Below, one piece after another: positions 1 through 64,000 of a stretch of 64,000 nt of DNA (its first letter is position 1; every line of letters begins with the position of its first letter). Under the pieces are notes generated by a model. That model made no database searches. It was not told the origin of the DNA and saw only the letters and a program-made list of their open reading frames with translations. The DNA is from Ciceribacter sp. T2.26MG-112.2. GTDB lineage: Bacteria > Pseudomonadota > Alphaproteobacteria > Rhizobiales > Rhizobiaceae. The stretch is taken from the NCBI RefSeq assembly GCF_900492205.1, contig NZ_UEYQ01000002.1, positions 1 through 64,000 on the forward strand, in the 5' to 3' direction. Made by a program: the position numbers and the translations under genes.

Positions 1-51
1 GGGCAGGCTGTGGGCGATCATGATGTGATCACGGACTTCAACGGCGAACAT
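1..51 (-). CDS. 6-pyruvoyl-tetrahydropterin synthase / 6-carboxytetrahydropterin synthase-like protein (N-terminus only, cut by window edge)
   Basis: Only the first 17 codons are in the window, starting at the ATG complementary to 49-51 and running out of the left edge. The residues MFAVEVRDHIMIAHSLP fit the first strand of the PTPS/QueD fold, where a zinc-binding His follows a short hydrophobic strand (here I-M-I-A-H). A GAGAG stretch precedes the start, 26 bases after the stop of the dehydrogenase at 77-1078, so the two are probably one operon. Family enzymes act on dihydroneopterin triphosphate or sepiapterin-like pterins. The call rests on few residues and on the GTP cyclohydrolase II gene nearby. 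Confidence 0.5.
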   Translation of the reverse strand, partial: MFAVEVRDHIMIAHSLP

Positions 52-76
52 GGGGCCTCACTCTCAAGTATTGGTC

Positions 77-1078
77 TCAGTAGTGGATACGATGACAAAG
101 GGTTTCCGGATCGGCGAGTATGGCCGGATAAGCCTTCTCGAGGTCGGCGAACAGGGTCTCGCCGGAAATCAGGGCATCGAGGCGGTCGTCGCGCAGCAGG
201 TCGAGGGCCTTGGCAAGTCGTCTTGCATAGGTCCAACGCGCACGCCGCGACGGCGGTACCGACCCCACCTGGGAACTGACGATGGTCAGCCTTCGCGCAT
301 GGAAAGCGCCGCCAAGCGGCAGGCTGACGGGTCTGTCGCCGTGCCAACTCGCCTCGACGACGCGTGCCTCCTGCCCGGCCAGTTCTATTGCGCGGGCCAG
401 CGCCTCGGCTGAACCGGACGCGTTGACAGTCACGTCGAATTCGCCGGTGACCTCGTCGCCCGAGGCAAAGTCGAGACCGAGACTTGCGGCCAGTGCCCCT
501 CTTGCCGGGTTCCGGTCGATGAGCAAGACCTCGGTTCCGGCGATGCGCGACGCGAGATAGGCGACGAGGGCGCCGACGACGCCCGCGCCGAACACCGCGA
601 CCCGGTCACCCGGCAGGATGTCCGCGTCCCAGACGATATTCAGTGCCGTCTCCATGTTCGCCGTGAGCACTGCCCGCGCCGGCGGCAATCCGTCGGGCAG
701 GACAGTCACGGCGGCCTCGCCGACGGCGAAGACATCCTGATGCGGGTGAAGGCAGAATACGGTCCTGCCGAGAAGCGATGCATGGCCTGCTTCGATCCGC
801 CCGACGGCCGAATAGCCGTACTTCACCGGAAAGGGGAATTCTCCGCCCATGTGGGGGCCGCGCATGCGCTCGAATTCGCTCGTGGGCACACGGCCGTTGA
901 AGACAAGGTTCTCCGTACCGCGGCTCACGCCGCTGAACAGCATACGCACGAGCACCTGGCCCTCCGCCGGCTGTGGCAGGGCCTCGTCCCTTATCTCGCA
1001 TGTGCCGGGGCTCGGGAGCCACAACGCGCGGGCGCTTCCGCCTCCCGTCTTGCTGGCTGTCCTGGTGTCCAGGTTCAT
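77..1078 (-). CDS. Medium-chain dehydrogenase/reductase (MDR family) lacking zinc-ligand cysteines
   Basis: A 333-residue MDR protein. The N-terminal GroES-like half contains SGVSRGTE where zinc alcohol dehydrogenases have a catalytic Cys (GxCGTD), and the four-cysteine structural zinc lobe is absent. The nucleotide-binding half has the Rossmann signature AVFGAGVVGALVA followed by an acidic residue (LLIDRN) suited to NAD(H). The SRGTE pattern recalls BchC-like MDR proteins. Start ATG is preceded by GAGGAGAT. It is transcribed away from the GTP cyclohydrolase II gene across a 281-base divergent promoter region and together with the pterin-synthase-like gene. A redox step on a pterin-derived or sugar-like intermediate is inferred from context; the substrate is unknown. 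Confidence 0.75.
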   Translation of the reverse strand: MNLDTRTASKTGGGSARALWLPSPGTCEIRDEALPQPAEGQVLVRMLFSGVSRGTENLVFNGRVPTSEFERMRGPHMGGEFPFPVKYGYSAVGRIEAGHASLLGRTVFCLHPHQDVFAVGEAAVTVLPDGLPPARAVLTANMETALNIVWDADILPGDRVAVFGAGVVGALVAYLASRIAGTEVLLIDRNPARGALAASLGLDFASGDEVTGEFDVTVNASGSAEALARAIELAGQEARVVEASWHGDRPVSLPLGGAFHARRLTIVSSQVGSVPPSRRARWTYARRLAKALDLLRDDRLDALISGETLFADLEKAYPAILADPETLCHRIHY

Positions 1079-1359
1079 TCATCTCCTCCTCAGCGACGCA
1101 GCGCGGCCAGCATTGTAGAACGGGACCTTTGCGCGGAATGCGGAATTTGCGGCAACGATGCCTCGAATTATCGGATGACGCCACGGAGTTCTCGCCAACC
1201 GGTGGGTTCAGATATCACCGCTCATAGCGCGATGCCGCAAGGCGCGATTGCGCCGGCGTGCAGATTCCTTGTCACTTTGTGCGCGGGGCAGGGCAACATG
1301 AATGATCCGGCCGGGCCTTCCACGCGTAACTTTGGTACCGGACATTTTGGAGAACTCTG

Positions 1360-2466
1360 ATGACACCGTTTGATGACCAAGGCTTTCAGTTTGCCTCGCC
1401 GGCCATGCAAGTGGAACGCGCAGTCGCCGAATTGCGGTTCGGCCGGCCGGTCATCCTCGGGGAAGGCGCGCGCCGGATCGCCGTATTGGCGCTCGATAGC
1501 GCGGCCCCGTCCGTCTACGACCAATTCGCCGCCGCCGTCGACGGGAAGCATTCGCTTTTACTGACATCGCACCGCGCCGCAAGGCTGTTGCCGGGCACGC
1601 GCGGCGACATTTCGGTCCCGCTGGACGGGGTCGCGTTCGCCGAGGCGTCGCGCCTCGCCTACGGGCTTCAAGCGCCGGCACCGGCCCGCTGGCGCGCGGC
1701 CGACCCGTTGATGGGCGCCTCTGCCGAACTGGCTCGACTGGCGCTTCTGCTGCCGGCCATGGTCTGCGCCGACATAAACGGTTTCGAACACCGGTTCGCG
1801 GCCTGCTGCACGCTCGACCGATCGCTCCTCGCGACCGCCGCCGCCGGAAGACAGAAATTCGATATCGTGGTCCGCACCCGCGTTCCCCTGCGTGATCTCG
1901 GCGATGCCGAGTTCGTCGTCTTTCGTGGCGGAGTGGCGCAGAAGGATCAGGTCGCGATCGTGGTAGGCCAGCCCGATCTCAGCGCCCCGGTGCCGATCCG
2001 CATCCATTCCTCCTGCATCACCGGCGATCTCTGCGGTTCGCTCAAATGCGATTGCGGTGACCAGCTGCGCAACGGATTGGCAGCGCTGAAGGAGGCAGGC
2101 GGGGGCGTGCTTCTCTATCTCGACCAGGAGGGACGTGGCACCGGCATCGGCGCCAAGATGCGGGCCTACGGCTACCAGCATCTCGGGCTGGATACGATCG
2201 ATGCCGATGCCGAACTCGGCTATGGCAGCGACCACCGCCGTTACGAGGCGGCGATCGCGATGCTGCGCTTGCTCGGCATCGCCGATGTTGTCATATTTAC
2301 GAACAACCCGGCCAAGATGGCAGCGCTTGCCGACGGTGGCATCGCGGTGGACAGCCGCGTTGCCATCACGGGCGAGGTGACGGCCGAGAATGCCCGCTAT
2401 CTGCGGACGAAGAAGGCGCGGGCCGGCCACATGCTGGATATAGAGGCGCTTCTTGCCGCGGAATAG
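1360..2466 (+). CDS. ribA: GTP cyclohydrolase II (RibA-type) with degenerate RibB-like N-terminal domain
   Basis: Residues about 210-365 are a complete GTP cyclohydrolase II: the zinc cysteines C219, C230 and C232 (HSSC-x10-CDCG), the DQEGRGTGIGAKMRAYGYQ motif, the LGYGSDHRRYEAAI segment and a TNNPAKM motif. The enzyme opens GTP to 2,5-diamino-6-ribosylamino-pyrimidinone phosphate plus formate and pyrophosphate. The first ~205 residues have the length of a RibB domain and a RibB-like beginning (VERAVAELRFGRPVIL), but the acidic DHBP synthase active-site motif (DDExRENEGD-like) is absent. It leads an operon with a lipid-headgroup transferase and an FkbM methyltransferase rather than other rib genes, which suggests a specialised paralogue. 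Start ATG follows GGAGAA. Confidence 0.85.
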   Translation: MTPFDDQGFQFASPAMQVERAVAELRFGRPVILGEGARRIAVLALDSAAPSVYDQFAAAVDGKHSLLLTSHRAARLLPGTRGDISVPLDGVAFAEASRLAYGLQAPAPARWRAADPLMGASAELARLALLLPAMVCADINGFEHRFAACCTLDRSLLATAAAGRQKFDIVVRTRVPLRDLGDAEFVVFRGGVAQKDQVAIVVGQPDLSAPVPIRIHSSCITGDLCGSLKCDCGDQLRNGLAALKEAGGGVLLYLDQEGRGTGIGAKMRAYGYQHLGLDTIDADAELGYGSDHRRYEAAIAMLRLLGIADVVIFTNNPAKMAALADGGIAVDSRVAITGEVTAENARYLRTKKARAGHMLDIEALLAAE

Positions 2467-2472
2467 GCGAAC

Positions 2473-3252
2473 ATGACGACGAAGGAACGATCAGTCGTAC
2501 AGGCGGCCGTCGCGGACGGGAGAGCATCTCCGGCGCTAAAGACGAGCGCGCTGATGGTTCTTGGCAGCGTTTTCGCCGTAGCGCTCGTCGGTTATGGGCT
2601 GGCGGCCGTCCAACTGTCGCTCGGCCGTGACGCGCTCGTCGCGGCGACGGTCCTGCTCCTGTTGATCTTCGCGCTCGTCGTCAACGGACTGCATCACCAC
2701 GGCTTCGAGCGCTTTGGGCTGGCCAATGCGGTGACGGCCGTTCGTGCCGCTCTCGTCAGCATGGCCTGCGCTATCGTCGTCTTTCCCGACGCCCTGCAGC
2801 AGGCGCAACCCACTCTATGGGCGCTTGTCGCGCTCGTGCTCGTGGCCCTCGCGCTCGACGGCGTCGACGGTCACTTGGCCCGTCGCTTTTCACAGGAGTC
2901 CGAGCTTGGTGCCCGGTTCGACATGGAGGTCGACGCGCTGCTGATCCTCTGCCTGTCCGCGGCGGCGTTCCTCCTCGACAAGGCGGGAGCTTGGGTGCTG
3001 CTGATCGGGTTGATGCGCTACGGCTTTGTGCTGGCACAATATCCTTTGCCGCGCCTCGCAGGCTCGCTGCCGCCGTCTCTCAGGCGCAAGGTCGTCTGTG
3101 TGGTGCAGGTCGCGGTGCTGTGCCTGATCCTCTTACCTGGCATCGCCCCGCCCGTTTCGTCATGGCTCGCCGCCCTGGCCCTGCTGTTGCTGTCCTATTC
3201 CTTCGCCATCGATTGCCTTTATCTCCTCGGCAAGGCGGAGGCCGACGAATGA
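2473..3252 (+). CDS. CDP-alcohol phosphatidyltransferase family protein
   Basis: A 259-residue membrane protein with about six hydrophobic segments and the full family signature D-x2-D-G-x2-A-R-x8-G-x3-D-x3-D: D129, D132, G133, A136, R137, G146, D150 and D154. These residues bind the CDP moiety and metal, and the family moves a phosphatidyl (or other phospho) group from a CDP-alcohol to an alcohol acceptor. It starts 6 bases after the ribA-like gene and its stop overlaps the FkbM start (ATGA), so the three are co-translated. The acceptor cannot be told from sequence; the N-terminal ~20 residues are polar and not conserved-looking. Confidence 0.85.
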   Translation: MTTKERSVVQAAVADGRASPALKTSALMVLGSVFAVALVGYGLAAVQLSLGRDALVAATVLLLLIFALVVNGLHHHGFERFGLANAVTAVRAALVSMACAIVVFPDALQQAQPTLWALVALVLVALALDGVDGHLARRFSQESELGARFDMEVDALLILCLSAAAFLLDKAGAWVLLIGLMRYGFVLAQYPLPRLAGSLPPSLRRKVVCVVQVAVLCLILLPGIAPPVSSWLAALALLLLSYSFAIDCLYLLGKAEADE

Positions 3253-4001
3253 GCGGCAGGAACAGCGTCGACACCGCGATCGGCGTCGCCCGCTCGCTTC
3301 TGATCTATTACGGCCAGCCATGGCGCCGATGGCAGCTCAGGCGCTTCTATGGCGGCCTGATCACGCCGGGCGACCTCGTCTTCGACATCGGCGCCCATGT
3401 CGGCAGCCGCAGTCGCACGCTGCTTTCACTCGGCGCCGAAGTGGTGGCGGTGGAACCGCAGCCGGTCTTTGCCGACTTGATCGAGATGCATCTGGCGAAA
3501 CGGTTGAAGGGTTTCGAGCGGGTGGCGGTTGGCGCAGGCGAAGGCGAGGCGGTGCTGCATATTTCAAGCCGCCATCCCACGGTGACGACCATATCCGACC
3601 GCTTCATCGAGGGCGCCAGCCATGCCGATGGTTTCAGGAACGTCATCTGGGACAGGGAAATCCGGTTGCCGATGACGACGCTCGACCGGCTGATCGACAA
3701 GTACGGACCGCCCGCCTTCTGCAAGATCGATGTCGAAGGAGCGGAAGCGGACATCCTGCGCGGCCTCTCCCGGCCGATCGGGCTCATCGCGTTCGAATAC
3801 ACACCCGCTCTGCCTGAGATCGCCCGCGAAGCCATTGACCGGCTCCGGCATCTCGGCAACTACCGTTTCAACCGGGTGATCGGCGAAAGGCACAGCTTCG
3901 TCGAAGCGGAATGGACCGACGCGGATACAGTCCTGAAGGCTCTCGCCATGCTCGCACCGGAAAGCCCGTCCGGCGATGTCTACGCCCGACTGACGCCATG
4001 A
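3249..4001 (+). CDS. FkbM-family SAM-dependent methyltransferase
   Basis: 250 residues starting at the ATG that overlaps the preceding stop codon. The SAM-binding motif VFDIGAHVGSRSRTLLSLGA is followed by the acidic ribose-binding segment VVAVEPQP. TTLDRLIDKYG and FCKIDVEGAEADILRGL are typical of FkbM proteins. These enzymes commonly O-methylate sugars or lipid headgroups. The open frame continues upstream into the previous gene, but the overlap start is preferred because the fold begins only after it. It ends 15 bases before the convergent YbhN-like gene. Confidence 0.85.
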   Translation: MSGRNSVDTAIGVARSLLIYYGQPWRRWQLRRFYGGLITPGDLVFDIGAHVGSRSRTLLSLGAEVVAVEPQPVFADLIEMHLAKRLKGFERVAVGAGEGEAVLHISSRHPTVTTISDRFIEGASHADGFRNVIWDREIRLPMTTLDRLIDKYGPPAFCKIDVEGAEADILRGLSRPIGLIAFEYTPALPEIAREAIDRLRHLGNYRFNRVIGERHSFVEAEWTDADTVLKALAMLAPESPSGDVYARLTP

Positions 4002-4015
4002 CGCCCGTTCCGGCC

Positions 4016-4939
4016 CTATTTGCGGAGGCGCAGCCCGCCGAGCAGGGAGCCGGCCAGGACGAGCAGGCCGGGCAGGGCAGTGCCCGCAAGAGAGAACACG
4101 CCATACAACAGGCTCGCGGCGAGGCCTTCCGCGCCGGTGAAGCCGAAGAGCGGCCAGAGCGCTGCGGCGGCTGCTTCCCGCGTGCCCCATCCGCCAATGC
4201 CGATGGGAACCAGCATGGTGAGAAGGCAGAGCGGAACCACGGTTACGGCGGCGATCGACGGCAGCGTCGCGCCGACCGCGTCGGAGGCCAGCAGGAAGGT
4301 CAGGACATAGCTTGCGACGATCAGGGCGCTGAGGCCGGCCTGCACCCCCAGCGCCCCGTCCTTCCAGAACGCGGCGTGAATATCGGGGCCGAACCGGCCA
4401 AGCCGAGCCTTGAGGGGGACGGCGAACCATCCGACGGCGGCGCCAAGAGCGACAACGACGGCCATCACGGTCCAGATCGCCGGCGAAAGGGAGATCGGCA
4501 GACGGTCGGGCATGAGGATCGGCCAGGCGATCAGGCCGAGGCAGGTGAGCAGGAAAAAGGCGAGTTGGCCGGACAGGCGCTCCAGCACGACGGCGGTCGC
4601 GGCCCGTTTCCAGCCGCCCAAATTTTCTTGTCGGCTACGGTAGACGCGGGTTGCATCGCCGGCGATGCCGCCCGGCAGGATCTGGTTGAGAACGCCGCCG
4701 AGATAATATTCGCGGACGGCGATCCGAACCGATATAGGATGACCCAGCCGGGCGGCGGTGAAACGCCAGCGCAGCGCCGACAGCACGATCTGCACCTGGA
4801 CCACCAGAACGGCTGCCAGAATGTGTCCCAGCGGTACCCGGCCGAGCGCTTCGATCACGCTCACCGGATTGACGGCGAAAAGGAGGGCCGCGAGAAGCAG
4901 GAGACCGGCGGCGATGGTGAATGCCTTCAGCTTTCGCAT
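4016..4939 (-). CDS. YbhN/UPF0104-type integral membrane protein (lysylphosphatidylglycerol synthase TM-domain family)
   Basis: About 307 residues with eight or so predicted membrane helices. The conserved middle segment REYYLGGVLNQILPGGIAGDATRVYRSR and the late motif PIGIGGWGTREAAAA are hallmarks of the flippase-like half of MprF and of YbhN proteins. There is no aminoacyl-transferase domain. Family members are thought to move or shield lipids in the inner membrane. An in-frame ATG at 4981 would add 14 polar residues; the start at 4939 (MRKLKAF) is preferred because the first helix begins right after it. It is divergent from the sulfatase-like gene, and the two 5' regions are very close. Confidence 0.8.
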   Translation of the reverse strand: MRKLKAFTIAAGLLLLAALLFAVNPVSVIEALGRVPLGHILAAVLVVQVQIVLSALRWRFTAARLGHPISVRIAVREYYLGGVLNQILPGGIAGDATRVYRSRQENLGGWKRAATAVVLERLSGQLAFFLLTCLGLIAWPILMPDRLPISLSPAIWTVMAVVVALGAAVGWFAVPLKARLGRFGPDIHAAFWKDGALGVQAGLSALIVASYVLTFLLASDAVGATLPSIAAVTVVPLCLLTMLVPIGIGGWGTREAAAAALWPLFGFTGAEGLAASLLYGVFSLAGTALPGLLVLAGSLLGGLRLRK

Positions 4940-5001
4940 CGCGGTCTCGTTTCGGGGCGATCTTTCAAGATTACATTCCACTCTGCAGGAAGGTGAACCG
5001 G

Positions 5002-6645
5002 ATGACGTGGCAAGGATCGGACGGTGGGCGCATGCATGTCTCCGGACGGCGGGCCGTGCTTTCGGTCCTCATATTCGCCTTCATCGGGTTTGCAGCCTGC
5101 ATGATGCCGGACAATCCGGGCGCTTTCCATCCCGCCGCCTTCTTGCGGATACCGCTTGAGGTTCCGCTGCTCGCGCTCGCCTTGCTTCTGTTGCCGCGGC
5201 GGATGGCCGCCCTCGTCGCGCTTCTTGCCACGGCCGTCGTGTTTTGTCTTCTGTTTCTGAAGCTCGCGGATGTCGGAGTGCTCTCCGCCTTCCAGCGGCG
5301 CTTCAATCCCTATCTCGACCTTAAGATGCTGTTCGACGGCTGGAACCTGCTTTCCGGGGCCGTCGGCAAACTTGGCGCGGCTCTGGCGATTGGCTTGGTG
5401 GCGGCAGCCCTGACCGCGCTGATCGGCGCTTTCTGGTGGGCCTGCATCCGGATGACGCGGCTTGGCCGGCAAGCCCGGCGCGCGGCGGTTGTCGGTTTCG
5501 CGGTCATCCTCGCCGTTGGCCTCGGTTTGCTGGCGGGCGGTTCCCGGGTGGGGCTGAAGGATGTCGCCGAACTGCGGGTGGCTTCCTATCTCGGTGAACG
5601 ACTTTCGCTCGTGGCCCGCTCCGTCGCCGAGATCAGGCGATTCGAAAGCGAGCTCGCGGCCGACGCAGGATATGCCGGTGGCGACGGTCTCTTCGCCCGC
5701 ATCAGGGGACGCGACGTGATCCTCGTCTTCATCGAATCCTACGGGCGCAGCGCCATCGAGGATCCGCGCTATGGTGCTCTGATCAAGCCGCGCCTCGACA
5801 GCGTCGATCGGCAGTTGCAGGCGGCGGGTTTCTCTGCTGCCAGCGGCTGGACGCGTTCCCCGACCGTCGGGGGCCTCAGCTGGCTTGCCCACGGCACGCT
5901 GCTGTCGGGCCTGTGGGTCGACAGCCAGGCGCGCTATGACCTCTTGATGAAGAGCGAGCGGGCGAGCCTCAACCGGCTGTTTCGCGACGCCGGATGGCGG
6001 ACGGTGGCGGTCATGCCGGCGATCACCATGGACTGGCCGGAGTCCGCCTACTACGGTTACGACCAGATCCTCGCGTCGAAGGATCTCGGCTATCGTGGCA
6101 AGCCGTTCAACTGGGTGACCATGCCGGACCAGTACACGCTTTCTGCCTTCGATCGCCTCGCCCGCCGGCCGGCGCGTGACGCGGGCGAGCCCGTCATGGC
6201 CGAGATAGCGCTCATTTCCAGCCATGCGCCGTGGACGCCGGTGCCGAAGCTGATCGATTGGCAGGCTGTCGGCGACGGCACTGTTTTCAACGACCAGGCA
6301 GAAAGCGGAGACTCGCCACAGGTGTTATGGGCCGATCACGACCGCGTCCGCCGGCAGTATATCGAGACCATCGACTACACGCTGGAAACCTTGGGTGATT
6401 ACATCGCCCGCTTCGGCGGGGATGCCGTCTTCATCGTGCTCGGCGATCACCAGCCCGCCGCGCTCGTCACCGGACCGGATGCCTCGCGTGCTGTGCCGTT
6501 CCATGTCGTCAGCAGGGATGTCTCGCTCATCGAAGCCTTCCGATCGGATGGCTTGACGATGGGGATGACGCCGGATGGCCAGGGTCCGGAACCGTCGATG
6601 GATAGCATGCGAGACCGTTTGATACGCCATTTCAGCGCGCGGTGA
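5002..6645 (+). CDS. LtaS-like membrane-anchored sulfatase/phosphoglycerol transferase family protein
   Basis: 547 residues from an ATG with a GGAAGG ribosome site; an upstream in-frame ATG at 4921 is less likely. The first ~185 residues hold about five membrane helices, followed by a periplasmic alkaline-phosphatase-superfamily domain. Metal and nucleophile positions can be read as E245 (VFIESYG), T288 (SPTVGG) and D482-H483 (VLGDHQP), matching the Glu, Thr, Asp, His set of lipoteichoic acid synthases and phosphoethanolamine transferases rather than the Cys/Ser-x-Pro-x-Arg of true sulfatases. Likely it transfers a phospho-alcohol group from a lipid to a surface glycan or lipid. It fits with the CDP-alcohol transferase gene at 2473. 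Confidence 0.75.
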   Translation: MTWQGSDGGRMHVSGRRAVLSVLIFAFIGFAACMMPDNPGAFHPAAFLRIPLEVPLLALALLLLPRRMAALVALLATAVVFCLLFLKLADVGVLSAFQRRFNPYLDLKMLFDGWNLLSGAVGKLGAALAIGLVAAALTALIGAFWWACIRMTRLGRQARRAAVVGFAVILAVGLGLLAGGSRVGLKDVAELRVASYLGERLSLVARSVAEIRRFESELAADAGYAGGDGLFARIRGRDVILVFIESYGRSAIEDPRYGALIKPRLDSVDRQLQAAGFSAASGWTRSPTVGGLSWLAHGTLLSGLWVDSQARYDLLMKSERASLNRLFRDAGWRTVAVMPAITMDWPESAYYGYDQILASKDLGYRGKPFNWVTMPDQYTLSAFDRLARRPARDAGEPVMAEIALISSHAPWTPVPKLIDWQAVGDGTVFNDQAESGDSPQVLWADHDRVRRQYIETIDYTLETLGDYIARFGGDAVFIVLGDHQPAALVTGPDASRAVPFHVVSRDVSLIEAFRSDGLTMGMTPDGQGPEPSMDSMRDRLIRHFSAR

Positions 6646-6704
6646 GGCCGAGGTCCCGCGCCTTCCGTTAAATCCTGTTACCGCTCCATTTCGAGGGGCG
6701 CCGA

Positions 6705-8282
6705 CTATTCGGGGCCGACCATTTCGAGTCTCAGGGCCATCCAGCCCGAAACCGCCCGCCAGGCCGCGCTCATATAGTCGTTCGCCTGGTAAAGAGCGGT
6801 GTCCGGGTCAGCCTGCAGGGCCATCATGCGTGTGCTGAAATCATCGAAGTCATCGAGTATGCGAAGGACGTCGGCAACCTTCTCCGGGTGTCGGACCGCC
6901 AGTCCATCGATCTCCTGTCGCGCCCGCCTCAGGAAGGCACGCAGGCCGCGACCTTGCTCCCGCCAGAGCCTTCGGGTCAGGAAATCCAGCGCCTGCATGC
7001 CGGTCGTGCCCTCGTAGATCGTCATCACGCGGGAATCTCGCAGATATTGTTCGAGCGGCCAGTCCTTCGTGTAGCCGGCGCCACCAAGCACCTGAATGGC
7101 AGCATTGGCGACGTCGAAACCGGCGCCTGCACCGAAATTCTTGATGAGCGGCAGCATCCAGCCCGCCAGGTCGCCAAGTTCCCGGCGGAGCTCGTCATCC
7201 GCTTCGAGACGGGCTAGATCCATGATGGTGGCTAGCTCCAGCACCGCCGCCCGCAGCACCTCCGTGCGTGACCGGATCTCATGCAGTTGGCGGTGCACGT
7301 CCGGATGGTCGGCGATCGGCACGGCGGGCTGTTCGGGCGGGCCCCCCTGGCGGCGATCGGCGGCGTAGCTTTCCGCAATATCGGCCGAAGCCGACGCAAT
7401 GCCGAGCCCCTGGCAAGCCGTCAGCAGGCGCATCAGCTCGATCATGGCAAAAAGCTCGGGCAGGCCCCGGCCCTGTTCGCCGATCAGAATGCCGCGTGCG
7501 CCTTCGAAGCGCAGGGCGCAGGTGGGGGAGCCGTGCAGCCCCATCTTGTCTTCGATCCGGTCGAGCGAGATGCCATTCGGTCGGCCATCGATCAGATTGG
7601 GGACGAGAAACAGGCTGAGGCCCCTTGTGCCCGGCAGGTCGCCGGTGCGCGCCAACAGGCAATGGCCGATCCGCTCCGTCATGTCGTGATCGCCAAAGGA
7701 GATCCAGATCTTCTGTCCGCTGATGCACCACGCGCCATCGATCAACTCGGCCCGGGTGCGCAACCGCCCGACGTCCGAGCCGGCCTCCGGTTCGGAAATA
7801 CAGATGGTCGCGGCCCATTCGCCCGAGGCCAGCCGCGGCACCCATTCGGCGGCAACCTCCGCATCCGCCGCCTTGGCCAGCAGGTGAGATGCCGCACGAG
7901 CCGATCCGGCCGCCATCATCAGCGCCACGCAGCCCCGCTCGAAGAGCGGCGCGCAGGCGGCGTGAACGGTGAGCGGCAGGCCCTGGCCGCCAAACCCCTC
8001 CGGCACATCCATGCCGAGCCAGCCGGCCTGCGCATACTGGCGATAGGCGTCGGCAAACCCGGCCGGCGTCCGGACGCGGCCCTCGGTCACGGTGCAGCCT
8101 TGGCGATCGCCCGGCGTGTTCAGCGGCTGAAGCACGCCCTCGGCAAAAGCGGCGGCCTCATCGAGGATGGCTCGCGTGGTCTCGTCGTCGCAATCGGGGT
8201 GCAATGCCTGCAGCCGTTTCCAGCCGGGGGTTACCTGAAGCAGTCGCGCGGTCCGTGCCGCCTGTCGTGCGAATGCCGACAT
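6705..8282 (-). CDS. Acyl-CoA dehydrogenase (large, DmdC/AidB-like subfamily), probable aryl-propanoyl-CoA dehydrogenase
   Basis: About 525 residues with the acyl-CoA dehydrogenase layout: N-terminal helical domain, beta-domain with CISEPEAGSDVGRLRTRA and GQKIWISFGDHD, and C-terminal helical domain with QVLGGAGYTKDWPLEQYLRD and IYEGTTGMQALDFL, where the catalytic Glu (YEG) lies. It follows the hydroxyacyl-CoA dehydrogenase gene directly. A GTG at 8291 would overlap that gene's stop as GTGA; the ATG at 8282 is used here. Next to feruloyl-CoA synthase it would suit oxidation of dihydro-hydroxycinnamoyl-CoA to the cinnamoyl-CoA (inference). It converges on the sulfatase-like gene with no clear terminator between. 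Confidence 0.8.
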   Translation of the reverse strand: MSAFARQAARTARLLQVTPGWKRLQALHPDCDDETTRAILDEAAAFAEGVLQPLNTPGDRQGCTVTEGRVRTPAGFADAYRQYAQAGWLGMDVPEGFGGQGLPLTVHAACAPLFERGCVALMMAAGSARAASHLLAKAADAEVAAEWVPRLASGEWAATICISEPEAGSDVGRLRTRAELIDGAWCISGQKIWISFGDHDMTERIGHCLLARTGDLPGTRGLSLFLVPNLIDGRPNGISLDRIEDKMGLHGSPTCALRFEGARGILIGEQGRGLPELFAMIELMRLLTACQGLGIASASADIAESYAADRRQGGPPEQPAVPIADHPDVHRQLHEIRSRTEVLRAAVLELATIMDLARLEADDELRRELGDLAGWMLPLIKNFGAGAGFDVANAAIQVLGGAGYTKDWPLEQYLRDSRVMTIYEGTTGMQALDFLTRRLWREQGRGLRAFLRRARQEIDGLAVRHPEKVADVLRILDDFDDFSTRMMALQADPDTALYQANDYMSAAWRAVSGWMALRLEMVGPE

Positions 8283-8287
8283 GTGCG

Positions 8288-9049
8288 TCACTTCGGCTGC
8301 ATGCGGATCGCCCCGTCGAGGCGAATGACTTCGGCGTTAAGATACTGGTTCTCGACGCAGAAGCGGACGGCATCCGCATATTCCGCCGGATCGCCGAGCC
8401 GCGAGGGATAGGGAATGGAAGCGGCGAGACTCTGTTGCACTTCGGCCGGCAGAGATTTGAGCAGAGGCGTCGCGAAAATGCCGGGTGCGATGGTGTTGAC
8501 CCTGATGCCGAAACGGGCGAGTTCGCGCGCCGCCGGCAGGGCCATGGAGACGATCGCGCCCTTGGAAGCCGAATAGGCCACCTGACCGATCTGTCCGTCG
8601 GTGGCGGCGACCGAGGCGGTATTGACGATCGCGCCCCGCGCCTTGTCGTCAAGTTCCGGCAGATCCGCCATATGCGCCGCTGCAAGCCGCATCATGTTGA
8701 AGGTGCCCATCAGATTGACGCGGATGACCTTTTCGAAATCGCCAAGCGGCATCGGGCCATCGCGGCCGATCACCCGGGCGGCAGGACCGATGCCGGCGCA
8801 GTTGACGAGGATTCTGAGGCCATCGCCTGCCTCGCCGGCGCGGCTGATCGCGCGATCGGCATCGGCCTCGCTGGCGACGTCGCCGGCAATCGCCACGCCA
8901 CCGATCTCCGCTGCGACCCGCGCGGCGGCATCCTCGTTGAGATCCATGACATGAACAATGGCGCCACGGGCGGCGAGCATGCGCGCGGTTGCCTCGCCAA
9001 GACCCGATCCGCCGCCCGTTACCAATGCGCTGCTGCCCTCGATCTTCAT
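8288..9049 (-). CDS. Short-chain 3-hydroxyacyl-CoA dehydrogenase, probable phenylhydroxypropionyl-CoA dehydrogenase
   Basis: 253-residue classical SDR: cofactor loop TGGGSGLG (11-18), D36 after strand 2 indicating NAD(H), NCAG motif, and catalytic S146, Y159, K163 (YSASK). The sequence resembles type II 3-hydroxyacyl-CoA dehydrogenases. Its ATG overlaps the stop of the feruloyl-CoA synthase gene (ATGA). In the CoA-dependent beta-oxidative deacetylation of hydroxycinnamates described for Agrobacterium fabrum, an SDR oxidises 4-hydroxy-3-methoxyphenyl-beta-hydroxypropionyl-CoA to the beta-keto ester; position and family agree with that role. Confidence 0.85.
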   Translation of the reverse strand: MKIEGSSALVTGGGSGLGEATARMLAARGAIVHVMDLNEDAAARVAAEIGGVAIAGDVASEADADRAISRAGEAGDGLRILVNCAGIGPAARVIGRDGPMPLGDFEKVIRVNLMGTFNMMRLAAAHMADLPELDDKARGAIVNTASVAATDGQIGQVAYSASKGAIVSMALPAARELARFGIRVNTIAPGIFATPLLKSLPAEVQQSLAASIPYPSRLGDPAEYADAVRFCVENQYLNAEVIRLDGAIRMQPK

Positions 9050-10899
9050 GCTGCCATCTCCTTTTCGAAACGTATGACGTCTTCGCCGCCGTGATAGAGG
9101 GCGGCCACCAGATCGGCTCGGTGCGACAGCATCGCACGCTGATTGATCGAACCCTTGTCGGTCACCTCGCCGCGCTCGAAGCGGGGTGGCTCTTTGAGCA
9201 GCATGATCCGCATGACGCGGGTCGCCGAGCCGGATGCCGAGCGTGCGTGCCCGGCGAGCTTTTCGGCGAGTGCCGTACGGACCTCGGGGGATGCCAGGAT
9301 ATCCGCATCGCTCAGGCCGTCGCCGCCGGAAACCACGGCTCTCAGCGCGGGAAGGAACGGCACGACGAGTGCGCCGAGTTCCTCGCGGTCGGCACCGGTG
9401 ATCACGGCATCGCGGATAAGGCCGCCGAATTGGTCGACCAACTGGGCGCGCAGTTTGCCGACGGCGACCCATGTGCCGGTCTGCAGCTTGAAGTTCTCGG
9501 CGATCCGGCCGTCGAAGAAGAAGCCGTGCCTGGGGTCGTGGTCGACGGCGAACTTCACCGCGTCGCCGATCATGTAGAAGCCCTCGTCGTCAAAGGCGGC
9601 GGCCGTCAGTTGCGGGCTGCGCCAGTAACCGGGCGTGACATTGGGCCCCTTCAACCGCAGTTCAAACTTGTCCTCGACCGGTACCAGCTTCAGGGTGATC
9701 CCCTGCGCCGGAATGCCGATATTGCCCGGTCTTTCCTGCGGCTCGGTGCAATAGAGCGAAAACGGCGCCGTCTCGGTCGAGCCAAGGCCGGTACCGATAT
9801 GCACCGGCTCGCCGCCTGCCTGTTTGGAGAGTTCCTTGAGGCTATCCCAGGTGTGCTGCGCCATGCCGGCCCCGGCATACATCAGCATCTTCAGGTCGCG
9901 GAAGAAGGTATCCCGGAGCACCTCGTCGTCGTGCATGGCATGAACCAGCATCTCGTAGCCGGCCGGCACGTTGAAGTACCAGGTAGGGGAGACCTCGCGC
10001 AGATTGGCGATCGTTTCCTTGATCCCCGTCGGCGTCGGCCGCCCTTTGTCGATGTAGAAGGTGCCGCCATGGTAGATGATCATATTGAACACCTTGTTGC
10101 CGCTCGCCGTGTGGTTCCACGGCGCCCAGTCGACGACGATCGGCGGATCCTCGCGCAGGAAGGCATAGCAATCGGCGATCATCTCCTGGTTTGAGCACAG
10201 CATGCGCTGGGTCTGGATCACGGCCTTGGGCGAACCGGTGGTGCCGGAGGTGAACAGGAACTTCGCCACCGTGTCGGGGCCGACGGCGGCATGGGCCGTA
10301 TCGACCGCAGGGCCGGGTTCGACATCGAAGAGCTCTGGCAGGCGATGCGATGGCCGGCCCGGTGGCGGATTGCGCAGACAGACCACCGGCACATCGGGCG
10401 GGAAGGCCGCAGCGATGGCGGCATGGAAAGGGGCCGCATCCTCGACGAAGACGAGGCCGGGGGTGATCTGGCCGACAATGTCCTTCAGCTTGTCGAATTC
10501 GTTCGATGCGGTCGCATAGGCCGGCGAGATCGCCGCCGACGGAATGCCGACGTGCTGTGCGGCCAGCGCGACCAGCGCATGGGCGATCGAGTTGTCCGAA
10601 AGGATGATCAGCGGACGTTCCACCGAAAGGCCGAAATCGAGAAAGGCCTGGGCGAGTGCCCGTATACGGGCCATGGCCTCCCCATAGGAAAGCTTGCGCC
10701 ATGAGCCGTGCTCGTCGCGCTCGGCCATCCATGTCCGGTCGGATGCTGTCTTGGCCCAATGGACGAAACGCTCGGTGATCTTGTCGGGATAGGGCCCGAG
10801 CGCATCGCAGCGCCAGATCAGGATGGAGCCATCGGGTCGCTCCTGCCACTCAAGCTTGGGTGACCACAGCTTGATGGCGCGCATGTGCCTTGTCGTCAT
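9046..10899 (-). CDS. fcs: Feruloyl-CoA synthase-like AMP-forming ligase
   Basis: 617 residues of the adenylate-forming superfamily. The P-loop TSGTTGSPK is at 217-225; later come GLGSTETAPFSLYCTEP (adenine-binding region), the hinge region YMIGDAVKF, and FDGRIAENFKLQTGTWVAVG, a variant of the A8 motif seen in feruloyl-CoA synthases. It would activate ferulate, p-coumarate or caffeate with ATP and CoA in the cytosol. It is first in a minus-strand operon with the SDR and acyl-CoA dehydrogenase and divergent from the hydratase gene, with an inverted repeat between the two starts (10958-10990). Confidence 0.85.
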   Translation of the reverse strand: MTTRHMRAIKLWSPKLEWQERPDGSILIWRCDALGPYPDKITERFVHWAKTASDRTWMAERDEHGSWRKLSYGEAMARIRALAQAFLDFGLSVERPLIILSDNSIAHALVALAAQHVGIPSAAISPAYATASNEFDKLKDIVGQITPGLVFVEDAAPFHAAIAAAFPPDVPVVCLRNPPPGRPSHRLPELFDVEPGPAVDTAHAAVGPDTVAKFLFTSGTTGSPKAVIQTQRMLCSNQEMIADCYAFLREDPPIVVDWAPWNHTASGNKVFNMIIYHGGTFYIDKGRPTPTGIKETIANLREVSPTWYFNVPAGYEMLVHAMHDDEVLRDTFFRDLKMLMYAGAGMAQHTWDSLKELSKQAGGEPVHIGTGLGSTETAPFSLYCTEPQERPGNIGIPAQGITLKLVPVEDKFELRLKGPNVTPGYWRSPQLTAAAFDDEGFYMIGDAVKFAVDHDPRHGFFFDGRIAENFKLQTGTWVAVGKLRAQLVDQFGGLIRDAVITGADREELGALVVPFLPALRAVVSGGDGLSDADILASPEVRTALAEKLAGHARSASGSATRVMRIMLLKEPPRFERGEVTDKGSINQRAMLSHRADLVAALYHGGEDVIRFEKEMAA

Positions 10900-10957
10900 G
10901 ACTCTCCTCCCAGAATGCCAGCAACGATATCAATAGCCCCTCCCGGGCGTTGGAATT

Positions 10958-10990
10958 TTGTTTACAAAGAAACAATCCCCTTGTAAACAA
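10958..10990. promoter_or_regulatory. Inverted repeat in the divergent fcs/hydratase promoter region (candidate MarR-family operator)
   Basis: TTGTTTACAA (10958-10967) and its exact reverse complement TTGTAAACAA (10981-10990) lie 23 bases apart centre to centre, about two helical turns, between the divergently read starts at 10899 and 11041. The surrounding 80 bases are AT-rich compared with the rest of the window. The nearest regulator gene is the MarR-type gene at 11846, so binding by it is a reasonable inference. Confidence 0.6.
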
Positions 10991-11040
10991 TCGACAAGAA
11001 AACAAAATCAAAACACATTTGATCCAAGGAGCTGCCGACG

Positions 11041-11835
11041 ATGGGCGTGGATGTTGCATCGCATTTCGTAACCTATGAAACCGTGGGCGAGATCGCGCAT
11101 ATCGGCCTGAACCGGCCGGAAAAGCGCAATGCGATCAGTGACCGTTTCGTCGAAGCCATTGCGGACGCCGTTGCCAGGGCCGAGCGCGAGGCGAAGGCCG
11201 TCGTGCTCTACGGACACGGCAATCATTTCTGCGCGGGCCTCGATCTGGCTGAACATGTGAAGAAGACGGCGATCGAAGGCGTGCGCGGCTCTCGCCGCTG
11301 GCATGCCGTTTTTTCCGGCATCGAACACGGCACTATCCCGTGGTTCTCGGCCTTGCATGGCGCGGTTGTCGGCGGTGGCCTGGAACTGGCCGCCTCCACC
11401 CATATTCGTGTCGCCGACGAGACCGCCTTCTTCGCGCTTCCTGAAGGGCAGCGCGGCATTTTCGTCGGCGGTGGCGGATCGGTGCGAGTGGCACGGCTGT
11501 CGGGGGTGGCGCGCATGACCGACATGATGCTGACCGGTCGCGTTGCATCGGCCGCCGAGGCGGAGCGCTGGAACCTCGTGCAATATGTCGTTCCGGCCGG
11601 CGAAGCGCGCAAGAAGGCGCATGACCTGGCGGTGGTCGCGGCCTCGAACGCGGCGCTGTCGAACTATGCCGTCATCAATGCCTTGCCGCGCATCCAGGAC
11701 ATGGCCAAGGAGGACGGCCTCTTCGTCGAATCCTTCATCTCCTCCTTCACCGCCACCAGCCCGGAAGCTGAAGAACGGCTGCAGGCCTTCCTCGACAAAC
11801 GTGCGGCGCGCCTGAAGGCGCCCGGCGCGAATTGA
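11041..11835 (+). CDS. Enoyl-CoA hydratase/isomerase (crotonase) family, probable hydroxycinnamoyl-CoA hydratase
   Basis: 264 residues. The crotonase oxyanion-hole segments are FCAGLDLAEH and ALHGAVVGGGLELAAS, with E115 and E135 (LPEGQRG) at the positions of the two catalytic acids. It is preceded by AAGGAG 8 bases before the ATG. Divergent from feruloyl-CoA synthase and followed by the MarR gene, it is placed to hydrate feruloyl-CoA to the beta-hydroxy ester. In pseudomonads the equivalent enzyme (Ech) also cleaves this product to vanillin, but the SDR and hydrolase here argue for the non-cleaving, beta-oxidative route. Confidence 0.8.
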   Translation: MGVDVASHFVTYETVGEIAHIGLNRPEKRNAISDRFVEAIADAVARAEREAKAVVLYGHGNHFCAGLDLAEHVKKTAIEGVRGSRRWHAVFSGIEHGTIPWFSALHGAVVGGGLELAASTHIRVADETAFFALPEGQRGIFVGGGGSVRVARLSGVARMTDMMLTGRVASAAEAERWNLVQYVVPAGEARKKAHDLAVVAASNAALSNYAVINALPRIQDMAKEDGLFVESFISSFTATSPEAEERLQAFLDKRAARLKAPGAN

Positions 11836-11845
11836 GGAGAGCATC

Positions 11846-12319
11846 GTGGATCTGTCTCTCCGCAGCGTCGATCAGGTCAAGGTGGGGGCGCTTTCCGGTT
11901 CGCTCGGCTTTCTCTTGCGGCTGGCGCAGTTGCGCGCCTTCGAGGATTTCTTCTCCGACCGCGGCCCACGTGGCCTGAAACCCGGCGAGTTCTCGGTGCT
12001 CTGGGTCATCGCCCGCAATCCCGGCATCCGCCAGAGCGCGCTCGGCCAGCGGCTGATGATCAAGCGGGCCCACATGACTAAGCTGATCCGCGTGCTGGAG
12101 GAGCAGGGTTTCGTTTCGCGGGAGATCCCGGATGCCGACCGGCGCGCGGTCGAGCTGACATTGACGCGGGCAGGCGAGGATGCCGTCGAGACGGCCGCCG
12201 CGGCCTTCTTCGGCTACGAGGAAACGACCGGCGCTCCGCTCAGCAAGCGCGAGCAGGCGCAGTTGATCGCGCTTCTGCAAAAATATGTCGGTCTGGAGGA
12301 GGAGCAGACATGCCGTTAA
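11846..12319 (+). CDS. MarR-family transcriptional regulator (HcaR-like) of the hydroxycinnamate cluster
   Basis: 157 residues starting at GTG with GAGGAGA just upstream; no suitable ATG is present. The winged helix runs from about residue 45 (GEFSVLWVIARNPGIRQSALGQRL) through IKRAHMTKLIRVLEEQGFVSR to the wing IPDADRRAVELTLTRAG. It lies between the hydratase and hydrolase genes and overlaps the latter by 10 bases. MarR repressors in such clusters usually respond to the hydroxycinnamoyl-CoA thioester. Its likely site is the TTGTTTACAA/TTGTAAACAA repeat at 10958-10990. Confidence 0.85.
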   Translation: MDLSLRSVDQVKVGALSGSLGFLLRLAQLRAFEDFFSDRGPRGLKPGEFSVLWVIARNPGIRQSALGQRLMIKRAHMTKLIRVLEEQGFVSREIPDADRRAVELTLTRAGEDAVETAAAAFFGYEETTGAPLSKREQAQLIALLQKYVGLEEEQTCR

Positions 12320-13191
12320 ACATCGACGATCTGGTCGCGATCGACTTCCACACCCATGCAGAGGAGCCGTGCTGCGGCCCACGCGACGACGGATATGACG
12401 AGTTCCAGGCCGGCATGGCCAATTACTTCAAGAATCCGGCCGGGGCACAAGGCATGCTCCCGACGGTTCAGGAGACGGCAACCTACTACCGCGAGCGCAA
12501 GATCGCCTGCGTGATCTTCCCCGTCGATGCCGAACGGGAGACCGGTTTTCGCCGCTACGAGAATGAGGAAGTGGCGCGGATCGCCGCGGAAAACACCGAC
12601 ATCATGATCCCCTTTGCCTCGATCGATCCGGCCAAGGGCAGGCTCGGCGCCCGCGAGGCCCGCCGTCTGGTACGCGAATTCGGCGTCAAGGGCTTCAAGT
12701 TCCATCCGACCATGCAGGGCTTCTACCCCTATGACCGTAGCGCCTATCCGCTCTATGAGGCCATCGCCGAGGAAGGTGCGATAACCCTGTTTCATACAGG
12801 GCAGACCGGCGTCGGCGCCGGTATGCGCGGCGGCATGGGCATGCGGCTGAAATATTCCAATCCCATCCATCTGGACGATGTGGCGGCCGATTTTCCCGAC
12901 ATGCCGATCATTCTCGCCCACCCCTCCTTCCCCTGGCAGGAGGAGGCGCTGTCCGTCGCGACCCACAAGCCCAACGTCTATATCGACATGTCCGGCTGGT
13001 CGCCGAAGTATTTTCCGCCGATCCTGATCCGCTACGCCAATACCATGCTGAAGCACAAGATGCTGTTCGGCTCGGATTGGCCGGCGATCACACCGGATCG
13101 GTGGCTCAAGGATTTCGAGACAATCGACATCCGTGACGAAGTCCGTCCGCTTATTCTCAAGGAAAACGCGCGGAGACTGCTGAAGCTTTAA
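12310..13191 (+). CDS. Amidohydrolase-superfamily enzyme, probable 4-hydroxyphenyl-beta-ketoacyl-CoA hydrolase
   Basis: 293 residues of the metal-dependent amidohydrolase type 2 group (ACMSD-like). The metal motif DFHTH gives H14 and H16; FKFHPTMQGF, ILAHPSFPW and LFGSDWP supply the later His and Asp ligands. The ATG lies inside the end of the MarR gene and is preceded by GGAGGAG. In the Agrobacterium fabrum hydroxycinnamate pathway an enzyme of this family releases the aromatic acid (vanillate or 4-hydroxybenzoate) and acetyl-CoA from the beta-keto thioester. That assignment fits the neighbours but cannot be told from sequence alone; a decarboxylase is an alternative. Confidence 0.75.
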   Translation: MPLNIDDLVAIDFHTHAEEPCCGPRDDGYDEFQAGMANYFKNPAGAQGMLPTVQETATYYRERKIACVIFPVDAERETGFRRYENEEVARIAAENTDIMIPFASIDPAKGRLGAREARRLVREFGVKGFKFHPTMQGFYPYDRSAYPLYEAIAEEGAITLFHTGQTGVGAGMRGGMGMRLKYSNPIHLDDVAADFPDMPIILAHPSFPWQEEALSVATHKPNVYIDMSGWSPKYFPPILIRYANTMLKHKMLFGSDWPAITPDRWLKDFETIDIRDEVRPLILKENARRLLKL

Positions 13192-13228
13192 AATCTATCG
13201 CCCGTAACGTGTTCTGAACTGGGAGGAA

Positions 13229-14350
13229 ATGAACATGAAACGCATGCTGCATATGATCATGGGGCTTGCTGCCCTGGCTGCCACGACCGCCGATGCCCGC
13301 GAATTGCGCGTCGCACCCGGCGCACCGCCTGCCCATCCGTCCAACAGCCATCTCTATGGAAAGCTCGTCGAATATCTGCCGGAGGTCTCCGGTGGAAACC
13401 TCACCGCCCAGATGCTCGGTCCCGAAGTGGTGGGCCTCGGCCAGATGAAGGATGCGCTCCAGAGCCAGCTCGTCGAAGTCGGCAACCTGCTGCCGCTCTA
13501 TTTCCCGGCCGACCTGCCGAACATGTCGCTGGCCGGGGAACTGGCACTTTCCGGTCGCGAGCCGCACGCCATGGCGGCGGCGATGACGGAATACATGGTG
13601 ACCTGCGACACCTGCCAGGCGGAGCTGAAGAAGTTCGGCGTTGTCTATCTGGGCTCGGGCTCCTCGGACGTCTATGCGCTCCTGACCAAGACACCGGTCA
13701 AGACTGCGGCCGACATCAAGGGCCTCAGGCTTCGCAGCGGCGGTGCACCCTTCTCGCGCTGGGCCGAGAATTTCGGCGCGGTGCCCGCCAATATCGGGGT
13801 CGGCGACACCTTCGAATCCATGTCGCAGGGCGTGATCGACGGCTCGATGGCGTCGATCGGCGATCTCCTGTCGTTCCGGCTTGTCGAACTGGTGAAGAAC
13901 ATCACCTTCATTCCGCTCGGCACCTATCATGCGACCTCGGATTTCACCGTCGCCAACTCCGCCTGGACAGATCTTTCGCCCGACGAACGCAAGCAATTGG
14001 CGACCGCCGCCAACAAGGCCAATGTCGTCTTCACCCAGCGCTGGGGCTATGAAATGGCCTCGATCGCCAAGGAGGCCGCGCAAAAGGCCGGCATCCAGTT
14101 CCTCGAGCCTGATGCCGAGTTCCTCAAGGCGTCGGAAGCATTCGCCGAGGCCGACAAGGCGACCGCTGCCAAGGTCTCGCAGGAGCGCTTCGGCTTCGAC
14201 GATGCCCAGGCCCGTGTCGACCGCTTCGTCGGTCTGGTCGAGAAATGGAACGGCATCGTCAAGGAAGCGAACGGCGACACCGACGCGATCACCAAGCGTC
14301 TCGACGAAGAAGTCTGGAGCAAGGTCGATTTCGCCACCTACGGCCTTTGA
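13229..14350 (+). CDS. TRAP transporter substrate-binding protein (DctP family)
   Basis: 373 residues with a signal peptide (hydrophobic LHMIMGLAALAATTADA, likely cleaved near residue 24). The DctP fold is indicated by the loop TPVKTAADIKGLRLRSGG, in which the Arg normally contacts the ligand carboxylate, and VIDGSMASIGDL. GGGAGGAA precedes the start; an ATG two codons downstream is also possible. It heads a TRAP operon directly after the hydrolase gene, so hydroxycinnamates or related aromatic acids are the inferred ligands. A strong hairpin separates it from the membrane subunits. Confidence 0.88.
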   Translation: MNMKRMLHMIMGLAALAATTADARELRVAPGAPPAHPSNSHLYGKLVEYLPEVSGGNLTAQMLGPEVVGLGQMKDALQSQLVEVGNLLPLYFPADLPNMSLAGELALSGREPHAMAAAMTEYMVTCDTCQAELKKFGVVYLGSGSSDVYALLTKTPVKTAADIKGLRLRSGGAPFSRWAENFGAVPANIGVGDTFESMSQGVIDGSMASIGDLLSFRLVELVKNITFIPLGTYHATSDFTVANSAWTDLSPDERKQLATAANKANVVFTQRWGYEMASIAKEAAQKAGIQFLEPDAEFLKASEAFAEADKATAAKVSQERFGFDDAQARVDRFVGLVEKWNGIVKEANGDTDAITKRLDEEVWSKVDFATYGL

Positions 14351-14356
14351 GGCCGG

Positions 14357-14395
14357 GGCCGGCGGGCAGCCACCCGCCGGCCGCTCTTCTTTCGA
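14357..14395 (+). terminator. Hairpin between TRAP binding-protein and membrane-subunit genes (attenuator or RNA-stability element)
   Basis: GGCCGGCGGG (14357-14366) pairs perfectly with CCCGCCGGCC (14373-14382) around a 6-base loop, followed by a pyrimidine-rich GCTCTTCTTTC tract. Such hairpins allow more binding protein than permease to be made. Confidence 0.65.
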
Positions 14396-14419
14396 CAATG
14401 CCATTTCAAAGGGTCTTCC

Positions 14420-14935
14420 ATGCCCCAGATATTTTCTCTTGCCGACAGACTGTCGCGCATACTGGCCTTCGTCGGTGCCGTCGGCGTCATCCTGATGATG
14501 GTCCATGTCTGTGCCGACATCGTCGCACGCACGATCACCGGCGCTTCGTTGCCCGCCACGGTCGAAATCGTCTCCTATTACTACATGGTGCTCGTCGCCT
14601 TCCTGCCGCTGGCATGGGTCGAGCGCAGGGGCGGCATGATTTCGGTCGAACTGATCGAGTTCATGATGTCGCCGCGCATGATGAAGATCTCCGACGCCAT
14701 GGTCGCCGCGCTCGGCACGGTCATCTATGCGGTGATGGCCTATGCGACCTGGATCACGGCAGTGAAGAACTACGTGACCGGCACCTTCGTCGTCGCGCTG
14801 CAGGTGAAAATCATCACCTGGCCCGGCTATTTCCTGCCGTCCATCGGCTTTGCGCTCGCGGCGGCCATCCTGGCCGTCCGCTTCCTTGAGATCACCACAG
14901 ACAGCGTCGATGGAACGCGGGAGAGCGAGGCATGA
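14420..14935 (+). CDS. TRAP transporter small membrane subunit (DctQ family)
   Basis: 171 residues with four predicted membrane helices, the size and topology of DctQ. The helix containing VHVCADIVARTITG followed by SLPATVEIVSYYYMVLVAFLPLA is typical. Its stop overlaps the start of the large subunit as ATGA, so the two are translationally coupled. It works with the binding protein at 13229 and the large subunit at 14932 in sodium-driven uptake, probably of an aromatic acid. Confidence 0.85.
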   Translation: MPQIFSLADRLSRILAFVGAVGVILMMVHVCADIVARTITGASLPATVEIVSYYYMVLVAFLPLAWVERRGGMISVELIEFMMSPRMMKISDAMVAALGTVIYAVMAYATWITAVKNYVTGTFVVALQVKIITWPGYFLPSIGFALAAAILAVRFLEITTDSVDGTRESEA

Positions 14936-16239
14936 GCGTCGAAACCGGTCTCTACGGCATCGGCATACTGGCGCTGCTCCTGCTCCTGCGGATACCCGTG
15001 GCGCTGGCGATGATCTCCGTCTCGTTCGGCGGCATCGCGTTTCTGCTCGGCTTCAAGCCCGCGCTCGGGATGATCACCTCGACGCCGTACAGTTTCGTGG
15101 CAAGCTGGACCATGAGCGCCGTGCCGATGTTCCTGCTGATGGGTTTCATCTCCTTTCACGCCGGGCTCACGACCAATCTCTTCGATGCGGCAAAGGCGAT
15201 CCTCGGGCGGGTTCCCGGCGGGCTGGCGATTTCCTCGATCTTCGCCTGCACCGGCTTTGCCGCCGTCAGCGGCTCGTCGATCGCCTGTGCCGCCGCCATG
15301 GGCCGGATCGCCATCCCGGAAATGGTGGCTGCCGGCTATCGGCCGAGTTTTGCCGCAGGCGCACTTGCCGCCGGCGGCACGATCGGGGCGCTGATCCCGC
15401 CCTCTATCCTGATGATCGTCTACGGCGTCTTTGCCGAGACCTCGATCACGCAGATCTTTGTCGGCGGCATCGGCGTCGGCCTTCTGACCGCACTCTCCTA
15501 TTGCATCGTCGTGCTTGTGGTCTGCTGGTTGAGGCCCGACATCGTGCCGCGCACGCTGACGGCCGTAGCGGGGGAGGGCGGCAACCGGGCGGCTATCCTG
15601 CGCATATGGCCGCTGCTCATCCTGGTGCTGCTGGTGTTCGGCGGGCTGTTCTCCGGCTATTTCACCGCGACGGAGGCGGGCGCGGTCGGTGCCGGAGGCG
15701 CGTTCCTGCTGTCGGCGATCACCGGCAAGCTCAGCATGCAGGTCGTACGCGTCTCGCTTTTGGAAACGCTGACCACCTGCGCATCGCTGTTCATCATCGG
15801 CATCGGCGCCTCGATGTTTACGCGCTTCCTGGGCGTGACCGGGCTCTCCTCCTTCATCGGCACCTTCGTCGCCGGTGCGGATCTCGGCTATGCCGAACTG
15901 ATGACGATCATCGTGGTGATCTATCTCATTCTCGGCATGTTCATGGAGCCGTTCGGCGCCCTGCTGGTGACATTGCCGGTGCTGCTGCCGGTGCTCAAGG
16001 CCGAGGGGATCAGCCTCGTCTGGTTCGGCGTTCTGGTGGTCAAGCTCTTGGAGATCGGCATGATCACGCCGCCCGTGGGGCTCAATGTCTTCGTCATCAA
16101 GAACGTGGCGTCCCGTTATGTCACGGTGGTGCAGGTGTTCAAGGGCGTCACGCCCTTCATGCTGGCCGATCTGCTGGTGGTGATCCTGACGATCGCCTTC
16201 CCGGCGATTGTCCTCAGCCTGCCGCAATTGTTCTTCTGA
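14932..16239 (+). CDS. TRAP transporter large membrane subunit (DctM family)
   Basis: 435 residues, about twelve membrane helices. The two repeat signatures are visible: SGSSIACAAAMGRIAIPEMVAAGY with LAAGGTIGALIPPSILMIVYG in the first half and LEIGMITPPVGLNVFVIKN in the second. It forms the transport channel together with DctQ. It is the last gene of the hydroxycinnamate-side operon, followed by a hairpin with a T-rich tail. Confidence 0.9.
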   Translation: MSVETGLYGIGILALLLLLRIPVALAMISVSFGGIAFLLGFKPALGMITSTPYSFVASWTMSAVPMFLLMGFISFHAGLTTNLFDAAKAILGRVPGGLAISSIFACTGFAAVSGSSIACAAAMGRIAIPEMVAAGYRPSFAAGALAAGGTIGALIPPSILMIVYGVFAETSITQIFVGGIGVGLLTALSYCIVVLVVCWLRPDIVPRTLTAVAGEGGNRAAILRIWPLLILVLLVFGGLFSGYFTATEAGAVGAGGAFLLSAITGKLSMQVVRVSLLETLTTCASLFIIGIGASMFTRFLGVTGLSSFIGTFVAGADLGYAELMTIIVVIYLILGMFMEPFGALLVTLPVLLPVLKAEGISLVWFGVLVVKLLEIGMITPPVGLNVFVIKNVASRYVTVVQVFKGVTPFMLADLLVVILTIAFPAIVLSLPQLFF

Positions 16240-16274
16240 CGAAGCGCGGGACCGTTCGCTCTCAAGGGTTCCGG

Positions 16275-16307
16275 AAGGCGGGAGCGACACCGCCTTTCTC
16301 TTCTTTG
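16275..16307 (+). terminator. Rho-independent terminator after the TRAP operon
   Basis: AAGGCGG (16275-16281) pairs with CCGCCTT (16290-16296) around an 8-base loop and is followed by the T-rich tract TCTCTTCTTT. It lies 36 bases after the DctM stop codon. Confidence 0.65.
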
Positions 16308-16413
16308 GCCATGACCCCGGCGCCGGTCGGTCGCGCAAGACCGTCGCCGGATTGATACCATGATTTGGTTTGAGACGGTGGCTGCGGGGCGAGCGATCGA
16401 ACGGCGCAGCCGG

Positions 16414-17343
16414 TCAGAGTTCCTTGCGCGAAAGCCTGCCCGGCGACGTGTTTTCCTGGCGGTCGGCCCAATCTCCCGCCTCCTTGATTCCACCGAGGGG
16501 AAAGATATGCAACTGCTCGATCAGGCTGTCGGGATTACTCGCCTTGTAGTCGGCGAGCCCTGCCACGACCTCGGTCGGCTCGTAAGGAACGAGAAGGCGC
16601 GTCACATCCATGGCCCGCTTCTGGAGCACCTTCAGGGACGGCCCGACCCCGCATGCAAGCGCATATTTGAGCAACGTCTGCAGTTTGGCCGGCCCGGCGA
16701 TGCCGACATGGATCGGCAGCGTGACGCCGGCGCGCTGTATGCGCTCGGCCCAGTCCGTGACGGAGCGCGCGTCGAAAGCGAACTGGGTGACGATCGCCAT
16801 ACGGGCATCGGTTCTTGAGGCAAAGTCCTGTTTCCAGGCAAGCGCCTGGTCGACGCCACGCGTCGAGCCGTCCCGGTCGATGTCACGGTTTCCCTCGGGA
16901 TGGCCGGCGATATGGAGCCGGTTAAATCCGTATCGATCGAACAAGCCGGTCTCCATCATCTGGATCGAGCTGTCGAGACTGCCCGCGGGTTCCGGCTGCC
17001 CCCCGCCCAAAAGCAAGGCCTCTTGAACGCCCGCTTCGTTGCGATAGCGCTTGATCCAGTCCTCCAGCGTTGCAGCATCAGGAATGCTGCGGGCCGGGAA
17101 GTGCGGCATGACCGGGAAGCCCTCTTCGTGCAGCCGGCGCGCGGTCGCGATCATGTCTTCAATCGGGGTTCCGGCGATGTGGGCGATATAGACGCGCGTT
17201 CCGGCGGGCAGGAGTGCCCTGAAGTCGTCGACCTTGGCCGCGGTGCGCGGCATGACCTCGATCGACCAGCCCCCGAGGAGGTCGCCCAGACCGGGAGATG
17301 ACACTTGCCGGTTTGCGCGGCTTTTGAAATTCAGCAATGCCAT
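16414..17343 (-). CDS. Methylenetetrahydrofolate reductase family protein (LigC-like, probable 5-methyl-THF oxidation in O-demethylation)
   Basis: 309 residues from an ATG with GGGAGGAAAAG; an upstream in-frame start would overlap the operator and is rejected. It has the MetF barrel: FSIE-like WSIEVMPRTA, the flavin/folate segment RLHIAGHPEGNRDID, TQFAFDA and VGIAGPA. In Sphingobium SYK-6 a MetF-family enzyme recycles the 5-methyl-THF made by the LigM/DesA demethylases. Here it sits divergently from a formyl-THF deformylase gene and 4 kb from a LigM-like gene, with a shared ATGTATACAT box at 17376. So it likely returns the methyl group as 5,10-methylene-THF rather than serving methionine synthesis. 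Confidence 0.75.
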   Translation of the reverse strand: MALLNFKSRANRQVSSPGLGDLLGGWSIEVMPRTAAKVDDFRALLPAGTRVYIAHIAGTPIEDMIATARRLHEEGFPVMPHFPARSIPDAATLEDWIKRYRNEAGVQEALLLGGGQPEPAGSLDSSIQMMETGLFDRYGFNRLHIAGHPEGNRDIDRDGSTRGVDQALAWKQDFASRTDARMAIVTQFAFDARSVTDWAERIQRAGVTLPIHVGIAGPAKLQTLLKYALACGVGPSLKVLQKRAMDVTRLLVPYEPTEVVAGLADYKASNPDSLIEQLHIFPLGGIKEAGDWADRQENTSPGRLSRKEL

Positions 17344-17375
17344 CTTTTCCTCCCAAGACCCATGAATGTATACAT

Positions 17376-17385
17376 CGAGCGAAGC
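17376..17385. promoter_or_regulatory. ATGTATACAT palindrome in the metF-like/purU divergent promoter
   Basis: A perfect 10-base palindrome in the 203-base gap between divergent starts at 17343 and 17547. The same sequence recurs at 20680, 21702 and 27963, always in a promoter region of this gene set. It matches the style of GntR/FadR-family operators. Confidence 0.7.
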
Positions 17386-17546
17386 CGGAAAATCAAGTGA
17401 TGTCGATGAAAGGCCAATTTCTATGAGAAAAGTGAAGTCTTGGCGTTGCCTTGCCCGGTTCAAGACGTCATAAAAGAATACATTTTGGCGGCTGCATTCG
17501 GGAGGTGGCCGCTCGCGCGCAGTCGCGGTCGCGACAGGGAGGAAGC

Positions 17547-18395
17547 ATGACCAATTATGTTTTGACGCTGCGCTGCAACAACCGCAGCGGCATCGTCGCT
17601 GCCGTGGCAACGCGTATTGCCGCCCATGGCGGCGACATATTCGAGGCGCACCAGTTCGACGATGGCGAGACCGGCATGTTCTTCATGCGCGTGGCTTTCT
17701 TCATGGCGGGACCGGTCGAGGCCTTCCGGACGGCTCTGGCGGAAGACGAGAAGGTCTATGGGCTGGATCTGTCGCTGCGCGTGGCGGGGCTGAAGCGCAA
17801 GGTGCTGCTGCTGGTCTCCAAGTTCGACCATTGCCTCGGAGACTTGCTTTACCGCATGCGGATCGGCGAGTTGAACATGGAAGTCGTCGGCATCATCGGC
17901 AACCATCCGCGCGAGGCGCTGAACCTGACGCTGATGGAGGGGATTGCCTATCACCACCTGCCGGTCACGCGGGAGACGAAGCCGGCGCAGGAGGCGCAGA
18001 TCCGGGCCATCTTCGAGCAAACCGGCGCGGAACTTGTCGTGCTTGCACGTTACATGCAGGTGCTTTCAGACGAATTGTCGGCCTATCTGTCGGGCCGCTG
18101 CATCAACATCCATCATAGCTTCCTGCCCGGTTTCAAGGGCGCGAAGCCCTATCATCAGGCCCATGAGCGCGGCGTGAAGATGATCGGCGCCACCGCGCAC
18201 TACGTGACCGGCCACCTCGACGAAGGTCCGATCATTTGCCAAGACGTCGAGGCCGTTACCCATGCCGACACGTCGGAAGACCTGGTTCGCAAGGGGCGCG
18301 ACATCGAGCGCCGCGTGCTCGCCCGCGCGGTCGCCTGGCATCTGGAGGACCGCGTCCTGCTCAACAAGGGCAAGACGGTGGTCTTCGCGCGATAG
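17547..18395 (+). CDS. purU: Formyltetrahydrofolate deformylase
   Basis: 282 residues starting at an ATG after AGGGAGGAA. An N-terminal ACT domain (residues 1-80) is followed by a formyl-transferase-type hydrolase domain with the catalytic Asn-His segment [20 protein letters not shown] and [14 protein letters not shown], where the Asp completes the active site. It hydrolyses 10-formyl-THF to formate and THF. In a demethylation gene set this gives a way to unload the one-carbon unit and return free THF to the O-demethylase, in place of the formate-THF ligase (LigH) used elsewhere. FolD would have to be supplied from another locus. Confidence 0.9.
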
Positions 18396-18413
18396 AGGGA
18401 GAAGAGCGGAGTC

Positions 18414-18734
18414 CTAGCGGCGCAAGGTCATCGGATCGGCGATGCGGTGGGCCTGAAATGTTTCCGGCAGCGGCGTCAACTCGATCGAGGCGACGATGCC
18501 GGCCCTGTTGAAAGGGTCGCCCTCGGCAAAGGCGCGGGCCTGGGCGGGGTCGGCGGCCTCGAGGATGCCGAAGTTGCCGATGGAGGCACCATTCTCGTCG
18601 AGCAGCGCCGATCCGATGAGCACGGTCGCAGCCCCGTCGCCGCCGGATTGCACCCAGGAACGGTGCGCCGGTCGATGAGTGTCGCGAGCCGCATCTTGTC
18701 CCGCATGGTGCAGGCAGCGCATGAGGAAATACAT
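18414..18734 (-). CDS. YciI-like (YCII domain) protein
   Basis: 106 residues, start MYFLMRCLHH just after the stop of the LigB gene. It shows the YCII pattern: strand MYFLMRCLHH, RPAHRSWVQSGG with the conserved His, LIGSALLDENG, and FAEGDPFNRAGIVASIEL with the conserved Asp-Pro. The fold resembles muconolactone isomerase, and some YCII proteins are dehydrochlorinases or lyases, but most have no known reaction. Being last in the operon with the ring-cleavage genes suggests a role on the ring-cleavage product. Confidence 0.75.
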   Translation of the reverse strand: MYFLMRCLHHAGQDAARDTHRPAHRSWVQSGGDGAATVLIGSALLDENGASIGNFGILEAADPAQARAFAEGDPFNRAGIVASIELTPLPETFQAHRIADPMTLRR

Positions 18735-18738
18735 AAGC

Positions 18739-19581
18739 TCAGCCTGCGTTTTCGAGCACGACCATGCCCGCACCCGTCATCGAGGCCGGCGCGTGATAGT
18801 GCTTGTGGAGCAGGTTTACCTGCGGGTTCATCGCGGCGCGCATGACCAGCCACATGATCAATTCCGCCCCTTCCGAACCGAACTGTTCGACATAGTCCTC
18901 ACGGCTCATGGCCCGATAGGGTTCAGGGTTCGCGGCGATGCCGTCGAGCCAGGCGCGGTCCGCCGGCTGGTTGATGAAGCCGGCGCGGGCGCCCTGAAGC
19001 TGATGCGACAGGCCGCCGGTCCCCATGATGACAACCCGCTCGTCGCCGGGCCAGCTTTCGATTGCCTCCCGCAGGACGAGGCCCATGTCCCAGCAGCGTT
19101 GCGGGGTGGGGATCGGATACTGGATCGTGTTGACCCAGATCGGCAGAATCTTGACCGGCCAGTGCTCCAGTCGGCCGAAGAACAGTTCCATCGGGACCTG
19201 CAGGCCGTGGTCGACCTCGATTTCGCGGCAGACCAGCGGGTCGAAATGCCGCTCAACGAGCTTGTCGACGAAATGCCAGGAGAAGTCGACCGCTCCCTCG
19301 AAGGGCGGAATGGCGCGTGGACCCCAGCCCTCGTCCACCGGCTGGTAAGTCTCGGCGACACCGACGGCGAAGGTCGGCACCTTGTCGAGGAAGAAGGTAT
19401 TGCCGTGGTCGTTGAAGATGACGACGGCGATGTCGGGTTTCGCGTCCCGCATCCACTGCTTGCCGAATTCGTAGCCGTCGAAGAAGGGTTTCCAGTCGGC
19501 GCTATCGCGCAGGCCCTTGTCGAGTGCCGCGCCAATCGAGGGGACGTGGCTCGTGCCGATGCCGCCGATGATCCTAGCCAT
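18739..19581 (-). CDS. ligB: Extradiol ring-cleavage dioxygenase, LigB family (protocatechuate 4,5-dioxygenase beta-subunit-like)
   Basis: 280 residues of the type II extradiol dioxygenase family. Iron ligands can be matched to those of Sphingobium LigB: H12 (GTSHVPSIG), H59 (FNDHGNTFF) and E240 (EGAELIMWLVMR); the catalytic base is H193 (GGLSHQL). It cleaves a catechol-type ring next to the hydroxyls using Fe(II) and O2. The small alpha (LigA) partner is not a separate gene: it is the C-terminal part of the upstream protein at 19574-20626, whose end overlaps this start by 8 bases. Protocatechuate from vanillate is the likely substrate; gallate, 3-O-methylgallate or another catechol remain possible. 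Confidence 0.85.
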   Translation of the reverse strand: MARIIGGIGTSHVPSIGAALDKGLRDSADWKPFFDGYEFGKQWMRDAKPDIAVVIFNDHGNTFFLDKVPTFAVGVAETYQPVDEGWGPRAIPPFEGAVDFSWHFVDKLVERHFDPLVCREIEVDHGLQVPMELFFGRLEHWPVKILPIWVNTIQYPIPTPQRCWDMGLVLREAIESWPGDERVVIMGTGGLSHQLQGARAGFINQPADRAWLDGIAANPEPYRAMSREDYVEQFGSEGAELIMWLVMRAAMNPQVNLLHKHYHAPASMTGAGMVVLENAG

Positions 19582-20626
19582 TGCGTTTCTTCCCCAATCG
19601 TTCGTAGAGAAAATCGTCGTGCGACATGCCGGCCTGCGCCGCGCCGATCTGCGTGATCGGGGTCGGATCGACCGCCGCGATCTTCAAAATGAAGAACAGG
19701 TTGCCGCCCAGCCGCACCATCTCGTGCCAGTCGCGCCGCATCACGGCCGCCTTTTCCTCAGGCGTCAGGCCAAAGCGGTCGAGATAGGCTTCCTCATTGG
19801 CCTTGAAGGCCTCGCGATTGGCCGGCTGGCCAAGCGCCATGGCCATCTTGTTGATCCTGTAGCCGCGGATCGATCCCGCGCGATCGAATAGTGGCGTATC
19901 GGGTATGGCTTCCTTCTCGGGCGTCCTCCTGCCAAATCTGCGGTGGAGCCAGTCGCAGATGGCGCTGGCAACGTCCTCGGCGCGCTCCACCGGGGCAAAA
20001 TGTCCAGCATGCTCGATGATGACCAGTTCGGCGTCCGGCACCACCTCGGCGATTTCCCGGTGCTGCGCGATGGGGCTCCAGCCGTCCTCACGCGCTGCAA
20101 TGAGCAGGACCGGGCACTTGAAATTTGCCATATAGGCGCCGGCATCGGGGCGGTCGAGCAGGGCGCGGATCTGGCGCTCGTGCACGACGGGGCCGGCGCG
20201 CAGGACCATGGCTTTCAGGCGGCCAAGCAGTTCCGTGTCGTCCGTGCGGGAAGGGGCGAGCATCGGTGGCAGCCACTGGTCGGCCAGCGCCGCCATGTCG
20301 TGATTGCCCAGATCGATCATCTGCTGACGCTTGGCTTCTTCGCCCTCTCGCCTGGGCTGATAACCCGTGTTGGCAAGTACCAAGCCGCGAATGCGTTCCG
20401 GCGCCTGCCGCGCCATCTCCATCGCTACCCGTCCGCCCATCGAGTGACCAATGGCGATCAGATCGCCGTCGATCTCGTCAAGAATGCGCGAGGCCATGGT
20501 GGGTATCGAGGTGTTCCCTGTCACTTCGGCGTGACGGATCGGCATCACCGTCTTTGTGGCCTCGGCAATCGGCCCCCACACCGTCGAATCGGACAGCAGT
20601 CCGGGAATGTACACCAGCGTCGTCAT
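19574..20626 (-). CDS. Fusion of an alpha/beta-hydrolase with a LigA-type dioxygenase alpha subunit
   Basis: 350 residues. Residues 1-~232 are an alpha/beta-hydrolase with a complete triad: S62 (GHSMGG), D181 (AREDGWSP), H209 (EHAGHFAP). Residues ~243-350 match protocatechuate 4,5-dioxygenase alpha subunit LigA: RGYRINKMAMALGQPANREA, YLDRFGLTPEEKAAV, GGNLFFILKIAA and AAQAGMSHDDF. LigA normally is a free ~120-140-residue protein that forms a lid over LigB. The fusion ties a hydrolase to the dioxygenase, suggesting that the cleavage product or an ester precursor is hydrolysed on the same complex. Starts at 20632 or 20647 are also in frame; GGGAGG lies just upstream. No signal peptide. Confidence 0.85.
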   Translation of the reverse strand: MTTLVYIPGLLSDSTVWGPIAEATKTVMPIRHAEVTGNTSIPTMASRILDEIDGDLIAIGHSMGGRVAMEMARQAPERIRGLVLANTGYQPRREGEEAKRQQMIDLGNHDMAALADQWLPPMLAPSRTDDTELLGRLKAMVLRAGPVVHERQIRALLDRPDAGAYMANFKCPVLLIAAREDGWSPIAQHREIAEVVPDAELVIIEHAGHFAPVERAEDVASAICDWLHRRFGRRTPEKEAIPDTPLFDRAGSIRGYRINKMAMALGQPANREAFKANEEAYLDRFGLTPEEKAAVMRRDWHEMVRLGGNLFFILKIAAVDPTPITQIGAAQAGMSHDDFLYERLGKKRNG

Positions 20627-20657
20627 AACCATGATCCTCCCGGGCAAACCTGCCGCG

Positions 20658-20689
20658 TGTATACAGTGAAGTCAAGTGAATGTATACAT
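20658..20689. promoter_or_regulatory. Two TGTATACA operators upstream of the ring-cleavage operon
   Basis: TGTATACA occurs at 20658-20665 and, within ATGTATACAT, at 20680-20689, with centres 23 bases apart. Both lie 30-65 bases upstream of the hydrolase-LigA start and in the region shared with the divergent GntR gene (start 20853), suiting autoregulation and control of the dioxygenase operon. A weaker relative (TGAATACATG) lies nearer the gntR start. Confidence 0.7.
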
Positions 20690-20852
20690 AATGCCGACAA
20701 AATTGCCGTGACATGCGAAAATCCGCGCCACTTTCGCGATCTCCCTCTCCTTTGTGAATACATGTGGAAAGGGCGGGCGGTGTGATTCCCAGGTGGCTTT
20801 TGTGATGTGCTGTAGCAATGCTATAGAATCCCAAGGAAAATGAGGTGTATTC

Positions 20853-21587
20853 ATGAAGGTTTCCGAAGTCGCGACGCATGGCCGCCGGGCGGTGATCGAG
20901 TTGCGCGAGAAGATCGTCAGCGGCGAGTTGCCGGGCGGCACGCGTCTGTTCGAGGTGTCGCTGGCCGAGGTGCTGGATATTTCCCGCACGCCGGTTCGCG
21001 AGGCGCTGTCGCGGCTGGCCGAGGAAGGGCTTCTTGATCGGCTGCCCAATGGCGGATTTATCGTACGCCGCTTCGGCTATGCCGACGTGATCGATTCCAT
21101 CGAATTGCGCGGCGTCATGGAGGGTACGGCGGCCCGGCTTGCGGCCGAACGCGGGGTGACGCCCGAAGCCCTGGCGCGGATCAGCGACGTTGTCGGGCGG
21201 TTGGACACCTGTTTCGGTCCGGGCGCGGACGAGGTTGATTTCGACACCTATGCCGACCTGAACGAGGAGTTTCATCACCAGCTTGCGGCCCTTTCGGGTA
21301 GCGACATCGTTCGGCGCGAGGTGGAGCGTGCCAGTTCGCTGCCCTTCGCGTCGCCGTCGGCCTTCCTTCCCAACAAGACGGAGATCGAGGCCTTCCGCCG
21401 ATCCTTGCGCTCGGCCCAGGAGCAGCACCATGCCATGGTCGAGGCCATCGCTGCGCGCGAGGGGGCCCGTGCGGAATGGATCGCCCGCGAACATGCGCGG
21501 ACCGCCCGGCACAATCTCGAATACATTTTCAGCCAGGACCCCGAACTGCTGCAGAAGATCCCGGGCCTGGCGCTCATCCATCGTTAG
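20853..21587 (+). CDS. GntR-family (FCD/FadR-like) transcriptional regulator of the O-demethylation/ring-cleavage genes
   Basis: 244 residues. N-terminal winged helix: LREKIVSGELPGGTRLFEVS, then recognition region LDISRTPVREALSRLAEEGLL and a wing GGFIVRRF. The C-terminal ~150 residues form the all-helical FCD ligand domain with NEEFHHQLAALSGS, where the Asp/Asn and His residues bind metal. It lies between the divergent dioxygenase operon and the downstream LigM-like gene. The ATGTATACAT boxes at 17376, 20680, 21702 and 27963 are its most likely targets. An aromatic acid effector such as vanillate is inferred, by analogy with VanR-type GntR proteins. Confidence 0.85.
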   Translation: MKVSEVATHGRRAVIELREKIVSGELPGGTRLFEVSLAEVLDISRTPVREALSRLAEEGLLDRLPNGGFIVRRFGYADVIDSIELRGVMEGTAARLAAERGVTPEALARISDVVGRLDTCFGPGADEVDFDTYADLNEEFHHQLAALSGSDIVRREVERASSLPFASPSAFLPNKTEIEAFRRSLRSAQEQHHAMVEAIAAREGARAEWIAREHARTARHNLEYIFSQDPELLQKIPGLALIHR

Positions 21588-21613
21588 GCGAGCGGATCGC
21601 GGCAAGGACAAGG

Positions 21614-21637
21614 GGAGGGCGGCCTGAAGGCCGCCCT
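21614..21637. terminator. Perfect hairpin after the GntR gene
   Basis: GAGGGCGGCC (21614-21623), TGAA tetraloop, GGCCGCCCTC (21628-21637), 27 bases after the gntR stop. No T-run follows, so termination is uncertain; it may also act as an RNA 3' end or barrier before the ligM promoter. Confidence 0.5.
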
Positions 21638-21700
21638 CGGCGTTTCCGGGTGTCTCGGCTTGGAAGAAAGGGGCTTGCATTCTCGTTCGTGATCGGCATT

Positions 21701-21712
21701 GATGTATACATC
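21701..21712. promoter_or_regulatory. GATGTATACATC palindrome upstream of the LigM-like gene
   Basis: A perfect 12-base palindrome containing ATGTATACAT at 21702-21711, ending 28 bases before the ATG at 21740 and overlapping where the core promoter or transcription start would be. It suits repression by the GntR protein encoded just upstream. Confidence 0.7.
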
Positions 21713-21739
21713 AATGGGCAATACTCAGGGAGGAGTACC

Positions 21740-23149
21740 ATGGCCAATTCCAGTCTTCATGATGTTTTGGGTGAAAATCAGGATGCGGTGGGATTGCTGC
21801 GCAATTCCCAGGTTGGTATCTATGTATACCCTGTCGTCGCGGCCGAGTTCGCCAACTGGCGCTCGGAGCAGGCGGCCTGGCGCAATTCCGCCGTGCTCTT
21901 CGACCAGTCGCACCATATGGATGAACTGATCGTCGAGGGACCGGATGCGGAGAAGTTTCTCGCCCATCACGGCATCAATTCCTTCGCCAATTTCGGCCTT
22001 AATCGCGCAAAGCATTTCGTCCCGGTCACACCGAACGGCCACGTCATCGGCGACCACATCATCTTCCGCGAGCGCGAGGACAAGTTCATTCTGGTCGGCC
22101 GCGCGCCGACGTCCAACTGGCTGATGTTCTGCGCCGCCTACGGCAAGTGGAATGTGCGCCTAAAGCACGATCCGCGTTCGCCGTCGCGGCCGGAAGGGGA
22201 GCGTGTGCTGCGCACCCATTACCGCTACCAGATCCAGGGTCCCGACGCGCCGAAGGTCCTCGAGCAGATGAATGGCGGCCCCCTGCCGGAGATCAAGTTC
22301 TTCCACGTCGACTGGATCAATGTCGGGTCGAAGAAGGTGCAGGCTCTGCGCCATGGCATGTCGGGCGCTCCGGGTCTCGAGATCTGGGGTCCGTACGAGG
22401 ACAAAGCCTATATTCTCTCCGTCATCCTCGAATCCGCCAAGGCCGCCAAAGTCGATCTCGTCCGCTGCGGCAGCCGCGCCTATTCGACCAACACGCTGGA
22501 ATCCGGCTGGATCCCATCGCCGCTTCCAGGCATCTACACCGGTGACGGCATGCTGGCCGAGTACCGCAAGTGGCTCGGTGCAGACAGTTACGAGGCGACC
22601 GGCGCGATCGGCGGCTCCTTCGTCTCCGACAATATCGAGGACTATTACGTCAATCCGTTCGAACTCGGCTACGACTTCTATATCGGCTGGAAGAAGGACG
22701 ACTTCGTCGGCAAGGCCGCGCTTGAACAGATGAAGGAGCGGAAGAACCGCAAGAAGGTCACCTTCGAGTGGAACCGCGAGGACGTGCTCAAGGTCATCGC
22801 CTCCGGCTTCGAGGACGGGCTGCCCTACAAGTGGATCGACTTCCCGCAGCCGAACTATGCCTCGACCAGCGCCGACATGGTGATGAAGGGTGATAAGATG
22901 ATCGGCATGTCGATGTTCAATGGCTACAGCTTCAATGAACGCTGCATGCTGTCGCTCGGTGTCGTCGATCAGGATGTCGAAGAAGGCGACGTGCTGACGT
23001 TGATCTGGGGCGAGCCGGACGGCGGCTCGCGCAAGACCTCCATCGAGCCGCACCGGCAGGCCGAGATCCGCGTCCGCGTGGCGCCGACGCCCTATGCGCG
23101 CGAGGCCCGCGAGAACTACGCCGACAGTTGGCGCAAGCGGAAGGACTGA
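21740..23149 (+). CDS. ligM: Tetrahydrofolate-dependent aryl O-demethylase (LigM/DesA type, GcvT-fold aminomethyltransferase family)
   Basis: 469 residues, near the length of Sphingobium LigM (471). It has a GcvT-like layout: early FDQSHHMDELIVEGPDAEKF, the mid-region YRYQIQGPDAPKVLEQM, then GLEIWGPYEDKAYI, and a C-terminal barrel with GYSFNERCMLSLGVVD and IWGEPDGGSRKTSIEPH. LigM moves the methyl group of vanillate or 3-O-methylgallate to THF, yielding protocatechuate or gallate and 5-methyl-THF. The start follows GGGAGGAG. The metF-like, purU and LigAB-like genes nearby and the shared palindromes support this role over glycine cleavage or dimethylglycine metabolism. Syringate (DesA) is an alternative substrate. 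Confidence 0.8.
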   Translation: MANSSLHDVLGENQDAVGLLRNSQVGIYVYPVVAAEFANWRSEQAAWRNSAVLFDQSHHMDELIVEGPDAEKFLAHHGINSFANFGLNRAKHFVPVTPNGHVIGDHIIFREREDKFILVGRAPTSNWLMFCAAYGKWNVRLKHDPRSPSRPEGERVLRTHYRYQIQGPDAPKVLEQMNGGPLPEIKFFHVDWINVGSKKVQALRHGMSGAPGLEIWGPYEDKAYILSVILESAKAAKVDLVRCGSRAYSTNTLESGWIPSPLPGIYTGDGMLAEYRKWLGADSYEATGAIGGSFVSDNIEDYYVNPFELGYDFYIGWKKDDFVGKAALEQMKERKNRKKVTFEWNREDVLKVIASGFEDGLPYKWIDFPQPNYASTSADMVMKGDKMIGMSMFNGYSFNERCMLSLGVVDQDVEEGDVLTLIWGEPDGGSRKTSIEPHRQAEIRVRVAPTPYAREARENYADSWRKRKD

Positions 23150-23171
23150 AGGTCCATTCACATGCAAGTCA

Positions 23172-23200
23172 GGCGGCTCCTTCTGGGGCCGCCATTTTCT
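23172..23200 (+). terminator. Rho-independent terminator after the LigM-like gene
   Basis: GGCGGCTCC (23172-23180) pairs with GGGGCCGCC (23185-23193) around a TTCT loop, followed by ATTTTCT. It ends the plus-strand unit before the convergent ABC transporter operon. Confidence 0.7.
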
Positions 23201-23294
23201 GGACTGGTTCAGGGTTGGTTGGAAACAGAACCGTTTCATCCAGCCCTGAATCCTTTTGGCGGCTCGGAGGATCGCCTTCAGTCTCTTCGGGAGA

Positions 23295-23993
23295 TCAGAT
23301 GCTCAGATGGGCGTCGAGCGTCTCAGGCGAAGCCAGCAGCGCCGCCGACGTGTCGTGATAGACGATCGCGCCGCGCTCGAGGAAGACGACCTCGTCGGTG
23401 AGCGGCAATATCTTGCGCGCCTTTTGTTCGACGATGATGGCCGAGATCCCTTCGTCGGTGACGATGCGGCGCATTGCGGCCAGCAATTCGTCGACGATGA
23501 TCGGCGCCAGTCCCTCCAGGGGTTCGTCCAGCAGCAGAAGCTTCGGATTGAGCATAAGCGCGCGCGCGACCGCCAGCATCTGCTGCTCTCCGCCGGAAAG
23601 CTGGTTGCCGAGATTGCGCCGGCGCTCCTGCAGGCGCGGGAACATGCCGAAGGCGCGCGCAAGCGTGAAAGGTCCGGGCCGGGCCGTCGCCGCCAGGTTT
23701 TCCTCCACGGTCAGCGAGCGGAAGATGTTGCGTTCCTGCGGCACCCAGCCGATGCCGAGCGCCGCCCGTTGTTCGGGGCGAAGCCGGGAAATGTCCCGGC
23801 CGGCGAGACGGATCGCCCCGGAATGATAGGTCGTGGTGCCGACGATGGTGTCGAGCAGCGTCGTCTTGCCGGCGCCGTTGCGGCCGAGCAGCGCCAGCGA
23901 CTTGCCCTCCTCGAGGGCAAGCTCGATGTTGAACAGGACGCGTGCCTCGCGATATCCGGCCGACAGCCCTTCGATGCGCAGCAGTTCCGGCAT
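23295..23993 (-). CDS. ABC transporter ATP-binding protein, LivF type
   Basis: 232-residue ATPase of the branched-chain amino acid/aromatic acid (HAAT) class. Walker A GRNGAGKTT, signature LSGGEQQML and Walker B LLLLDEP are intact, and the length is right for LivF. Its ATG overlaps the stop of the LivG-type gene (ATGA). It is the last gene of the five-gene set running from 27845 to 23295, converging on the LigM-like gene. The operator at 27963 upstream of the first gene ties this importer to the O-demethylation regulon, so an aromatic acid such as vanillate is the inferred cargo. Confidence 0.88.
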   Translation of the reverse strand: MPELLRIEGLSAGYREARVLFNIELALEEGKSLALLGRNGAGKTTLLDTIVGTTTYHSGAIRLAGRDISRLRPEQRAALGIGWVPQERNIFRSLTVEENLAATARPGPFTLARAFGMFPRLQERRRNLGNQLSGGEQQMLAVARALMLNPKLLLLDEPLEGLAPIIVDELLAAMRRIVTDEGISAIIVEQKARKILPLTDEVVFLERGAIVYHDTSAALLASPETLDAHLSI

Positions 23994-24739
23994 CAGGCGT
24001 CCTCCCCGAGATAGATCGCCTTGACGTGGCGGTCCTTGGATATTTCCTCCACCGTGCCTTCGGCAAAGAGGCTGCCCGCCGCCAGAACCGAAATGCGGTC
24101 GGCAAAGGAAAAGACGAGGTCCATGTCGTGCTCGATCAGTACCACAGTGACGTCCGGCGGAAGGTCGCGGACGATCGACAGAACCTCATGGCGTTCCTCC
24201 TCCGGAACGCCCGCCGCCGGCTCGTCCAGCAGCAGCACCCTGGGGCGGGTGGCAATGGCGAGCGCGATCTCCAGCAGCCGCTGCTTTCCGTAGGGAAGGA
24301 GGGTTGTTGGGACGCCCATCGTATCGACCAGGCGGAACCGCTCCAGCAGTTGTGCCGCCTCGTCCGCCACGTCGCGGTCGCCCGACAGCGGCTTCCAGGC
24401 GCGCCAGCCGTGCCCTTTACGTTCACCGATCGCCAGCATCATCGATTCCAGCGGGGTGAAATCGCCGAAGAGCTGATTGATCTGGAAGGTGCGCGACAGG
24501 CCGCGACCGACGCGGGCATGCGCCGGCAGGTTGGTGATATCCTCGCCGCCAAGCAGGACCTGGCCGTTGCTGGGGGTGAGGGCCCCGGTGAGCAAATTGA
24601 TCAACGTGGTCTTGCCGGCACCGTTCGGACCGATCAGGGCGTGCCGCGCGCCCTGCCGGACGCTGAGCGAGACGTCGTTGGTGGCCATGAAGGCTCCGAA
24701 GCGCTTGACCAGGTTGCGGGTTTCGAGGGCGACCGTCAT
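23993..24739 (-). CDS. ABC transporter ATP-binding protein, LivG type
   Basis: 248 residues. Walker A GPNGAGKTT and Walker B VLLLDEP are clear; between them the signature region reads LLPYGKQRLLEIALAIATRP, so the usual LSGGQ is replaced by LPYGKQ, a variant seen in LivG proteins. The C-terminal switch VVLIEHDMDLVF is intact. It is coupled by overlaps to LivM upstream and LivF downstream, and pairs with LivF as the asymmetric ATPase dimer of this importer. Confidence 0.88.
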   Translation of the reverse strand: MTVALETRNLVKRFGAFMATNDVSLSVRQGARHALIGPNGAGKTTLINLLTGALTPSNGQVLLGGEDITNLPAHARVGRGLSRTFQINQLFGDFTPLESMMLAIGERKGHGWRAWKPLSGDRDVADEAAQLLERFRLVDTMGVPTTLLPYGKQRLLEIALAIATRPRVLLLDEPAAGVPEEERHEVLSIVRDLPPDVTVVLIEHDMDLVFSFADRISVLAAGSLFAEGTVEEISKDRHVKAIYLGEDA

Positions 24740-25767
24740 GACGCGTCCTCCGCAGCCTGTTCTTTCGCCTTCAGCCGGCCGGCCGCACCGGGCAGATAGG
24801 TCCGCCAGCGACCGAGGCGCTCACGGCCGACGAAGACGATGATGATCAGGATGAGGCCGATCCAGAACATCCAGTATTGCGGGGTGATAACGGAGAGCCA
24901 ATCGCGCAGCACCGAGAAGATCACCGCGCCGAATACGCCGCCATAGAGATAGCCGACCCCGCCGATCACCAGCACCAGAAGCACGTCGGCGGAGCGGTGG
25001 AAGGCCAGCACATCGGGCGAGACGAAGCTGGTCGTCTGGGTCAGAAGCGCGCCGGCGATGCCGGCATAGGCCGCAGAAATCGTGTAGATGACGACGATCC
25101 GGCGCGTGGGCGAGATGCCAAGCATGGAGGCGCGTCGCTGGTTGCGCTTGATCGCCTTCAGGGACAGGCCGAAGGGCGAGTTCACGATGCGGCGCGCGAT
25201 GTAGGTCAGTGCCATCAGCACCACGAGCGCATAGATGTATCCGTTGCGGCCCCAGAGATCGAACTCGAACATTCCGAGAATCGGCGTGACCGTCACGCCG
25301 CTGAGGCCGTCCGCGCCGCCGGTCAGCCAGGTGGCCTGATTGGCAATCTCGGCGAGTAGCATGGCGACGCCGAAGGTCGTCATCAGCCGGGTGAGATCCG
25401 AGCCGCGCAGCACGAGGAAGCTGGTGACGAAGCCGAACGCCCCGCTGACCAGGCCCGCGACCACAAGACCAGTCACCGGCTCGGAAAAATAGTCGCGGGC
25501 GAACAGCCCGGCGGCATAGGCGCCCATGCCGAAGAAGGCGGTGTGGCCGAGCGAGACAATGCCGGCATAGCCAAGGATCAGGTCGAGCGAGATGGCGAAA
25601 AGCGCCAGGATGGCGATCTCGGTCAGGATCAGCATCTTGGAGGGCAGGAGGAAAATCATCGCCACCGCCAGCAGCCACAGGCCCACCTCCCAGAGGCGCC
25701 AGCGGTTCGTCTGCCTGAGGAACGCCTGTGCTGTCTCGACGGCGGAGGGAGGTGCGCCGGCGCTCAT
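24736..25767 (-). CDS. ABC transporter permease, LivM type
   Basis: 343 residues with about ten membrane helices. Family marks include GYAGIVSLGHTAFFGMGAYA near residue 70 and KAIKRNQRRASMLGI, the cytoplasmic coupling loop. The start overlaps the LivH stop and the stop overlaps the LivG start. It carries a charged C-terminal tail after the last helix. It forms the membrane channel with the LivH-type protein at 25764. Confidence 0.88.
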   Translation of the reverse strand: MSAGAPPSAVETAQAFLRQTNRWRLWEVGLWLLAVAMIFLLPSKMLILTEIAILALFAISLDLILGYAGIVSLGHTAFFGMGAYAAGLFARDYFSEPVTGLVVAGLVSGAFGFVTSFLVLRGSDLTRLMTTFGVAMLLAEIANQATWLTGGADGLSGVTVTPILGMFEFDLWGRNGYIYALVVLMALTYIARRIVNSPFGLSLKAIKRNQRRASMLGISPTRRIVVIYTISAAYAGIAGALLTQTTSFVSPDVLAFHRSADVLLVLVIGGVGYLYGGVFGAVIFSVLRDWLSVITPQYWMFWIGLILIIIVFVGRERLGRWRTYLPGAAGRLKAKEQAAEDAS

Positions 25768-26624
25768 CGGCCGCCCTCGCGCGCGAACAGGCCATAGGGC
25801 CTCAGGATCAGCATGACGATCATCACCGCATAGATGATGAATGAGCCCAACTGCGGCACGTAATATTTACCTGCCACATCGGCGATGCCGAGCAGGAGCG
25901 CGGCAATGAACGGGCCGGTGATCGAGGAGGTGCCTCCCACCGTGACGACGATCATGAAATAGATGAGGAACTTGAGCGGGAAATTCGGATCGAGGCCGAG
26001 GAGGTCGACCCCGAGCGCACCGCCGAGGCCGGCAAGGCCGGAGCCGAGCGCAAACGTCAGCGCGAAGATCACCGAGACATTGATGCCCAGTCCACGCGCC
26101 ACCCGCCCGTCGTCGACGGCGGCGCGCAACTGGCTGCCGAACCGGGTGCGCGTCAGCGCCAGTTGCAGCGCCACGGTGAGCACTGCGCAAAGCAAGATGA
26201 TGAACAGCCTGTAGTGGCCGACGCCGACGCCGAGGAACTCGAAGCGTCCGCGCAGGAGCGGCGGCAGGTTGATCATCTGCTGTTGGCCACCCATGAAGTA
26301 GTCGACTGCGGCAATCGACATGAAGACCAGGCCGATCGAAAACAGGACCTGGTCGAGGTGTGATACGCCGTAGAGATGCCGATAGAGCGTCCGCTCCAGG
26401 ATGGCCCCGGCGAGCGCGGTGACGAGGAAGGCGGCCGGCAGGCACCAATAGAAGGAAATGCCGTAGCGGTTCATCAGGATCACGGTGACGTAGCCGCCCG
26501 CCATGGCGAAGGCGCCATGGGCCAGGTTGACGAAGTTCATCAGGCCCAGCGTCAGCGACAGGCCGCAGGCAAGGACGAAGAGAAGCATGCCATAGGCGAT
26601 GCCGTCGAACAGGATTGTCAGCAT
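25764..26624 (-). CDS. ABC transporter permease, LivH type
   Basis: About 286 residues, eight membrane helices. It begins MLTILFDGIAYGMLLFVLA; the conserved GLMNFVNLAHGAFAMAGGY and a C-terminal FIIYAVMIVMLILRPYGLF end the protein as in LivH. An in-frame TTG at 26636 would add four residues, but the ATG at 26624 is the ordinary start. It is separated from the binding-protein gene by a 12-base-pair hairpin (26639-26670). Confidence 0.87.
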   Translation of the reverse strand: MLTILFDGIAYGMLLFVLACGLSLTLGLMNFVNLAHGAFAMAGGYVTVILMNRYGISFYWCLPAAFLVTALAGAILERTLYRHLYGVSHLDQVLFSIGLVFMSIAAVDYFMGGQQQMINLPPLLRGRFEFLGVGVGHYRLFIILLCAVLTVALQLALTRTRFGSQLRAAVDDGRVARGLGINVSVIFALTFALGSGLAGLGGALGVDLLGLDPNFPLKFLIYFMIVVTVGGTSSITGPFIAALLLGIADVAGKYYVPQLGSFIIYAVMIVMLILRPYGLFAREGGR

Positions 26625-26638
26625 GATCACTCGCAAGG

Positions 26639-26670
26639 GCGTGGAGGGCCCGATCTCAGGCCCTCCACGC
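26639..26670 (-). terminator. Hairpin between ABC binding-protein gene and permease genes
   Basis: GCGTGGAGGGCC (26639-26650) pairs with GGCCCTCCACGC (26659-26670) around an 8-base loop. It lies 11 bases after the binding-protein stop on the minus strand and has no T-run, so partial attenuation or 3'-end protection of the upstream message is likely. Confidence 0.6.
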
Positions 26671-26681
26671 GGTTGTGGCGC

Positions 26682-27845
26682 TTAGTTGGCGTTCGGATCG
26701 CGGATCTTCTCGTAGGTCTTGAGCTCGACGTTATAGAGCTCGCCGTCCACTTTCTTGACTTCGCGGATGTAGATGTCCTGGACGATGTCGCGCGTGGCCG
26801 GGTCGATCGCGATCGGTCCGCGCGGGCTCATCCATTCCATGCCCTTCATCGCCTCGACGAGCTTCGTTCCGTCGGTGTCGCCACCGGTCTTCTCCAGTGC
26901 CGCATAGGCGAGGTGCATGGCATCATAGCCGCCGACCGACATGAAGTTGGGGCGCATGTTGTTGTTGGCCTTGCGCACCTGCTCGACGAAGGCCTTGTTT
27001 TCCGGGCTGTCGTGGTTGGCCGAGTAGAAATGGCCCGTCACCACGCCCATCGCCGGATCGCCGATGCCGTTCAGCAGATCGTCGTCCGTGACGTCGCCGG
27101 TGGCGATCAGCTTGATCCCCGCCTCCTTCAGCCCGCGATCGGTGAACTGCTTCATGAACAGCGAGCCGACGCCCGAGGGGACGAAAACGAAGACGGCGTC
27201 GGGTTTGGCGTCACGAACGCGCTGCAGGAAGGGGGCAAAGTCCGGATTCTGCAGCGGTACGCGAACCGCTTCGACGATCTCGCCGCCCTCCTTCTTGAAC
27301 TGGTCGGTGAAACCCTTCTCGATGTCATGGCCGGGGCCGTAGTCCGTCACCAGCGTGACGACGCGCTTCAGGCCGTTCTCCACAGCCCAGGTCGCAACCG
27401 GCACCGCGGACTGGGGGCCGCCCATGCTGGTGCGGACAAAATAGTCCGACTGCTTCATGATCGCCGAGGTCGTTGCCGAGGTGATGATGGCCGGGACCTT
27501 GGCCTGGTTGAGCACCGGTGCCACCGACATGGCAAGCGGGGTCAGGCCGAAGCCTGTGAGCATGGATACCCCCTCGTTGACCACGAGTTCCTGGGCGATG
27601 CGTCTTGTCTGGTCGGCGGTGCCGGCATCGTCGCGCAGCACAAGTTCGATCTTCTTGCCGGCGACCGTGTCGCCATGCAAAGCCATGTAGGCGCGAACGC
27701 CTGCTTCGACCTGTCGGCCGGTCGAGGCGAAGGGGCCGGTCATCGGCAGGATAAGCCCAATCTTGACCGCGTCCTGCGCCAGTGCAGACCCCGCAGCCAG
27801 CATCGAAAGCAGAGTGCTGGCGATGAAAACTCTTCTCGTAACCAT
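26682..27845 (-). CDS. ABC transporter substrate-binding protein, LivK/HAAT type (aromatic acid candidate)
   Basis: 387 residues with a signal peptide (MVTRRVFIASTLLSMLAAGS, cleavage near ALAQ). The mature start VKIGLILPMTGPFASTGRQ is typical of type I periplasmic binding proteins, as are DDAGTADQTRRIAQELV and GGYDAMHLAYAALE. A perfect GntR-type palindrome lies at 27962-27973 upstream and a partial copy overlaps the start codon. With the neighbouring demethylase genes, a methoxylated or hydroxylated benzoate is a more likely ligand than an amino acid. Confidence 0.87.
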   Translation of the reverse strand: MVTRRVFIASTLLSMLAAGSALAQDAVKIGLILPMTGPFASTGRQVEAGVRAYMALHGDTVAGKKIELVLRDDAGTADQTRRIAQELVVNEGVSMLTGFGLTPLAMSVAPVLNQAKVPAIITSATTSAIMKQSDYFVRTSMGGPQSAVPVATWAVENGLKRVVTLVTDYGPGHDIEKGFTDQFKKEGGEIVEAVRVPLQNPDFAPFLQRVRDAKPDAVFVFVPSGVGSLFMKQFTDRGLKEAGIKLIATGDVTDDDLLNGIGDPAMGVVTGHFYSANHDSPENKAFVEQVRKANNNMRPNFMSVGGYDAMHLAYAALEKTGGDTDGTKLVEAMKGMEWMSPRGPIAIDPATRDIVQDIYIREVKKVDGELYNVELKTYEKIRDPNAN

Positions 27846-28238
27846 GTATACTCCTCCCGTTTGTCCCATCCCGCGCCCAGGCGCCGGATCCGCTGCAGTG
27901 CAAACGTTTCTCGTCACTCCCAAGACGAGATACTGTCGCACGAAAATCGCATGCTGGAGTTTATGTATACATAGATCGCGGACGGCCACAAGGCAAACGA
28001 GCCTGGCAGGCGGGCAAATTCGCCGGGTTAGGATAGCCCGGCAATTGCTTGGCCGTCTATCACCCGAATGTGATGGCGGCCGCATGGAGTGCCTCGGGTG
28101 AAGATGGCGGTGATCATGGCGGTACCGCCGCCGACATGGCCTGCTGCCATGTGGCGGATGCCGATCCATGTCTCGAACACGTGGTGGATCATAGCCTCGC
28201 GTTCAACGGTGATGTTGACAACGGTGTCCGGGCTGTTT
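27846..28238. other. Intergenic region without a recognisable gene (393 bases)
   Basis: Holds the promoter of the ABC operon at its left end, with operators at 27844-27852 (partial) and 27962-27973. The remaining ~265 bases up to the stop of the GntR gene contain short open frames on both strands, but none shows a ribosome site with family-like residues. It may be the tail of the GntR transcript. Confidence 0.5.
27962..27973. promoter_or_regulatory. TATGTATACATA palindrome upstream of the ABC operon
   Basis: Perfect 12-base palindrome containing ATGTATACAT, 117 bases before the binding-protein start. It is the fourth perfect copy in region C and the one that links the transporter to the demethylation genes. 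Confidence 0.7.
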
Positions 28239-28913
28239 CTATGCCTGCCGGCTACCGCGGCGTTCGCGGTTCGAAAGGTTGGCGACGAGATCGCCGAAGC
28301 GGTCGCCCTGAACCGCGACATGGCCGCGCAGAAGGATTCGAGCCTGTTCCGCGTCGCCGGCGAGGATCGCATCGATGACTTCGCCATGCTCCTTGAACGA
28401 GACCTTCATCCGGTTGCGGACCCGCAACTGGAGCCGACGATAGGGTCGAAGGCGGCGATGCATCGCCACGCACTGTTCCTCGAGGAAGTCGCTTCCGCTC
28501 GCCGCATAGATCGCCCGATGGAAAACCTCGTTCTCGTAGTAGTAGCGGTCGGTGTCTTCGCTTAACAGCGCTTCCCTGCATTTTTCATGGGCGGCCAGGA
28601 GTGCGTGGCGATCCTCTTCGGTGTGCCGGCGGGCGGCGAGCGCCCCCGCCATGCCCTCCAGTTCGGCCATGACCTCGAACATTTCGAAGACTCGTTGCGG
28701 CGCCGGATCCGCGACGACAGCTCCGCGCCGCGGTCGGATCTCGACAAAGCCGATGGCGCTCAACTGCATCAAGGCTTCGCGGATCGGCGTGCGTGACACG
28801 CCAAAGCGTGCGGCCAACTGCGTTTCGTCCAGTCGCTCGCCCGGCTCGAACTCACCGGCAACTATCCCGTTTTCTATCTCGTCGCGCAGCTTGAAGAAGA
28901 TGTTCTCGCTCAT
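28239..28913 (-). CDS. matR: GntR-family (FCD) regulator of the malonate operon (MatR/GtrA-like)
   Basis: 224 residues from the ATG at 28913; a GTG at 28976 is also in frame but would lie across the operator. The winged helix runs LRDEIENGIVAGEFEPGERL, RFGVSRTPIREALMQLSAIG, with wing IRPRRGAVVA. The FCD domain follows, with YENEVFHRAIYAASGS and FKEHGEVIDAI carrying metal-binding His residues. It is divergent from a TRAP-matAB operon, the arrangement reported for MatR in Rhizobium leguminosarum and GtrA in Sinorhizobium meliloti. Malonate is the likely effector. Confidence 0.8.
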   Translation of the reverse strand: MSENIFFKLRDEIENGIVAGEFEPGERLDETQLAARFGVSRTPIREALMQLSAIGFVEIRPRRGAVVADPAPQRVFEMFEVMAELEGMAGALAARRHTEEDRHALLAAHEKCREALLSEDTDRYYYENEVFHRAIYAASGSDFLEEQCVAMHRRLRPYRRLQLRVRNRMKVSFKEHGEVIDAILAGDAEQARILLRGHVAVQGDRFGDLVANLSNRERRGSRQA

Positions 28914-28944
28914 TGCCCATCCGGTCCTGATCCTACGTCCGTCA

Positions 28945-28960
28945 TTCTTGTATACGAGAA
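28945..28960. promoter_or_regulatory. TTCTTGTATACGAGAA inverted repeat in the matR/matP promoter (candidate MatR operator)
   Basis: Sixteen bases, palindromic except for one base pair position, in the gap between divergent starts at 28913 and 29036. It closely resembles the TCTTGTA/TACACGA operator reported for Rhizobium MatR (from memory). It shares the TGTATAC core with the boxes of region C but differs in the flanks. Confidence 0.65.
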
Positions 28961-29035
28961 GGTTGACTTTGCACACAAGATAACGGCACTCTTATACCAG
29001 ACCGGCTGGAGGGCCGGAATACCAGGGAGGAAAAA

Positions 29036-30040
29036 ATGAAGCGTTTTCGACGGAATCTGATGGCATTCTCCGTGGCCGCTCTTGCCGGCCTGACAGCGTC
29101 AACAGCCCACGCACAGACCGTGCTCAAGGCATCGCACCAGTTCCCGGGCGGCAAGGGCGACATCCGCGACGAGATGGTGCAGATGATCGCAAGGGATGTG
29201 GCGGCCGCCAATGTCGATCTGGAAATCCAGGTCTTTCCAGGGTCCTCGCTCTACAAGCCGAACGACCAATGGAATGCCGTCACGCGCGGACTGCTCGACA
29301 TGACCTCGTTCCCGCTCGACTATGCGTCCGGCCGTCATCCGATCTTCTCCGCGACGCTCATGCCCGGACTGGTCGGCAATTTCGATCGGGCCACGCGCCT
29401 CAACGATTCCGAGTTCATGATGGACATCAAGAAGGTGATCGAGGACGCGGGCGCGATCGTGATCGCGGATGCATGGCTTTCCGGCGCATTCGCTTCGAAG
29501 AAGAGCTGCATCACATCGCCGGACACGATCAAGGGACAGGTCATTCGCGCCGCCGGACCGGCGTTCGAGGAGATGCTGGTCGCAGCCGGCGCCTCTATTT
29601 CCTCGATGCCATCGTCGGAGATCTACACCGGCATGCAGACGGGCGTCCTGGATGCCGCCAATACATCCTCGGCGAGCTTCGTGTCCTATCGCCTTTTCGA
29701 ACATGCCAAATGCCTGACTGCGCCGGGAGAGAACGCGCTCTGGTTCATGTATGAGCCGGTTCTCGTCTCCAAGAAAGTCTTCGACGGCCTGACGCCCGAG
29801 CAGCAGAAGGCAATCCTCGCCGCCGGCGAGAAGGCCGAAGCCTATTTCAACGAGGAGGTCCGCAAGGGCGATCAGTTGATGATCGACACCTACAAGAAGG
29901 CCGGCGTCGAAGTCGTGGAGATGTCGAAGCAGGATTATGACGCCTGGCTCGCTGTCGCCAGGGAGTCTTCCTACAAGAATTTCGCGGCGAATGTGCTGGA
30001 TGGCGACAAGTTGATCGAGAAGGCCCTGGCCGTCGAATGA
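29036..30040 (+). CDS. matP: TRAP transporter substrate-binding protein, malonate (DctP family)
   Basis: 334 residues with a signal peptide ending near TAHAQ (residue 26). DctP features are LKASHQFPGG, SGAFASKKSCITSPDTIKGQ and MQTGVLDAANTSS. GGGAGGAAAAA precedes the ATG. First gene of the operon matPQMAB, divergent from the GntR regulator; synteny with the Sinorhizobium meliloti malonate TRAP operon supports malonate as ligand. A GC-rich hairpin follows the stop. Confidence 0.85.
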   Translation: MKRFRRNLMAFSVAALAGLTASTAHAQTVLKASHQFPGGKGDIRDEMVQMIARDVAAANVDLEIQVFPGSSLYKPNDQWNAVTRGLLDMTSFPLDYASGRHPIFSATLMPGLVGNFDRATRLNDSEFMMDIKKVIEDAGAIVIADAWLSGAFASKKSCITSPDTIKGQVIRAAGPAFEEMLVAAGASISSMPSSEIYTGMQTGVLDAANTSSASFVSYRLFEHAKCLTAPGENALWFMYEPVLVSKKVFDGLTPEQQKAILAAGEKAEAYFNEEVRKGDQLMIDTYKKAGVEVVEMSKQDYDAWLAVARESSYKNFAANVLDGDKLIEKALAVE

Positions 30041-30051
30041 TCAGGATGCGA

Positions 30052-30075
30052 GGCGGCGCGCCCCGGCGCGCTGCC
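30052..30075 (+). terminator. Hairpin between matP and matQ
   Basis: GGCGGCGCGC (30052-30061) pairs with GCGCGCTGCC (30066-30075), one G-T pair, around a CCCG loop, starting 12 bases after the matP stop. A short pyrimidine-rich stretch follows. It probably sets the binding-protein to permease ratio. Confidence 0.6.
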
Positions 30076-30094
30076 TTCCCCTCCGCAACGAAGG

Positions 30095-30682
30095 ATGTCC
30101 GAAATGGTCAAGACCTATATTCAGGTCGTCGGTAACCTGTCGCGCGCGCTCGCCGTCCTGTCGACCGCCATGGTTATCGCCGCGATGCTTGTCGTCTGCC
30201 AGATGATCCTGACACGCTATGTCTTCCGTCAGCCAACGATCTGGCAGACCGACTTCGTGGTGTTTTCCGCCACGGCCGCCATGTTCCTCGGCGCGCCCTA
30301 TGTACTGATGAAGGGCGGGCATGTCGGCGTCGACGTGATCGAGATGCTGCTTGGCGACCGGGCGCGGGCGAAGTTGAAACTCATCGGCAGCTTTCTCGGC
30401 CTGCTGTTCTGTTTCTTCATGCTGATTGCGACATGGATCCAGTTTCATGAAGCCTGGCTCGGCAACTGGAAGCATTCGAGCGTCTGGGCGCCGCCGCTAT
30501 GGATACCCCTGCTCGCCCTGCCGGTCGGCTTCGGCATGCTGTGTCTGCAATATGTCGCGCAGATACTTGTCCTGCTGTCGGGAGACGCGCAGCAGGTGCA
30601 AGGCCACGCGCCGCTCACTCCGGAGCTTCCAACCGGTGTTCTCGAAAATGACAGTCATTCGATGAAGGGATCGATCCGATGA
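30095..30682 (+). CDS. matQ: TRAP transporter small membrane subunit, malonate (DctQ family)
   Basis: 195 residues, four predicted membrane helices, with the DctQ-type stretch MILTRYVFRQPTIWQTDFVV and LKGGHVGVDVI-like MKGGHVGVDVIEML. The C-terminal ~35 residues after the last helix are polar and longer than in the hydroxycinnamate-side DctQ. It overlaps matM by four bases (ATGA). Confidence 0.83.
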   Translation: MSEMVKTYIQVVGNLSRALAVLSTAMVIAAMLVVCQMILTRYVFRQPTIWQTDFVVFSATAAMFLGAPYVLMKGGHVGVDVIEMLLGDRARAKLKLIGSFLGLLFCFFMLIATWIQFHEAWLGNWKHSSVWAPPLWIPLLALPVGFGMLCLQYVAQILVLLSGDAQQVQGHAPLTPELPTGVLENDSHSMKGSIR

Positions 30683-31995
30683 GCCCGACCCTATCCGGCC
30701 TGCTGATCATCGCGGCCCTGTTCGTTCTGCTCGGAACCGGCATGCCGATCGCCTTCGCACTCGGCCTGGCCGCCTTCGCCGCGCTCTATCTGCAGAGCGG
30801 CCTGGATATTTTCTACATTCTCGGCGACACGATGTTTTCCGGCATCGCCAACCTCGCCTATGTCTCCATTCCGATGTTCGTGCTGATGGGGGCGGCCGTT
30901 GCGTCATCGCCCGCGGGCTCCGATCTTTACACCGCGCTCGATCGCTGGCTGAACCGTGTCCCGGGCGGGCTGGTGCTTTCCAATATCGGCGCGTGCGCGA
31001 TATTTTCCGGCATGACCGGCTCGTCGCCCGCCACCTGCGCGGCGATCGGCAAGATGGGCATTCCGGAAATGCTGCGGCGCGGTTATCCTGCTTCCGTCGC
31101 CACGGGCTCGATCGCCGCGGGCGGAACACTCGGCATCCTCATTCCGCCCTCCGTCACGCTTATCGTCTATGGCATTGCGACCGAGACATCGATCGGTCGC
31201 CTGTTCATGGCGGGCGTCATCCCCGGCATCATGCTGACGGCCATGTTCATGGTTTGGGCGATCATCGACTGCAAGCGCAAGGGGTATGAGTTCGATGCCC
31301 GCGCGATCCGCTATACGTTCAAGGAACGGCTTTCCGGCCTGCCGCGCATCCTGCCGTTCCTCCTCATCATCGGCGGCACGCTCTACGTGCTCTATGGCGG
31401 CATTGCCACACCGTCCGAAGCCGCCGGGGCAGGCGCGCTTCTGACGCTTCTCGTCGTCATCATCGCCTACCGCCTGTTCCGTTTCCGCCCGATCGCCAAC
31501 ATCTTCGGTTCGGCGATGCGCGAAAGCGTCATGATCATGATGATCATGGCGGCGGCCGAGCTGTTCGCCTTCGCGCTTTCCTCGCTGTTCATCACCCAGA
31601 CGATCGCCACCGCGATCGGCGACATGGAGGTCAACCGGTGGGTGCTGATGGCGGTCATCAACGTCTTCCTGCTCGTCTGCGGCATGTTCCTGCCGCCGGT
31701 GGCCGTCATCGTCATGACTGCGCCGATGCTGTTTCCGATCGTCACCCAGGCAGGCTTCGACCCCTACTGGTTCGCCATCGTGCTGACGATCAACATGGAG
31801 GTCGGGTTGATCACGCCGCCGATCGGTCTCAACCTCTTCGTCATCAACGCCATTGCGCCGACGATCAGGACAAAGGACATCCTCTGGGGTGCCTTGCCCT
31901 ATGTGCTGGTGATGTTCCTCGCGATCCTCCTGCTTTGCATCTTCCCCGAGATCGCGACGTGGCTGCCCAACCGGATGCTGGGAGCGGTCGAATGA
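30679..31995 (+). CDS. matM: TRAP transporter large membrane subunit, malonate (DctM family)
   Basis: 438 residues, about twelve helices. Repeat signatures are SGMTGSSPATCAAIGKMGIPEM with IAAGGTLGILIPPSVTLIVYG and the later NMEVGLITPPIGLNLFVINA. It overlaps matA by four bases, so uptake and metabolism of malonate are translationally coupled. Confidence 0.87.
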   Translation: MSPTLSGLLIIAALFVLLGTGMPIAFALGLAAFAALYLQSGLDIFYILGDTMFSGIANLAYVSIPMFVLMGAAVASSPAGSDLYTALDRWLNRVPGGLVLSNIGACAIFSGMTGSSPATCAAIGKMGIPEMLRRGYPASVATGSIAAGGTLGILIPPSVTLIVYGIATETSIGRLFMAGVIPGIMLTAMFMVWAIIDCKRKGYEFDARAIRYTFKERLSGLPRILPFLLIIGGTLYVLYGGIATPSEAAGAGALLTLLVVIIAYRLFRFRPIANIFGSAMRESVMIMMIMAAAELFAFALSSLFITQTIATAIGDMEVNRWVLMAVINVFLLVCGMFLPPVAVIVMTAPMLFPIVTQAGFDPYWFAIVLTINMEVGLITPPIGLNLFVINAIAPTIRTKDILWGALPYVLVMFLAILLLCIFPEIATWLPNRMLGAVE

Positions 31996-33428
31996 ACACG
32001 ACATCCTTCTTCGGTGACATGCTTCAAACCATCACCGATCGCGGTCGTCGCTTCCTGTCGTTTGGGCCGCGCGAGGATGAGGGCGATCCGCTCGGTCATA
32101 TCGAGGCCCTGTGCGAGACCTTGCTCTCCAGCCGGGGTGAAGCCTCCGGCATGGCGCTGGCCAAGGACATCCTCGACCGCTGGCAGCGGTTCGATCCCTC
32201 CATGCAGCGCGAGTTCATGGGGATGCTGCTCCAGCGCTTCGGGCCGAGGACGGAGCGCCTGGAGGCCGCCATCGAGAGCTATCGCGCCAGTCAAAGCCCG
32301 GCGGCGCTGCTCGAACTGCACGTGGCGGCGGAACCTCGCCGGCAGGAATTGATCCGTCGTCTGAACCTGGCGCCGAACGGGATTGCCACGCTGGTCAGGA
32401 TGCGCGAGGCCCTGCTCAAACTGAAGGTGGACGATCCCGATCTGGAGGCCGTCGATTCCGATTTCGCCCACCTGTTCGGGTCGTGGTTCAACCGGGGCTT
32501 TCTGGTCTTGCGGCCGGTGAGCTGGTCGACCCCAGCCGACATTCTGGAAAAGATCATCCGCTACGAGGCGGTGCATCACATCGGCGGATGGGAGGAATTG
32601 CGCCTGCGCCTCGCGCCGGAGGATCGTCGTTGCTTCGCCTTCTTCCATCCCCAACTGATCGACGATCCGCTGATCTTCGTCGAAGTGGCGCTGACGCGCG
32701 AAATCCCCGGCAACATCGCCGATCTCCTCAAGGAGGATCGTGGGCAGATCAAGGCCGCTGAGGCGACCACCGCCGTCTTCTATTCGATCTCGAACTGCCA
32801 GGAGGGCCTGCGCGGCATTTCCTTCGGCAATTTCCTGATCAAGCAGGTGGTTGAAGATCTCAGGCGTGAATTGCCGAAACTCGACACCTTTGTCACTCTA
32901 TCGCCGGTGCCGGGCTTTGCGGGTTGGCTCTCACGGGAGCGCCAGTCGGAAGCCTCCGAGGCGCTGACACCGGCGGAGCGGTCCAGGCTTGCCGTCCTGG
33001 ACGAGCCGGACTGGGCGGACCGACCGGACGTTGTCGCGGCCGTCCAGCCGGTGATGACGAGCGCGGCGGCCTGGTATTTTCTCAAGGCGCGCAATTCGAA
33101 CGGCAAGGTCATCGATCCGGTGGCCCGGTTCCACCTTGGCAACGGCGCGCGCCTGGAACGGATCAATTTTCTCGGAGACCGATCGCCGAAGGCGATGCGC
33201 CAGGCCTACGGCCTGATGGTGAACTATCTCTACAAGCTGGACGACATCGAGACGAACCACGAAGCATTTGCCGGCCGTGGCGAGGTGGTGGCAGCGCAGG
33301 CGATCCGAAGGCTGGTGCCCCCCGACAGAAGCGTCCGCAACCCAGGCACGGCTACGCCCCTTCTCACCTCCAAACCATTTCCCCTCGACGCCGAACGAAA
33401 GAAAGACAACAAGGAGTTCACGCCATGA
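31992..33428 (+). CDS. matA: Malonyl-CoA decarboxylase
   Basis: 478 residues from the ATG overlapping the matM stop; the frame is open further upstream but within matM. Family features: an all-helical N-terminal domain (to about 160) and a C-terminal catalytic domain with CQEGLRGISFGNFLIKQV, where the conserved Ser lies, and ARFHLGNGARLERINFLGD with the catalytic His. It converts malonyl-CoA to acetyl-CoA and CO2 in the cytosol. With matB this makes malonate a carbon source. It overlaps matB by four bases. Confidence 0.9.
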   Translation: MNTTSFFGDMLQTITDRGRRFLSFGPREDEGDPLGHIEALCETLLSSRGEASGMALAKDILDRWQRFDPSMQREFMGMLLQRFGPRTERLEAAIESYRASQSPAALLELHVAAEPRRQELIRRLNLAPNGIATLVRMREALLKLKVDDPDLEAVDSDFAHLFGSWFNRGFLVLRPVSWSTPADILEKIIRYEAVHHIGGWEELRLRLAPEDRRCFAFFHPQLIDDPLIFVEVALTREIPGNIADLLKEDRGQIKAAEATTAVFYSISNCQEGLRGISFGNFLIKQVVEDLRRELPKLDTFVTLSPVPGFAGWLSRERQSEASEALTPAERSRLAVLDEPDWADRPDVVAAVQPVMTSAAAWYFLKARNSNGKVIDPVARFHLGNGARLERINFLGDRSPKAMRQAYGLMVNYLYKLDDIETNHEAFAGRGEVVAAQAIRRLVPPDRSVRNPGTATPLLTSKPFPLDAERKKDNKEFTP

Positions 33429-34975
33429 GCAACCATCTCTTCGATGCCATCCGCCTGGCCTTGCGCCCTGACGCGGTCTTCATTCTGGGCGCGGATGGTC
33501 GTTCGTGGACCTATGGCGACATGCTGGCGAAATCTGGCCGTTTCGCCTCCGCGCTCGACATGCTGGGGGTTCGGCCGGGCGATCGGGTGGCCGCCCAGGT
33601 GGAGAAGAGCCCCGAGGCGCTGATGCTCTATCTCGCCTGTATTCGCGTGGGGGCGGTCTATCTCCCGCTCAATACCGCCTATACGCTTGCGGAGCTGGAC
33701 TATTTCATCGGTGATGCCGAGCCGCGCCTGGTCGTCTGCACACCGAGCGCAAGGGCTGGAATGGAGACGCTTGCCGTCAGCCATGGGGCGCATGTCGAAA
33801 CGCTCGACGAAGCCGGGGGCGGCTCGATCGCCGAACTGGCGAGGGACGAAGCCGCCGATTTCCTCGACGCCGAGCGCGGGCCCGACGACCTTGCCGCGAT
33901 TCTCTATACATCCGGCACGACCGGTCGCTCCAAGGGCGCGATGCTCACCCATGACAACCTGTTGTCGAACGCTGTCACGCTCCGCGACCACTGGCGCTTC
34001 ACAGCGAACGACCGGCTGATCCACGCACTGCCGATCTTCCACACCCATGGCCTGTTCGTCGCGTCGAATGTCGTTCTTCTCTCCGGCGCCTCCATGTATT
34101 TCCTGCCGAAATTCGATGCCGACGAGGCACTTCGCCTGATGAAGACGGCGACGGTGATGATGGGAGTTCCGACCTTCTATGTTCGACTGACGCAGCATGA
34201 GGGTTTGACGCGCGAGGCGGCGGCGCACATGCGGCTTTTCATCTCCGGTTCGGCGCCGCTGCTCGCCGAGACGCACCGAAAGTTCGAAGCGATGACCGGT
34301 CATGCGATCCTCGAGCGCTACGGCATGACCGAGACCAACATGAACACGTCGAACCCCTATGACGGTGATCGGATCGCCGGCACGGTGGGCTTTCCATTGC
34401 CGGGCGTCTCGATCCGCGTCACCGATCCGGAAACGGGGGTACCCGTTGCCGATGGCGAGACCGGGATGATCGAAGTGAAAGGTCCGAACGTGTTCAAGGG
34501 CTATTGGCGAATGCCGGAAAAGACCGCAGCGGAGTTTCGCGCCGATGGTTTCTTCATCACCGGGGACCTCGGCAAGATCGACGAACGGGGCTATGTCCAC
34601 ATCGTCGGGCGAGGCAAGGACCTGGTGATTTCCGGCGGATACAATATCTATCCGAAGGAGGTCGAGACGGAGATCGACCAGATGCCCGGCGTCATCGAGA
34701 CCGCCGTGATCGGGGTGGCGCATCCCGATTTCGGCGAAGGCGTCACGGCCGTCGTGGTCAGGAAGCCGGGTGCGGCGATCGACGAGCGCAGCATCCTCGA
34801 CGGATTGAAGGATCGGCTGGCGCGCTACAAGCAGCCGAAACGGGTGATCTTCGTCGACGAGCTACCGCGCAACACGATGGGCAAGGTTCAGAAGAACGTG
34901 CTTCGCGATACTTACGCCGATCTGTATGCGCCGGCAGCGTCAGGGGAGGGTGCGAAAGCCCGGGGCTCCGCCTGA
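33425..34975 (+). CDS. matB: Malonyl-CoA synthetase
   Basis: 516-residue AMP-forming ligase: P-loop LYTSGTTGRSKGAMLTH, adenine motif ERYGMTETNMNTSNPY, hinge TGDLGKIDERGYVHIVGR and C-terminal catalytic Lys in RNTMGKVQK. The ETNMNTSNPYDGDRIAGTVG stretch is characteristic of MatB, whose Arg residues bind the free malonate carboxylate. It makes malonyl-CoA from malonate, ATP and CoA. Last gene of the mat operon; 24 bases separate its stop from the convergent ridA-like gene. Confidence 0.9.
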   Translation: MSNHLFDAIRLALRPDAVFILGADGRSWTYGDMLAKSGRFASALDMLGVRPGDRVAAQVEKSPEALMLYLACIRVGAVYLPLNTAYTLAELDYFIGDAEPRLVVCTPSARAGMETLAVSHGAHVETLDEAGGGSIAELARDEAADFLDAERGPDDLAAILYTSGTTGRSKGAMLTHDNLLSNAVTLRDHWRFTANDRLIHALPIFHTHGLFVASNVVLLSGASMYFLPKFDADEALRLMKTATVMMGVPTFYVRLTQHEGLTREAAAHMRLFISGSAPLLAETHRKFEAMTGHAILERYGMTETNMNTSNPYDGDRIAGTVGFPLPGVSIRVTDPETGVPVADGETGMIEVKGPNVFKGYWRMPEKTAAEFRADGFFITGDLGKIDERGYVHIVGRGKDLVISGGYNIYPKEVETEIDQMPGVIETAVIGVAHPDFGEGVTAVVVRKPGAAIDERSILDGLKDRLARYKQPKRVIFVDELPRNTMGKVQKNVLRDTYADLYAPAASGEGAKARGSA

Positions 34976-34999
34976 CAGCGAAGTATCCCGCATCCCCGC

Positions 35000-35395
35000 C
35001 TAACCCAAAGGCTTGTAGGCGATCACGTCCATCTCGACCTTCACATCGACCATCATCGGCGACTGAACGGTCGAACGTGCCGGCGGATGATCGATGAAAT
35101 GCCGTTGAAATACCGCGTTGAAGCTGGAGAAGTCGCGCGCGTCGTCGAGCCAGACATTGACCTTGATCACGTCCTCGAGCGTGCAACCGGCAAGCGCCAG
35201 CACGGTCTTGATGTTGGCAATCACCTGTTCGGTCTGCGCGACGATATTGCCGACGATGACCTCGCCGTCGACGGTCGGGACCTGGCCCGACACATAGACG
35301 AAATCACCGGCGCGGACGGCCTTGGCAAAGGGGCGGCGCTGGCCGCCGGCCTGTGCGTCGGCCACGTCGTAGCGGATAAGTCTGTTGCTGGTCAT
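35000..35395 (-). CDS. RidA/YjgF-family protein
   Basis: 131 residues with the RidA fold: AGDFVYVSGQVPT, CTLEDVIKVNVWLDD, and the ligand-binding Arg in PPARSTVQ (R105), with a late conserved Glu in DVKVEMDVIAY. RidA hydrolyses reactive enamine/imine intermediates released by PLP enzymes. It is the last gene of the M81-dpp operon, 47 bases after the ATPase gene. A PLP-dependent D-amino acid enzyme in the same regulon (42668) gives a plausible source of the imine. Confidence 0.85.
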   Translation of the reverse strand: MTSNRLIRYDVADAQAGGQRRPFAKAVRAGDFVYVSGQVPTVDGEVIVGNIVAQTEQVIANIKTVLALAGCTLEDVIKVNVWLDDARDFSSFNAVFQRHFIDHPPARSTVQSPMMVDVKVEMDVIAYKPLG

Positions 35396-35442
35396 GGGGT
35401 CGCCTTTCTGTTGTCGATGGGGCGGGGGAGGCAGGAGCCGGC

Positions 35443-37248
<1,806 letters not shown>

Positions 37249-37250
37249 GA

Positions 37251-38114
37251 TCAGCTTTCCTTGGCCAGCCGGGGATCGACGAGATCGCGCAGGCCATCAC
37301 CCAGCAATTGCAGGGAGAGAACTGAAAGCACGATGGCGAGACCGGGAAACACCATCAGCCACGAGGCGTTGTTCATGTATTCCCGGCCGGAAGCCAGCAT
37401 CGTGCCCCAGGTCGGCATGTCGGTGGAAACGCCGACGCCGAGGAAGGACAGGCTTGCTTCCGCCAGCATCGCCGAAGCGAAGACGAAGGTTGCCTGAACC
37501 AGGATCGGGGAGGCCAGGTTGAGCAGAACGTGTCGGGCCAGAATCTGCCAGGTCGGCAGGCCCATGGCGACGGCTGCCTCGATGTATGGCAGTTCGCGCA
37601 GAACCAGGGTCGAGCCTCGGACGATACGGGCAAGACGCGGCGCATAGGTTATGCCGAGTGCCAGGATGACGGTCGACAGCGAGGGGCCGAGGGCGGCGAC
37701 CAGCGCGATGGCGAGAAGGATGTCCGGGAACGACATCATCGCATCGAGCAGGCGCGAGATCGGCGCATCGAGGCTGCGGAAGAAGCCGGCGGTGACACCG
37801 AGGAACACGCCGAGAACAGTGGAGATGACGACGACGCCGAGGCTGACGAGCAACGATATCCGCCCGGCAAACATGGCGCGGGAAAAGATGTCACGGCCGA
37901 ATTCGTCGGTGCCGAAGAAGTTGGTCATCGATGGCGGCTTCAACCTGTTGACGATCGAAAGCTTGTTCGGTTCGTAGGGTGCAACCCACGGCGCCAGAAG
38001 TGCAGCCAGCACCACCACCGCCAGAATGATTGCCCCGAGCAGGATCGCCCGGTTGCCGAGCAGGCGGCGAAGGCCGGAGACGAACGGCATGGAAACGGAG
38101 GCCATGGTGGTCAT
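37251..38114 (-). CDS. Peptide-type ABC transporter permease (DppC-like)
   Basis: 287 residues with six helices. NFFGTDEFGRDIFSRAMFAGR is the DppC/OppC N-terminal signature, and the permease coupling loop EAAVAMGLPTWQILARHVLLN is present. The start overlaps the DppB-like stop by four bases. It pairs with the DppB-like protein to form the channel. Confidence 0.88.
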   Translation of the reverse strand: MTTMASVSMPFVSGLRRLLGNRAILLGAIILAVVVLAALLAPWVAPYEPNKLSIVNRLKPPSMTNFFGTDEFGRDIFSRAMFAGRISLLVSLGVVVISTVLGVFLGVTAGFFRSLDAPISRLLDAMMSFPDILLAIALVAALGPSLSTVILALGITYAPRLARIVRGSTLVLRELPYIEAAVAMGLPTWQILARHVLLNLASPILVQATFVFASAMLAEASLSFLGVGVSTDMPTWGTMLASGREYMNNASWLMVFPGLAIVLSVLSLQLLGDGLRDLVDPRLAKES

Positions 38115-39061
38115 TGGCGCACCCGCGGATCAACGAGAATATAGAGCATGTCGACAATGAAGTTGATGAGCACGTAGATCGCGGCGACGACGAGCAGCGC
38201 GCCCTGGATGACTGGATAGTCGCGGCGCAGGACGGCCGAAACGACGAGATTGCCGATGCCGGGCAGGCCGAAGACGGTCTCGGTCACGACCGCGCCGGCA
38301 ACCAGCATGGCGATCGACAGACCGATGACGGTGATGATCGGGATCAGCGCGTTCTTCAGCGCGTGCTTCAGGATGACACGGCCTTCGCCGGCGCCCTTGG
38401 CGCGGGCGGTGCGGACATAGTCCTCACCGAGCACGTCCAGCATGGCGGCGCGGGTGAAGCGGGTGATCAAGGCGGAATTGACGACGCCGAGCGCCACCGC
38501 CGGCAGGATCAGATGATGCAGACGCTCGAGAAACGGCGTGTCCGGACCGCCGTAACCGGAGGCCGGAAACCAGCCCTGACCGACGGCGAAGACCTGAATC
38601 AGCATCAGGCCGAGCCAGAAACTCGGCACGCTTGCCGCCACCATGGTGAGCGTCACGACGATCTGGTCGAAGGTCGTACCGCGATTGACGGCCGACAGTA
38701 TGCCGACCGGCAGCGCGATCGCCACCGCGATCAGGATCGAGAACAGGGTGAGGAAGAAGGTCGGCTCGGCACGCGCAGCGAGTGCCGTGGTGACCGGTTG
38801 GTTGAGAAAGATCGACTGGCCGAGATCACCCTGCAATATGCCCAGGACAAACTGGCCGTATTGCATGAGGAGCGGCGCATCGAGCCCCATGCGGGTGCGC
38901 AGCTGGGCGATATCTTCCGGGGTCGCATCCGACCCCAGCATGACAGCGGCAGGATCGCCGGGCGTTACGCGGACGATGATGAAGACCACCGTCACGACGA
39001 GGGCGAGCACGATGGCCATGCCCCCCAGCCGTTTCAAGAGTGCCTCAGCGATCCTTGCCAT
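38111..39061 (-). CDS. Peptide-type ABC transporter permease (DppB-like)
   Basis: 316 residues, six helices. The protein begins with a hydrophobic segment RLGGMAIVLALVVTVVFIIV, then RVTPGDPAAVMLG, typical of DppB/OppB. The coupling loop is DYVRTARAKGAGEGRVILKH. It starts 12 bases after the binding-protein stop. Confidence 0.88.
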   Translation of the reverse strand: MARIAEALLKRLGGMAIVLALVVTVVFIIVRVTPGDPAAVMLGSDATPEDIAQLRTRMGLDAPLLMQYGQFVLGILQGDLGQSIFLNQPVTTALAARAEPTFFLTLFSILIAVAIALPVGILSAVNRGTTFDQIVVTLTMVAASVPSFWLGLMLIQVFAVGQGWFPASGYGGPDTPFLERLHHLILPAVALGVVNSALITRFTRAAMLDVLGEDYVRTARAKGAGEGRVILKHALKNALIPIITVIGLSIAMLVAGAVVTETVFGLPGIGNLVVSAVLRRDYPVIQGALLVVAAIYVLINFIVDMLYILVDPRVRQ

Positions 39062-39073
39062 AGTCTATCGTCC

Positions 39074-40591
39074 TTACTTTTTCGGGCTTACGTTCCAGAA
39101 GTGCGGCCAATAGGTCGGCTCGTAACCCGACACACCATTGGCGAGACCGGAAACGGCATTGAAGTTGCCGACCTTGTAGAGCGGCGCATCATCATAGATG
39201 ACCGTCTGGATCCCGTCCCAGGCCGTCTTCTTGGCCTCGTCGGTTGTCGCGTCCATGTAAGCGGCAACGGCCTTCGCCTTCTGGTCGGAAACGTACCAGC
39301 CCGGATAGGTGTCGGTGATCGTGTTGATCGTCGTCGGATCGCCCGGGAAGTTGGAATGGGTGATGAAGATGTCCCATTCCTTCGGATCGGCGCGGCGGGT
39401 GGTCAGCGTTGCCCAATCGACCACCTGAAGATCGACCTTGAAGCCGGCAGCTTCCAGATAGGCCTTGGCGACTTCGCCGATCTTGTAGTGGAATTCGTAC
39501 TGGCGGCTGGTCATCAGGCGCAGCGGGGTGCCGTCATAGCTGGCCTGTTGAAGCAGTTTTCCAGCCGCTTCCGGATCGCCTTCACCGTAACGGGCAACGC
39601 CTGCTTCGGTGTGCCAGAAGGAGCCTTTCGGGAAGATCGAGGCATCGACGCTGAAGAAGCGGTCTTCGGAAAAGGCCGCCAGCATCATGTCGTTCGGGTT
39701 GAGCGCCGCCTGAACCGCCTGACGGAGTTCCTTCTTAACAAGCAGGCCTTCCTTCATGTTCATGTTCATCGAGGCCCAGCCGGCATCCTTGAAGATCACG
39801 GGCTTGGCATTGCCGCTCTGCTCGACGCGTTCATAGGCGCTGACCGGCAGCGAGTCGGCATAGTCGAACTGGCCGGAGATCAGGCCCTCGACGCGCGTAT
39901 TGGCGTCTGGAACCGGAACGAAACGGATCTCCCTGGCGATCGCCTCGCGCTTGCCGGCATAATTGCTGACCTCGCCTTCCGGCGACTTGTAGCCCTCGAA
40001 ACGGACAAGCTGGGTGTACTGGTCGGGCTTGCGCTCCTTCAGGGCATAGGGTCCGGTGCCGACAAACTCGGTCAGCGTGTCGGCAAGTTTCTCCGACGGC
40101 ATGATCACCGATGCCTGTGACAGCGTGGCGAGCAGCGGCGCATAACGCGACTTGAGCTTGATGACGACGGCGTGGTCTCCGTCTTCCGTCAGGCTCTCGA
40201 CGATGGCCGCAACCTGCTTGCCCTTGGAATTGATCGCCATCCAGCGCTTCAGCGAGGCCGTGACGTCCTTGGCGTCGAAAGCGCTGCCGTCGTGGAATGT
40301 CACCCCTTCGCGCAGCGCAATGCGGTAGGTCAGGCCGTCTTCGGAAAGGGTCGGCATGCCCGCTGCGAGCAGCGGCACGGACTTCCACTGAGCGTCATAG
40401 GTGTAGAGCGTCTCGAAGATGTGCTGGTCGATGGTCAGCACGATATCGGTCGGCGTCTGCATGACGTCGAGGGTCGGCGGCTCGCCGATCGTCGCAACGG
40501 TCAGAACGCCGTCATTGGCCTGGGCCAGAGCCAGGCTGCTGGTTCCGGCAAGCGCCGCCAGCGTGACCAGGACGAATGCACTCTTCTTCAT
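39074..40591 (-). CDS. Peptide-type ABC transporter substrate-binding protein (family 5)
   Basis: 505 residues from the ATG with a signal peptide (KKSAFVLVTLAALAGTSSLALAQ). The family 5 extracellular domain is shown by YRIALREGVTFHDGSAFDAKD, TGPYALKERKP and a late WDIFITHSNFPGD. An earlier in-frame start at 40687 would add 32 polar residues and hide the signal peptide. Context with M81 peptidase, RidA and a PLP enzyme suggests a peptide or amino-acid conjugate as ligand. Confidence 0.88.
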   Translation of the reverse strand: MKKSAFVLVTLAALAGTSSLALAQANDGVLTVATIGEPPTLDVMQTPTDIVLTIDQHIFETLYTYDAQWKSVPLLAAGMPTLSEDGLTYRIALREGVTFHDGSAFDAKDVTASLKRWMAINSKGKQVAAIVESLTEDGDHAVVIKLKSRYAPLLATLSQASVIMPSEKLADTLTEFVGTGPYALKERKPDQYTQLVRFEGYKSPEGEVSNYAGKREAIAREIRFVPVPDANTRVEGLISGQFDYADSLPVSAYERVEQSGNAKPVIFKDAGWASMNMNMKEGLLVKKELRQAVQAALNPNDMMLAAFSEDRFFSVDASIFPKGSFWHTEAGVARYGEGDPEAAGKLLQQASYDGTPLRLMTSRQYEFHYKIGEVAKAYLEAAGFKVDLQVVDWATLTTRRADPKEWDIFITHSNFPGDPTTINTITDTYPGWYVSDQKAKAVAAYMDATTDEAKKTAWDGIQTVIYDDAPLYKVGNFNAVSGLANGVSGYEPTYWPHFWNVSPKK

Positions 40592-40658
40592 TTTTCGGTT
40601 CCCTTCATTGGCATCGGTTGGTTTAAGATCCCGGCCGGCTTTCCTCCCGGTCGAAAAT

Positions 40659-42140
40659 TCAGACATCCAGTCCCAGCGGATCGGCAACGCGCGGCCAGAG
40701 CTCGAGGCTGGCCTTGCGGTAGGGCGTGGTTGCCGGGTTGGTGGGATAGGAGGTCGGTGCGGCGATATAGACGATTTCGGAGGAGATCGGCTGAAAGCCA
40801 GCGTAGAAATGATTGGTCGACTTGATCAGCAGATAGGACTTCTCCGCGAAGTCGATGCCCTGGTTCAAGAAAATGTCGGGCTCGTAGGTCTGGGTGCGGC
40901 TGGTGATCAGCACGATGTCGATATTTGTTCCGACCGGACGGACGACGGCCGCGCTGCCGAGCGTGACCCGGCTGTTGCGGAAACTCTGCCAACCGGCGTC
41001 GAAGACCTTCCTGACTGTCACACGCAGGTCGAGCGGCTCTCCACCTTCCGGGGCGGATTTTCCGCCGACGCGCAGGCTGAGTTCCGCACCTTCGCCGGCC
41101 GCATGGCAGAAGGTCACGGCGATCGGATCCCAGATCGTCGCGACGGCGAAATTGTCCATGCCGCGCTTCAGCATCCGGCCCAGGATGTAGGTTGCATCGC
41201 CGGCGACGCCACCGCCGGGATTGTCCCAGACGTCGGCTATGGTGACCGGCATGTCAGGATGCGTGGCGCGCATGGCGATTGCCTTGTCGAGACCCGCCTC
41301 GGTATCGAACATCGGCATCGCGGTGGTCTTGCGCAGGCTGTAGAGCTCGCGGCCGAGCCGAGCGGCGAGAGCATCGCCCTTCGCCTTGTCGTTGTCGGTC
41401 ACGACGACGATGCGAGTGCCCATGTCCGGCAGGTCCCCGGCCATGAAGCCGTGGATGACGGAGGCGGAAAGGACGCCGTCCTTGCCTTCCATCGCCTGCA
41501 TGCGGTCGACGAAGGACCGCATCGGCTCGCGGCTGGTCGGGAAAATGGTGATCATCCGGCAGTCAAAGGTCGAAATCACCGGCTTGATCTCGCCACGCAG
41601 CGCCCGCAGCGCGAGTTCCACGACATGCTCGCCGCGCTGTTCGAAATCCGTATGCGGGAATTCGAGGAAGGCGGCCATGAGGTCGAGATTGGCGACCCTG
41701 AGAGCGGTCAGATGGCTGTGTGGGTCAAATTCGGCGGCGATCAGAACGTCCGGACCAACGATTTCGCGGACACGGGCCAGGAGATCGCCTTCCGGATCGT
41801 CATAGCCTTGAGCCGCCATCGCGCCATGCAGGCCGAGCACGACGCCATCAACCGGCAGTGCCGCCTTCAGTTCGGCCAGGATCAGGTCGCGCAGCGTCTC
41901 GTAGGTCTGGCGCTGGATGAGGCCCGCGGGTTCTGCCCAGCAGGATGTACCTTCGATCACGGTGAAGCCTTCTTCCCTGCCGCGACGGCGCAGGATAGGA
42001 ACGACGGAGGAGCAGAGTGTCGGCGTATCCGGATGCTCGCCCGGCCCGGCATAGAAGGCCGCCTTGAACGCATTCATGTCCGTCGGCACGGGAGAGAAGG
42101 TGTTCGTCTCAGTCGCCAGCGAGGCGGTGAAGATGCGCAT
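40659..42140 (-). CDS. M81-family metallopeptidase (MlrC/microcystinase C-like)
   Basis: 493 residues of the two-domain MlrC family: N-terminal DUF1485 region (MRIFTASLATETNTFSPVP through LHGAMAAQGYDDPEGDLL, AAEFDPHSHLT) and C-terminal MlrC domain with IADVWDNPGGGVAGDATYIL. Metal-binding candidates are E11 or nearby, and the Asp/His in FDPHSH. MlrC of sphingomonads cleaves linearised microcystin and Adda-containing peptides, but family members in rhizobia have no known substrate. It is first in the operon M81-SBP-dppB-dppC-ATPase-ridA. No signal peptide, so cytoplasmic action on an imported compound is likely. Confidence 0.85.
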   Translation of the reverse strand: MRIFTASLATETNTFSPVPTDMNAFKAAFYAGPGEHPDTPTLCSSVVPILRRRGREEGFTVIEGTSCWAEPAGLIQRQTYETLRDLILAELKAALPVDGVVLGLHGAMAAQGYDDPEGDLLARVREIVGPDVLIAAEFDPHSHLTALRVANLDLMAAFLEFPHTDFEQRGEHVVELALRALRGEIKPVISTFDCRMITIFPTSREPMRSFVDRMQAMEGKDGVLSASVIHGFMAGDLPDMGTRIVVVTDNDKAKGDALAARLGRELYSLRKTTAMPMFDTEAGLDKAIAMRATHPDMPVTIADVWDNPGGGVAGDATYILGRMLKRGMDNFAVATIWDPIAVTFCHAAGEGAELSLRVGGKSAPEGGEPLDLRVTVRKVFDAGWQSFRNSRVTLGSAAVVRPVGTNIDIVLITSRTQTYEPDIFLNQGIDFAEKSYLLIKSTNHFYAGFQPISSEIVYIAAPTSYPTNPATTPYRKASLELWPRVADPLGLDV

Positions 42141-42322
42141 GTCTTAAATCCGAATACACTCCGGCCTTCGGCCGCCGCTACGGGGCTCGCTACCGTCGTC
42201 ATGTTGTCTTGCTGACCAATTTCCGAACGCCGCCGACCTATGGGGTCATCTTTTCAGCGATAGCTGCTGCGTATTCGAAAATAGGAGTTCCCATGTTCTT
42301 CAGTTCGCCCGCTCACCATTTG

Positions 42323-42411
42323 GTGTAATTTATTTTCTCAATAATGCGATAAATCAGTGCGAAGTCAATGAATTTTCCGGGTATCTGTGGATTTGTGTAA
42401 TTCATTTTCTT
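42323..42411. promoter_or_regulatory. Two direct-repeat operators upstream of the M81 operon (candidate RpiR boxes)
   Basis: GTGTAATTTATTTTCTC (42323-42339) and GTGTAATTCATTTTCTT (42395-42411) are identical at 15 of 17 positions and lie 72 bases apart, about 180-270 bases upstream of the M81 start. Both resemble the perfect palindrome GTGAAATTCAATTTCAC next to the rpiR-type gene at 43886. They probably bind the same regulator. Confidence 0.6.
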
Positions 42412-42560
42412 GGCGCTCGAAAGCGCCACCCAATTTTCATGGTCTAGAATGGCCCGTGAACCGGTCTGCGAGGGTGCGTGCAACACTTTTGTGTGGGAAT
42501 CGAAAGTTTTAGCCGAGCCGGAAATGCAGGGTGAGGGCGATGGAACACTGTTTCGGCATG

Positions 42561-42592
42561 AAAAAGGGGGCCTGTTGGAGGCCCCCCTTTTT
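42561..42592. terminator. Strong bidirectional terminator
   Basis: AAAAAGGGGGCC (42561-42572) pairs with GGCCCCCCTTTTT (42580-42592, one unpaired C) around TGTTGGA. T-runs occur on both strands. It lies 76 bases after the stop of the minus-strand PLP-enzyme gene, which it probably terminates. Confidence 0.85.
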
Positions 42593-42667
42593 CATCGTTG
42601 TGTCAAATGTCCACAGCATGGTGTTTGCTTGAAGATTTGATGCGGCGGAATTTTTTGAGCGCAGCAG

Positions 42668-43756
42668 CTACCAGACCGTCCCGCGGGCATCCACATTCTC
42701 GACCCGCGTCACGATGCCATTGCGATGAAAGACCATCCGGTCGAAGAGATTGGTGACGACGCAGGTGTGGTTCGGCACCACTTTGACCATCGTGCCGATT
42801 TGTGGGAACGGCTCGGCGCAGCCCGACAAATCGACCACCGCATGCTCCTCAGACAGCGACACAATCCGCGCGCCCTCGAAATCGTGGATGGAACCGTAGT
42901 CGGTGAAGCCGAGCAGGTCGGAGGTCAGTGCCTTTGAGCCGCAATCCAGCACGGCACGATCCGCCGCCGGACGCGAAACCACCGTTGCAAGGATGTGCAT
43001 GGCGAGATCGTCCACCGTGCAATGGCCGGCGCGGACCATGCTGCGGTCATTATAGACATAGGTTCCGGCGCGATGTTCGGTGGCGGACGGCACAAGGTGG
43101 GCGGCGAAGAGGTCCGGCGAACCACCGCTGGACCGGACGGGGCAGTCTATCCCCTTGTCCGACAGGAGCGCCATGGTGCGGGCCATGAAGGTCTCGACCT
43201 CGACCGCGCCGCCGACGGCGGGGTAGGTCATGATGCCGCCGAAACGCAGGCCGGGCGCCGAAGCGATCTTCTCGGCGAGCGCGACCGCCGCTTCCGGTGT
43301 CTGCACGCCGCAGCGCTTGGCGCCGGTATCGCATTCGACCAGAACCGTCAGCGGGCGATCGCCATCGAAGGTGGAGGCCAGACCGGCAAGCGTGATCTCG
43401 CTATCGGCCACGACCGCGAGCCTCGCGATCCGTTCGTTGAGCGCCTTCAACCGCGCGAGCTTGGCCGGCCCGAGAATATTGTAGGTGATCAGTATGTCGT
43501 CGAAGCCCGCATCCGCAAAGACTTCTGCCTCGGTCACTTTCTGGCAATTGAGCCCGACCGCGCCGGCCTCTACCTGCTGGCGGGCGACCGCGGCGATCTT
43601 GTGGGTCTTGATATGCGGACGGAATGCCTTGCCGTGTTGATCGCAATAGGTCTGGACGCGGGCGATGTTCGCGGCAAGCCGGTCTTCGTCGATGACCGGC
43701 ATCGGCGTTGCGACCTGGTCGAGCGGCGTGCCGGATTCCGGCCACGGATAGTTCAT
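42668..43756 (-). CDS. PLP-dependent D-serine dehydratase / D-threonine aldolase-like enzyme (alanine racemase fold III)
   Basis: 362 residues from an ATG after GAGGTC. The PLP lysine is K50 in FRPHIKTHK, followed by a barrel with TYNILGPAKL and VECDTGAKRCGVQT. The C-terminal domain has VVPNHTCVVTNLFD: H330-x-C332 matches the zinc His/Cys pair of D-serine dehydratase, while D-threonine aldolases usually carry His and Asp there. It would thus release ammonia from a D-3-hydroxy amino acid via an enamine/imine, the type of product RidA clears. Divergent from the RpiR gene with a palindrome between. An upstream frame to 43924 crosses that operator and is not used. Confidence 0.78.
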   Translation of the reverse strand: MNYPWPESGTPLDQVATPMPVIDEDRLAANIARVQTYCDQHGKAFRPHIKTHKIAAVARQQVEAGAVGLNCQKVTEAEVFADAGFDDILITYNILGPAKLARLKALNERIARLAVVADSEITLAGLASTFDGDRPLTVLVECDTGAKRCGVQTPEAAVALAEKIASAPGLRFGGIMTYPAVGGAVEVETFMARTMALLSDKGIDCPVRSSGGSPDLFAAHLVPSATEHRAGTYVYNDRSMVRAGHCTVDDLAMHILATVVSRPAADRAVLDCGSKALTSDLLGFTDYGSIHDFEGARIVSLSEEHAVVDLSGCAEPFPQIGTMVKVVPNHTCVVTNLFDRMVFHRNGIVTRVENVDARGTVW

Positions 43757-43885
43757 GGTAGACCTCGTTGGGGAAGGCGCGCCATCGCAGGACGGGATTG
43801 TTGGCGCGGCAATGTTGCTTTTATTTTCAGGAATGAGACGAGTTTCGTTGATGCTTGTGCTCATTATGCTATCAAAAATGGCGCG

Positions 43886-43902
43886 AGTGAAATTCAATTT
43901 CA
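43886..43902. promoter_or_regulatory. GTGAAATTCAATTTCAC palindrome in the PLP-enzyme/rpiR promoter
   Basis: A perfect 17-base palindrome around a central C, between the divergent starts at 43756 and 43948 and ending 45 bases before the rpiR ATG. It matches 13 of 17 positions of GTGTAATTCATTTTCTT upstream of the M81 operon. Autoregulation by the RpiR protein is the simplest reading. Confidence 0.7.
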
Positions 43903-43947
43903 CCGGCGCTCCAAATTTTCGCAACGCTGCAATGCAGGCAAGACCGA

Positions 43948-44811
43948 ATGGACCTCTTTCACGCCCTCTCCGACGAGGATGGCCGACTTTCGGGCCTGGA
44001 TGCCAAGCTGGCGAAGTTCGCGATGGAGAACGTGGACTTCGTCGTCAATTCGTCAATCATCGAGCTGGCCCATCGGGCGGGGGTGTCGCCGCCGACGGTC
44101 ACCCGTTTCTGCCGGCGGCTGGGGTGCCAGGGCTATTCCGATTTCAAGGTGCAACTGGCCAAGCTGGCCTATGTCGGCCTGCGCTACCTGAAGCCGGAGG
44201 CAACGACTGCGACTGCCGAAGAGGTGGCTCGCGATATCGTTTCCAAGGCGCAGAATGCGCTTTTTGAGCTTCATCGCCAGCTCGACCTCGCCGCCATCGA
44301 AAAGGCGGCGCAGATCCTGCGGGCGGCCGAATTCGTCCAGGCTTTCGGCGCCAGTGGCAACTCGGCGATGATCGTCAACGAGCTGCACAATCGCCTCTTC
44401 CGCCTCGGTTGCCGAATCAACGCATCCAACGACCACGGCATGAACCTGATGATCTCGGCGGCCGTGCAGCCGGGAACGGTGGTGTTCGGGTCGTCGTTCA
44501 CCGGCCGGGATATGGGCCTCGTCCATTGCCTGGAGATACTGAGGCAGAACGCCATTCCGACCATCGTGATGACCCAGGCCGGCTCGCCGGTCGCCATGGC
44601 CGCGGACGTGGTCATCGCAATCGACATGCCGGAGGGCAAGAACATCTTCCGCCCGACATCGACCCGCTACGCCTATCTTGCCGCGATCGACATCCTGGCC
44701 AACATGGTGGCCTATGCCGATCGCACCAAGGCACTGAAATCGCTGCGGAGCATCAAGGAGGAACTGGTGCGCAACCGTGATGGTGACGATCGCCAACTCC
44801 TCGGCGATTGA
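43948..44811 (+). CDS. RpiR/MurR-family transcriptional regulator (HTH + SIS domain)
   Basis: 287 residues. The N-terminal HTH-6 domain has VDFVVNSSIIELAHRAGVSP and PTVTRFCRRLGCQGYSDFKV; the SIS domain starts about residue 125 with VQAFGASGNSAMIVNELHNR and continues FGSSFTGRDMGLVHCLE. SIS domains bind phosphosugars, but RpiR relatives in amino-acid and purine pathways sense other ligands. Divergent from the PLP enzyme; boxes in front of both it and the M81 operon suggest it controls the whole of region E. It converges on the paa-side bifunctional gene with only 12 bases between stops. Confidence 0.87.
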   Translation: MDLFHALSDEDGRLSGLDAKLAKFAMENVDFVVNSSIIELAHRAGVSPPTVTRFCRRLGCQGYSDFKVQLAKLAYVGLRYLKPEATTATAEEVARDIVSKAQNALFELHRQLDLAAIEKAAQILRAAEFVQAFGASGNSAMIVNELHNRLFRLGCRINASNDHGMNLMISAAVQPGTVVFGSSFTGRDMGLVHCLEILRQNAIPTIVMTQAGSPVAMAADVVIAIDMPEGKNIFRPTSTRYAYLAAIDILANMVAYADRTKALKSLRSIKEELVRNRDGDDRQLLGD

Positions 44812-44823
44812 AGGCGGCGTGGT

Positions 44824-46779
44824 TCAGTAATTAGATCCCGCGCCTTTTTGGGAATGGAACATGGGGCCGCCGCGCCAGCGAGGGAAACCGTAGCCGTGGA
44901 TTTCGACCAGATCGATGTCTGAGGCCTTTTCGGCAATCCCTTCCGCCAGGATCGCTTCGCCCTCCCGGGCCATGGCGCCGACCAGGTGTACGGCGATCGC
45001 ATCGGCATTCAGTGCCGGGCCGGGTTCGATCCGGGCGCCGAGGAGGCGGGTCACCTCGTCCGAAGGAACAGGCCGGCGATCGCCCGGCTTGTAGTCGTAC
45101 CAGCCGCCGCCTGTCTTCTGGCCTTTGCGGCCGGCCCGCACCAGAATGTCGCTGAGCGTCTCCGGGACATCCTGGCCCGCCGCCCGCGCGCCTTCCCGTT
45201 GCAGGAACGCGATGTCGAGGCCGCCGAGGTCCTGCGCTTCGAAGGGACCCATGGCGAAGCCGAAGGCTCGCATCGCGGCGTCAACGTCGGCTATCGCGAC
45301 GCCTTGCCGGACCAGAGCCTCGGCCTCGGCGCGGTAGCGCTTGAGGATCCGGTTGCCGATGAAGCCTTCGCAAATGCCGGCGCGCACCGGCACCTTGCCG
45401 AGCATGCGGGCAAGGGCAAAGCCGGTCGCCAGCGTCGCGTCGGCGATCTGCGGCGTCGGCACGATCTCCAGGAGCTTCATGACATTGGCCGGGCTGAAGA
45501 AATGCAGGCCGATGAAGCGCCCGGGATTGGGCAGGCCCTCGGCGATCGACCGCGGATCGAGATAGGAGGTATTGGTGGCCAGCACCGCATCGGGGCGGCA
45601 GACGCGACCCAGTTGCTCGAACACCTGTCGCTTGACGGAAAGCTCCTCGAACACGGCCTCGATCACGAGGTCGGTATCGGCAAGGGCTGCATAGTCCGTC
45701 GAACCCGTCACGCCGGCAAGCCGCGCTTCGGCGGCAGCTTCGGTCAGGCGTCCGCGCTTGACTGCGCCGGCGAAGATGTCTCTCAGATTGGCGATGCCAC
45801 GCTCGACGGCCGCATCGTCCCGCTCGATCAGGATGACCGGCAGGCCGGCATCGCGGAGCGCCGCGGCAATACCCGCCCCCATCGTGCCGCCGCCGATCAC
45901 GGCGGCATTCCGGAGCGGAAAGGCCGGCACGCCGGACAAGCCCGCCGGCCGGGGGGCCGCCCGCTCGGCGAAGAAGACGTGACGCAGCGCCGCCGCCTGA
46001 CTGGAGGCCCGCAATTCCAGGAAAGTGGCACGCTCGAACTGCATCGCTGCGGCAAAGTCGGCTTCGGTTGCCCGGCGCAGGCAGGCAAGCGCTTTCAGCG
46101 GTGCAACTTCGCCCTTGGCACGCTTGGCGACAGTCCCCTCGGCCTCGGTCCAGAAGGTGTCCGGTACTTCCGGTCCGGGACGCTGCGAGAGTGGCAGGGG
46201 GAGTGTATGCGAAAGCGCGTCGCGGGCAAAGGCGATGGCGGCCGTGCGCAGGTCGCCCTCGACGATCCTGTCGACGAGGCCAAGTTCCAGCGCTCGGGAG
46301 CCACGCACAGGTTTGCCCGTGGTCACGAGATCGACGGCCGCCTCGACGCCGGCGAGACGCGGCGTGCGCACCGTTCCGCCAGCACCCGGAACGAGCCCGA
46401 GCGTCACTTCCGGCAGGCCGACCGAGGCATCCGCTGTCGCAAGCCGGAAACGGCAACCCAGCGCCACCTCGAAGCCCCCACCCAAGGCAGACCCATGGAT
46501 CGCTGCGATCCAGGGCTTGGCCGCGAGCTCGATGGCCGAGACGACGTCGGGCAGATGCGGCGGCTGCGGCGGCTTGTCGAATTCGCTGACATCGGCGCCG
46601 GCGATGAAGGTCCGCCCGGCGCAGGTGAGCACCACGGCCGAGACCTCGGGATCGCCGTCAAGCTCGCTCACCGCATCGACGAGACCCTGGCGCACGGCCT
46701 GGCTCAATGCGTTCACGGGCGGATTGTCGATCGTGACAACGGCGATGTTACCCTCGCGGGCGATAGTGACGACGGACAT
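44824..46779 (-). CDS. Bifunctional enoyl-CoA hydratase / 3-hydroxyacyl-CoA dehydrogenase (FadJ/PaaFH-like), short C-terminus
   Basis: 651 residues. The crotonase half has HGSALGGGFEVALGCRFRLA with catalytic E104 and E124. The dehydrogenase half begins near residue 290 with AAVIGGGTMGAGIAAALRDA, then IGLHFFSPANVMKLLEIV (catalytic His) and EGFIGNRIL. It would hydrate 2,3-dehydroadipyl-CoA and oxidise 3-hydroxyadipyl-CoA, covering PaaF and PaaH, which are absent as separate genes in this window. The protein stops 12 residues after the conserved FPRWRGGPM; relatives continue for about 45 residues more, so the last helices seem lost. The stop lies at the edge of the paa region. Confidence 0.82.
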   Translation of the reverse strand: MSVVTIAREGNIAVVTIDNPPVNALSQAVRQGLVDAVSELDGDPEVSAVVLTCAGRTFIAGADVSEFDKPPQPPHLPDVVSAIELAAKPWIAAIHGSALGGGFEVALGCRFRLATADASVGLPEVTLGLVPGAGGTVRTPRLAGVEAAVDLVTTGKPVRGSRALELGLVDRIVEGDLRTAAIAFARDALSHTLPLPLSQRPGPEVPDTFWTEAEGTVAKRAKGEVAPLKALACLRRATEADFAAAMQFERATFLELRASSQAAALRHVFFAERAAPRPAGLSGVPAFPLRNAAVIGGGTMGAGIAAALRDAGLPVILIERDDAAVERGIANLRDIFAGAVKRGRLTEAAAEARLAGVTGSTDYAALADTDLVIEAVFEELSVKRQVFEQLGRVCRPDAVLATNTSYLDPRSIAEGLPNPGRFIGLHFFSPANVMKLLEIVPTPQIADATLATGFALARMLGKVPVRAGICEGFIGNRILKRYRAEAEALVRQGVAIADVDAAMRAFGFAMGPFEAQDLGGLDIAFLQREGARAAGQDVPETLSDILVRAGRKGQKTGGGWYDYKPGDRRPVPSDEVTRLLGARIEPGPALNADAIAVHLVGAMAREGEAILAEGIAEKASDIDLVEIHGYGFPRWRGGPMFHSQKGAGSNY

Positions 46780-46785
46780 GAATGA

Positions 46786-47487
46786 TCAAATTCCCAGATA
46801 GGCTTCTCGAATGCGGGGATCGGCAAGCAAATCGCCTGCCGGTCCTTCCATGGTGATCTTGCCGGTTTCCATGACATAGCCACGGTCGGCGACCGACAGG
46901 GCACCGAAGGCGTTCTGCTCGACCAGGAGCACGGTGACCTTGAGATCGCGCATGCTTTTCACCACGTCGAAGATCTGCTGGACCAGGATGGGTGCCAGAC
47001 CCATCGAGGGCTCGTCGAGCAGCAGGCAGGACGGGCGCCCCATCAGCGCGCGGGCGATGGCCAGCATCTGTTGCTGGCCGCCCGACAGGCCGCCGGCGGC
47101 AAGGTTGCGCTTCTCCTTGAGGATCGGGAACATCTGGAAGGCATTTTCCATGTCCCGTTCGACCCGGTCGTCGGTGAAGAGAAAGGCGCCGAGGCGCAGG
47201 TTTTCCTCCACCGTCAGGTTGGTGAAGATCTGCCGGCCCTCGGGAGACTGGGCAAGCCCGCGCTTCAAACGCTTGTAGGCGGGCGTGGTGGCCAGCGCCT
47301 CACCGCGGAAGATGATCTGGCCGGCACTGATCGGCTGGAGGCCGGACAGGCAGCGCAAGAGCGTCGTCTTGCCGGCGCCATTGGCGCCGACGATGGTGAC
47401 GATCTCGCCGGAATCGATGTGCAGGTCGATGCCGTGCAGCGCCTCGATGCGGCCATAGCGCGACCGCAGTCCCTCAACCGTGAGCAT
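46786..47487 (-). CDS. ABC transporter ATP-binding protein, LivF type (paa cluster)
   Basis: 233 residues with Walker A GANGAGKTT, signature LSGGQQQML and Walker B LLLDEPS. Start ATG at 47487 lies inside the end of the LivG-type gene (14-base overlap). It is followed after 6 bases by the bifunctional hydratase/dehydrogenase gene, so transporter and pathway enzyme probably share a transcript. Phenylacetate or another aromatic acid is the likely cargo by context. Confidence 0.87.
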   Translation of the reverse strand: MLTVEGLRSRYGRIEALHGIDLHIDSGEIVTIVGANGAGKTTLLRCLSGLQPISAGQIIFRGEALATTPAYKRLKRGLAQSPEGRQIFTNLTVEENLRLGAFLFTDDRVERDMENAFQMFPILKEKRNLAAGGLSGGQQQMLAIARALMGRPSCLLLDEPSMGLAPILVQQIFDVVKSMRDLKVTVLLVEQNAFGALSVADRGYVMETGKITMEGPAGDLLADPRIREAYLGI

Positions 47488-48259
47488 GGGACGCCTCCTG
47501 TGCCTGAGTTCCGAGATAGGCCGCGACGACATCGGGATTGCGGGCCACGGTGGCGGGATCACCCTCGGCGATCTTTACCCCATGATCGAGGACGACGATG
47601 TGGTTGGAGATGCGCATCACCATCTTCATGTCGTGCTCGACCAGAAGGATGGCGACGCCGGAGGCGGCGACCTCGGCGATCAGGTGGTCGATCTCCTCGG
47701 TCTCAACGGCATTGCAGCCGGCGGCCGGTTCGTCGAGCAGCAGGACCTTGGTGTCGAGGGCGAGCGCACGGGCGATTTCCAGCCGCTTCAGCGCGCCATA
47801 GGACAGATTGCCGGCCTCCAGTTCCGCGGCATTGGCGAGACCGACGCGGGCCAGCAGTTCGCGCGCCCCGGCCTGCGCCTCCCGCGAGCGCCGGCGCGAC
47901 GCCGGCAGCCCGAGGAGGTCGGCGAACACCGAACCCTTTTCCCGCAGATGAAAGCCGGCAATGGCGTTCTCCAGCACGGTCATGTTCTGGAAGATCTGCA
48001 GGTTCTGGAAGGTGCGCGACATGCCGCGCCGTGCCAGAAGATGCGGGGAAAACCCGGTCACCTCTTCGCCGCTGAGTTTCACCTTGCCCGATTTCGGCAT
48101 GTAGACGCCGGAGATCATGTTGAACAAGGTGGTCTTGCCGGCACCGTTCGGCCCGATGACCGAGACGATTTCTCCTGGATTGACGGAAAAGCTGACATTG
48201 TCGACGGCCTTCAGGCCGCCGAAGGCAATACCCAGTCCTTCGACGCTGAGAAGTGTCAT
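47474..48259 (-). CDS. ABC transporter ATP-binding protein, LivG type (paa cluster)
   Basis: 261 residues. Walker A GPNGAGKTT, then FSPHLLARRGMSRTFQNLQI, signature LSYGALKRLEIARALA and Walker B VLLLDEPAAG; the switch His is in LLVEHDMKMVM. The LSYG replacement of LSGG is usual for LivG. It overlaps LivM by four bases at its start. Confidence 0.87.
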   Translation of the reverse strand: MTLLSVEGLGIAFGGLKAVDNVSFSVNPGEIVSVIGPNGAGKTTLFNMISGVYMPKSGKVKLSGEEVTGFSPHLLARRGMSRTFQNLQIFQNMTVLENAIAGFHLREKGSVFADLLGLPASRRRSREAQAGARELLARVGLANAAELEAGNLSYGALKRLEIARALALDTKVLLLDEPAAGCNAVETEEIDHLIAEVAASGVAILLVEHDMKMVMRISNHIVVLDHGVKIAEGDPATVARNPDVVAAYLGTQAQEASHAHG

Positions 48260-49218
48260 GCTCCCCTCCCGGTGAATTGGCGCAGAAGCGACGGCAGCAG
48301 GCCCTCGCGCAGGAAGATCATCACCAGCATCATGACCAGGCCGAGCATGACCTGTTCATATTCGGCGAACACGGTGAGCACCTGTGGCAGGAGCGTCAGG
48401 ATGCCGGCGCCGAGAATGGCGCCGAGCACCGATCCCGCGCCGCCGAGCACGGCCATGGTGACGAGCTCGATCGAGTGCATGTAGCCGGCGACATCGGGCG
48501 TGATGAACTTGTTCTGCAGGGCCAGCAACGAGCCGGAGACCGAGGCAAAAACCGCCGAGATGACGAAGGCCTGCAGCTTCAGCCGGGCGACGTCGACGCC
48601 GACCGTGCTTGCGGCGATCTCGGAGCCATGCAGGGCACGCAACGCGCGGCCCGTCGGGCTGTCGTAGAGATTGAGGGCCAGCCAGGCGCCGATCAGCAGG
48701 CAAAGCCCGCAGAAAAAGTACCAGAATTCCGGTGCAGAAAGCTTGAGCCCCATCGCACCGAGCGCCTGGCGAAGGCCGAGATCGGCAACGGCGATGCCGT
48801 CCGGCCCGCCGGTCAGCCAGGCCTCGTTGGACAGCACCATGGAAACCAGGATGCCGAAGCCGAGCGACGCGACGGCAAGATAGTAGCCCTTGAGGCGCAG
48901 GATCGGGCGGCCTACCCCATAGGCGATCGCAGCCGAGAGCGCCGCGCCAAGGAGTGCGGCGAACGCCGGGTGCAGGCCGAGATGCACGGGCGCCAGCGCC
49001 GAGGCATAGGCGCCGATGCCGGCAAAGCCGGCATGGCCGAGGCTGATCTGTCCGGCGAAGCCTGTCAGGATGACGATACCGAGCACCGCCACTCCATTGA
49101 CGAAGAGCAGCGACCCGACGCGGAAATAGAAGGCCGAGGGGAAGAAGAAGGGCGTTACCGCGATCAGCAGCGCCAGCACCAGGAGGGTGGTCTGTTTTGT
49201 CGTGAGCCGCATCATCAC
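48256..49218 (-). CDS. ABC transporter permease, LivM type (paa cluster)
   Basis: About 318-320 residues with nine or ten helices. LTGFAGQISLGHAGFAGIGAYA is the LivM hallmark and LHGSEIAASTVGVD the coupling loop. GTG at 49218 overlaps the LivH stop (GTGA), while ATGs at 49215 and 49212 are alternative starts. Works with LivH at 49215. Confidence 0.87.
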   Translation of the reverse strand: MMMRLTTKQTTLLVLALLIAVTPFFFPSAFYFRVGSLLFVNGVAVLGIVILTGFAGQISLGHAGFAGIGAYASALAPVHLGLHPAFAALLGAALSAAIAYGVGRPILRLKGYYLAVASLGFGILVSMVLSNEAWLTGGPDGIAVADLGLRQALGAMGLKLSAPEFWYFFCGLCLLIGAWLALNLYDSPTGRALRALHGSEIAASTVGVDVARLKLQAFVISAVFASVSGSLLALQNKFITPDVAGYMHSIELVTMAVLGGAGSVLGAILGAGILTLLPQVLTVFAEYEQVMLGLVMMLVMIFLREGLLPSLLRQFTGRGA

Positions 49219-50087
49219 ACCCGATTGACCGAATTGCGTCCGAACAGGCCTTGCGGCATGGCGAAGAGGACGGCGAGGATGACGACGAAGGCAACGGCAT
49301 CCTTGTATTGCGAACTGATGAAGCCGGCCGTCAGCGCCTCGAACAGGCCGAGCAGGATCCCGCCGACGAGCGCACCCTTCGGATTGCCCATGCCACCGAG
49401 CATGGCGGCGGCAAAACCTTTGAGCGCCAGCGCGATGCCGAGGTCGTAGCTGGTCAGCGTGATCGGGGTGACGAGCACGCCGGCCAGCGCACCGATGGCG
49501 GCCGAAAGCGCGAAGGAGAGCGTCATGACCCAGTTGGTGTTGATGCCGACGAGCTGGGCGGCGAGGCGATTATTGGAGGTGGCCAGCACCGCCTTGCCGG
49601 TCAGGGTGCGGGTGAAGAACAGCCAGAGGCCGACGAACACGACGACGGCGCCTGCAATGACCCAGATACTCTGCGGCAGGATGGTCGCGGCGAGGATCTT
49701 GATCGGCTCGTCGCCGGTGAAAGCCGGGAAACGGTGAAGCTGCTTGTCGAAGACGAGCTGCGTCACGCCGCGAATGAAGATCGATGCACCGATGGTGATG
49801 ATGATCAGCGAGACCACAGGTGCGCCGCGCGCCGGTTCAATGGCGAGCTTGTTGAGCGCCACGCCGATGGCCGCCGTCAGGGCGATGGCGATCAACGCCG
49901 CCAGTGGCAGCGGCAGGCCGGCGTCGAAGGCAAACACCGTGATCATGCCACCCAGCATGACGAACTCGCCCTGGGCGAAGTTCACCACATCGGAGGCGTT
50001 GTAGATGATCGTGAAGCCCAGCGCGACGAGCGCATAGACCGCGCCGACCGTTAGGCCGGAAAGGAGGAACTGCATCAGTTCAGGCAT
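49215..50087 (-). CDS. ABC transporter permease, LivH type (paa cluster)
   Basis: 290 residues starting MPELMQFLLSGLTVGAVYALVA; ASDVVNFAQGEFVMLGGM is the family signature and AMLGGMGNPKGALVGGILLG lies near the end. Eight helices. AAGGAG-type sites are weak upstream; an earlier in-frame start at 50168 would run through the hairpins after the binding-protein gene and is rejected. Confidence 0.87.
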   Translation of the reverse strand: MPELMQFLLSGLTVGAVYALVALGFTIIYNASDVVNFAQGEFVMLGGMITVFAFDAGLPLPLAALIAIALTAAIGVALNKLAIEPARGAPVVSLIIITIGASIFIRGVTQLVFDKQLHRFPAFTGDEPIKILAATILPQSIWVIAGAVVVFVGLWLFFTRTLTGKAVLATSNNRLAAQLVGINTNWVMTLSFALSAAIGALAGVLVTPITLTSYDLGIALALKGFAAAMLGGMGNPKGALVGGILLGLFEALTAGFISSQYKDAVAFVVILAVLFAMPQGLFGRNSVNRV

Positions 50088-50119
50088 CGAAGACCCCACT
50101 GTGGCCGATTGTTCTCGAG

Positions 50120-50178
50120 GTGGAGCCCGCATGCCTGCAGGCTCCACACCAATGTCGTCGCCCCGCAAACGGGGCGAC
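50120..50178 (-). terminator. Double hairpin between ABC binding-protein gene and permease genes (paa cluster)
   Basis: GTCGCCCCG (50157-50165) pairs perfectly with CGGGGCGAC (50170-50178); a second stem pairs GTGGAGCC (50120-50127) with GGCTCCAC (50140-50147). Both follow the binding-protein stop on the minus strand without a long T-run. They probably stabilise the upstream message or attenuate read-through. Confidence 0.55.
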
Positions 50179-50186
50179 CCGGGTGC

Positions 50187-51329
50187 TTACTCGATGATTG
50201 TCCAGCCGCCGTCCTTGATCTCCAGCATGCGGAATGCCGAGAGATCGAGGCCGAGGTGATCTTCCGCCGACATCGTCACGACACCGGTGGTGCCGACCAG
50301 GCCGGAGGTGGATTCGATCGCGTCGCGGATCGCTTCGGGTTCCGCCGAGCCGGCGCGGCCGATCGAATCGACGAGAATGCGCAGAGCGTCATGGGCATAG
50401 CCGCCGAAGGTCGAGACGGCAGAGCCGGTCTTCTTCTCGTAGGCGGTCTTGTAGGCGTTGACGACAGCCTTCTGGGCATCGCCGTCCGCCAGGATACCGG
50501 AAACCAGCAGGGCGGTACCGGGAAGGCGAACACCTTCAGCGGCCTTCGCGCCGGCAAGCTCGATGAAGCCGTCGGAGGCAACGCCGTGCGACTGGTAGAG
50601 CGGCAGGCCGACGGCCAGCTGCGAATAGTTGCGCGTCACGATCGACGGGCCTTGGCCGAAGCCGGCATTCAGCACGGCCTGCACGCCGGCCGTGCCCTTG
50701 ATGTTGGTCAGCTGCGGGGTCATGTCCGCATCCTGCGGGCCATAGGTTTCGTCGGCGGCGATCTCGATGCCGTAGTCGCCGGCAACAGCGACGCACTGCT
50801 TGTGCATTGAGGCGCCGAAGCCGTCGGTGCCGGAAATCACGCCGATCTTGGTGATGGCGTTCTTCTTCATGTTTTCGAAGATCTTCTGGCAGGCCATGCG
50901 GTCGGTATGCGGGGTCTTGAAGACCCAGTGCTTGACGGGATCGATGATTTCGATCGCGCCGGCGAGCGAGATGAACGGAACTTCGGAGTCTTCGGCGACC
51001 GGAATGATCGACATGGTCGTGCCGGTCGTCGTGCCGCCGATGATGGCGACGACTTCGTCGTCCTCGACGAGGCGGGTGGCAAAGGTGCGCGCCTTGTTCG
51101 GGTCGCCGCCGTCGTCATAGAGCACGAGCTTCAGCGGCTCGCCGTTGACGCCGCCGGCGGCATTGATTTCCTCCACCAGCATTTCGAGCGTCTTGGCTTC
51201 CGGGTCGCCGAGGAACGAGGCGGGGCCGGTTGCCGAGACGGTGGCGCCGATCTTGATCTCGGCCTCGGCAGCCGTTGCAATACCCAGAGCCATCAGCGTG
51301 GCGAGTGCGGTTGTCGTGGTGATTTTCAT
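50187..51329 (-). CDS. ABC transporter substrate-binding protein, LivK/HAAT type (paa cluster)
   Basis: 380 residues with a signal peptide (MKITTTTALATLMALGIATAAEA). The mature part begins IKIGATVSATGPASFLGDPE and has YDDGGDPNKARTFATRLV and GTTTGTTMSIIPVAE, typical of the type I periplasmic fold. Start chosen for the signal peptide; a frame to 51392 is open. It precedes hairpins and LivHMGF, and follows paaN, in one minus-strand operon. Phenylacetate or a related acid is the inferred ligand. Confidence 0.87.
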   Translation of the reverse strand: MKITTTTALATLMALGIATAAEAEIKIGATVSATGPASFLGDPEAKTLEMLVEEINAAGGVNGEPLKLVLYDDGGDPNKARTFATRLVEDDEVVAIIGGTTTGTTMSIIPVAEDSEVPFISLAGAIEIIDPVKHWVFKTPHTDRMACQKIFENMKKNAITKIGVISGTDGFGASMHKQCVAVAGDYGIEIAADETYGPQDADMTPQLTNIKGTAGVQAVLNAGFGQGPSIVTRNYSQLAVGLPLYQSHGVASDGFIELAGAKAAEGVRLPGTALLVSGILADGDAQKAVVNAYKTAYEKKTGSAVSTFGGYAHDALRILVDSIGRAGSAEPEAIRDAIESTSGLVGTTGVVTMSAEDHLGLDLSAFRMLEIKDGGWTIIE

Positions 51330-51367
51330 TGTGTCTCCTCCCTGAGAACGTTGAATTAAGAAGTCGA

Positions 51368-53020
51368 TTACGCCGCCTTTGGGCGGCGCCACATCGCCAG
51401 CCGGAACCGGTTGGCGACGAAGGCTGTGTCGGTCAGGCTGGCATTGCCGGCGGGATTGCCGCCGGTGACGTGAAAGTCGGAAAATGCCGCGGACTGGTTG
51501 ACGAAAATGTTGCCGGTCAGGTTGATCGACAGGTTGACCCCGGCCCGGGCGAAGGCCTTCACCGCGTAGGCGATACGCGCCTCGTCGGTGTCGTACAGCG
51601 CGGCGGTAATTGCGCCCTTGCTGCGGGCCAGGCTGGCTGCGGCATCGATGCCGGCCTTAGCGCTGTCGACCGCGACAATGAAGGCAACCGGCCCGAAGCA
51701 CTCGTCCTCATGAACCTGCGTCTCGGCATCGTCCACGGCGACGATCAGCGGGGTGGCGCTACAACCGGTGGCCAGCGGCTGCGAATCGCGGACGATCCGG
51801 CCGAAGCCGCGCGCCTTGTCGATCCGTGCCAACGTCGCCGGATTGGCGATCGCGCCGCAGACGCCCGAAGCGCGGGCGGGATCGCTCAGCAGAGCGTCGA
51901 CCGCAGCGCCGATCGCGGTTGCCACCTCGTCGAAACTCTTGTGCCCTGCATTGGTCGAAATGCCTGCACGGGGCACGAAAATGTCCTGCGGGGCGGTGCA
52001 CATTTGCCCGGAGTAGAGCGACAGCGAAAACGCGATGTTGGCGCACATGCCGGCAAAATCGTCGGTCGCGGCGACGACGATCGAGTTCACGCCGGCTTCC
52101 TCGGTGAACACCTGGGCGGAACGGGCATTGTTTCGCACCCATTCGCCGAAGACGCTGGAGCCGGTGTAGTCGATGATGGCGATCTCCGGATGGGTCACGA
52201 GGTCCTTGGTGATCTCGGCGCCGGCCTGATCGACAGCCAGCAGGACCACGTCAGCCGGGAAGCCTGCCTCGACCAGGACTTCGCGCGCCACTTTGACGGT
52301 CAGTGCGAGCGGCAGGATGGCGCCGGGATGCGGCTTGACGATCACGGTATTGCCGGTCGCGAGGCTCGCGAACAGACCCGGATAGGTGTTCCAGGTCGGG
52401 AAGGTCTGGCAGCCGATCGCAAGCGCGATGCCGCGCGGCACGACCTGCCAGTTCTTTTCCAGAACGATCGGTGCCGCCTTGCCCTGCGGCTTTTCCCAGG
52501 TGGCCTGGCCCGGCGTGCGGGTCATTTCCGCCCAGGCGGTGGCGACGGCTTCGAGCCCACGGTCCTGGGCATGCGGGCCGCCGGCCTGAAAGGCCATGGC
52601 GAAGGCCTGTCCGGTGGTGTGCATCACGGCATTGGCCATTTCGAAGCTGATGCGATTGAGCCGCGTCAGGATTTCCAAGCAGACGCTGACCCGCAACTCG
52701 GGCGAGGCATCTGCCCAGGCGTCTCCGGCCGCTTTGGAGGCGGCAACGAGCGTCGCGGCATCGGTGGCCGGATAAAGAATCGCGAGGTCTGGCCCCCAGG
52801 GCGATACTTCGGAACCGATGCGCGCATCTTCCGGGTGGCCGGGCAGTTCGAAACGCGTGCCGAGCAGGGCCTTGAAGAAAGCCTCGCCATCGTCCTTGGC
52901 GGTTTCGCCATAGATCTTGCCGCTCGGAACTTCCGGAAAGGGCGACCAGAAACCCCGGTCGGACAGGGCCTTGACAGCCGTCTCCAACAGACCGCGATGG
53001 CGGTCGAACATGTCGTTCAT
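51368..53020 (-). CDS. paaN: Phenylacetic acid degradation protein PaaN (aldehyde dehydrogenase superfamily)
   Basis: 550 residues, longer than classical aldehyde dehydrogenases. Catalytic Cys is C341 in SLYSGQMCTAPQDIF and the general-base Glu is E307 or E308 in VFTEEAG; the cofactor-binding stretch NTVIVKPHPGAILPLA is intact. It lacks the MaoC hydratase half of PaaZ. PaaN-type proteins occur in paa clusters but their reaction is not settled; oxidation of the ring-opened semialdehyde or a shunt aldehyde is possible. Divergent from paaG across a 107-base promoter with a palindromic box. Confidence 0.8.
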   Translation of the reverse strand: MNDMFDRHRGLLETAVKALSDRGFWSPFPEVPSGKIYGETAKDDGEAFFKALLGTRFELPGHPEDARIGSEVSPWGPDLAILYPATDAATLVAASKAAGDAWADASPELRVSVCLEILTRLNRISFEMANAVMHTTGQAFAMAFQAGGPHAQDRGLEAVATAWAEMTRTPGQATWEKPQGKAAPIVLEKNWQVVPRGIALAIGCQTFPTWNTYPGLFASLATGNTVIVKPHPGAILPLALTVKVAREVLVEAGFPADVVLLAVDQAGAEITKDLVTHPEIAIIDYTGSSVFGEWVRNNARSAQVFTEEAGVNSIVVAATDDFAGMCANIAFSLSLYSGQMCTAPQDIFVPRAGISTNAGHKSFDEVATAIGAAVDALLSDPARASGVCGAIANPATLARIDKARGFGRIVRDSQPLATGCSATPLIVAVDDAETQVHEDECFGPVAFIVAVDSAKAGIDAAASLARSKGAITAALYDTDEARIAYAVKAFARAGVNLSINLTGNIFVNQSAAFSDFHVTGGNPAGNASLTDTAFVANRFRLAMWRRPKAA

Positions 53021-53052
53021 GGCAATTTCCTCCCTGCTCCTGCCTTTATCAT

Positions 53053-53067
53053 TGACCGTCCGGTCGG
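53053..53067. promoter_or_regulatory. TGACCGTCCGGTCGG box in the paaN/paaG divergent promoter (candidate PaaR site)
   Basis: The core ACCGTCCGGTCGGT is an imperfect palindrome (12 of 14). The same TGACCGNNCGGTYGG pattern appears on the other strand upstream of the thiolase-paaA operon at 63648-63662. TetR proteins of the PaaR group are expected to bind such sites. Confidence 0.65.
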
Positions 53068-53127
53068 TTTATGCAAGATCTTTTTACGCCCCCGGGAAAA
53101 ATCGGAGCGGGGACGAGGGAGAGAGCG

Positions 53128-53922
53128 ATGCACCAATCCGACACCGTGCTGGTGACGATGGATCACGGGGTTCTGCGGCTGACGCTGAACCGGCCGGACA
53201 AACTCAATTCGTTCAACGAGGACATGCACCGCGCCCTGCGTGCCGCCTTCGAGCGCGCCCATGAGGATGCGGCGGTGCGCGCCGTGCTTCTGACCGGCGC
53301 CGGCCGCGGCTTCTGCGCCGGCCAGGACCTCGGCGACCGCGATCCTCGCAAGGGCGGGCCTGCTCCCGATCTCGGCCATACGCTCGAAACCTTCTACAAT
53401 CCGACGCTGCGTCTGATCCGTTCGCTGGATAAACCAGTGATCTGCGCGGTCAACGGGGTGGCGGCCGGCGCCGGCGCCAATATCGCCTTTGCCTGCGATA
53501 TCGTGCTGGCCGCCCGCTCGGCGAAATTCATCCAGGCGTTCTCCAAGATCGGCCTGATCCCCGATGCCGGCGGCAGCTGGAGCCTCGCCCGCATTCTCGG
53601 CGAGCCGCGCGCCAAGGCGCTCGCCATGACCGCCGAGCCGCTGATGGCGGAGCGCGCCGCCGACTGGGGCCTGATCTGGAAGGCCGTCGACGACGACCAG
53701 TTGATGACGGTGGCCGAAACGCTCGGCCGCTCGCTGGCCGAAGGTGCCACACGGGGCCTCGGCCTCACCAAGCGCCTGATCCAGGCCGCGGCGACCAACA
53801 GCCTCGACGAACAGCTCGACATGGAGCGCGACTGCCAGCGCGAAGCCGGCCGCACGGCCGACTATGCCGAAGGCGTCACCGCCTTCCTGGAAAAGCGCAA
53901 GCCGGAGTTTTCGGGCAAATGA
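53128..53922 (+). CDS. paaG: 2-(1,2-epoxy-1,2-dihydrophenyl)acetyl-CoA isomerase
   Basis: 264-residue crotonase from an ATG after GAGGGAGAGA. The oxyanion-hole regions are FCAGQDLGDRD and CAVNGVAAGAGANIAFACD, and SKIGLIPDAGGSW carries the catalytic Asp typical of PaaG. It isomerises the ring epoxide to the oxepin-CoA, and later shifts a double bond. An upstream in-frame ATG at 53071 would overlap the PaaR box. It overlaps paaI by four bases. Confidence 0.85.
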   Translation: MHQSDTVLVTMDHGVLRLTLNRPDKLNSFNEDMHRALRAAFERAHEDAAVRAVLLTGAGRGFCAGQDLGDRDPRKGGPAPDLGHTLETFYNPTLRLIRSLDKPVICAVNGVAAGAGANIAFACDIVLAARSAKFIQAFSKIGLIPDAGGSWSLARILGEPRAKALAMTAEPLMAERAADWGLIWKAVDDDQLMTVAETLGRSLAEGATRGLGLTKRLIQAAATNSLDEQLDMERDCQREAGRTADYAEGVTAFLEKRKPEFSGK

Positions 53923-54356
53923 CGATGAACGCACAGGAAATGGCGGAAGCCTGCGCCAAGGCGATGTGGGACCTCGACACGGCGTCGCAAAATCTCGGCA
54001 TGCGCATCGATCACATCGCGCCGGGGCAGGCGACCCTGTCGATGGAAATCACCAAGATCATGTCCAACGGCCACGGCAACTGCCACGGCGGCTACATTTT
54101 CACGCTGGCCGACAGCGCCTTTGCCTTCGCCTGCAACGGCTACAATCAGCTGACCGTCGCGCAGAACTGCTCGATCACCTATATCAGTCCGGGGAGGATC
54201 GGCGACCGGCTGACGGCGGAGGCACGCGAGGTCTCACGCAAGGGCCGGTCGGGCATCTACGACATTCGCATTTCAAATCAGAACGGCGACCTTGTCGCCG
54301 AATTTCGCGGCCTGTCGCGAACGGTGAAGGGCACCCACTTGCCCGATCCCGCCTGA
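53919..54356 (+). CDS. paaI: Phenylacetyl-CoA pathway thioesterase
   Basis: 145-residue hotdog-fold protein. GHGNCHGGYIFTLADSAFAF contains the His-Gly-Gly loop and the catalytic Asp of the 4HBT-II/PaaI group; QNCSITYISPGRIGDRL follows. PaaI hydrolyses aryl-CoA dead-end esters and rescues the cell from CoA depletion. It is coupled to paaG (ATGA) and precedes paaK. Confidence 0.88.
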   Translation: MTMNAQEMAEACAKAMWDLDTASQNLGMRIDHIAPGQATLSMEITKIMSNGHGNCHGGYIFTLADSAFAFACNGYNQLTVAQNCSITYISPGRIGDRLTAEAREVSRKGRSGIYDIRISNQNGDLVAEFRGLSRTVKGTHLPDPA

Positions 54357-54383
54357 ACCAAGACGCTTTCCAGGGAGGAAACC

Positions 54384-55694
54384 ATGCTCGACTTTGTCAC
54401 CCGTCCCCAAGATCTGGACCCGATCGAAATCGCCTCGCGGGATGAAATCTCGGCGCTCCAGTTTCACCGGATGAAGCGCTCGCTGAAGCATTCGTATGAG
54501 AACTCGCCGTTCTATCGCCAGCGATTCGACGAGCACGGCGTCCACCCGGAAGACCTGAAGACCCTGTCAGATCTGTCCAAGTTTCCCTTCACCACCAAGA
54601 CCGACCTGCGCGACACCTATCCCTTCGGCATGTTCGCCGTTCCCCGCGAAAAGCTGGTCCGCATTCACGGCTCGTCCGGCACCACCGGCAAGCCGACGGT
54701 GGTCGGCTACACCAAGCATGACATCGATGTCTGGGCAGACGTCGTCGCCCGCTCGATCCGCGCGTCCGGCGGCCGTCCGGGTGACATCGTGCATGTCGCC
54801 TATGGCTACGGCCTGTTCACCGGCGGCCTTGGCGCGCACTATGGCGCCGAACGGCTCGGCTGCACCGTCGTGCCGATCTCCGGCGGCATGACCGAGCGCC
54901 AGGTCACGCTGATGAACGATTTCAAGCCGCGCATCATCATGGTCACGCCCTCCTACATGCTGTCGATCCTCGACGAGTTCCGCCGCCAGGGCATCGATCC
55001 GCGCGAAAGCTCGATCGAGGTCGGCATCTTCGGCGCGGAGCCCTGGACCAATGCGATGCGCAGCGAGATCGAACAGGCCTTCAACATGCACGCCGTCGAC
55101 ATCTACGGCCTCTCCGAAGTCATGGGGCCGGGCGTCGCCAATGAATGCGTGGAAACCAAGGACGGCCTGCACGTCTGGGAAGACCATTTCTATCCGGAAA
55201 TCATCGACCCCGTGACGGGCGCCGTATTGCCGGACGGCGAGCTCGGCGAACTGGTCTTCACCACGCTCACCAAGGAAGGCCTGCCGATGGTGCGCTACCG
55301 CACCCGCGACCTGACCCGCCTTCTGCCGGGCACTGCGCGTTCGATGCGGCGCATCGAGAAGATCACCGGCCGCAGCGACGACATGATCATCCTGCGCGGC
55401 GTCAATGTCTTCCCGACGCAGATCGAGGAGCAGATCCTGAAATGCGGCGGCCTTGCCCCGCACTTCCAGATCGAGCTCACGCGCGCCGGCCGGATGGACA
55501 ACATGATCGTCCATGTCGAATGCGCGACCGATTCCACTGACGCGGCGGCGCGCGCCCAGTCGGCCAAGGAACTGGCGCACCACATCAAGAGCGTGGTCGG
55601 CATCACCACCAAGATCGAGGTTCAGGATCCGACGTCCATCGCCCGTTCGGAAGGCAAGGCCAAGCGTGTGGTGGATAACCGCCCGAAGACCTGA
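54384..55694 (+). CDS. paaK: Phenylacetate-CoA ligase
   Basis: 436 residues, AMP-forming, of the short PaaK type. IHGSSGTTGKPTVVGYT is the P-loop; SEVMGPGVANECVETKDGLH and RYRTRDLTRLLPGTARSM, GRSDDMIILRGVNVFPTQIE are family features. It starts the pathway by making phenylacetyl-CoA, also the usual inducer. A GGGAGGAAA ribosome site precedes the ATG. Confidence 0.92.
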   Translation: MLDFVTRPQDLDPIEIASRDEISALQFHRMKRSLKHSYENSPFYRQRFDEHGVHPEDLKTLSDLSKFPFTTKTDLRDTYPFGMFAVPREKLVRIHGSSGTTGKPTVVGYTKHDIDVWADVVARSIRASGGRPGDIVHVAYGYGLFTGGLGAHYGAERLGCTVVPISGGMTERQVTLMNDFKPRIIMVTPSYMLSILDEFRRQGIDPRESSIEVGIFGAEPWTNAMRSEIEQAFNMHAVDIYGLSEVMGPGVANECVETKDGLHVWEDHFYPEIIDPVTGAVLPDGELGELVFTTLTKEGLPMVRYRTRDLTRLLPGTARSMRRIEKITGRSDDMIILRGVNVFPTQIEEQILKCGGLAPHFQIELTRAGRMDNMIVHVECATDSTDAAARAQSAKELAHHIKSVVGITTKIEVQDPTSIARSEGKAKRVVDNRPKT

Positions 55695-55737
55695 AACGCG
55701 ACCCATGACAGGGCAAAGGCAATTGATATATTCAGGC

Positions 55738-55760
55738 GGGGGCGACAAGGCCCCCCTTTT
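55738..55760 (+). terminator. Rho-independent terminator between paaK and paaR
   Basis: GGGGGC (55738-55743) pairs with GCCCCC (55750-55755) around GACAAG, followed by CTTTT. It lies 44 bases after the paaK stop and 32 before the paaR start, so paaR receives only read-through or has its own promoter. Confidence 0.7.
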
Positions 55761-55791
55761 GCAGGCGTTCTGCGAGTAGGAAAGTGAAAAT

Positions 55792-56391
55792 ATGGCTCGC
55801 ACCCGGGCAACCGATTTTGAGGAAAAGCGCCGCGGCCTTCTCGACAATGCCGCCGCCGTGTTTGCCGAGCAGGGCATGGAAAAGGCATCCATGTCCCAGA
55901 TCGCCAGTCATTCCAGCGTCTCCAAGGCACTGCTCTATCACTACTATCCGAGCAAGGATGCGCTGATCTACGCGATCATCATCACCCATCTGGAAGAGCT
56001 CGATCAGGCGATCGAGGCGGCCGACGATGCGAACGATTCACCGGAGAAGCGACTCCGCCGGCTGGTCGGCGTGGTGCTGGAAAACTATCGCGGGGCCGAC
56101 AATCAGCACAAGGTACAGCTCAACGCCACCTCGGCCCTGTCCGACGAGCAGAAGGCAGGCATTACCGCGATCGAACGACGGATCGTGCGCCGGTTCTCGA
56201 ATGTGCTCAAGGAAATCAATCCGGAACTCGACAGCAGGGAGCGACCTCTGCTGATGCCGGTCACCATGTCGCTGTTCGGCATGATGAACTGGGTCTACAT
56301 GTGGTTCCGCGACGGCGGCCGCATCACCCGCGAAGACTATGCCGACGTGGCGACGACCCTGATCCTCGAAGGCATCAAGGCGGTTCGCTAA
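55792..56391 (+). CDS. paaR: TetR-family regulator of phenylacetate genes
   Basis: 199 residues. The TetR HTH reads LLDNAAAVFAEQGMEKASMS and IASHSSVSKALLYHYYPSKD, followed by an all-helical ligand domain. PaaR repressors respond to phenylacetyl-CoA. It sits after paaGIK; the TGACCGNNCGGTYGG boxes at 53053 and 63648 are candidate targets. A strong terminator separates it from the convergent paaZ. Confidence 0.82.
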   Translation: MARTRATDFEEKRRGLLDNAAAVFAEQGMEKASMSQIASHSSVSKALLYHYYPSKDALIYAIIITHLEELDQAIEAADDANDSPEKRLRRLVGVVLENYRGADNQHKVQLNATSALSDEQKAGITAIERRIVRRFSNVLKEINPELDSRERPLLMPVTMSLFGMMNWVYMWFRDGGRITREDYADVATTLILEGIKAVR

Positions 56392-56442
56392 CCTCCGCCC
56401 GCAAGCTTCAACCGGCGGCCATTCCTCCTGACAGAATTCTTC

Positions 56443-56480
56443 AAACCGACGGCCAGGCTAATGCCGGCCGTCGGTTTTTT
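56443..56480. terminator. Bidirectional rho-independent terminator between paaR and paaZ
   Basis: AAACCGACGGCC (56443-56454) pairs with GGCCGTCGGTTT (56466-56477), with GGC/GCC adding to the inner stem, followed by TTT; the opposite strand also ends in T residues. It serves both convergent genes. Confidence 0.85.
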
Positions 56481-56488
56481 GGATGTCC

Positions 56489-58552
56489 TCAAGCCGCGTT
56501 CCAGGTCTTGGCGACCATGGTCAGGACGTCGTATTGCGCGACGACTGCGCCATTCTGGTTCGTCACCTGGCAATCCCAGCGGACTTCGCCATGATCGGCA
56601 TTGGCGCGCGGATTGATCTCCTTGCAGGTCAATCGAACCTGCAGCGTGTCGCCCGGATTGACCGGGGTGAGGAAGCGCAGGTTGTCGACGCCGTAATTGG
56701 CAAGCACCGGACCCGGATCCGGATCGACGAACAGGCCGGCGGCAAACGAGACGATCAGGTAGCCGTGGGCGACGCGCCCGTCGAAGAAGGGATTGGCCTT
56801 GGCCGCCGCCTCGTCCATGTGGGCGTAGAAGGTGTCGCCGGTGAAATGGGCGAAGTGCTCGATGTCCTCGAGCGTCACGGTGCGTTTAGCCGTGACAATC
56901 TGGTCGCCGATCTTGAGTTCGGCGAGCGACTTGCGGAACGGATGAACGCTCGTGTCCCCGGCGCCGGCACCCTCGATCCAGCGGCCGGTGACGGCCGAAA
57001 GGAGACGCGGGGTGCCCTGGACGGCGGTGCGCTGCATGTAGTGCTTGACGCCACGCATGCCGCCCATTTCCTCGCCGCCGCCAGCGCGGCCGGGTCCACC
57101 ATGCACCAGCCCTGCGAGGGGCGATCCATGGCCCGTCGAGGATTTAGCCGAGGCTCGGTTTCCGATCAGGACACGGCCATGATAGGGCGCCATGCCGATC
57201 ACCATTTCTTCTGCCACCTTCGGATCATTGGTGAAGACCGAGGCGACCAGTGAACCCTTGCCCTTGTGGGCGAGCGCAATCGCTTCCTCGATCCCCTCAT
57301 AGGGCATCACGGTTGAGACAGGCCCGAATGCCTCGACATCGTGGACGGCAGACGCGGTAAACGGCTTTTCGCAGTAGAGCAACACCGGATTGAGGAAGGC
57401 GCCCTTCTCGGCATCGCCGGAGAAGACGCGGACATTGTCCGGATCGCCGGAGACGATCTCGGCATCGGCGGACAGGTCGCGGATGCGTTCACGTACTTCG
57501 TCGCGCTGGGCAAGGCTTGCCAGCGGTCCCATGCGCACGCGCTCGTCGGCAGGATTGCCGAGCGCGGTCTTCGACAGGCGATCACCGAGCGCTTCGACGA
57601 GCGACTGGACATGGGCCTTGGGCGCGATCACACGGCGGATTGCCGTGCATTTCTGGCCGGCCTTCGAGGTCATCTCGCGAGCCACTTCCTTGACGAAGAG
57701 ATCGAACTCCTCCGTGCCCGGCCCGGCATCCGGCCCGAGGATCGACGCGTTCAGGCTGTCGGCCTCCATGGTGAAGCGCACGGAATTGGCCACCACCGCC
57801 GGATGCGACTTGAGCTTGCGGCCGGTCCAGGCCGAACCGGTGAAGGTCACGGCGTCCTGGCCCTCGACATGGTCGAGCAGGTCGCCGACCGATCCGGAAA
57901 CGAGCTGCAGCGCGCCGTCCGGCAGGATGCCGGTCTCGATGATCCGACGGACCACGAGTTCCGTGAGGTAGGCGGTCTGGCTTGCCGGCTTGACCAGCGA
58001 GGGCACGCCCGCGATCAGCGTCGGGGCGATCTTTTCCAGCATGCCCCAGACGGGGAAATTGAAGGCGTTGATGTGGACGGCGATGCCGTGCAGCGGGGTG
58101 AGGATATGCTGGGCGGAGAAGCTGTTGTCCTTCGACAGCAGTTCCACGTCGCCGTCGAGCAGCACGCGGGTATTCGGCAGTTCGCGGCGCGCCTTGGAGG
58201 AGTAGGACAGCATGGTACCGATGCCGCCCTCGATGTCGACCCAGCCGTCGGCGCGGGTCGCGCCGGTCAGCGCGCTCTCGGCGTAGAATTCCTCTTTCAT
58301 GTCCATCAGGACCTGGCCGAGAGCCTTCAGCATCTGCGCCCGTTCATGGAAAGACAGGGCACGCAGGTTCGGTCCGCCGACCTCGCGGCCATAGGCGAGT
58401 GCCGCGGCAAAATCGATACCGGTCGAGTCGATGAATGCGATTGCGGCACCCGTCGAGGCATCGAGCAGCGGAACGCCCTGCTTGTCGCCGGGTGTCCAGC
58501 GGCCACAGACATAGCTTTCGAGACGGCGCGGAACGCGGGCCGAAACATTCAT
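56489..58552 (-). CDS. paaZ: Oxepin-CoA hydrolase / 3-oxo-5,6-dehydrosuberyl-CoA semialdehyde dehydrogenase
   Basis: 687 residues, near the 681 of E. coli PaaZ. The N-terminal aldehyde dehydrogenase has E263 (TMEADSLN) and catalytic C302 (KAGQKCTAIRRV). The C-terminal MaoC-like hydratase has FTGDTFYAHMDE and FDGRVAHGYLIVSFAAG with the Asp/His pair. It opens oxepin-CoA and oxidises the resulting aldehyde with NADP+. The ATG at 58552 is chosen; the frame is open upstream into the paaE end. Seventy-one bases separate it from paaE; ATCGGTTTAT at 58570-58579 resembles a half PaaR box. Confidence 0.92.
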   Translation of the reverse strand: MNVSARVPRRLESYVCGRWTPGDKQGVPLLDASTGAAIAFIDSTGIDFAAALAYGREVGGPNLRALSFHERAQMLKALGQVLMDMKEEFYAESALTGATRADGWVDIEGGIGTMLSYSSKARRELPNTRVLLDGDVELLSKDNSFSAQHILTPLHGIAVHINAFNFPVWGMLEKIAPTLIAGVPSLVKPASQTAYLTELVVRRIIETGILPDGALQLVSGSVGDLLDHVEGQDAVTFTGSAWTGRKLKSHPAVVANSVRFTMEADSLNASILGPDAGPGTEEFDLFVKEVAREMTSKAGQKCTAIRRVIAPKAHVQSLVEALGDRLSKTALGNPADERVRMGPLASLAQRDEVRERIRDLSADAEIVSGDPDNVRVFSGDAEKGAFLNPVLLYCEKPFTASAVHDVEAFGPVSTVMPYEGIEEAIALAHKGKGSLVASVFTNDPKVAEEMVIGMAPYHGRVLIGNRASAKSSTGHGSPLAGLVHGGPGRAGGGEEMGGMRGVKHYMQRTAVQGTPRLLSAVTGRWIEGAGAGDTSVHPFRKSLAELKIGDQIVTAKRTVTLEDIEHFAHFTGDTFYAHMDEAAAKANPFFDGRVAHGYLIVSFAAGLFVDPDPGPVLANYGVDNLRFLTPVNPGDTLQVRLTCKEINPRANADHGEVRWDCQVTNQNGAVVAQYDVLTMVAKTWNAA

Positions 58553-58623
58553 GAAGTCATCCTTCCTGGATCGGTTTATTCGGTGCGGTCGGCGGGGCAC
58601 CAATGGCCCCGCCGCCTGGGAGG

Positions 58624-59700
58624 TTATTCGTCGTAGGAGAGCACGACCTTCTCGGTCAGCGGGTGACACTGGCAGGTGAGCACGTAGCCGGCTTCGACCT
58701 CGTAGTCCTCGAGCGCGTGGTTGGTGTCCATCTCGACCTCGCCTTCGAGCACCTTCGCCCGGCAGGTGGAGCAGACGCCCGCCTTACAGGAGAAGGGGGC
58801 GTCCATGCTCTGGGCGATCGCCGCCTCGAGAATGCTGACGCCGTGCTTGGGCATTTTGAAGGTCCGCGTGGTGCCGTCGAGCGTGATCGTCGCCTCTACC
58901 ACGGCCGCCGCTTCCTCGGCGCTGACCGAGGCGACACGGTTCTTGGCGCGGCCCGGCTGGCCAGAGGCGAAGAGTTCGAACTTGATCTGCTCGTCCTTCA
59001 GTCCATGCGCCTTGAGGCTGGCGACGATGGTCAGCATCATCGGCTCGGGCCCGCAGATGAAGGCGGCGTCGATCGACTTCGGATCGATCCAGCTGCTGAA
59101 CAGCGCAGAAAGCTTGTTCTCGTCGAGACGGCCGGTGAACAGGTCGATCTCCTGCACTTCGCTTTCCAGAACGTGCAGGACGGAGAAGCGGCCGAGATAG
59201 GTGTTCTTCAGATCCTCCAGCTCCTCGCGGAACATGATCGAATTGATCTGGCGGTTGGCATAGACCAGCGTGAACTGCGACTTCGGCTCGCGCGCCAGAA
59301 CCGTCTTGATGATCGACAGCAGCGGCGTGATGCCGGAGCCGCCGGCAAAGCCGAGATACTGCTTCTCGGCGGCCGGATCGATGTCCATGTAGAAACGACC
59401 CATCGGCGGCATGGCCTCGATCACGTCGCCCGGCGCCAGATTGCCGTTGGCCCAGTTGCTGAACGCGCCGCCGTCGACGCGCTTGATGCCGACGCGCAGG
59501 ACACCCTCGTCCTTGCCCGCGCAGATCGAGTAGGACCGGCGCAGTTCTTCCCCCTCGAAATTGCGGCGGAAAGTCAGGTACTGGCCCTGGGTGAAATCGA
59601 AGGCTGCGCGATCCTCCTCGCGCGGCTTGAGTGTGACGACCACCGCATCACGGGTCTCGTGGCGGATGTCGGTCACGGTCAGGGGGTGAAAGCGTGCCAT
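58624..59700 (-). CDS. paaE: Phenylacetyl-CoA epoxidase reductase subunit
   Basis: 358 residues: ferredoxin-reductase-type FAD domain (RRSYSICAGKD), NAD(P)H domain (FAGGSGITPLLSII), and a C-terminal plant-type [2Fe-2S] domain with CKAGVCSTCRAKV plus a later Cys in YVLTCQCHP. It passes electrons from NADPH to the PaaAC di-iron centre. It lies 20 bases after paaD. Confidence 0.92.
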   Translation of the reverse strand: MARFHPLTVTDIRHETRDAVVVTLKPREEDRAAFDFTQGQYLTFRRNFEGEELRRSYSICAGKDEGVLRVGIKRVDGGAFSNWANGNLAPGDVIEAMPPMGRFYMDIDPAAEKQYLGFAGGSGITPLLSIIKTVLAREPKSQFTLVYANRQINSIMFREELEDLKNTYLGRFSVLHVLESEVQEIDLFTGRLDENKLSALFSSWIDPKSIDAAFICGPEPMMLTIVASLKAHGLKDEQIKFELFASGQPGRAKNRVASVSAEEAAAVVEATITLDGTTRTFKMPKHGVSILEAAIAQSMDAPFSCKAGVCSTCRAKVLEGEVEMDTNHALEDYEVEAGYVLTCQCHPLTEKVVLSYDE

Positions 59701-59720
59701 GAGTTATGTCCTCCGCATCC

Positions 59721-60242
59721 TCAGATGCACTTGAAATAGTCGAAGGGTTCCAGACAGTCGCGGCATCGGTAGCTCGCCTTGCACGGGGTCGAGCCGAACT
59801 GGCTGACTTTTTCGGTCCTGCTCGAGCCGCAACGCGGGCAGGCGACGGCGAGGTTCGAACCGGCAAGCCGGCTGGCCCGGGCCATCAGCCGCCCGTCGGC
59901 GGCTGTACCGTCGATCGGCGGTGCAATGCCGTAGGCGCGAAGCTTCTCCCGCCCCTCGGCGCTGATCCAGTCCGTCGTCCAGGCGGGCGACAACCGTCGT
60001 TCGAGACGCAGCTTGTCGATGCCACGGGCTTTCAGCGCCGATTCGATGTCGAGGTTGATGACCGTCGTTGCCGGACAGCCCGAATAGGTCGGGGTGACGG
60101 CGACGACGAGGGTATCGCCATCCCAGGCGACATCCCGGATGATGCCGAGATCGGTCAGGCTGATGACGGGAATTTCCGGATCCGGCACCTCGCCCAGCCA
60201 GCGCCAGACCTCTTCCGTTTCGGGCAATGTCCTGGCGTCCAT
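59721..60242 (-). CDS. paaD: Phenylacetyl-CoA epoxidase maturation protein
   Basis: 173 residues. A DUF59/MIP18-like domain (WRWLGEVPDPEIPVISLTDL, YSGCPATTVI with the conserved Cys) is followed by a C-terminal zinc-ribbon: CPRCGSSRTEKV and CRDCLEPFDYFKC. It is needed for assembling the Fe-S or di-iron cofactor of the monooxygenase. Ten bases separate it from paaC. Confidence 0.9.
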   Translation of the reverse strand: MDARTLPETEEVWRWLGEVPDPEIPVISLTDLGIIRDVAWDGDTLVVAVTPTYSGCPATTVINLDIESALKARGIDKLRLERRLSPAWTTDWISAEGREKLRAYGIAPPIDGTAADGRLMARASRLAGSNLAVACPRCGSSRTEKVSQFGSTPCKASYRCRDCLEPFDYFKCI

Positions 60243-60252
60243 CGCACCGCCC

Positions 60253-61032
60253 TCACCAGACCGAGTTCGGATAGGCCCGCTGCAGGAACTGCATGTCGGC
60301 GAGGATATAGCCCAGATGCTCGGTATGGACCCCGCGCTTGCCGCCCTTGTGCTGGTAGCTGCCTTCCGGGCGAACGAGCGTCGCTTCCGCGAGCACTTCG
60401 CCGACCGAGCTGTCCCAGGCTGCCTTCAGCGCCGAGGGAAGGGGCGCGATGCCGGCCTCAGCCACGGCTTCGTCGGCGGGATCGTCGAGGAACATCTCGG
60501 CCGTATAGGGCCACAGATCATCGAGTGCCTTCTGCATCCGGCGATGGCTTTCCTCGGTTCCGTCGCCGAGACGGATGACGAGGTCGGCCGAGCGCTCGAA
60601 ATGGTAGGACACTTCCTTCAGCGCCTTCTGGGCGATTTCCACCACGCGCGGATCGCTCGAGGCGACGAGCGCGCGGAGCATTTCGATGTGGTAGGCGTCG
60701 AACAGGAACTGCCGCATCAGCGTCTTGCCGAAATCGCCGTTCGGGCGCTCGACGAGCAGCACGTTGCGGAAGGCCGCGGCATCGCGCAGATAGGCGAGAT
60801 TGTCGGCGGTGCGCCCCTTGCCTTCGACCTCACCCGCCAGACCCAGCCAGAACTGGGTCTGGCCGATCAGGTCGAGCGCCACGTTGGCGAGCGCGATATC
60901 CTCTTCCAGCACGGGCGAATGACCGCACCATTCGGACACGCGGTGCCCCAGGATCAGCGTGTTGTCGCCCATTCTGAGTAGCCATTCGAAGAATGCGGCC
61001 TGATCGACCGCCGGGATCGCGGTCGCCATCAC
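60253..61032 (-). CDS. paaC: Phenylacetyl-CoA epoxidase structural subunit PaaC
   Basis: 259-residue ferritin-like protein with the PaaC pattern DNTLILGHRVSEWCGHSPVLEE and FEYHLIR-like KEVSYHFERSADLVIRLGDG. It scaffolds the catalytic PaaA in the PaaABC core. Its ATG overlaps the paaB stop by four bases. Confidence 0.9.
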   Translation of the reverse strand: MMATAIPAVDQAAFFEWLLRMGDNTLILGHRVSEWCGHSPVLEEDIALANVALDLIGQTQFWLGLAGEVEGKGRTADNLAYLRDAAAFRNVLLVERPNGDFGKTLMRQFLFDAYHIEMLRALVASSDPRVVEIAQKALKEVSYHFERSADLVIRLGDGTEESHRRMQKALDDLWPYTAEMFLDDPADEAVAEAGIAPLPSALKAAWDSSVGEVLAEATLVRPEGSYQHKGGKRGVHTEHLGYILADMQFLQRAYPNSVW

Positions 61033-61313
61033 ATATGCCCCACTTCAGCCGGGATGTCGAAGAAGGTCGGGTGACGGTAGACCTTGGAGTTCGATGGTTC
61101 GAACAGCGGGCCCTTTTCCGACGGCGACGAGGCTGTGATCTCGGCCGACTTCACCACCCAGATCGACACGCCTTCGTTGCGGCGGGTGTAGACGTCGCGG
61201 GCATTGCGGATCGCCATTTCGGCGTCCGGGGCATGCAGGCTGCCGACATGGCGATGGTTGAGGCCATGTTGACCGCGGATAAAGACTTCCCAAAGGGGCC
61301 ATTCGCTGGACAT
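61029..61313 (-). CDS. paaB: Phenylacetyl-CoA epoxidase subunit PaaB
   Basis: 94 residues starting MSSEWPLWEVFIRGQHGLNH after GGGAGGAAT; a start five codons upstream is less likely. HVGSLHAPDAEMAIRNARDV and RRNEGVSIWVVKS are typical of PaaB. It bridges PaaAC units into the larger complex. Confidence 0.9.
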   Translation of the reverse strand: MSSEWPLWEVFIRGQHGLNHRHVGSLHAPDAEMAIRNARDVYTRRNEGVSIWVVKSAEITASSPSEKGPLFEPSNSKVYRHPTFFDIPAEVGHM

Positions 61314-61376
61314 TGCTATTCCTCCCAAGTTCAGGTGACGGACGGGAGCGGGTGCGCCGTTCCCGAATTGGATTGA

Positions 61377-62375
61377 TCAGGCAGCCTTGCAACCGGCCCG
61401 GCGCGCCTCTTGCTTTTCGGCATGGGCCATCAGGCCGTCGCGGAACCACGCGCCCTCTTCCCAGGCGGTGACCCGGGCGCCGAGACGCTCGGCATTGCAG
61501 GGACCGTTGCCGGCGATGACGTTGAAGAACTCTTCCCAGTCCGGTTCGGAGAAGTCGTATCCGCCCTTCTCCTCGTTCCAGCGCAGGTTCTCGTCGGGAA
61601 TGGTGAGCCCGAGATACTTGGCCTGCGGCACCGTCTGGTCGACGAACTTCTGGCGCAGTTCGTCATTGGTGTTGATCTTGATCTTCCACTGCATCGACTG
61701 CGCGGAGTGCACCGAATCCTTGTCGGAGGGACCGAACATCATCAGCGACGGATACCAGAAGCGGTTGAGCGCATCCTGCGCCATCGCCTTCTGCTCGGGC
61801 GAGCCGGCGGCCATCTTCATCATGATGTCGTAGCCCTGGCGCTGGTGGAAGCTCTCTTCCTTGCAGATGCGGATCATCGCGCGGCTGTAGGGACCGTAGG
61901 AGGTCTTCTGCAACTGCACCTGGTTCATGATCGCAGCACCATCGACCAGCCAGCCGACCGCACCGATATCGGCCCAGTTCAAGGTCGGATAGTTGAAGAT
62001 CGACGAATATTTCATCTTGCCGGAATGCAGCAGCGCCAGCAGCTCGTCGCGGCTGACCCCGAGCGTCTCGGCGGCGGAATAGAGATAGAGGCCGTGGCCC
62101 GCCTCGTCCTGCACCTTGGCCAGCAGGATCGCCTTGCGCTCGAGCGTCGGCGCACGGGTAATCCAGTTGCCTTCCGGCAGCTGGCCGACGATCTCGGAAT
62201 GGGCGTGCTGGCCGACCTGACGGATCAGCGTCTTGCGATAGCTTTCCGGCATCCATTCCTTGGGTTCGATCTTCTCGCCGCGGTCGATGCGCTCCTGAAA
62301 GGCTCGCTCCTCCGGCGACATCTCGTTCAGCGACTTCACCCGATCACTGTCGGTCTTGACCATTTGCGCATACAT
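61377..62375 (-). CDS. paaA: Phenylacetyl-CoA epoxidase catalytic di-iron subunit PaaA
   Basis: 332 residues of the ferritin-like fold. The [17 protein letters not shown] stretch holds the first Glu and the E-x2-H iron ligands, and [15 protein letters not shown] the second Exx[21 protein letters not shown] is also conserved. It epoxidises the ring of phenylacetyl-CoA with O2. It follows the thiolase gene by 17 bases. Confidence 0.93.
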
Positions 62376-62392
62376 GGCGGTTTCCTCCCTGC

Positions 62393-63598
62393 TCAGATCC
62401 GTTCAATGATGATGGCGATGCCCTGGCCCACCCCGATGCACATGGTGCAGAGCGCATAGCGGCCCCCGGTGCGGTGAAGCTGGTACATGGCGGTGGTGAC
62501 GAGGCGGGCGCCGGACATGCCGAGCGGATGGCCGAGCGCGATGGCGCCGCCGTTCGGATTGACATGCGCGGCATCGTCGGGGAGCCCGAGTTCCCGAAGG
62601 ACGGCGAGCGCCTGGGCCGCAAACGCCTCGTTGAGTTCGATGACGTCCATCTGCGAAAGCGACAGGCCGGCGCGGGCCAGGACCTTGCGGACCGCCGGCA
62701 CCGGGCCGACACCCATGATGCGCGGCTCGACGCCGGCTGCGGCCATGGCGACGATCCGGGCGCGGGGTACCAGACCCTGTTCCCTGGCCATGGCTTCCGA
62801 GGCGACCACCAGCGCGGCCGCGCCATCGTTGACGCCGGAGGCATTGCCGGCGGTGACGCTGAGATCCGGGCCGTTGACGCCCTTGAGCTTCGACAGCTGC
62901 ACGGCGGTGGTGCCGGGACGCGGATGTTCGTCGATCGAGACGACCAGTGGCTCGCCCTTCTTCTGCGGGATCGTGACGGGGACGATCTCGTCGGCAAAGA
63001 CGCCGGCGGCCTGGGCTGCGGCCCAGCGGGCCTGGCTGCGGGCGGCAAAGGCGTCCTGGTCAGCGCGGCTGACATTGTACTGCTCGGCGACATTGTCGGC
63101 CGTCTCGGGCATGGAATGGGTGCCGAACTTCTTCTTCAGTTCCGGATTGGGGAAGCGCCAGCCGATCGTCGTGTCGTAGACCGCGTTCGAACGGGAAAAG
63201 GCTGCGTCCGCCTTCGGCATGACGAAGGGCGCGCGCGTCATGCTCTCAACGCCGCCGGCGATCACCAGGTCGCAATCGCCGCCGCGGATCGCCCGCGCGG
63301 CCATGCCGACGGCATCCATGCCGGAACCACAGAGGCGATTGACGGTCGTTGCCGGAACATTGATCGGCATGCCGGACAGGAGAACGGCCATACGGCCGAC
63401 ATTGCGATTGTCTTCGCCGGCCTGGTTGGCACAGCCGTAGATAAGGTCGTCGACCTTGGACCAGTCGACACTCGGATTGCGCGCCATCAGCGCAGCCAGC
63501 GGCAATGCTGCCAGATCATCCGCCCGCACGGATGCGAGGACCCCGCCATAGCGGCCGACGGGTGTTCGCACGGCATCGCAGATAAAGGCTTGGCTCAT
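62393..63598 (-). CDS. paaJ: 3-oxoadipyl-CoA / 3-oxo-5,6-dehydrosuberyl-CoA thiolase
   Basis: 401-residue thiolase. Nucleophilic Cys in [32 protein letters not shown], His in [17 protein letters not shown] and the second Cys in [13 protein letters not shown] are all present. It releases acetyl-CoA and succinyl-CoA at the end of the pathway and may equally serve the beta-ketoadipate route (PcaF). First gene of the thiolase-paaABCDE operon; a PaaR-type box lies 50-64 bases upstream. Confidence 0.9.
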
Positions 63599-63647
63599 CG
63601 ATCACTCCTCCACGAGTATCAGCTGCAGCTGGCACGTCTCCAATTCG

Positions 63648-63662
63648 CCAACCGATCGGTCA
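63648..63662. promoter_or_regulatory. TGACCGATCGGTTGG box upstream of the thiolase-paaABCDE operon (candidate PaaR site)
   Basis: Read on the minus strand it matches TGACCGNNCGGTYGG at 53053-53067; it contains the perfect palindrome ACCGATCGGT (63651-63660). Its distance to the thiolase start suits overlap with the core promoter. Confidence 0.65.
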
Positions 63663-63672
63663 GCTTATAGCG

Positions 63673-63723
63673 CCAAAACATCACACAGGAAAGCGGTTTT
63701 TTGATGTGTGCGTGATGTTTTGG
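63673..63723. promoter_or_regulatory. Long inverted repeat between paaX and the thiolase operon (candidate PaaX site or terminator)
   Basis: CCAAAACATCAC (63673-63684) and its exact reverse complement GTGATGTTTTGG (63712-63723) flank 27 bases that hold further related GATG/CATC motifs. It starts 10 bases beyond the PaaR-type box and ends 46 bases past the paaX stop. The long spacer and lack of a G+C-rich stem favour a protein-binding operator over a terminator. Confidence 0.5.
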
Positions 63724-63769
63724 GTCGATTGCCGGGCCGAGCAGGAATTATCCTTTTCCTTTCTGCTAC

Positions 63770-64000
63770 TTAGTCTGCAGTCTCGAGCGACAGTGATTGC
63801 AGCCGTGCCGCGGTTTCGGCCGTTTCCGCCGGCAGATGGCCATCTCGGCCTTCGAACCGGGCCGCGATATGGGCGTCGGCCAGGGGGGAGAGCGAGCGGT
63901 AGAGACGGGCAAAGAGCCGGCGGGCAGCAAGACCCGGCCAATCGAGGGGAAGTGCGTCGGCGGGCAGCCGTGGATCACGCAGTAGCACGGCGCGATAGAC
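63770..64000 (-). CDS. paaX: PaaX-family regulator, C-terminus (cut by window edge)
   Basis: Seventy-six C-terminal residues of a protein that enters from the right edge. LLRDPRLPADALPLDWPGLA and RLFARLYRSLSPLAD match the C-terminal PaaX domain, where repressors bind phenylacetyl-CoA. The HTH domain lies outside the window. It is transcribed towards the thiolase-paaABCDE operon with the inverted repeat in between. Confidence 0.75.
   Translation of the reverse strand, partial: VYRAVLLRDPRLPADALPLDWPGLAARRLFARLYRSLSPLADAHIAARFEGRDGHLPAETAETAARLQSLSLETAD

Follow-up and report, generated by a model that had tools for sequence, protein, structure and literature searches.

The window analysed here, a 64,000-nucleotide stretch of the genome of Ciceribacter sp. 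T2.26MG-112.2, contains a gene in which an α/β-hydrolase and a LigA-type dioxygenase subunit form one polypeptide chain. The fusion is real, recurrent and under selection, and the type of pathway to which it belongs is well supported (Table 1). The protein is probably a bifunctional subunit of an enzyme that opens the ring of 3-O-methylgallate (3MGA), with the fused hydrolase acting on the methyl ester CHMOD; by analogy, it is most likely the one-chain counterpart of MgaC and MgaA, which are separate proteins in Pseudomonas sp. NGC7. We found no description of a hydrolase-LigA fusion in the titles and abstract beginnings of the open-licence papers listed.

Table 1. Features of the fusion locus in the window (L numbers denote loci)
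Feature	Position	Strand	Evidence
Divergent MetF-like gene (start approximate)	16414..17337	-	TIGR00676, 29 bits
Palindrome ATGTATACAT upstream of metF-like gene	17366..17375	.	Motif search
purU, formyltetrahydrofolate deformylase	17547..18395	+	TIGR00655, 315.2 bits, above cut-off
YCII-related small protein, directly 3' of ligB; candidate pathway isomerase by position (start by eye)	18414..18734	-	PF03795, 39 bits
LigB catalytic subunit, class III extradiol dioxygenase	18739..19581	-	Pfam, residue alignment; overlaps fusion by 8 nt
Hydrolase-LigA fusion gene, 350 aa	19574..20626	-	ORF and translation; Pfam; fused frame shared by L002, L025 and others
LigA half (residues 237-350), with Ile324 aligned to Phe103 of SYK-6 LigA	19577..19918	-	Pfam; alignments
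Hydrolase half, residues 1-232; Ser62/Asp181/His209; likely CHMOD methylesterase	19931..20626	-	Pfam, alignment, AlphaFold2, folds
Palindrome ATGTATACAT upstream of fusion	20680..20689	.	Motif search
GntR/FCD regulator, divergent from fusion	20853..21587	+	Pfam
Palindrome ATGTATACAT upstream of ligM	21702..21711	.	Motif search
LigM-type tetrahydrofolate-dependent O-demethylase	21740..23149	+	NCBIfam NF047885
Branched-chain-amino-acid-type ABC transporter livFGMHK (start approximate)	23295..27860	-	54-71% identity to L048/L049 genes so annotated
Palindrome ATGTATACAT upstream of livK	27963..27972	.	Motif search

The fusion gene reads on the minus strand from an ATG at 20626 to a stop at 19574. 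Its translation carries the Pfam domain Abhydrolase_6 across residues 47-222 and, by residues 258-341, belongs to the LigA family PF07746 (101.9 bits, cut-off 25.3); the LigA half aligns to chain A of 1B4U from residue 237 on. Ser62, Asp181 and His209 are kept in all 39 aligned hydrolase rows of L001-L040, where L001 is the window's own locus and L029, which has no hydrolase part, stands outside the count. Profile, fold and triad place the first half among the serine hydrolases of the α/β-hydrolase fold. The original prediction of a hydrolase with this triad and a LigA domain in one gene is borne out by the open reading frame, Pfam and the alignment, and the domains do follow each other without break, as it had said, with no ATG, GTG or TTG between the hydrolase end and the LigA start in the window.

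An AlphaFold2 model of the fusion (mean pLDDT 89.1, pTM 0.68) has hydrolase blocks at pLDDT 93-98, with one block at 86, and a short linker in which residues 234-238 fall below 50. Fold comparison by VIA-align over residues 1-232 found the closest solved fold in the thermophilic esterase 4UHC (Z about 32), and close ones in enol-lactonase 2XUA (Z 29.3) and feruloyl esterase 7DQ9 (Z 28.9); as far as the model goes, these matches fit an ester or lactone hydrolase and leave the substrate unnamed. Two named families were tried and rejected, the 3-oxoadipate enol-lactonase PcaD (TIGR02427, 72.6 bits against a cut-off of 255.85) and the meta-cleavage product hydrolase BphD (TIGR03343, 26.5 bits against 462.15).

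Both halves are maintained. Between the window and L002, the hydrolase has dN 0.104 and dS 0.498 (dN/dS about 0.21), LigA has 0.029 and 0.397 (about 0.07), LigB has 0.016 and 0.427 (about 0.04), and the YCII protein has dN 0.105 and dS 0.564. The hydrolase and the YCII protein evolve faster than the other neighbours measured, staying well under neutrality, and, judged by these substitution rates, purifying selection acts on both halves of the fusion. Decay of the hydrolase half was considered and rejected, the triad being intact and dN/dS about 0.2.

The partner gene, ligB, starts 8 nt inside the fusion gene. Its product scores 181 bits against PF02900 (cut-off 26.3) and His12, Asn57, His59, His193 and Glu240 are kept in 49 of 49 aligned rows, in agreement with the earlier claim of an overlapping LigB-type gene with all iron ligands; His125, in the VDHG motif, lines up with its counterpart in chain B of 1B4U. 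Two narrower assignments were rejected: the LigA half reaches 84.3 bits against the equivalog cut-off of 108.6 for the canonical protocatechuate LigA (TIGR02792), and for the gallate dioxygenase DesB (NF009904, cut-off 412) LigB reaches 292.8 bits and the fusion 57.1. The same genome has two adjacent intradiol dioxygenase genes, so protocatechuate need not pass through LigAB. The view that LigA is normally a stand-alone protein, put forward with the original prediction, has to be widened, as LigA-like domains are also found fused to LigB, as in DesB (PMC3962378, in part).

One position in the LigA half bears on the substrate. Phe103 of LigA from Sphingobium sp. SYK-6 contacts the C5 group of the substrate, and several Phe103 mutants, including slightly smaller hydrophobic ones, cleaved gallate and 3MGA better (PMC10094722, in part). 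The aligned residue is Ile in all 44 rows L001-L044; elsewhere, L045, L048 and L049 have Leu, L053 has Val and L051 has Asn. As controls we used the top 30 LigA loci listed from a 398-genome phylum sample; the 29 that could be aligned have Phe (16), Met (6), Val (4), Asn (2) or Ala (1) at this position and Ile in none, and no fused-type hydrolase lies beside them in stretches of about 2-3 kb. The Ile rows form one clade and are not independent observations, so they support the 3MGA reading and do not prove it.

A genome scan yielded 46 loci beyond the window (L002-L047). Hydrolase and LigA parts adjoin in 38 of them, in the order hydrolase-ligA-ligB; ten of the 38 have one continuous reading frame, 27 have separate genes in different frames, and in L007 the two parts are in frame with a stop between. 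Separate adjoining genes are thus found in 28 of 38 loci, and since these keep the hydrolase as a separate protein, the fusion is dispensable for function. The remaining eight comprise L029, which starts at a contig end and has residues 222-350 only, L041-L044, with LigA and without this hydrolase, and the weak matches L045-L047. An assembly frameshift that joins two genes, one of two circumstances named at the outset as fatal to the idea, might be suspected from the 27 loci with two genes in different frames. It is refuted, because the search for the same fusion elsewhere found the continuous frame in independent genomes, namely in L002 and L025 (which share 84% and 81% identity with the window protein) and in other lineages; we give it next to no probability.

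In many of the split pairs the end of the hydrolase gene and the start of ligA share 4 or 8 nt, so that a small indel can join them. A start codon between the halves is absent from L002, L009 and L056-L058, as it is from the window; the fused Microvirga loci, L008 and L025 have an ATG shortly ahead of LigA, from which a separate LigA could also be made. Four of 397 genomes sampled from the order (G000, G070, G106, G230) have an unbroken match through both halves; G089 (L087) has one frame, but its match begins at a contig end, and G199 (L084) has a match through both halves with stops between, that is, a split in frame. The family sample of 394 genomes gave four unbroken matches, one from the window's own genome and three from one genus, and 13 genomes with both parts as separate adjoining matches; the three unbroken matches from other genomes and 12 of the 13 separate ones were confirmed as stated. 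Five other sampled genomes of the window's own genus gave no match at E 1e-40, so the distribution of the module is patchy.

A tree of LigA plus LigB was built from 70 rows, 64 of them different (18 fused, 44 split, 4 without the hydrolase and 4 outgroup rows); six row pairs are identical and probably represent the same species from two collections. Parsimony requires at least 6 changes between the fused and split states on this tree and 5 on a 55-row tree, with gain and loss indistinguishable and L087, L030 and L090 on long branches. Two fused trios are nested among split rows, one made up of the window, L002 and L025, which has support, and one from genus g435. The fused state persists in the window trio, in the g69/Prosthecomicrobium group, in the g435 trio and in a subclade of Microvirga, a genus that contains both forms.

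Gene content was compared in a census of 46 loci selected for a hydrolase next to LigA. These are the window, the 38 scanned loci and seven further ones, after removal of seven short duplicates and of L057, which is also short. All 46 have LigB, and 14 have the two parts fused. A YCII-related gene follows ligB in 44, and a GntR hit, at identities down to 31%, occurs in 30. LigM is present in 13 loci and VanA in 17, both together in none and neither in 16, some of which end at a contig edge. The O-demethylase is exchangeable among hydrolase-LigA loci, being LigM or VanA and never both; the Microvirga loci have VanAB in place of LigM. Genes of the PIG-L (26/46), PrpF (25/46) and PDC-hydrolase-like (13/46) types also occur, and no SnoaL gene was found in any of the 46 stretches examined, all absences being soft because flank lengths differ. 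As YCII is present in 44 of 46 loci and SnoaL in none, the YCII protein may replace the SnoaL isomerase (MgaD).

The proposed mechanism draws on systems already described. Ring opening of 3MGA gives the methyl ester CHMOD (PMC12314914 and PMC8091115, both in part), in keeping with an early guess that the product might be an ester. CHMOD, whose half-life is put at about 70 min, cyclises to PDC; NGC7 needs its separate α/β-hydrolase MgaC to avoid this cyclisation, and its mgaC deletion mutant cannot use syringate for growth and builds up PDC to 95 mol% (PMC12314914, in part). Because 3MGA opening gives CHMOD and NGC7 needs MgaC, CHMOD hydrolysis is the job that we propose for the fused hydrolase. 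LigB and the LigA half would open 3MGA to CHMOD (4-carboxy-2-hydroxy-6-methoxy-6-oxohexa-2,4-dienoate), and the fused serine hydrolase would take the methyl group off as methanol, giving 4-carboxy-2-hydroxymuconate ahead of the spontaneous cyclisation of the ester to PDC (2-pyrone-4,6-dicarboxylate). The YCII protein may isomerise 4-carboxy-2-hydroxymuconate to 4-oxalomesaconate, which PrpF-, PIG-L- and RraA-type enzymes would process further. LigM would make or consume the methoxylated acid and pass the methyl group to folate, and the GntR protein would control the gene set via ATGTATACAT. The substrate, the activity, the order of the steps, the regulator's site and the benefit of coupling are what we infer in this scheme.

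Several neighbours fit into such a pathway. The ligM product scores 649.4 bits in the vanillate/3MGA O-demethylase family NF047885 (cut-off 580) and is the only match in its genome at E 1e-10. The Liv-type transporter perhaps serves the uptake of aromatic acids. Lower-pathway genes of the PrpF, RraA, VOC and PIG-L types are found on the same contig, about 140 kb off; the PIG-L, RraA and PrpF genes we take to be of the GalB, GalC and GalD types, respectively. The MetF-like gene at 16414-17337, which lies behind a palindrome, has a weak methylenetetrahydrofolate reductase score, far under the TIGR00676 cut-off (29 against 293.7 bits); its product is 32% identical to that of the annotated metF of L053, has no Pfam match and is perhaps a divergent folate enzyme.

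Two other groups of genes in the window deserve mention. Next to the putative regulon, at 12310-16239, lie an Amidohydro_2 gene and the genes for a TRAP transporter (dctP, Q, M); these are 91-99% identical in L002 and L025, against only 76-81% for the hydrolase half. The amidohydrolase at 12310 was rejected both as LigI (no blastp hit to the annotated PDC hydrolase of L080 at E 1e-3) and as LigJ (the gene annotated as oxalomesaconate hydratase in L080 matches it at 25% identity along 207 residues). A peptide-type ABC transporter, an M81 metallopeptidase (MlrC-like) and a D-serine-dehydratase-like gene at 35446-43924 are apparently unrelated to the fusion.

The GntR protein is the predicted reader of the palindrome ATGTATACAT. 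The pattern WTGTATACAW has exactly four sites in the 4.97-Mb genome, all in the fusion cluster, and the reversed control pattern has 1; with one mismatch allowed, 0.16 sites are expected in the window, and none of 100 shuffles reached four. The remote lower-pathway genes have no match, again with one mismatch allowed. By a count made by eye in 17 hand-picked loci, 10 of 12 LigM loci (all but L022 and L026) have a site with the GTATAC core a short way ahead of the hydrolase, and all five VanA loci have one at vanA or ahead of it. The four palindromes of the window delimit a small putative regulon made of the metF-like gene, the fusion operon, ligM and the liv transporter.

Relatives of the hydrolase occur in other settings. 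As a standalone gene it adjoins ligM, purU and metF in the sphingomonad plasmids L053, L076 and L079, lies near SnoaL, LigB and LigA in Sphingobium fuliginis pPDL2 (L051), and stands behind LigA-LigB in Roseomonas (L048, L049); the annotation of other plasmid hits (L050, L052, L074, L078) has no such gene setting. In another family, eight stretches from seven genomes were examined, with pathway context in three (L134, L138, L139) and none in five (L135, L136, L137, L140, L141; 36-38% identity). L139 has a 39% relative of the window hydrolase on the same strand as SnoaL, LigB and LigA, and divergent genes for VanA/VanB-like proteins (only 25 and 31%), PIG-L and RraA; the hydrolases of the context-free L135 and L137 share 58-61% identity with those of L134, L138 and L139 (62% in one pair). 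Four further stretches from the window's own order have YCII and LivK only (L142) or no relevant neighbours (L143-L145). The hydrolases of L160, L163, L164 and L165 are 61-63% identical to the fused one, and no LigA was found in the short stretches examined; some of these have YCII, LigM or PurU/MetF, and other ring-cleavage partners are possible. In the actinobacterial loci L041-L044, LigM-LigA-LigB clusters have the same Ile and a LigA 72-75% identical to the fused one, and no homologue of the fused hydrolase was found in the stretches examined; perhaps a transfer left the esterase behind.

The reading of the hydrolase as a CHMOD esterase has to be weighed against several observations and alternatives. 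LigM may demethylate 3MGA further to gallate, and cleaving gallate calls for no esterase; the LigM-LigA-LigB set of L041-L044, which lacks this hydrolase, also weighs against an esterase role. Further counts against it are the 61-63% identical hydrolases of L160 and L163-L165 in short stretches with no LigA, the stretches of the other family and of the window's own order that have no pathway context, and the 16 census loci with neither demethylase. The enzyme might instead work upstream, freeing gallate, syringate or 3MGA from plant esters for the dioxygenase. Such esters are common in plant matter, and the fold is close to those of esterases, feruloyl esterase included; against this, the N-terminus has no export signal by eye, and relatives stand with SnoaL or YCII and lower oxalomesaconate genes, which leaves the upstream role distinctly improbable. 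It is also improbable that the hydrolase acts on PDC, the lactone formed from CHMOD, as a pyrone lactonase replacing LigI. The closeness of the fold to an enol-lactonase would agree with this, as would the lack of a LigI match in the window's genome (the query was the annotated PDC hydrolase of L080, which as a positive control matched in 13 of 46 census loci by tblastn, that is, by another program), and PDC build-up in the NGC7 mgaC deletion alone does not separate CHMOD from PDC as the substrate (PMC12314914, in part). The authors of that work, however, favour CHMOD (PMC12314914, in part). Moreover, 13 of 46 loci have, in the same stretch, genes 47-49% identical to the annotated PDC hydrolase of L080 (their identity is unsure, as they are closer, at 53-56%, to an unnamed Roseomonas amidohydrolase), and L076 and L079 have a PDC hydrolase together with the standalone hydrolase; as such genes are already present in these loci, a second PDC hydrolase would be redundant. 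Hydrolysis of the CHMOD methyl ester is the function that we prefer.

Why the two genes are joined is a separate matter. Inside the complex, CHMOD might pass from the LigA/LigB active site to the hydrolase half, so that cyclisation to PDC is outrun, with selection for coupling having fused the genes repeatedly; this is conceivable, though we think it rather unlikely. If true, a single ring-cleavage machine would both open the ring and remove the ester. That the hydrolase sits at the mouth of the ring-cleavage site or channels anything, as suggested with the original prediction, stays conjecture; the linker is short and modelled with low confidence, and most relatives found do without the join. 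The fusion may equally be a neutral accident that arose from gene overlap and brings nothing, the halves working as they do in split relatives. This is a serious possibility that we rate a little short of even; it denies the coupling only and is compatible with the CHMOD esterase function. The frequent short overlaps of the split pairs and the coexistence of both forms in Microvirga agree with it, whereas the repeated changes of state and the persistence of the fused state in four groups speak against it, even though persistence does not prove benefit.

The fate of syringyl lignin, as growth or as a polymer building block, depends on which way CHMOD goes, to hydrolysis or to cyclisation into PDC, and Ser62 suggests itself as a one-residue switch for PDC production. 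A natural fusion with split relatives as ready controls makes the question of channelling directly testable, and the recurrence of the join in several bacterial lineages hints at a possible advantage of housing both steps together. The set hydrolase-LigA-LigB-YCII provides a sequence marker for such catabolism in Rhizobiales and relatives, and the palindromes provide a handle for finding regulon members in related genomes.

Among known systems, the Mga system of Pseudomonas sp. NGC7 is alike in gene set, with LigA-like and LigB-like subunits, an α/β-hydrolase, an O-demethylase and a GntR regulator; its hydrolase MgaC (PSN_2689), subunits MgaA/MgaB, SnoaL protein MgaD and VanA1B1 are separate and under a GntR repressor (PMC12314914, in part). 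MgaC and MgaA are thus separate proteins, unlike the fusion, and NGC7 has SnoaL and VanAB where the window has YCII as isomerase candidate and LigM as demethylase (PMC12314914, in part). The NGC7 pathway genes lie in two separate operons, which the fusion cluster and the remote lower-pathway genes of our genome resemble. L139, L138 and L134 resemble mga in gene set. DesC and DesD of Novosphingobium aromaticivorans DSM 12444, together with LigAB, are alike in the proposed conversion of CHMOD to oxalomesaconate; desCD (Saro_2864/2865) is close to ligM (Saro_2861) by locus number, and all are separate genes, unlike the window fusion (PMC8091115, in part). DesC is reported to be 13% identical to MgaC (PMC12314914, in part), whereas the hydrolases beside ligM in sphingomonads, in a desC-like place, and that of the mga-like L139 are 39-44% identical and form one family. 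Therefore, the family of the window hydrolase cannot be close to both MgaC and DesC, and one of the two gene-order parallels misleads. LigAB of Sphingobium sp. SYK-6 (1B4U/1BOU) is likewise a two-subunit class III extradiol dioxygenase with the LigB metal ligands and catalytic His, but its LigA has no hydrolase fused to it and has Phe103 where the fused family has Ile. Finally, the gallate dioxygenase DesB (3WKU; PMC3962378, in part) also joins a LigA-like domain to another catalytic part, which in DesB is LigB itself and in the window is the hydrolase.
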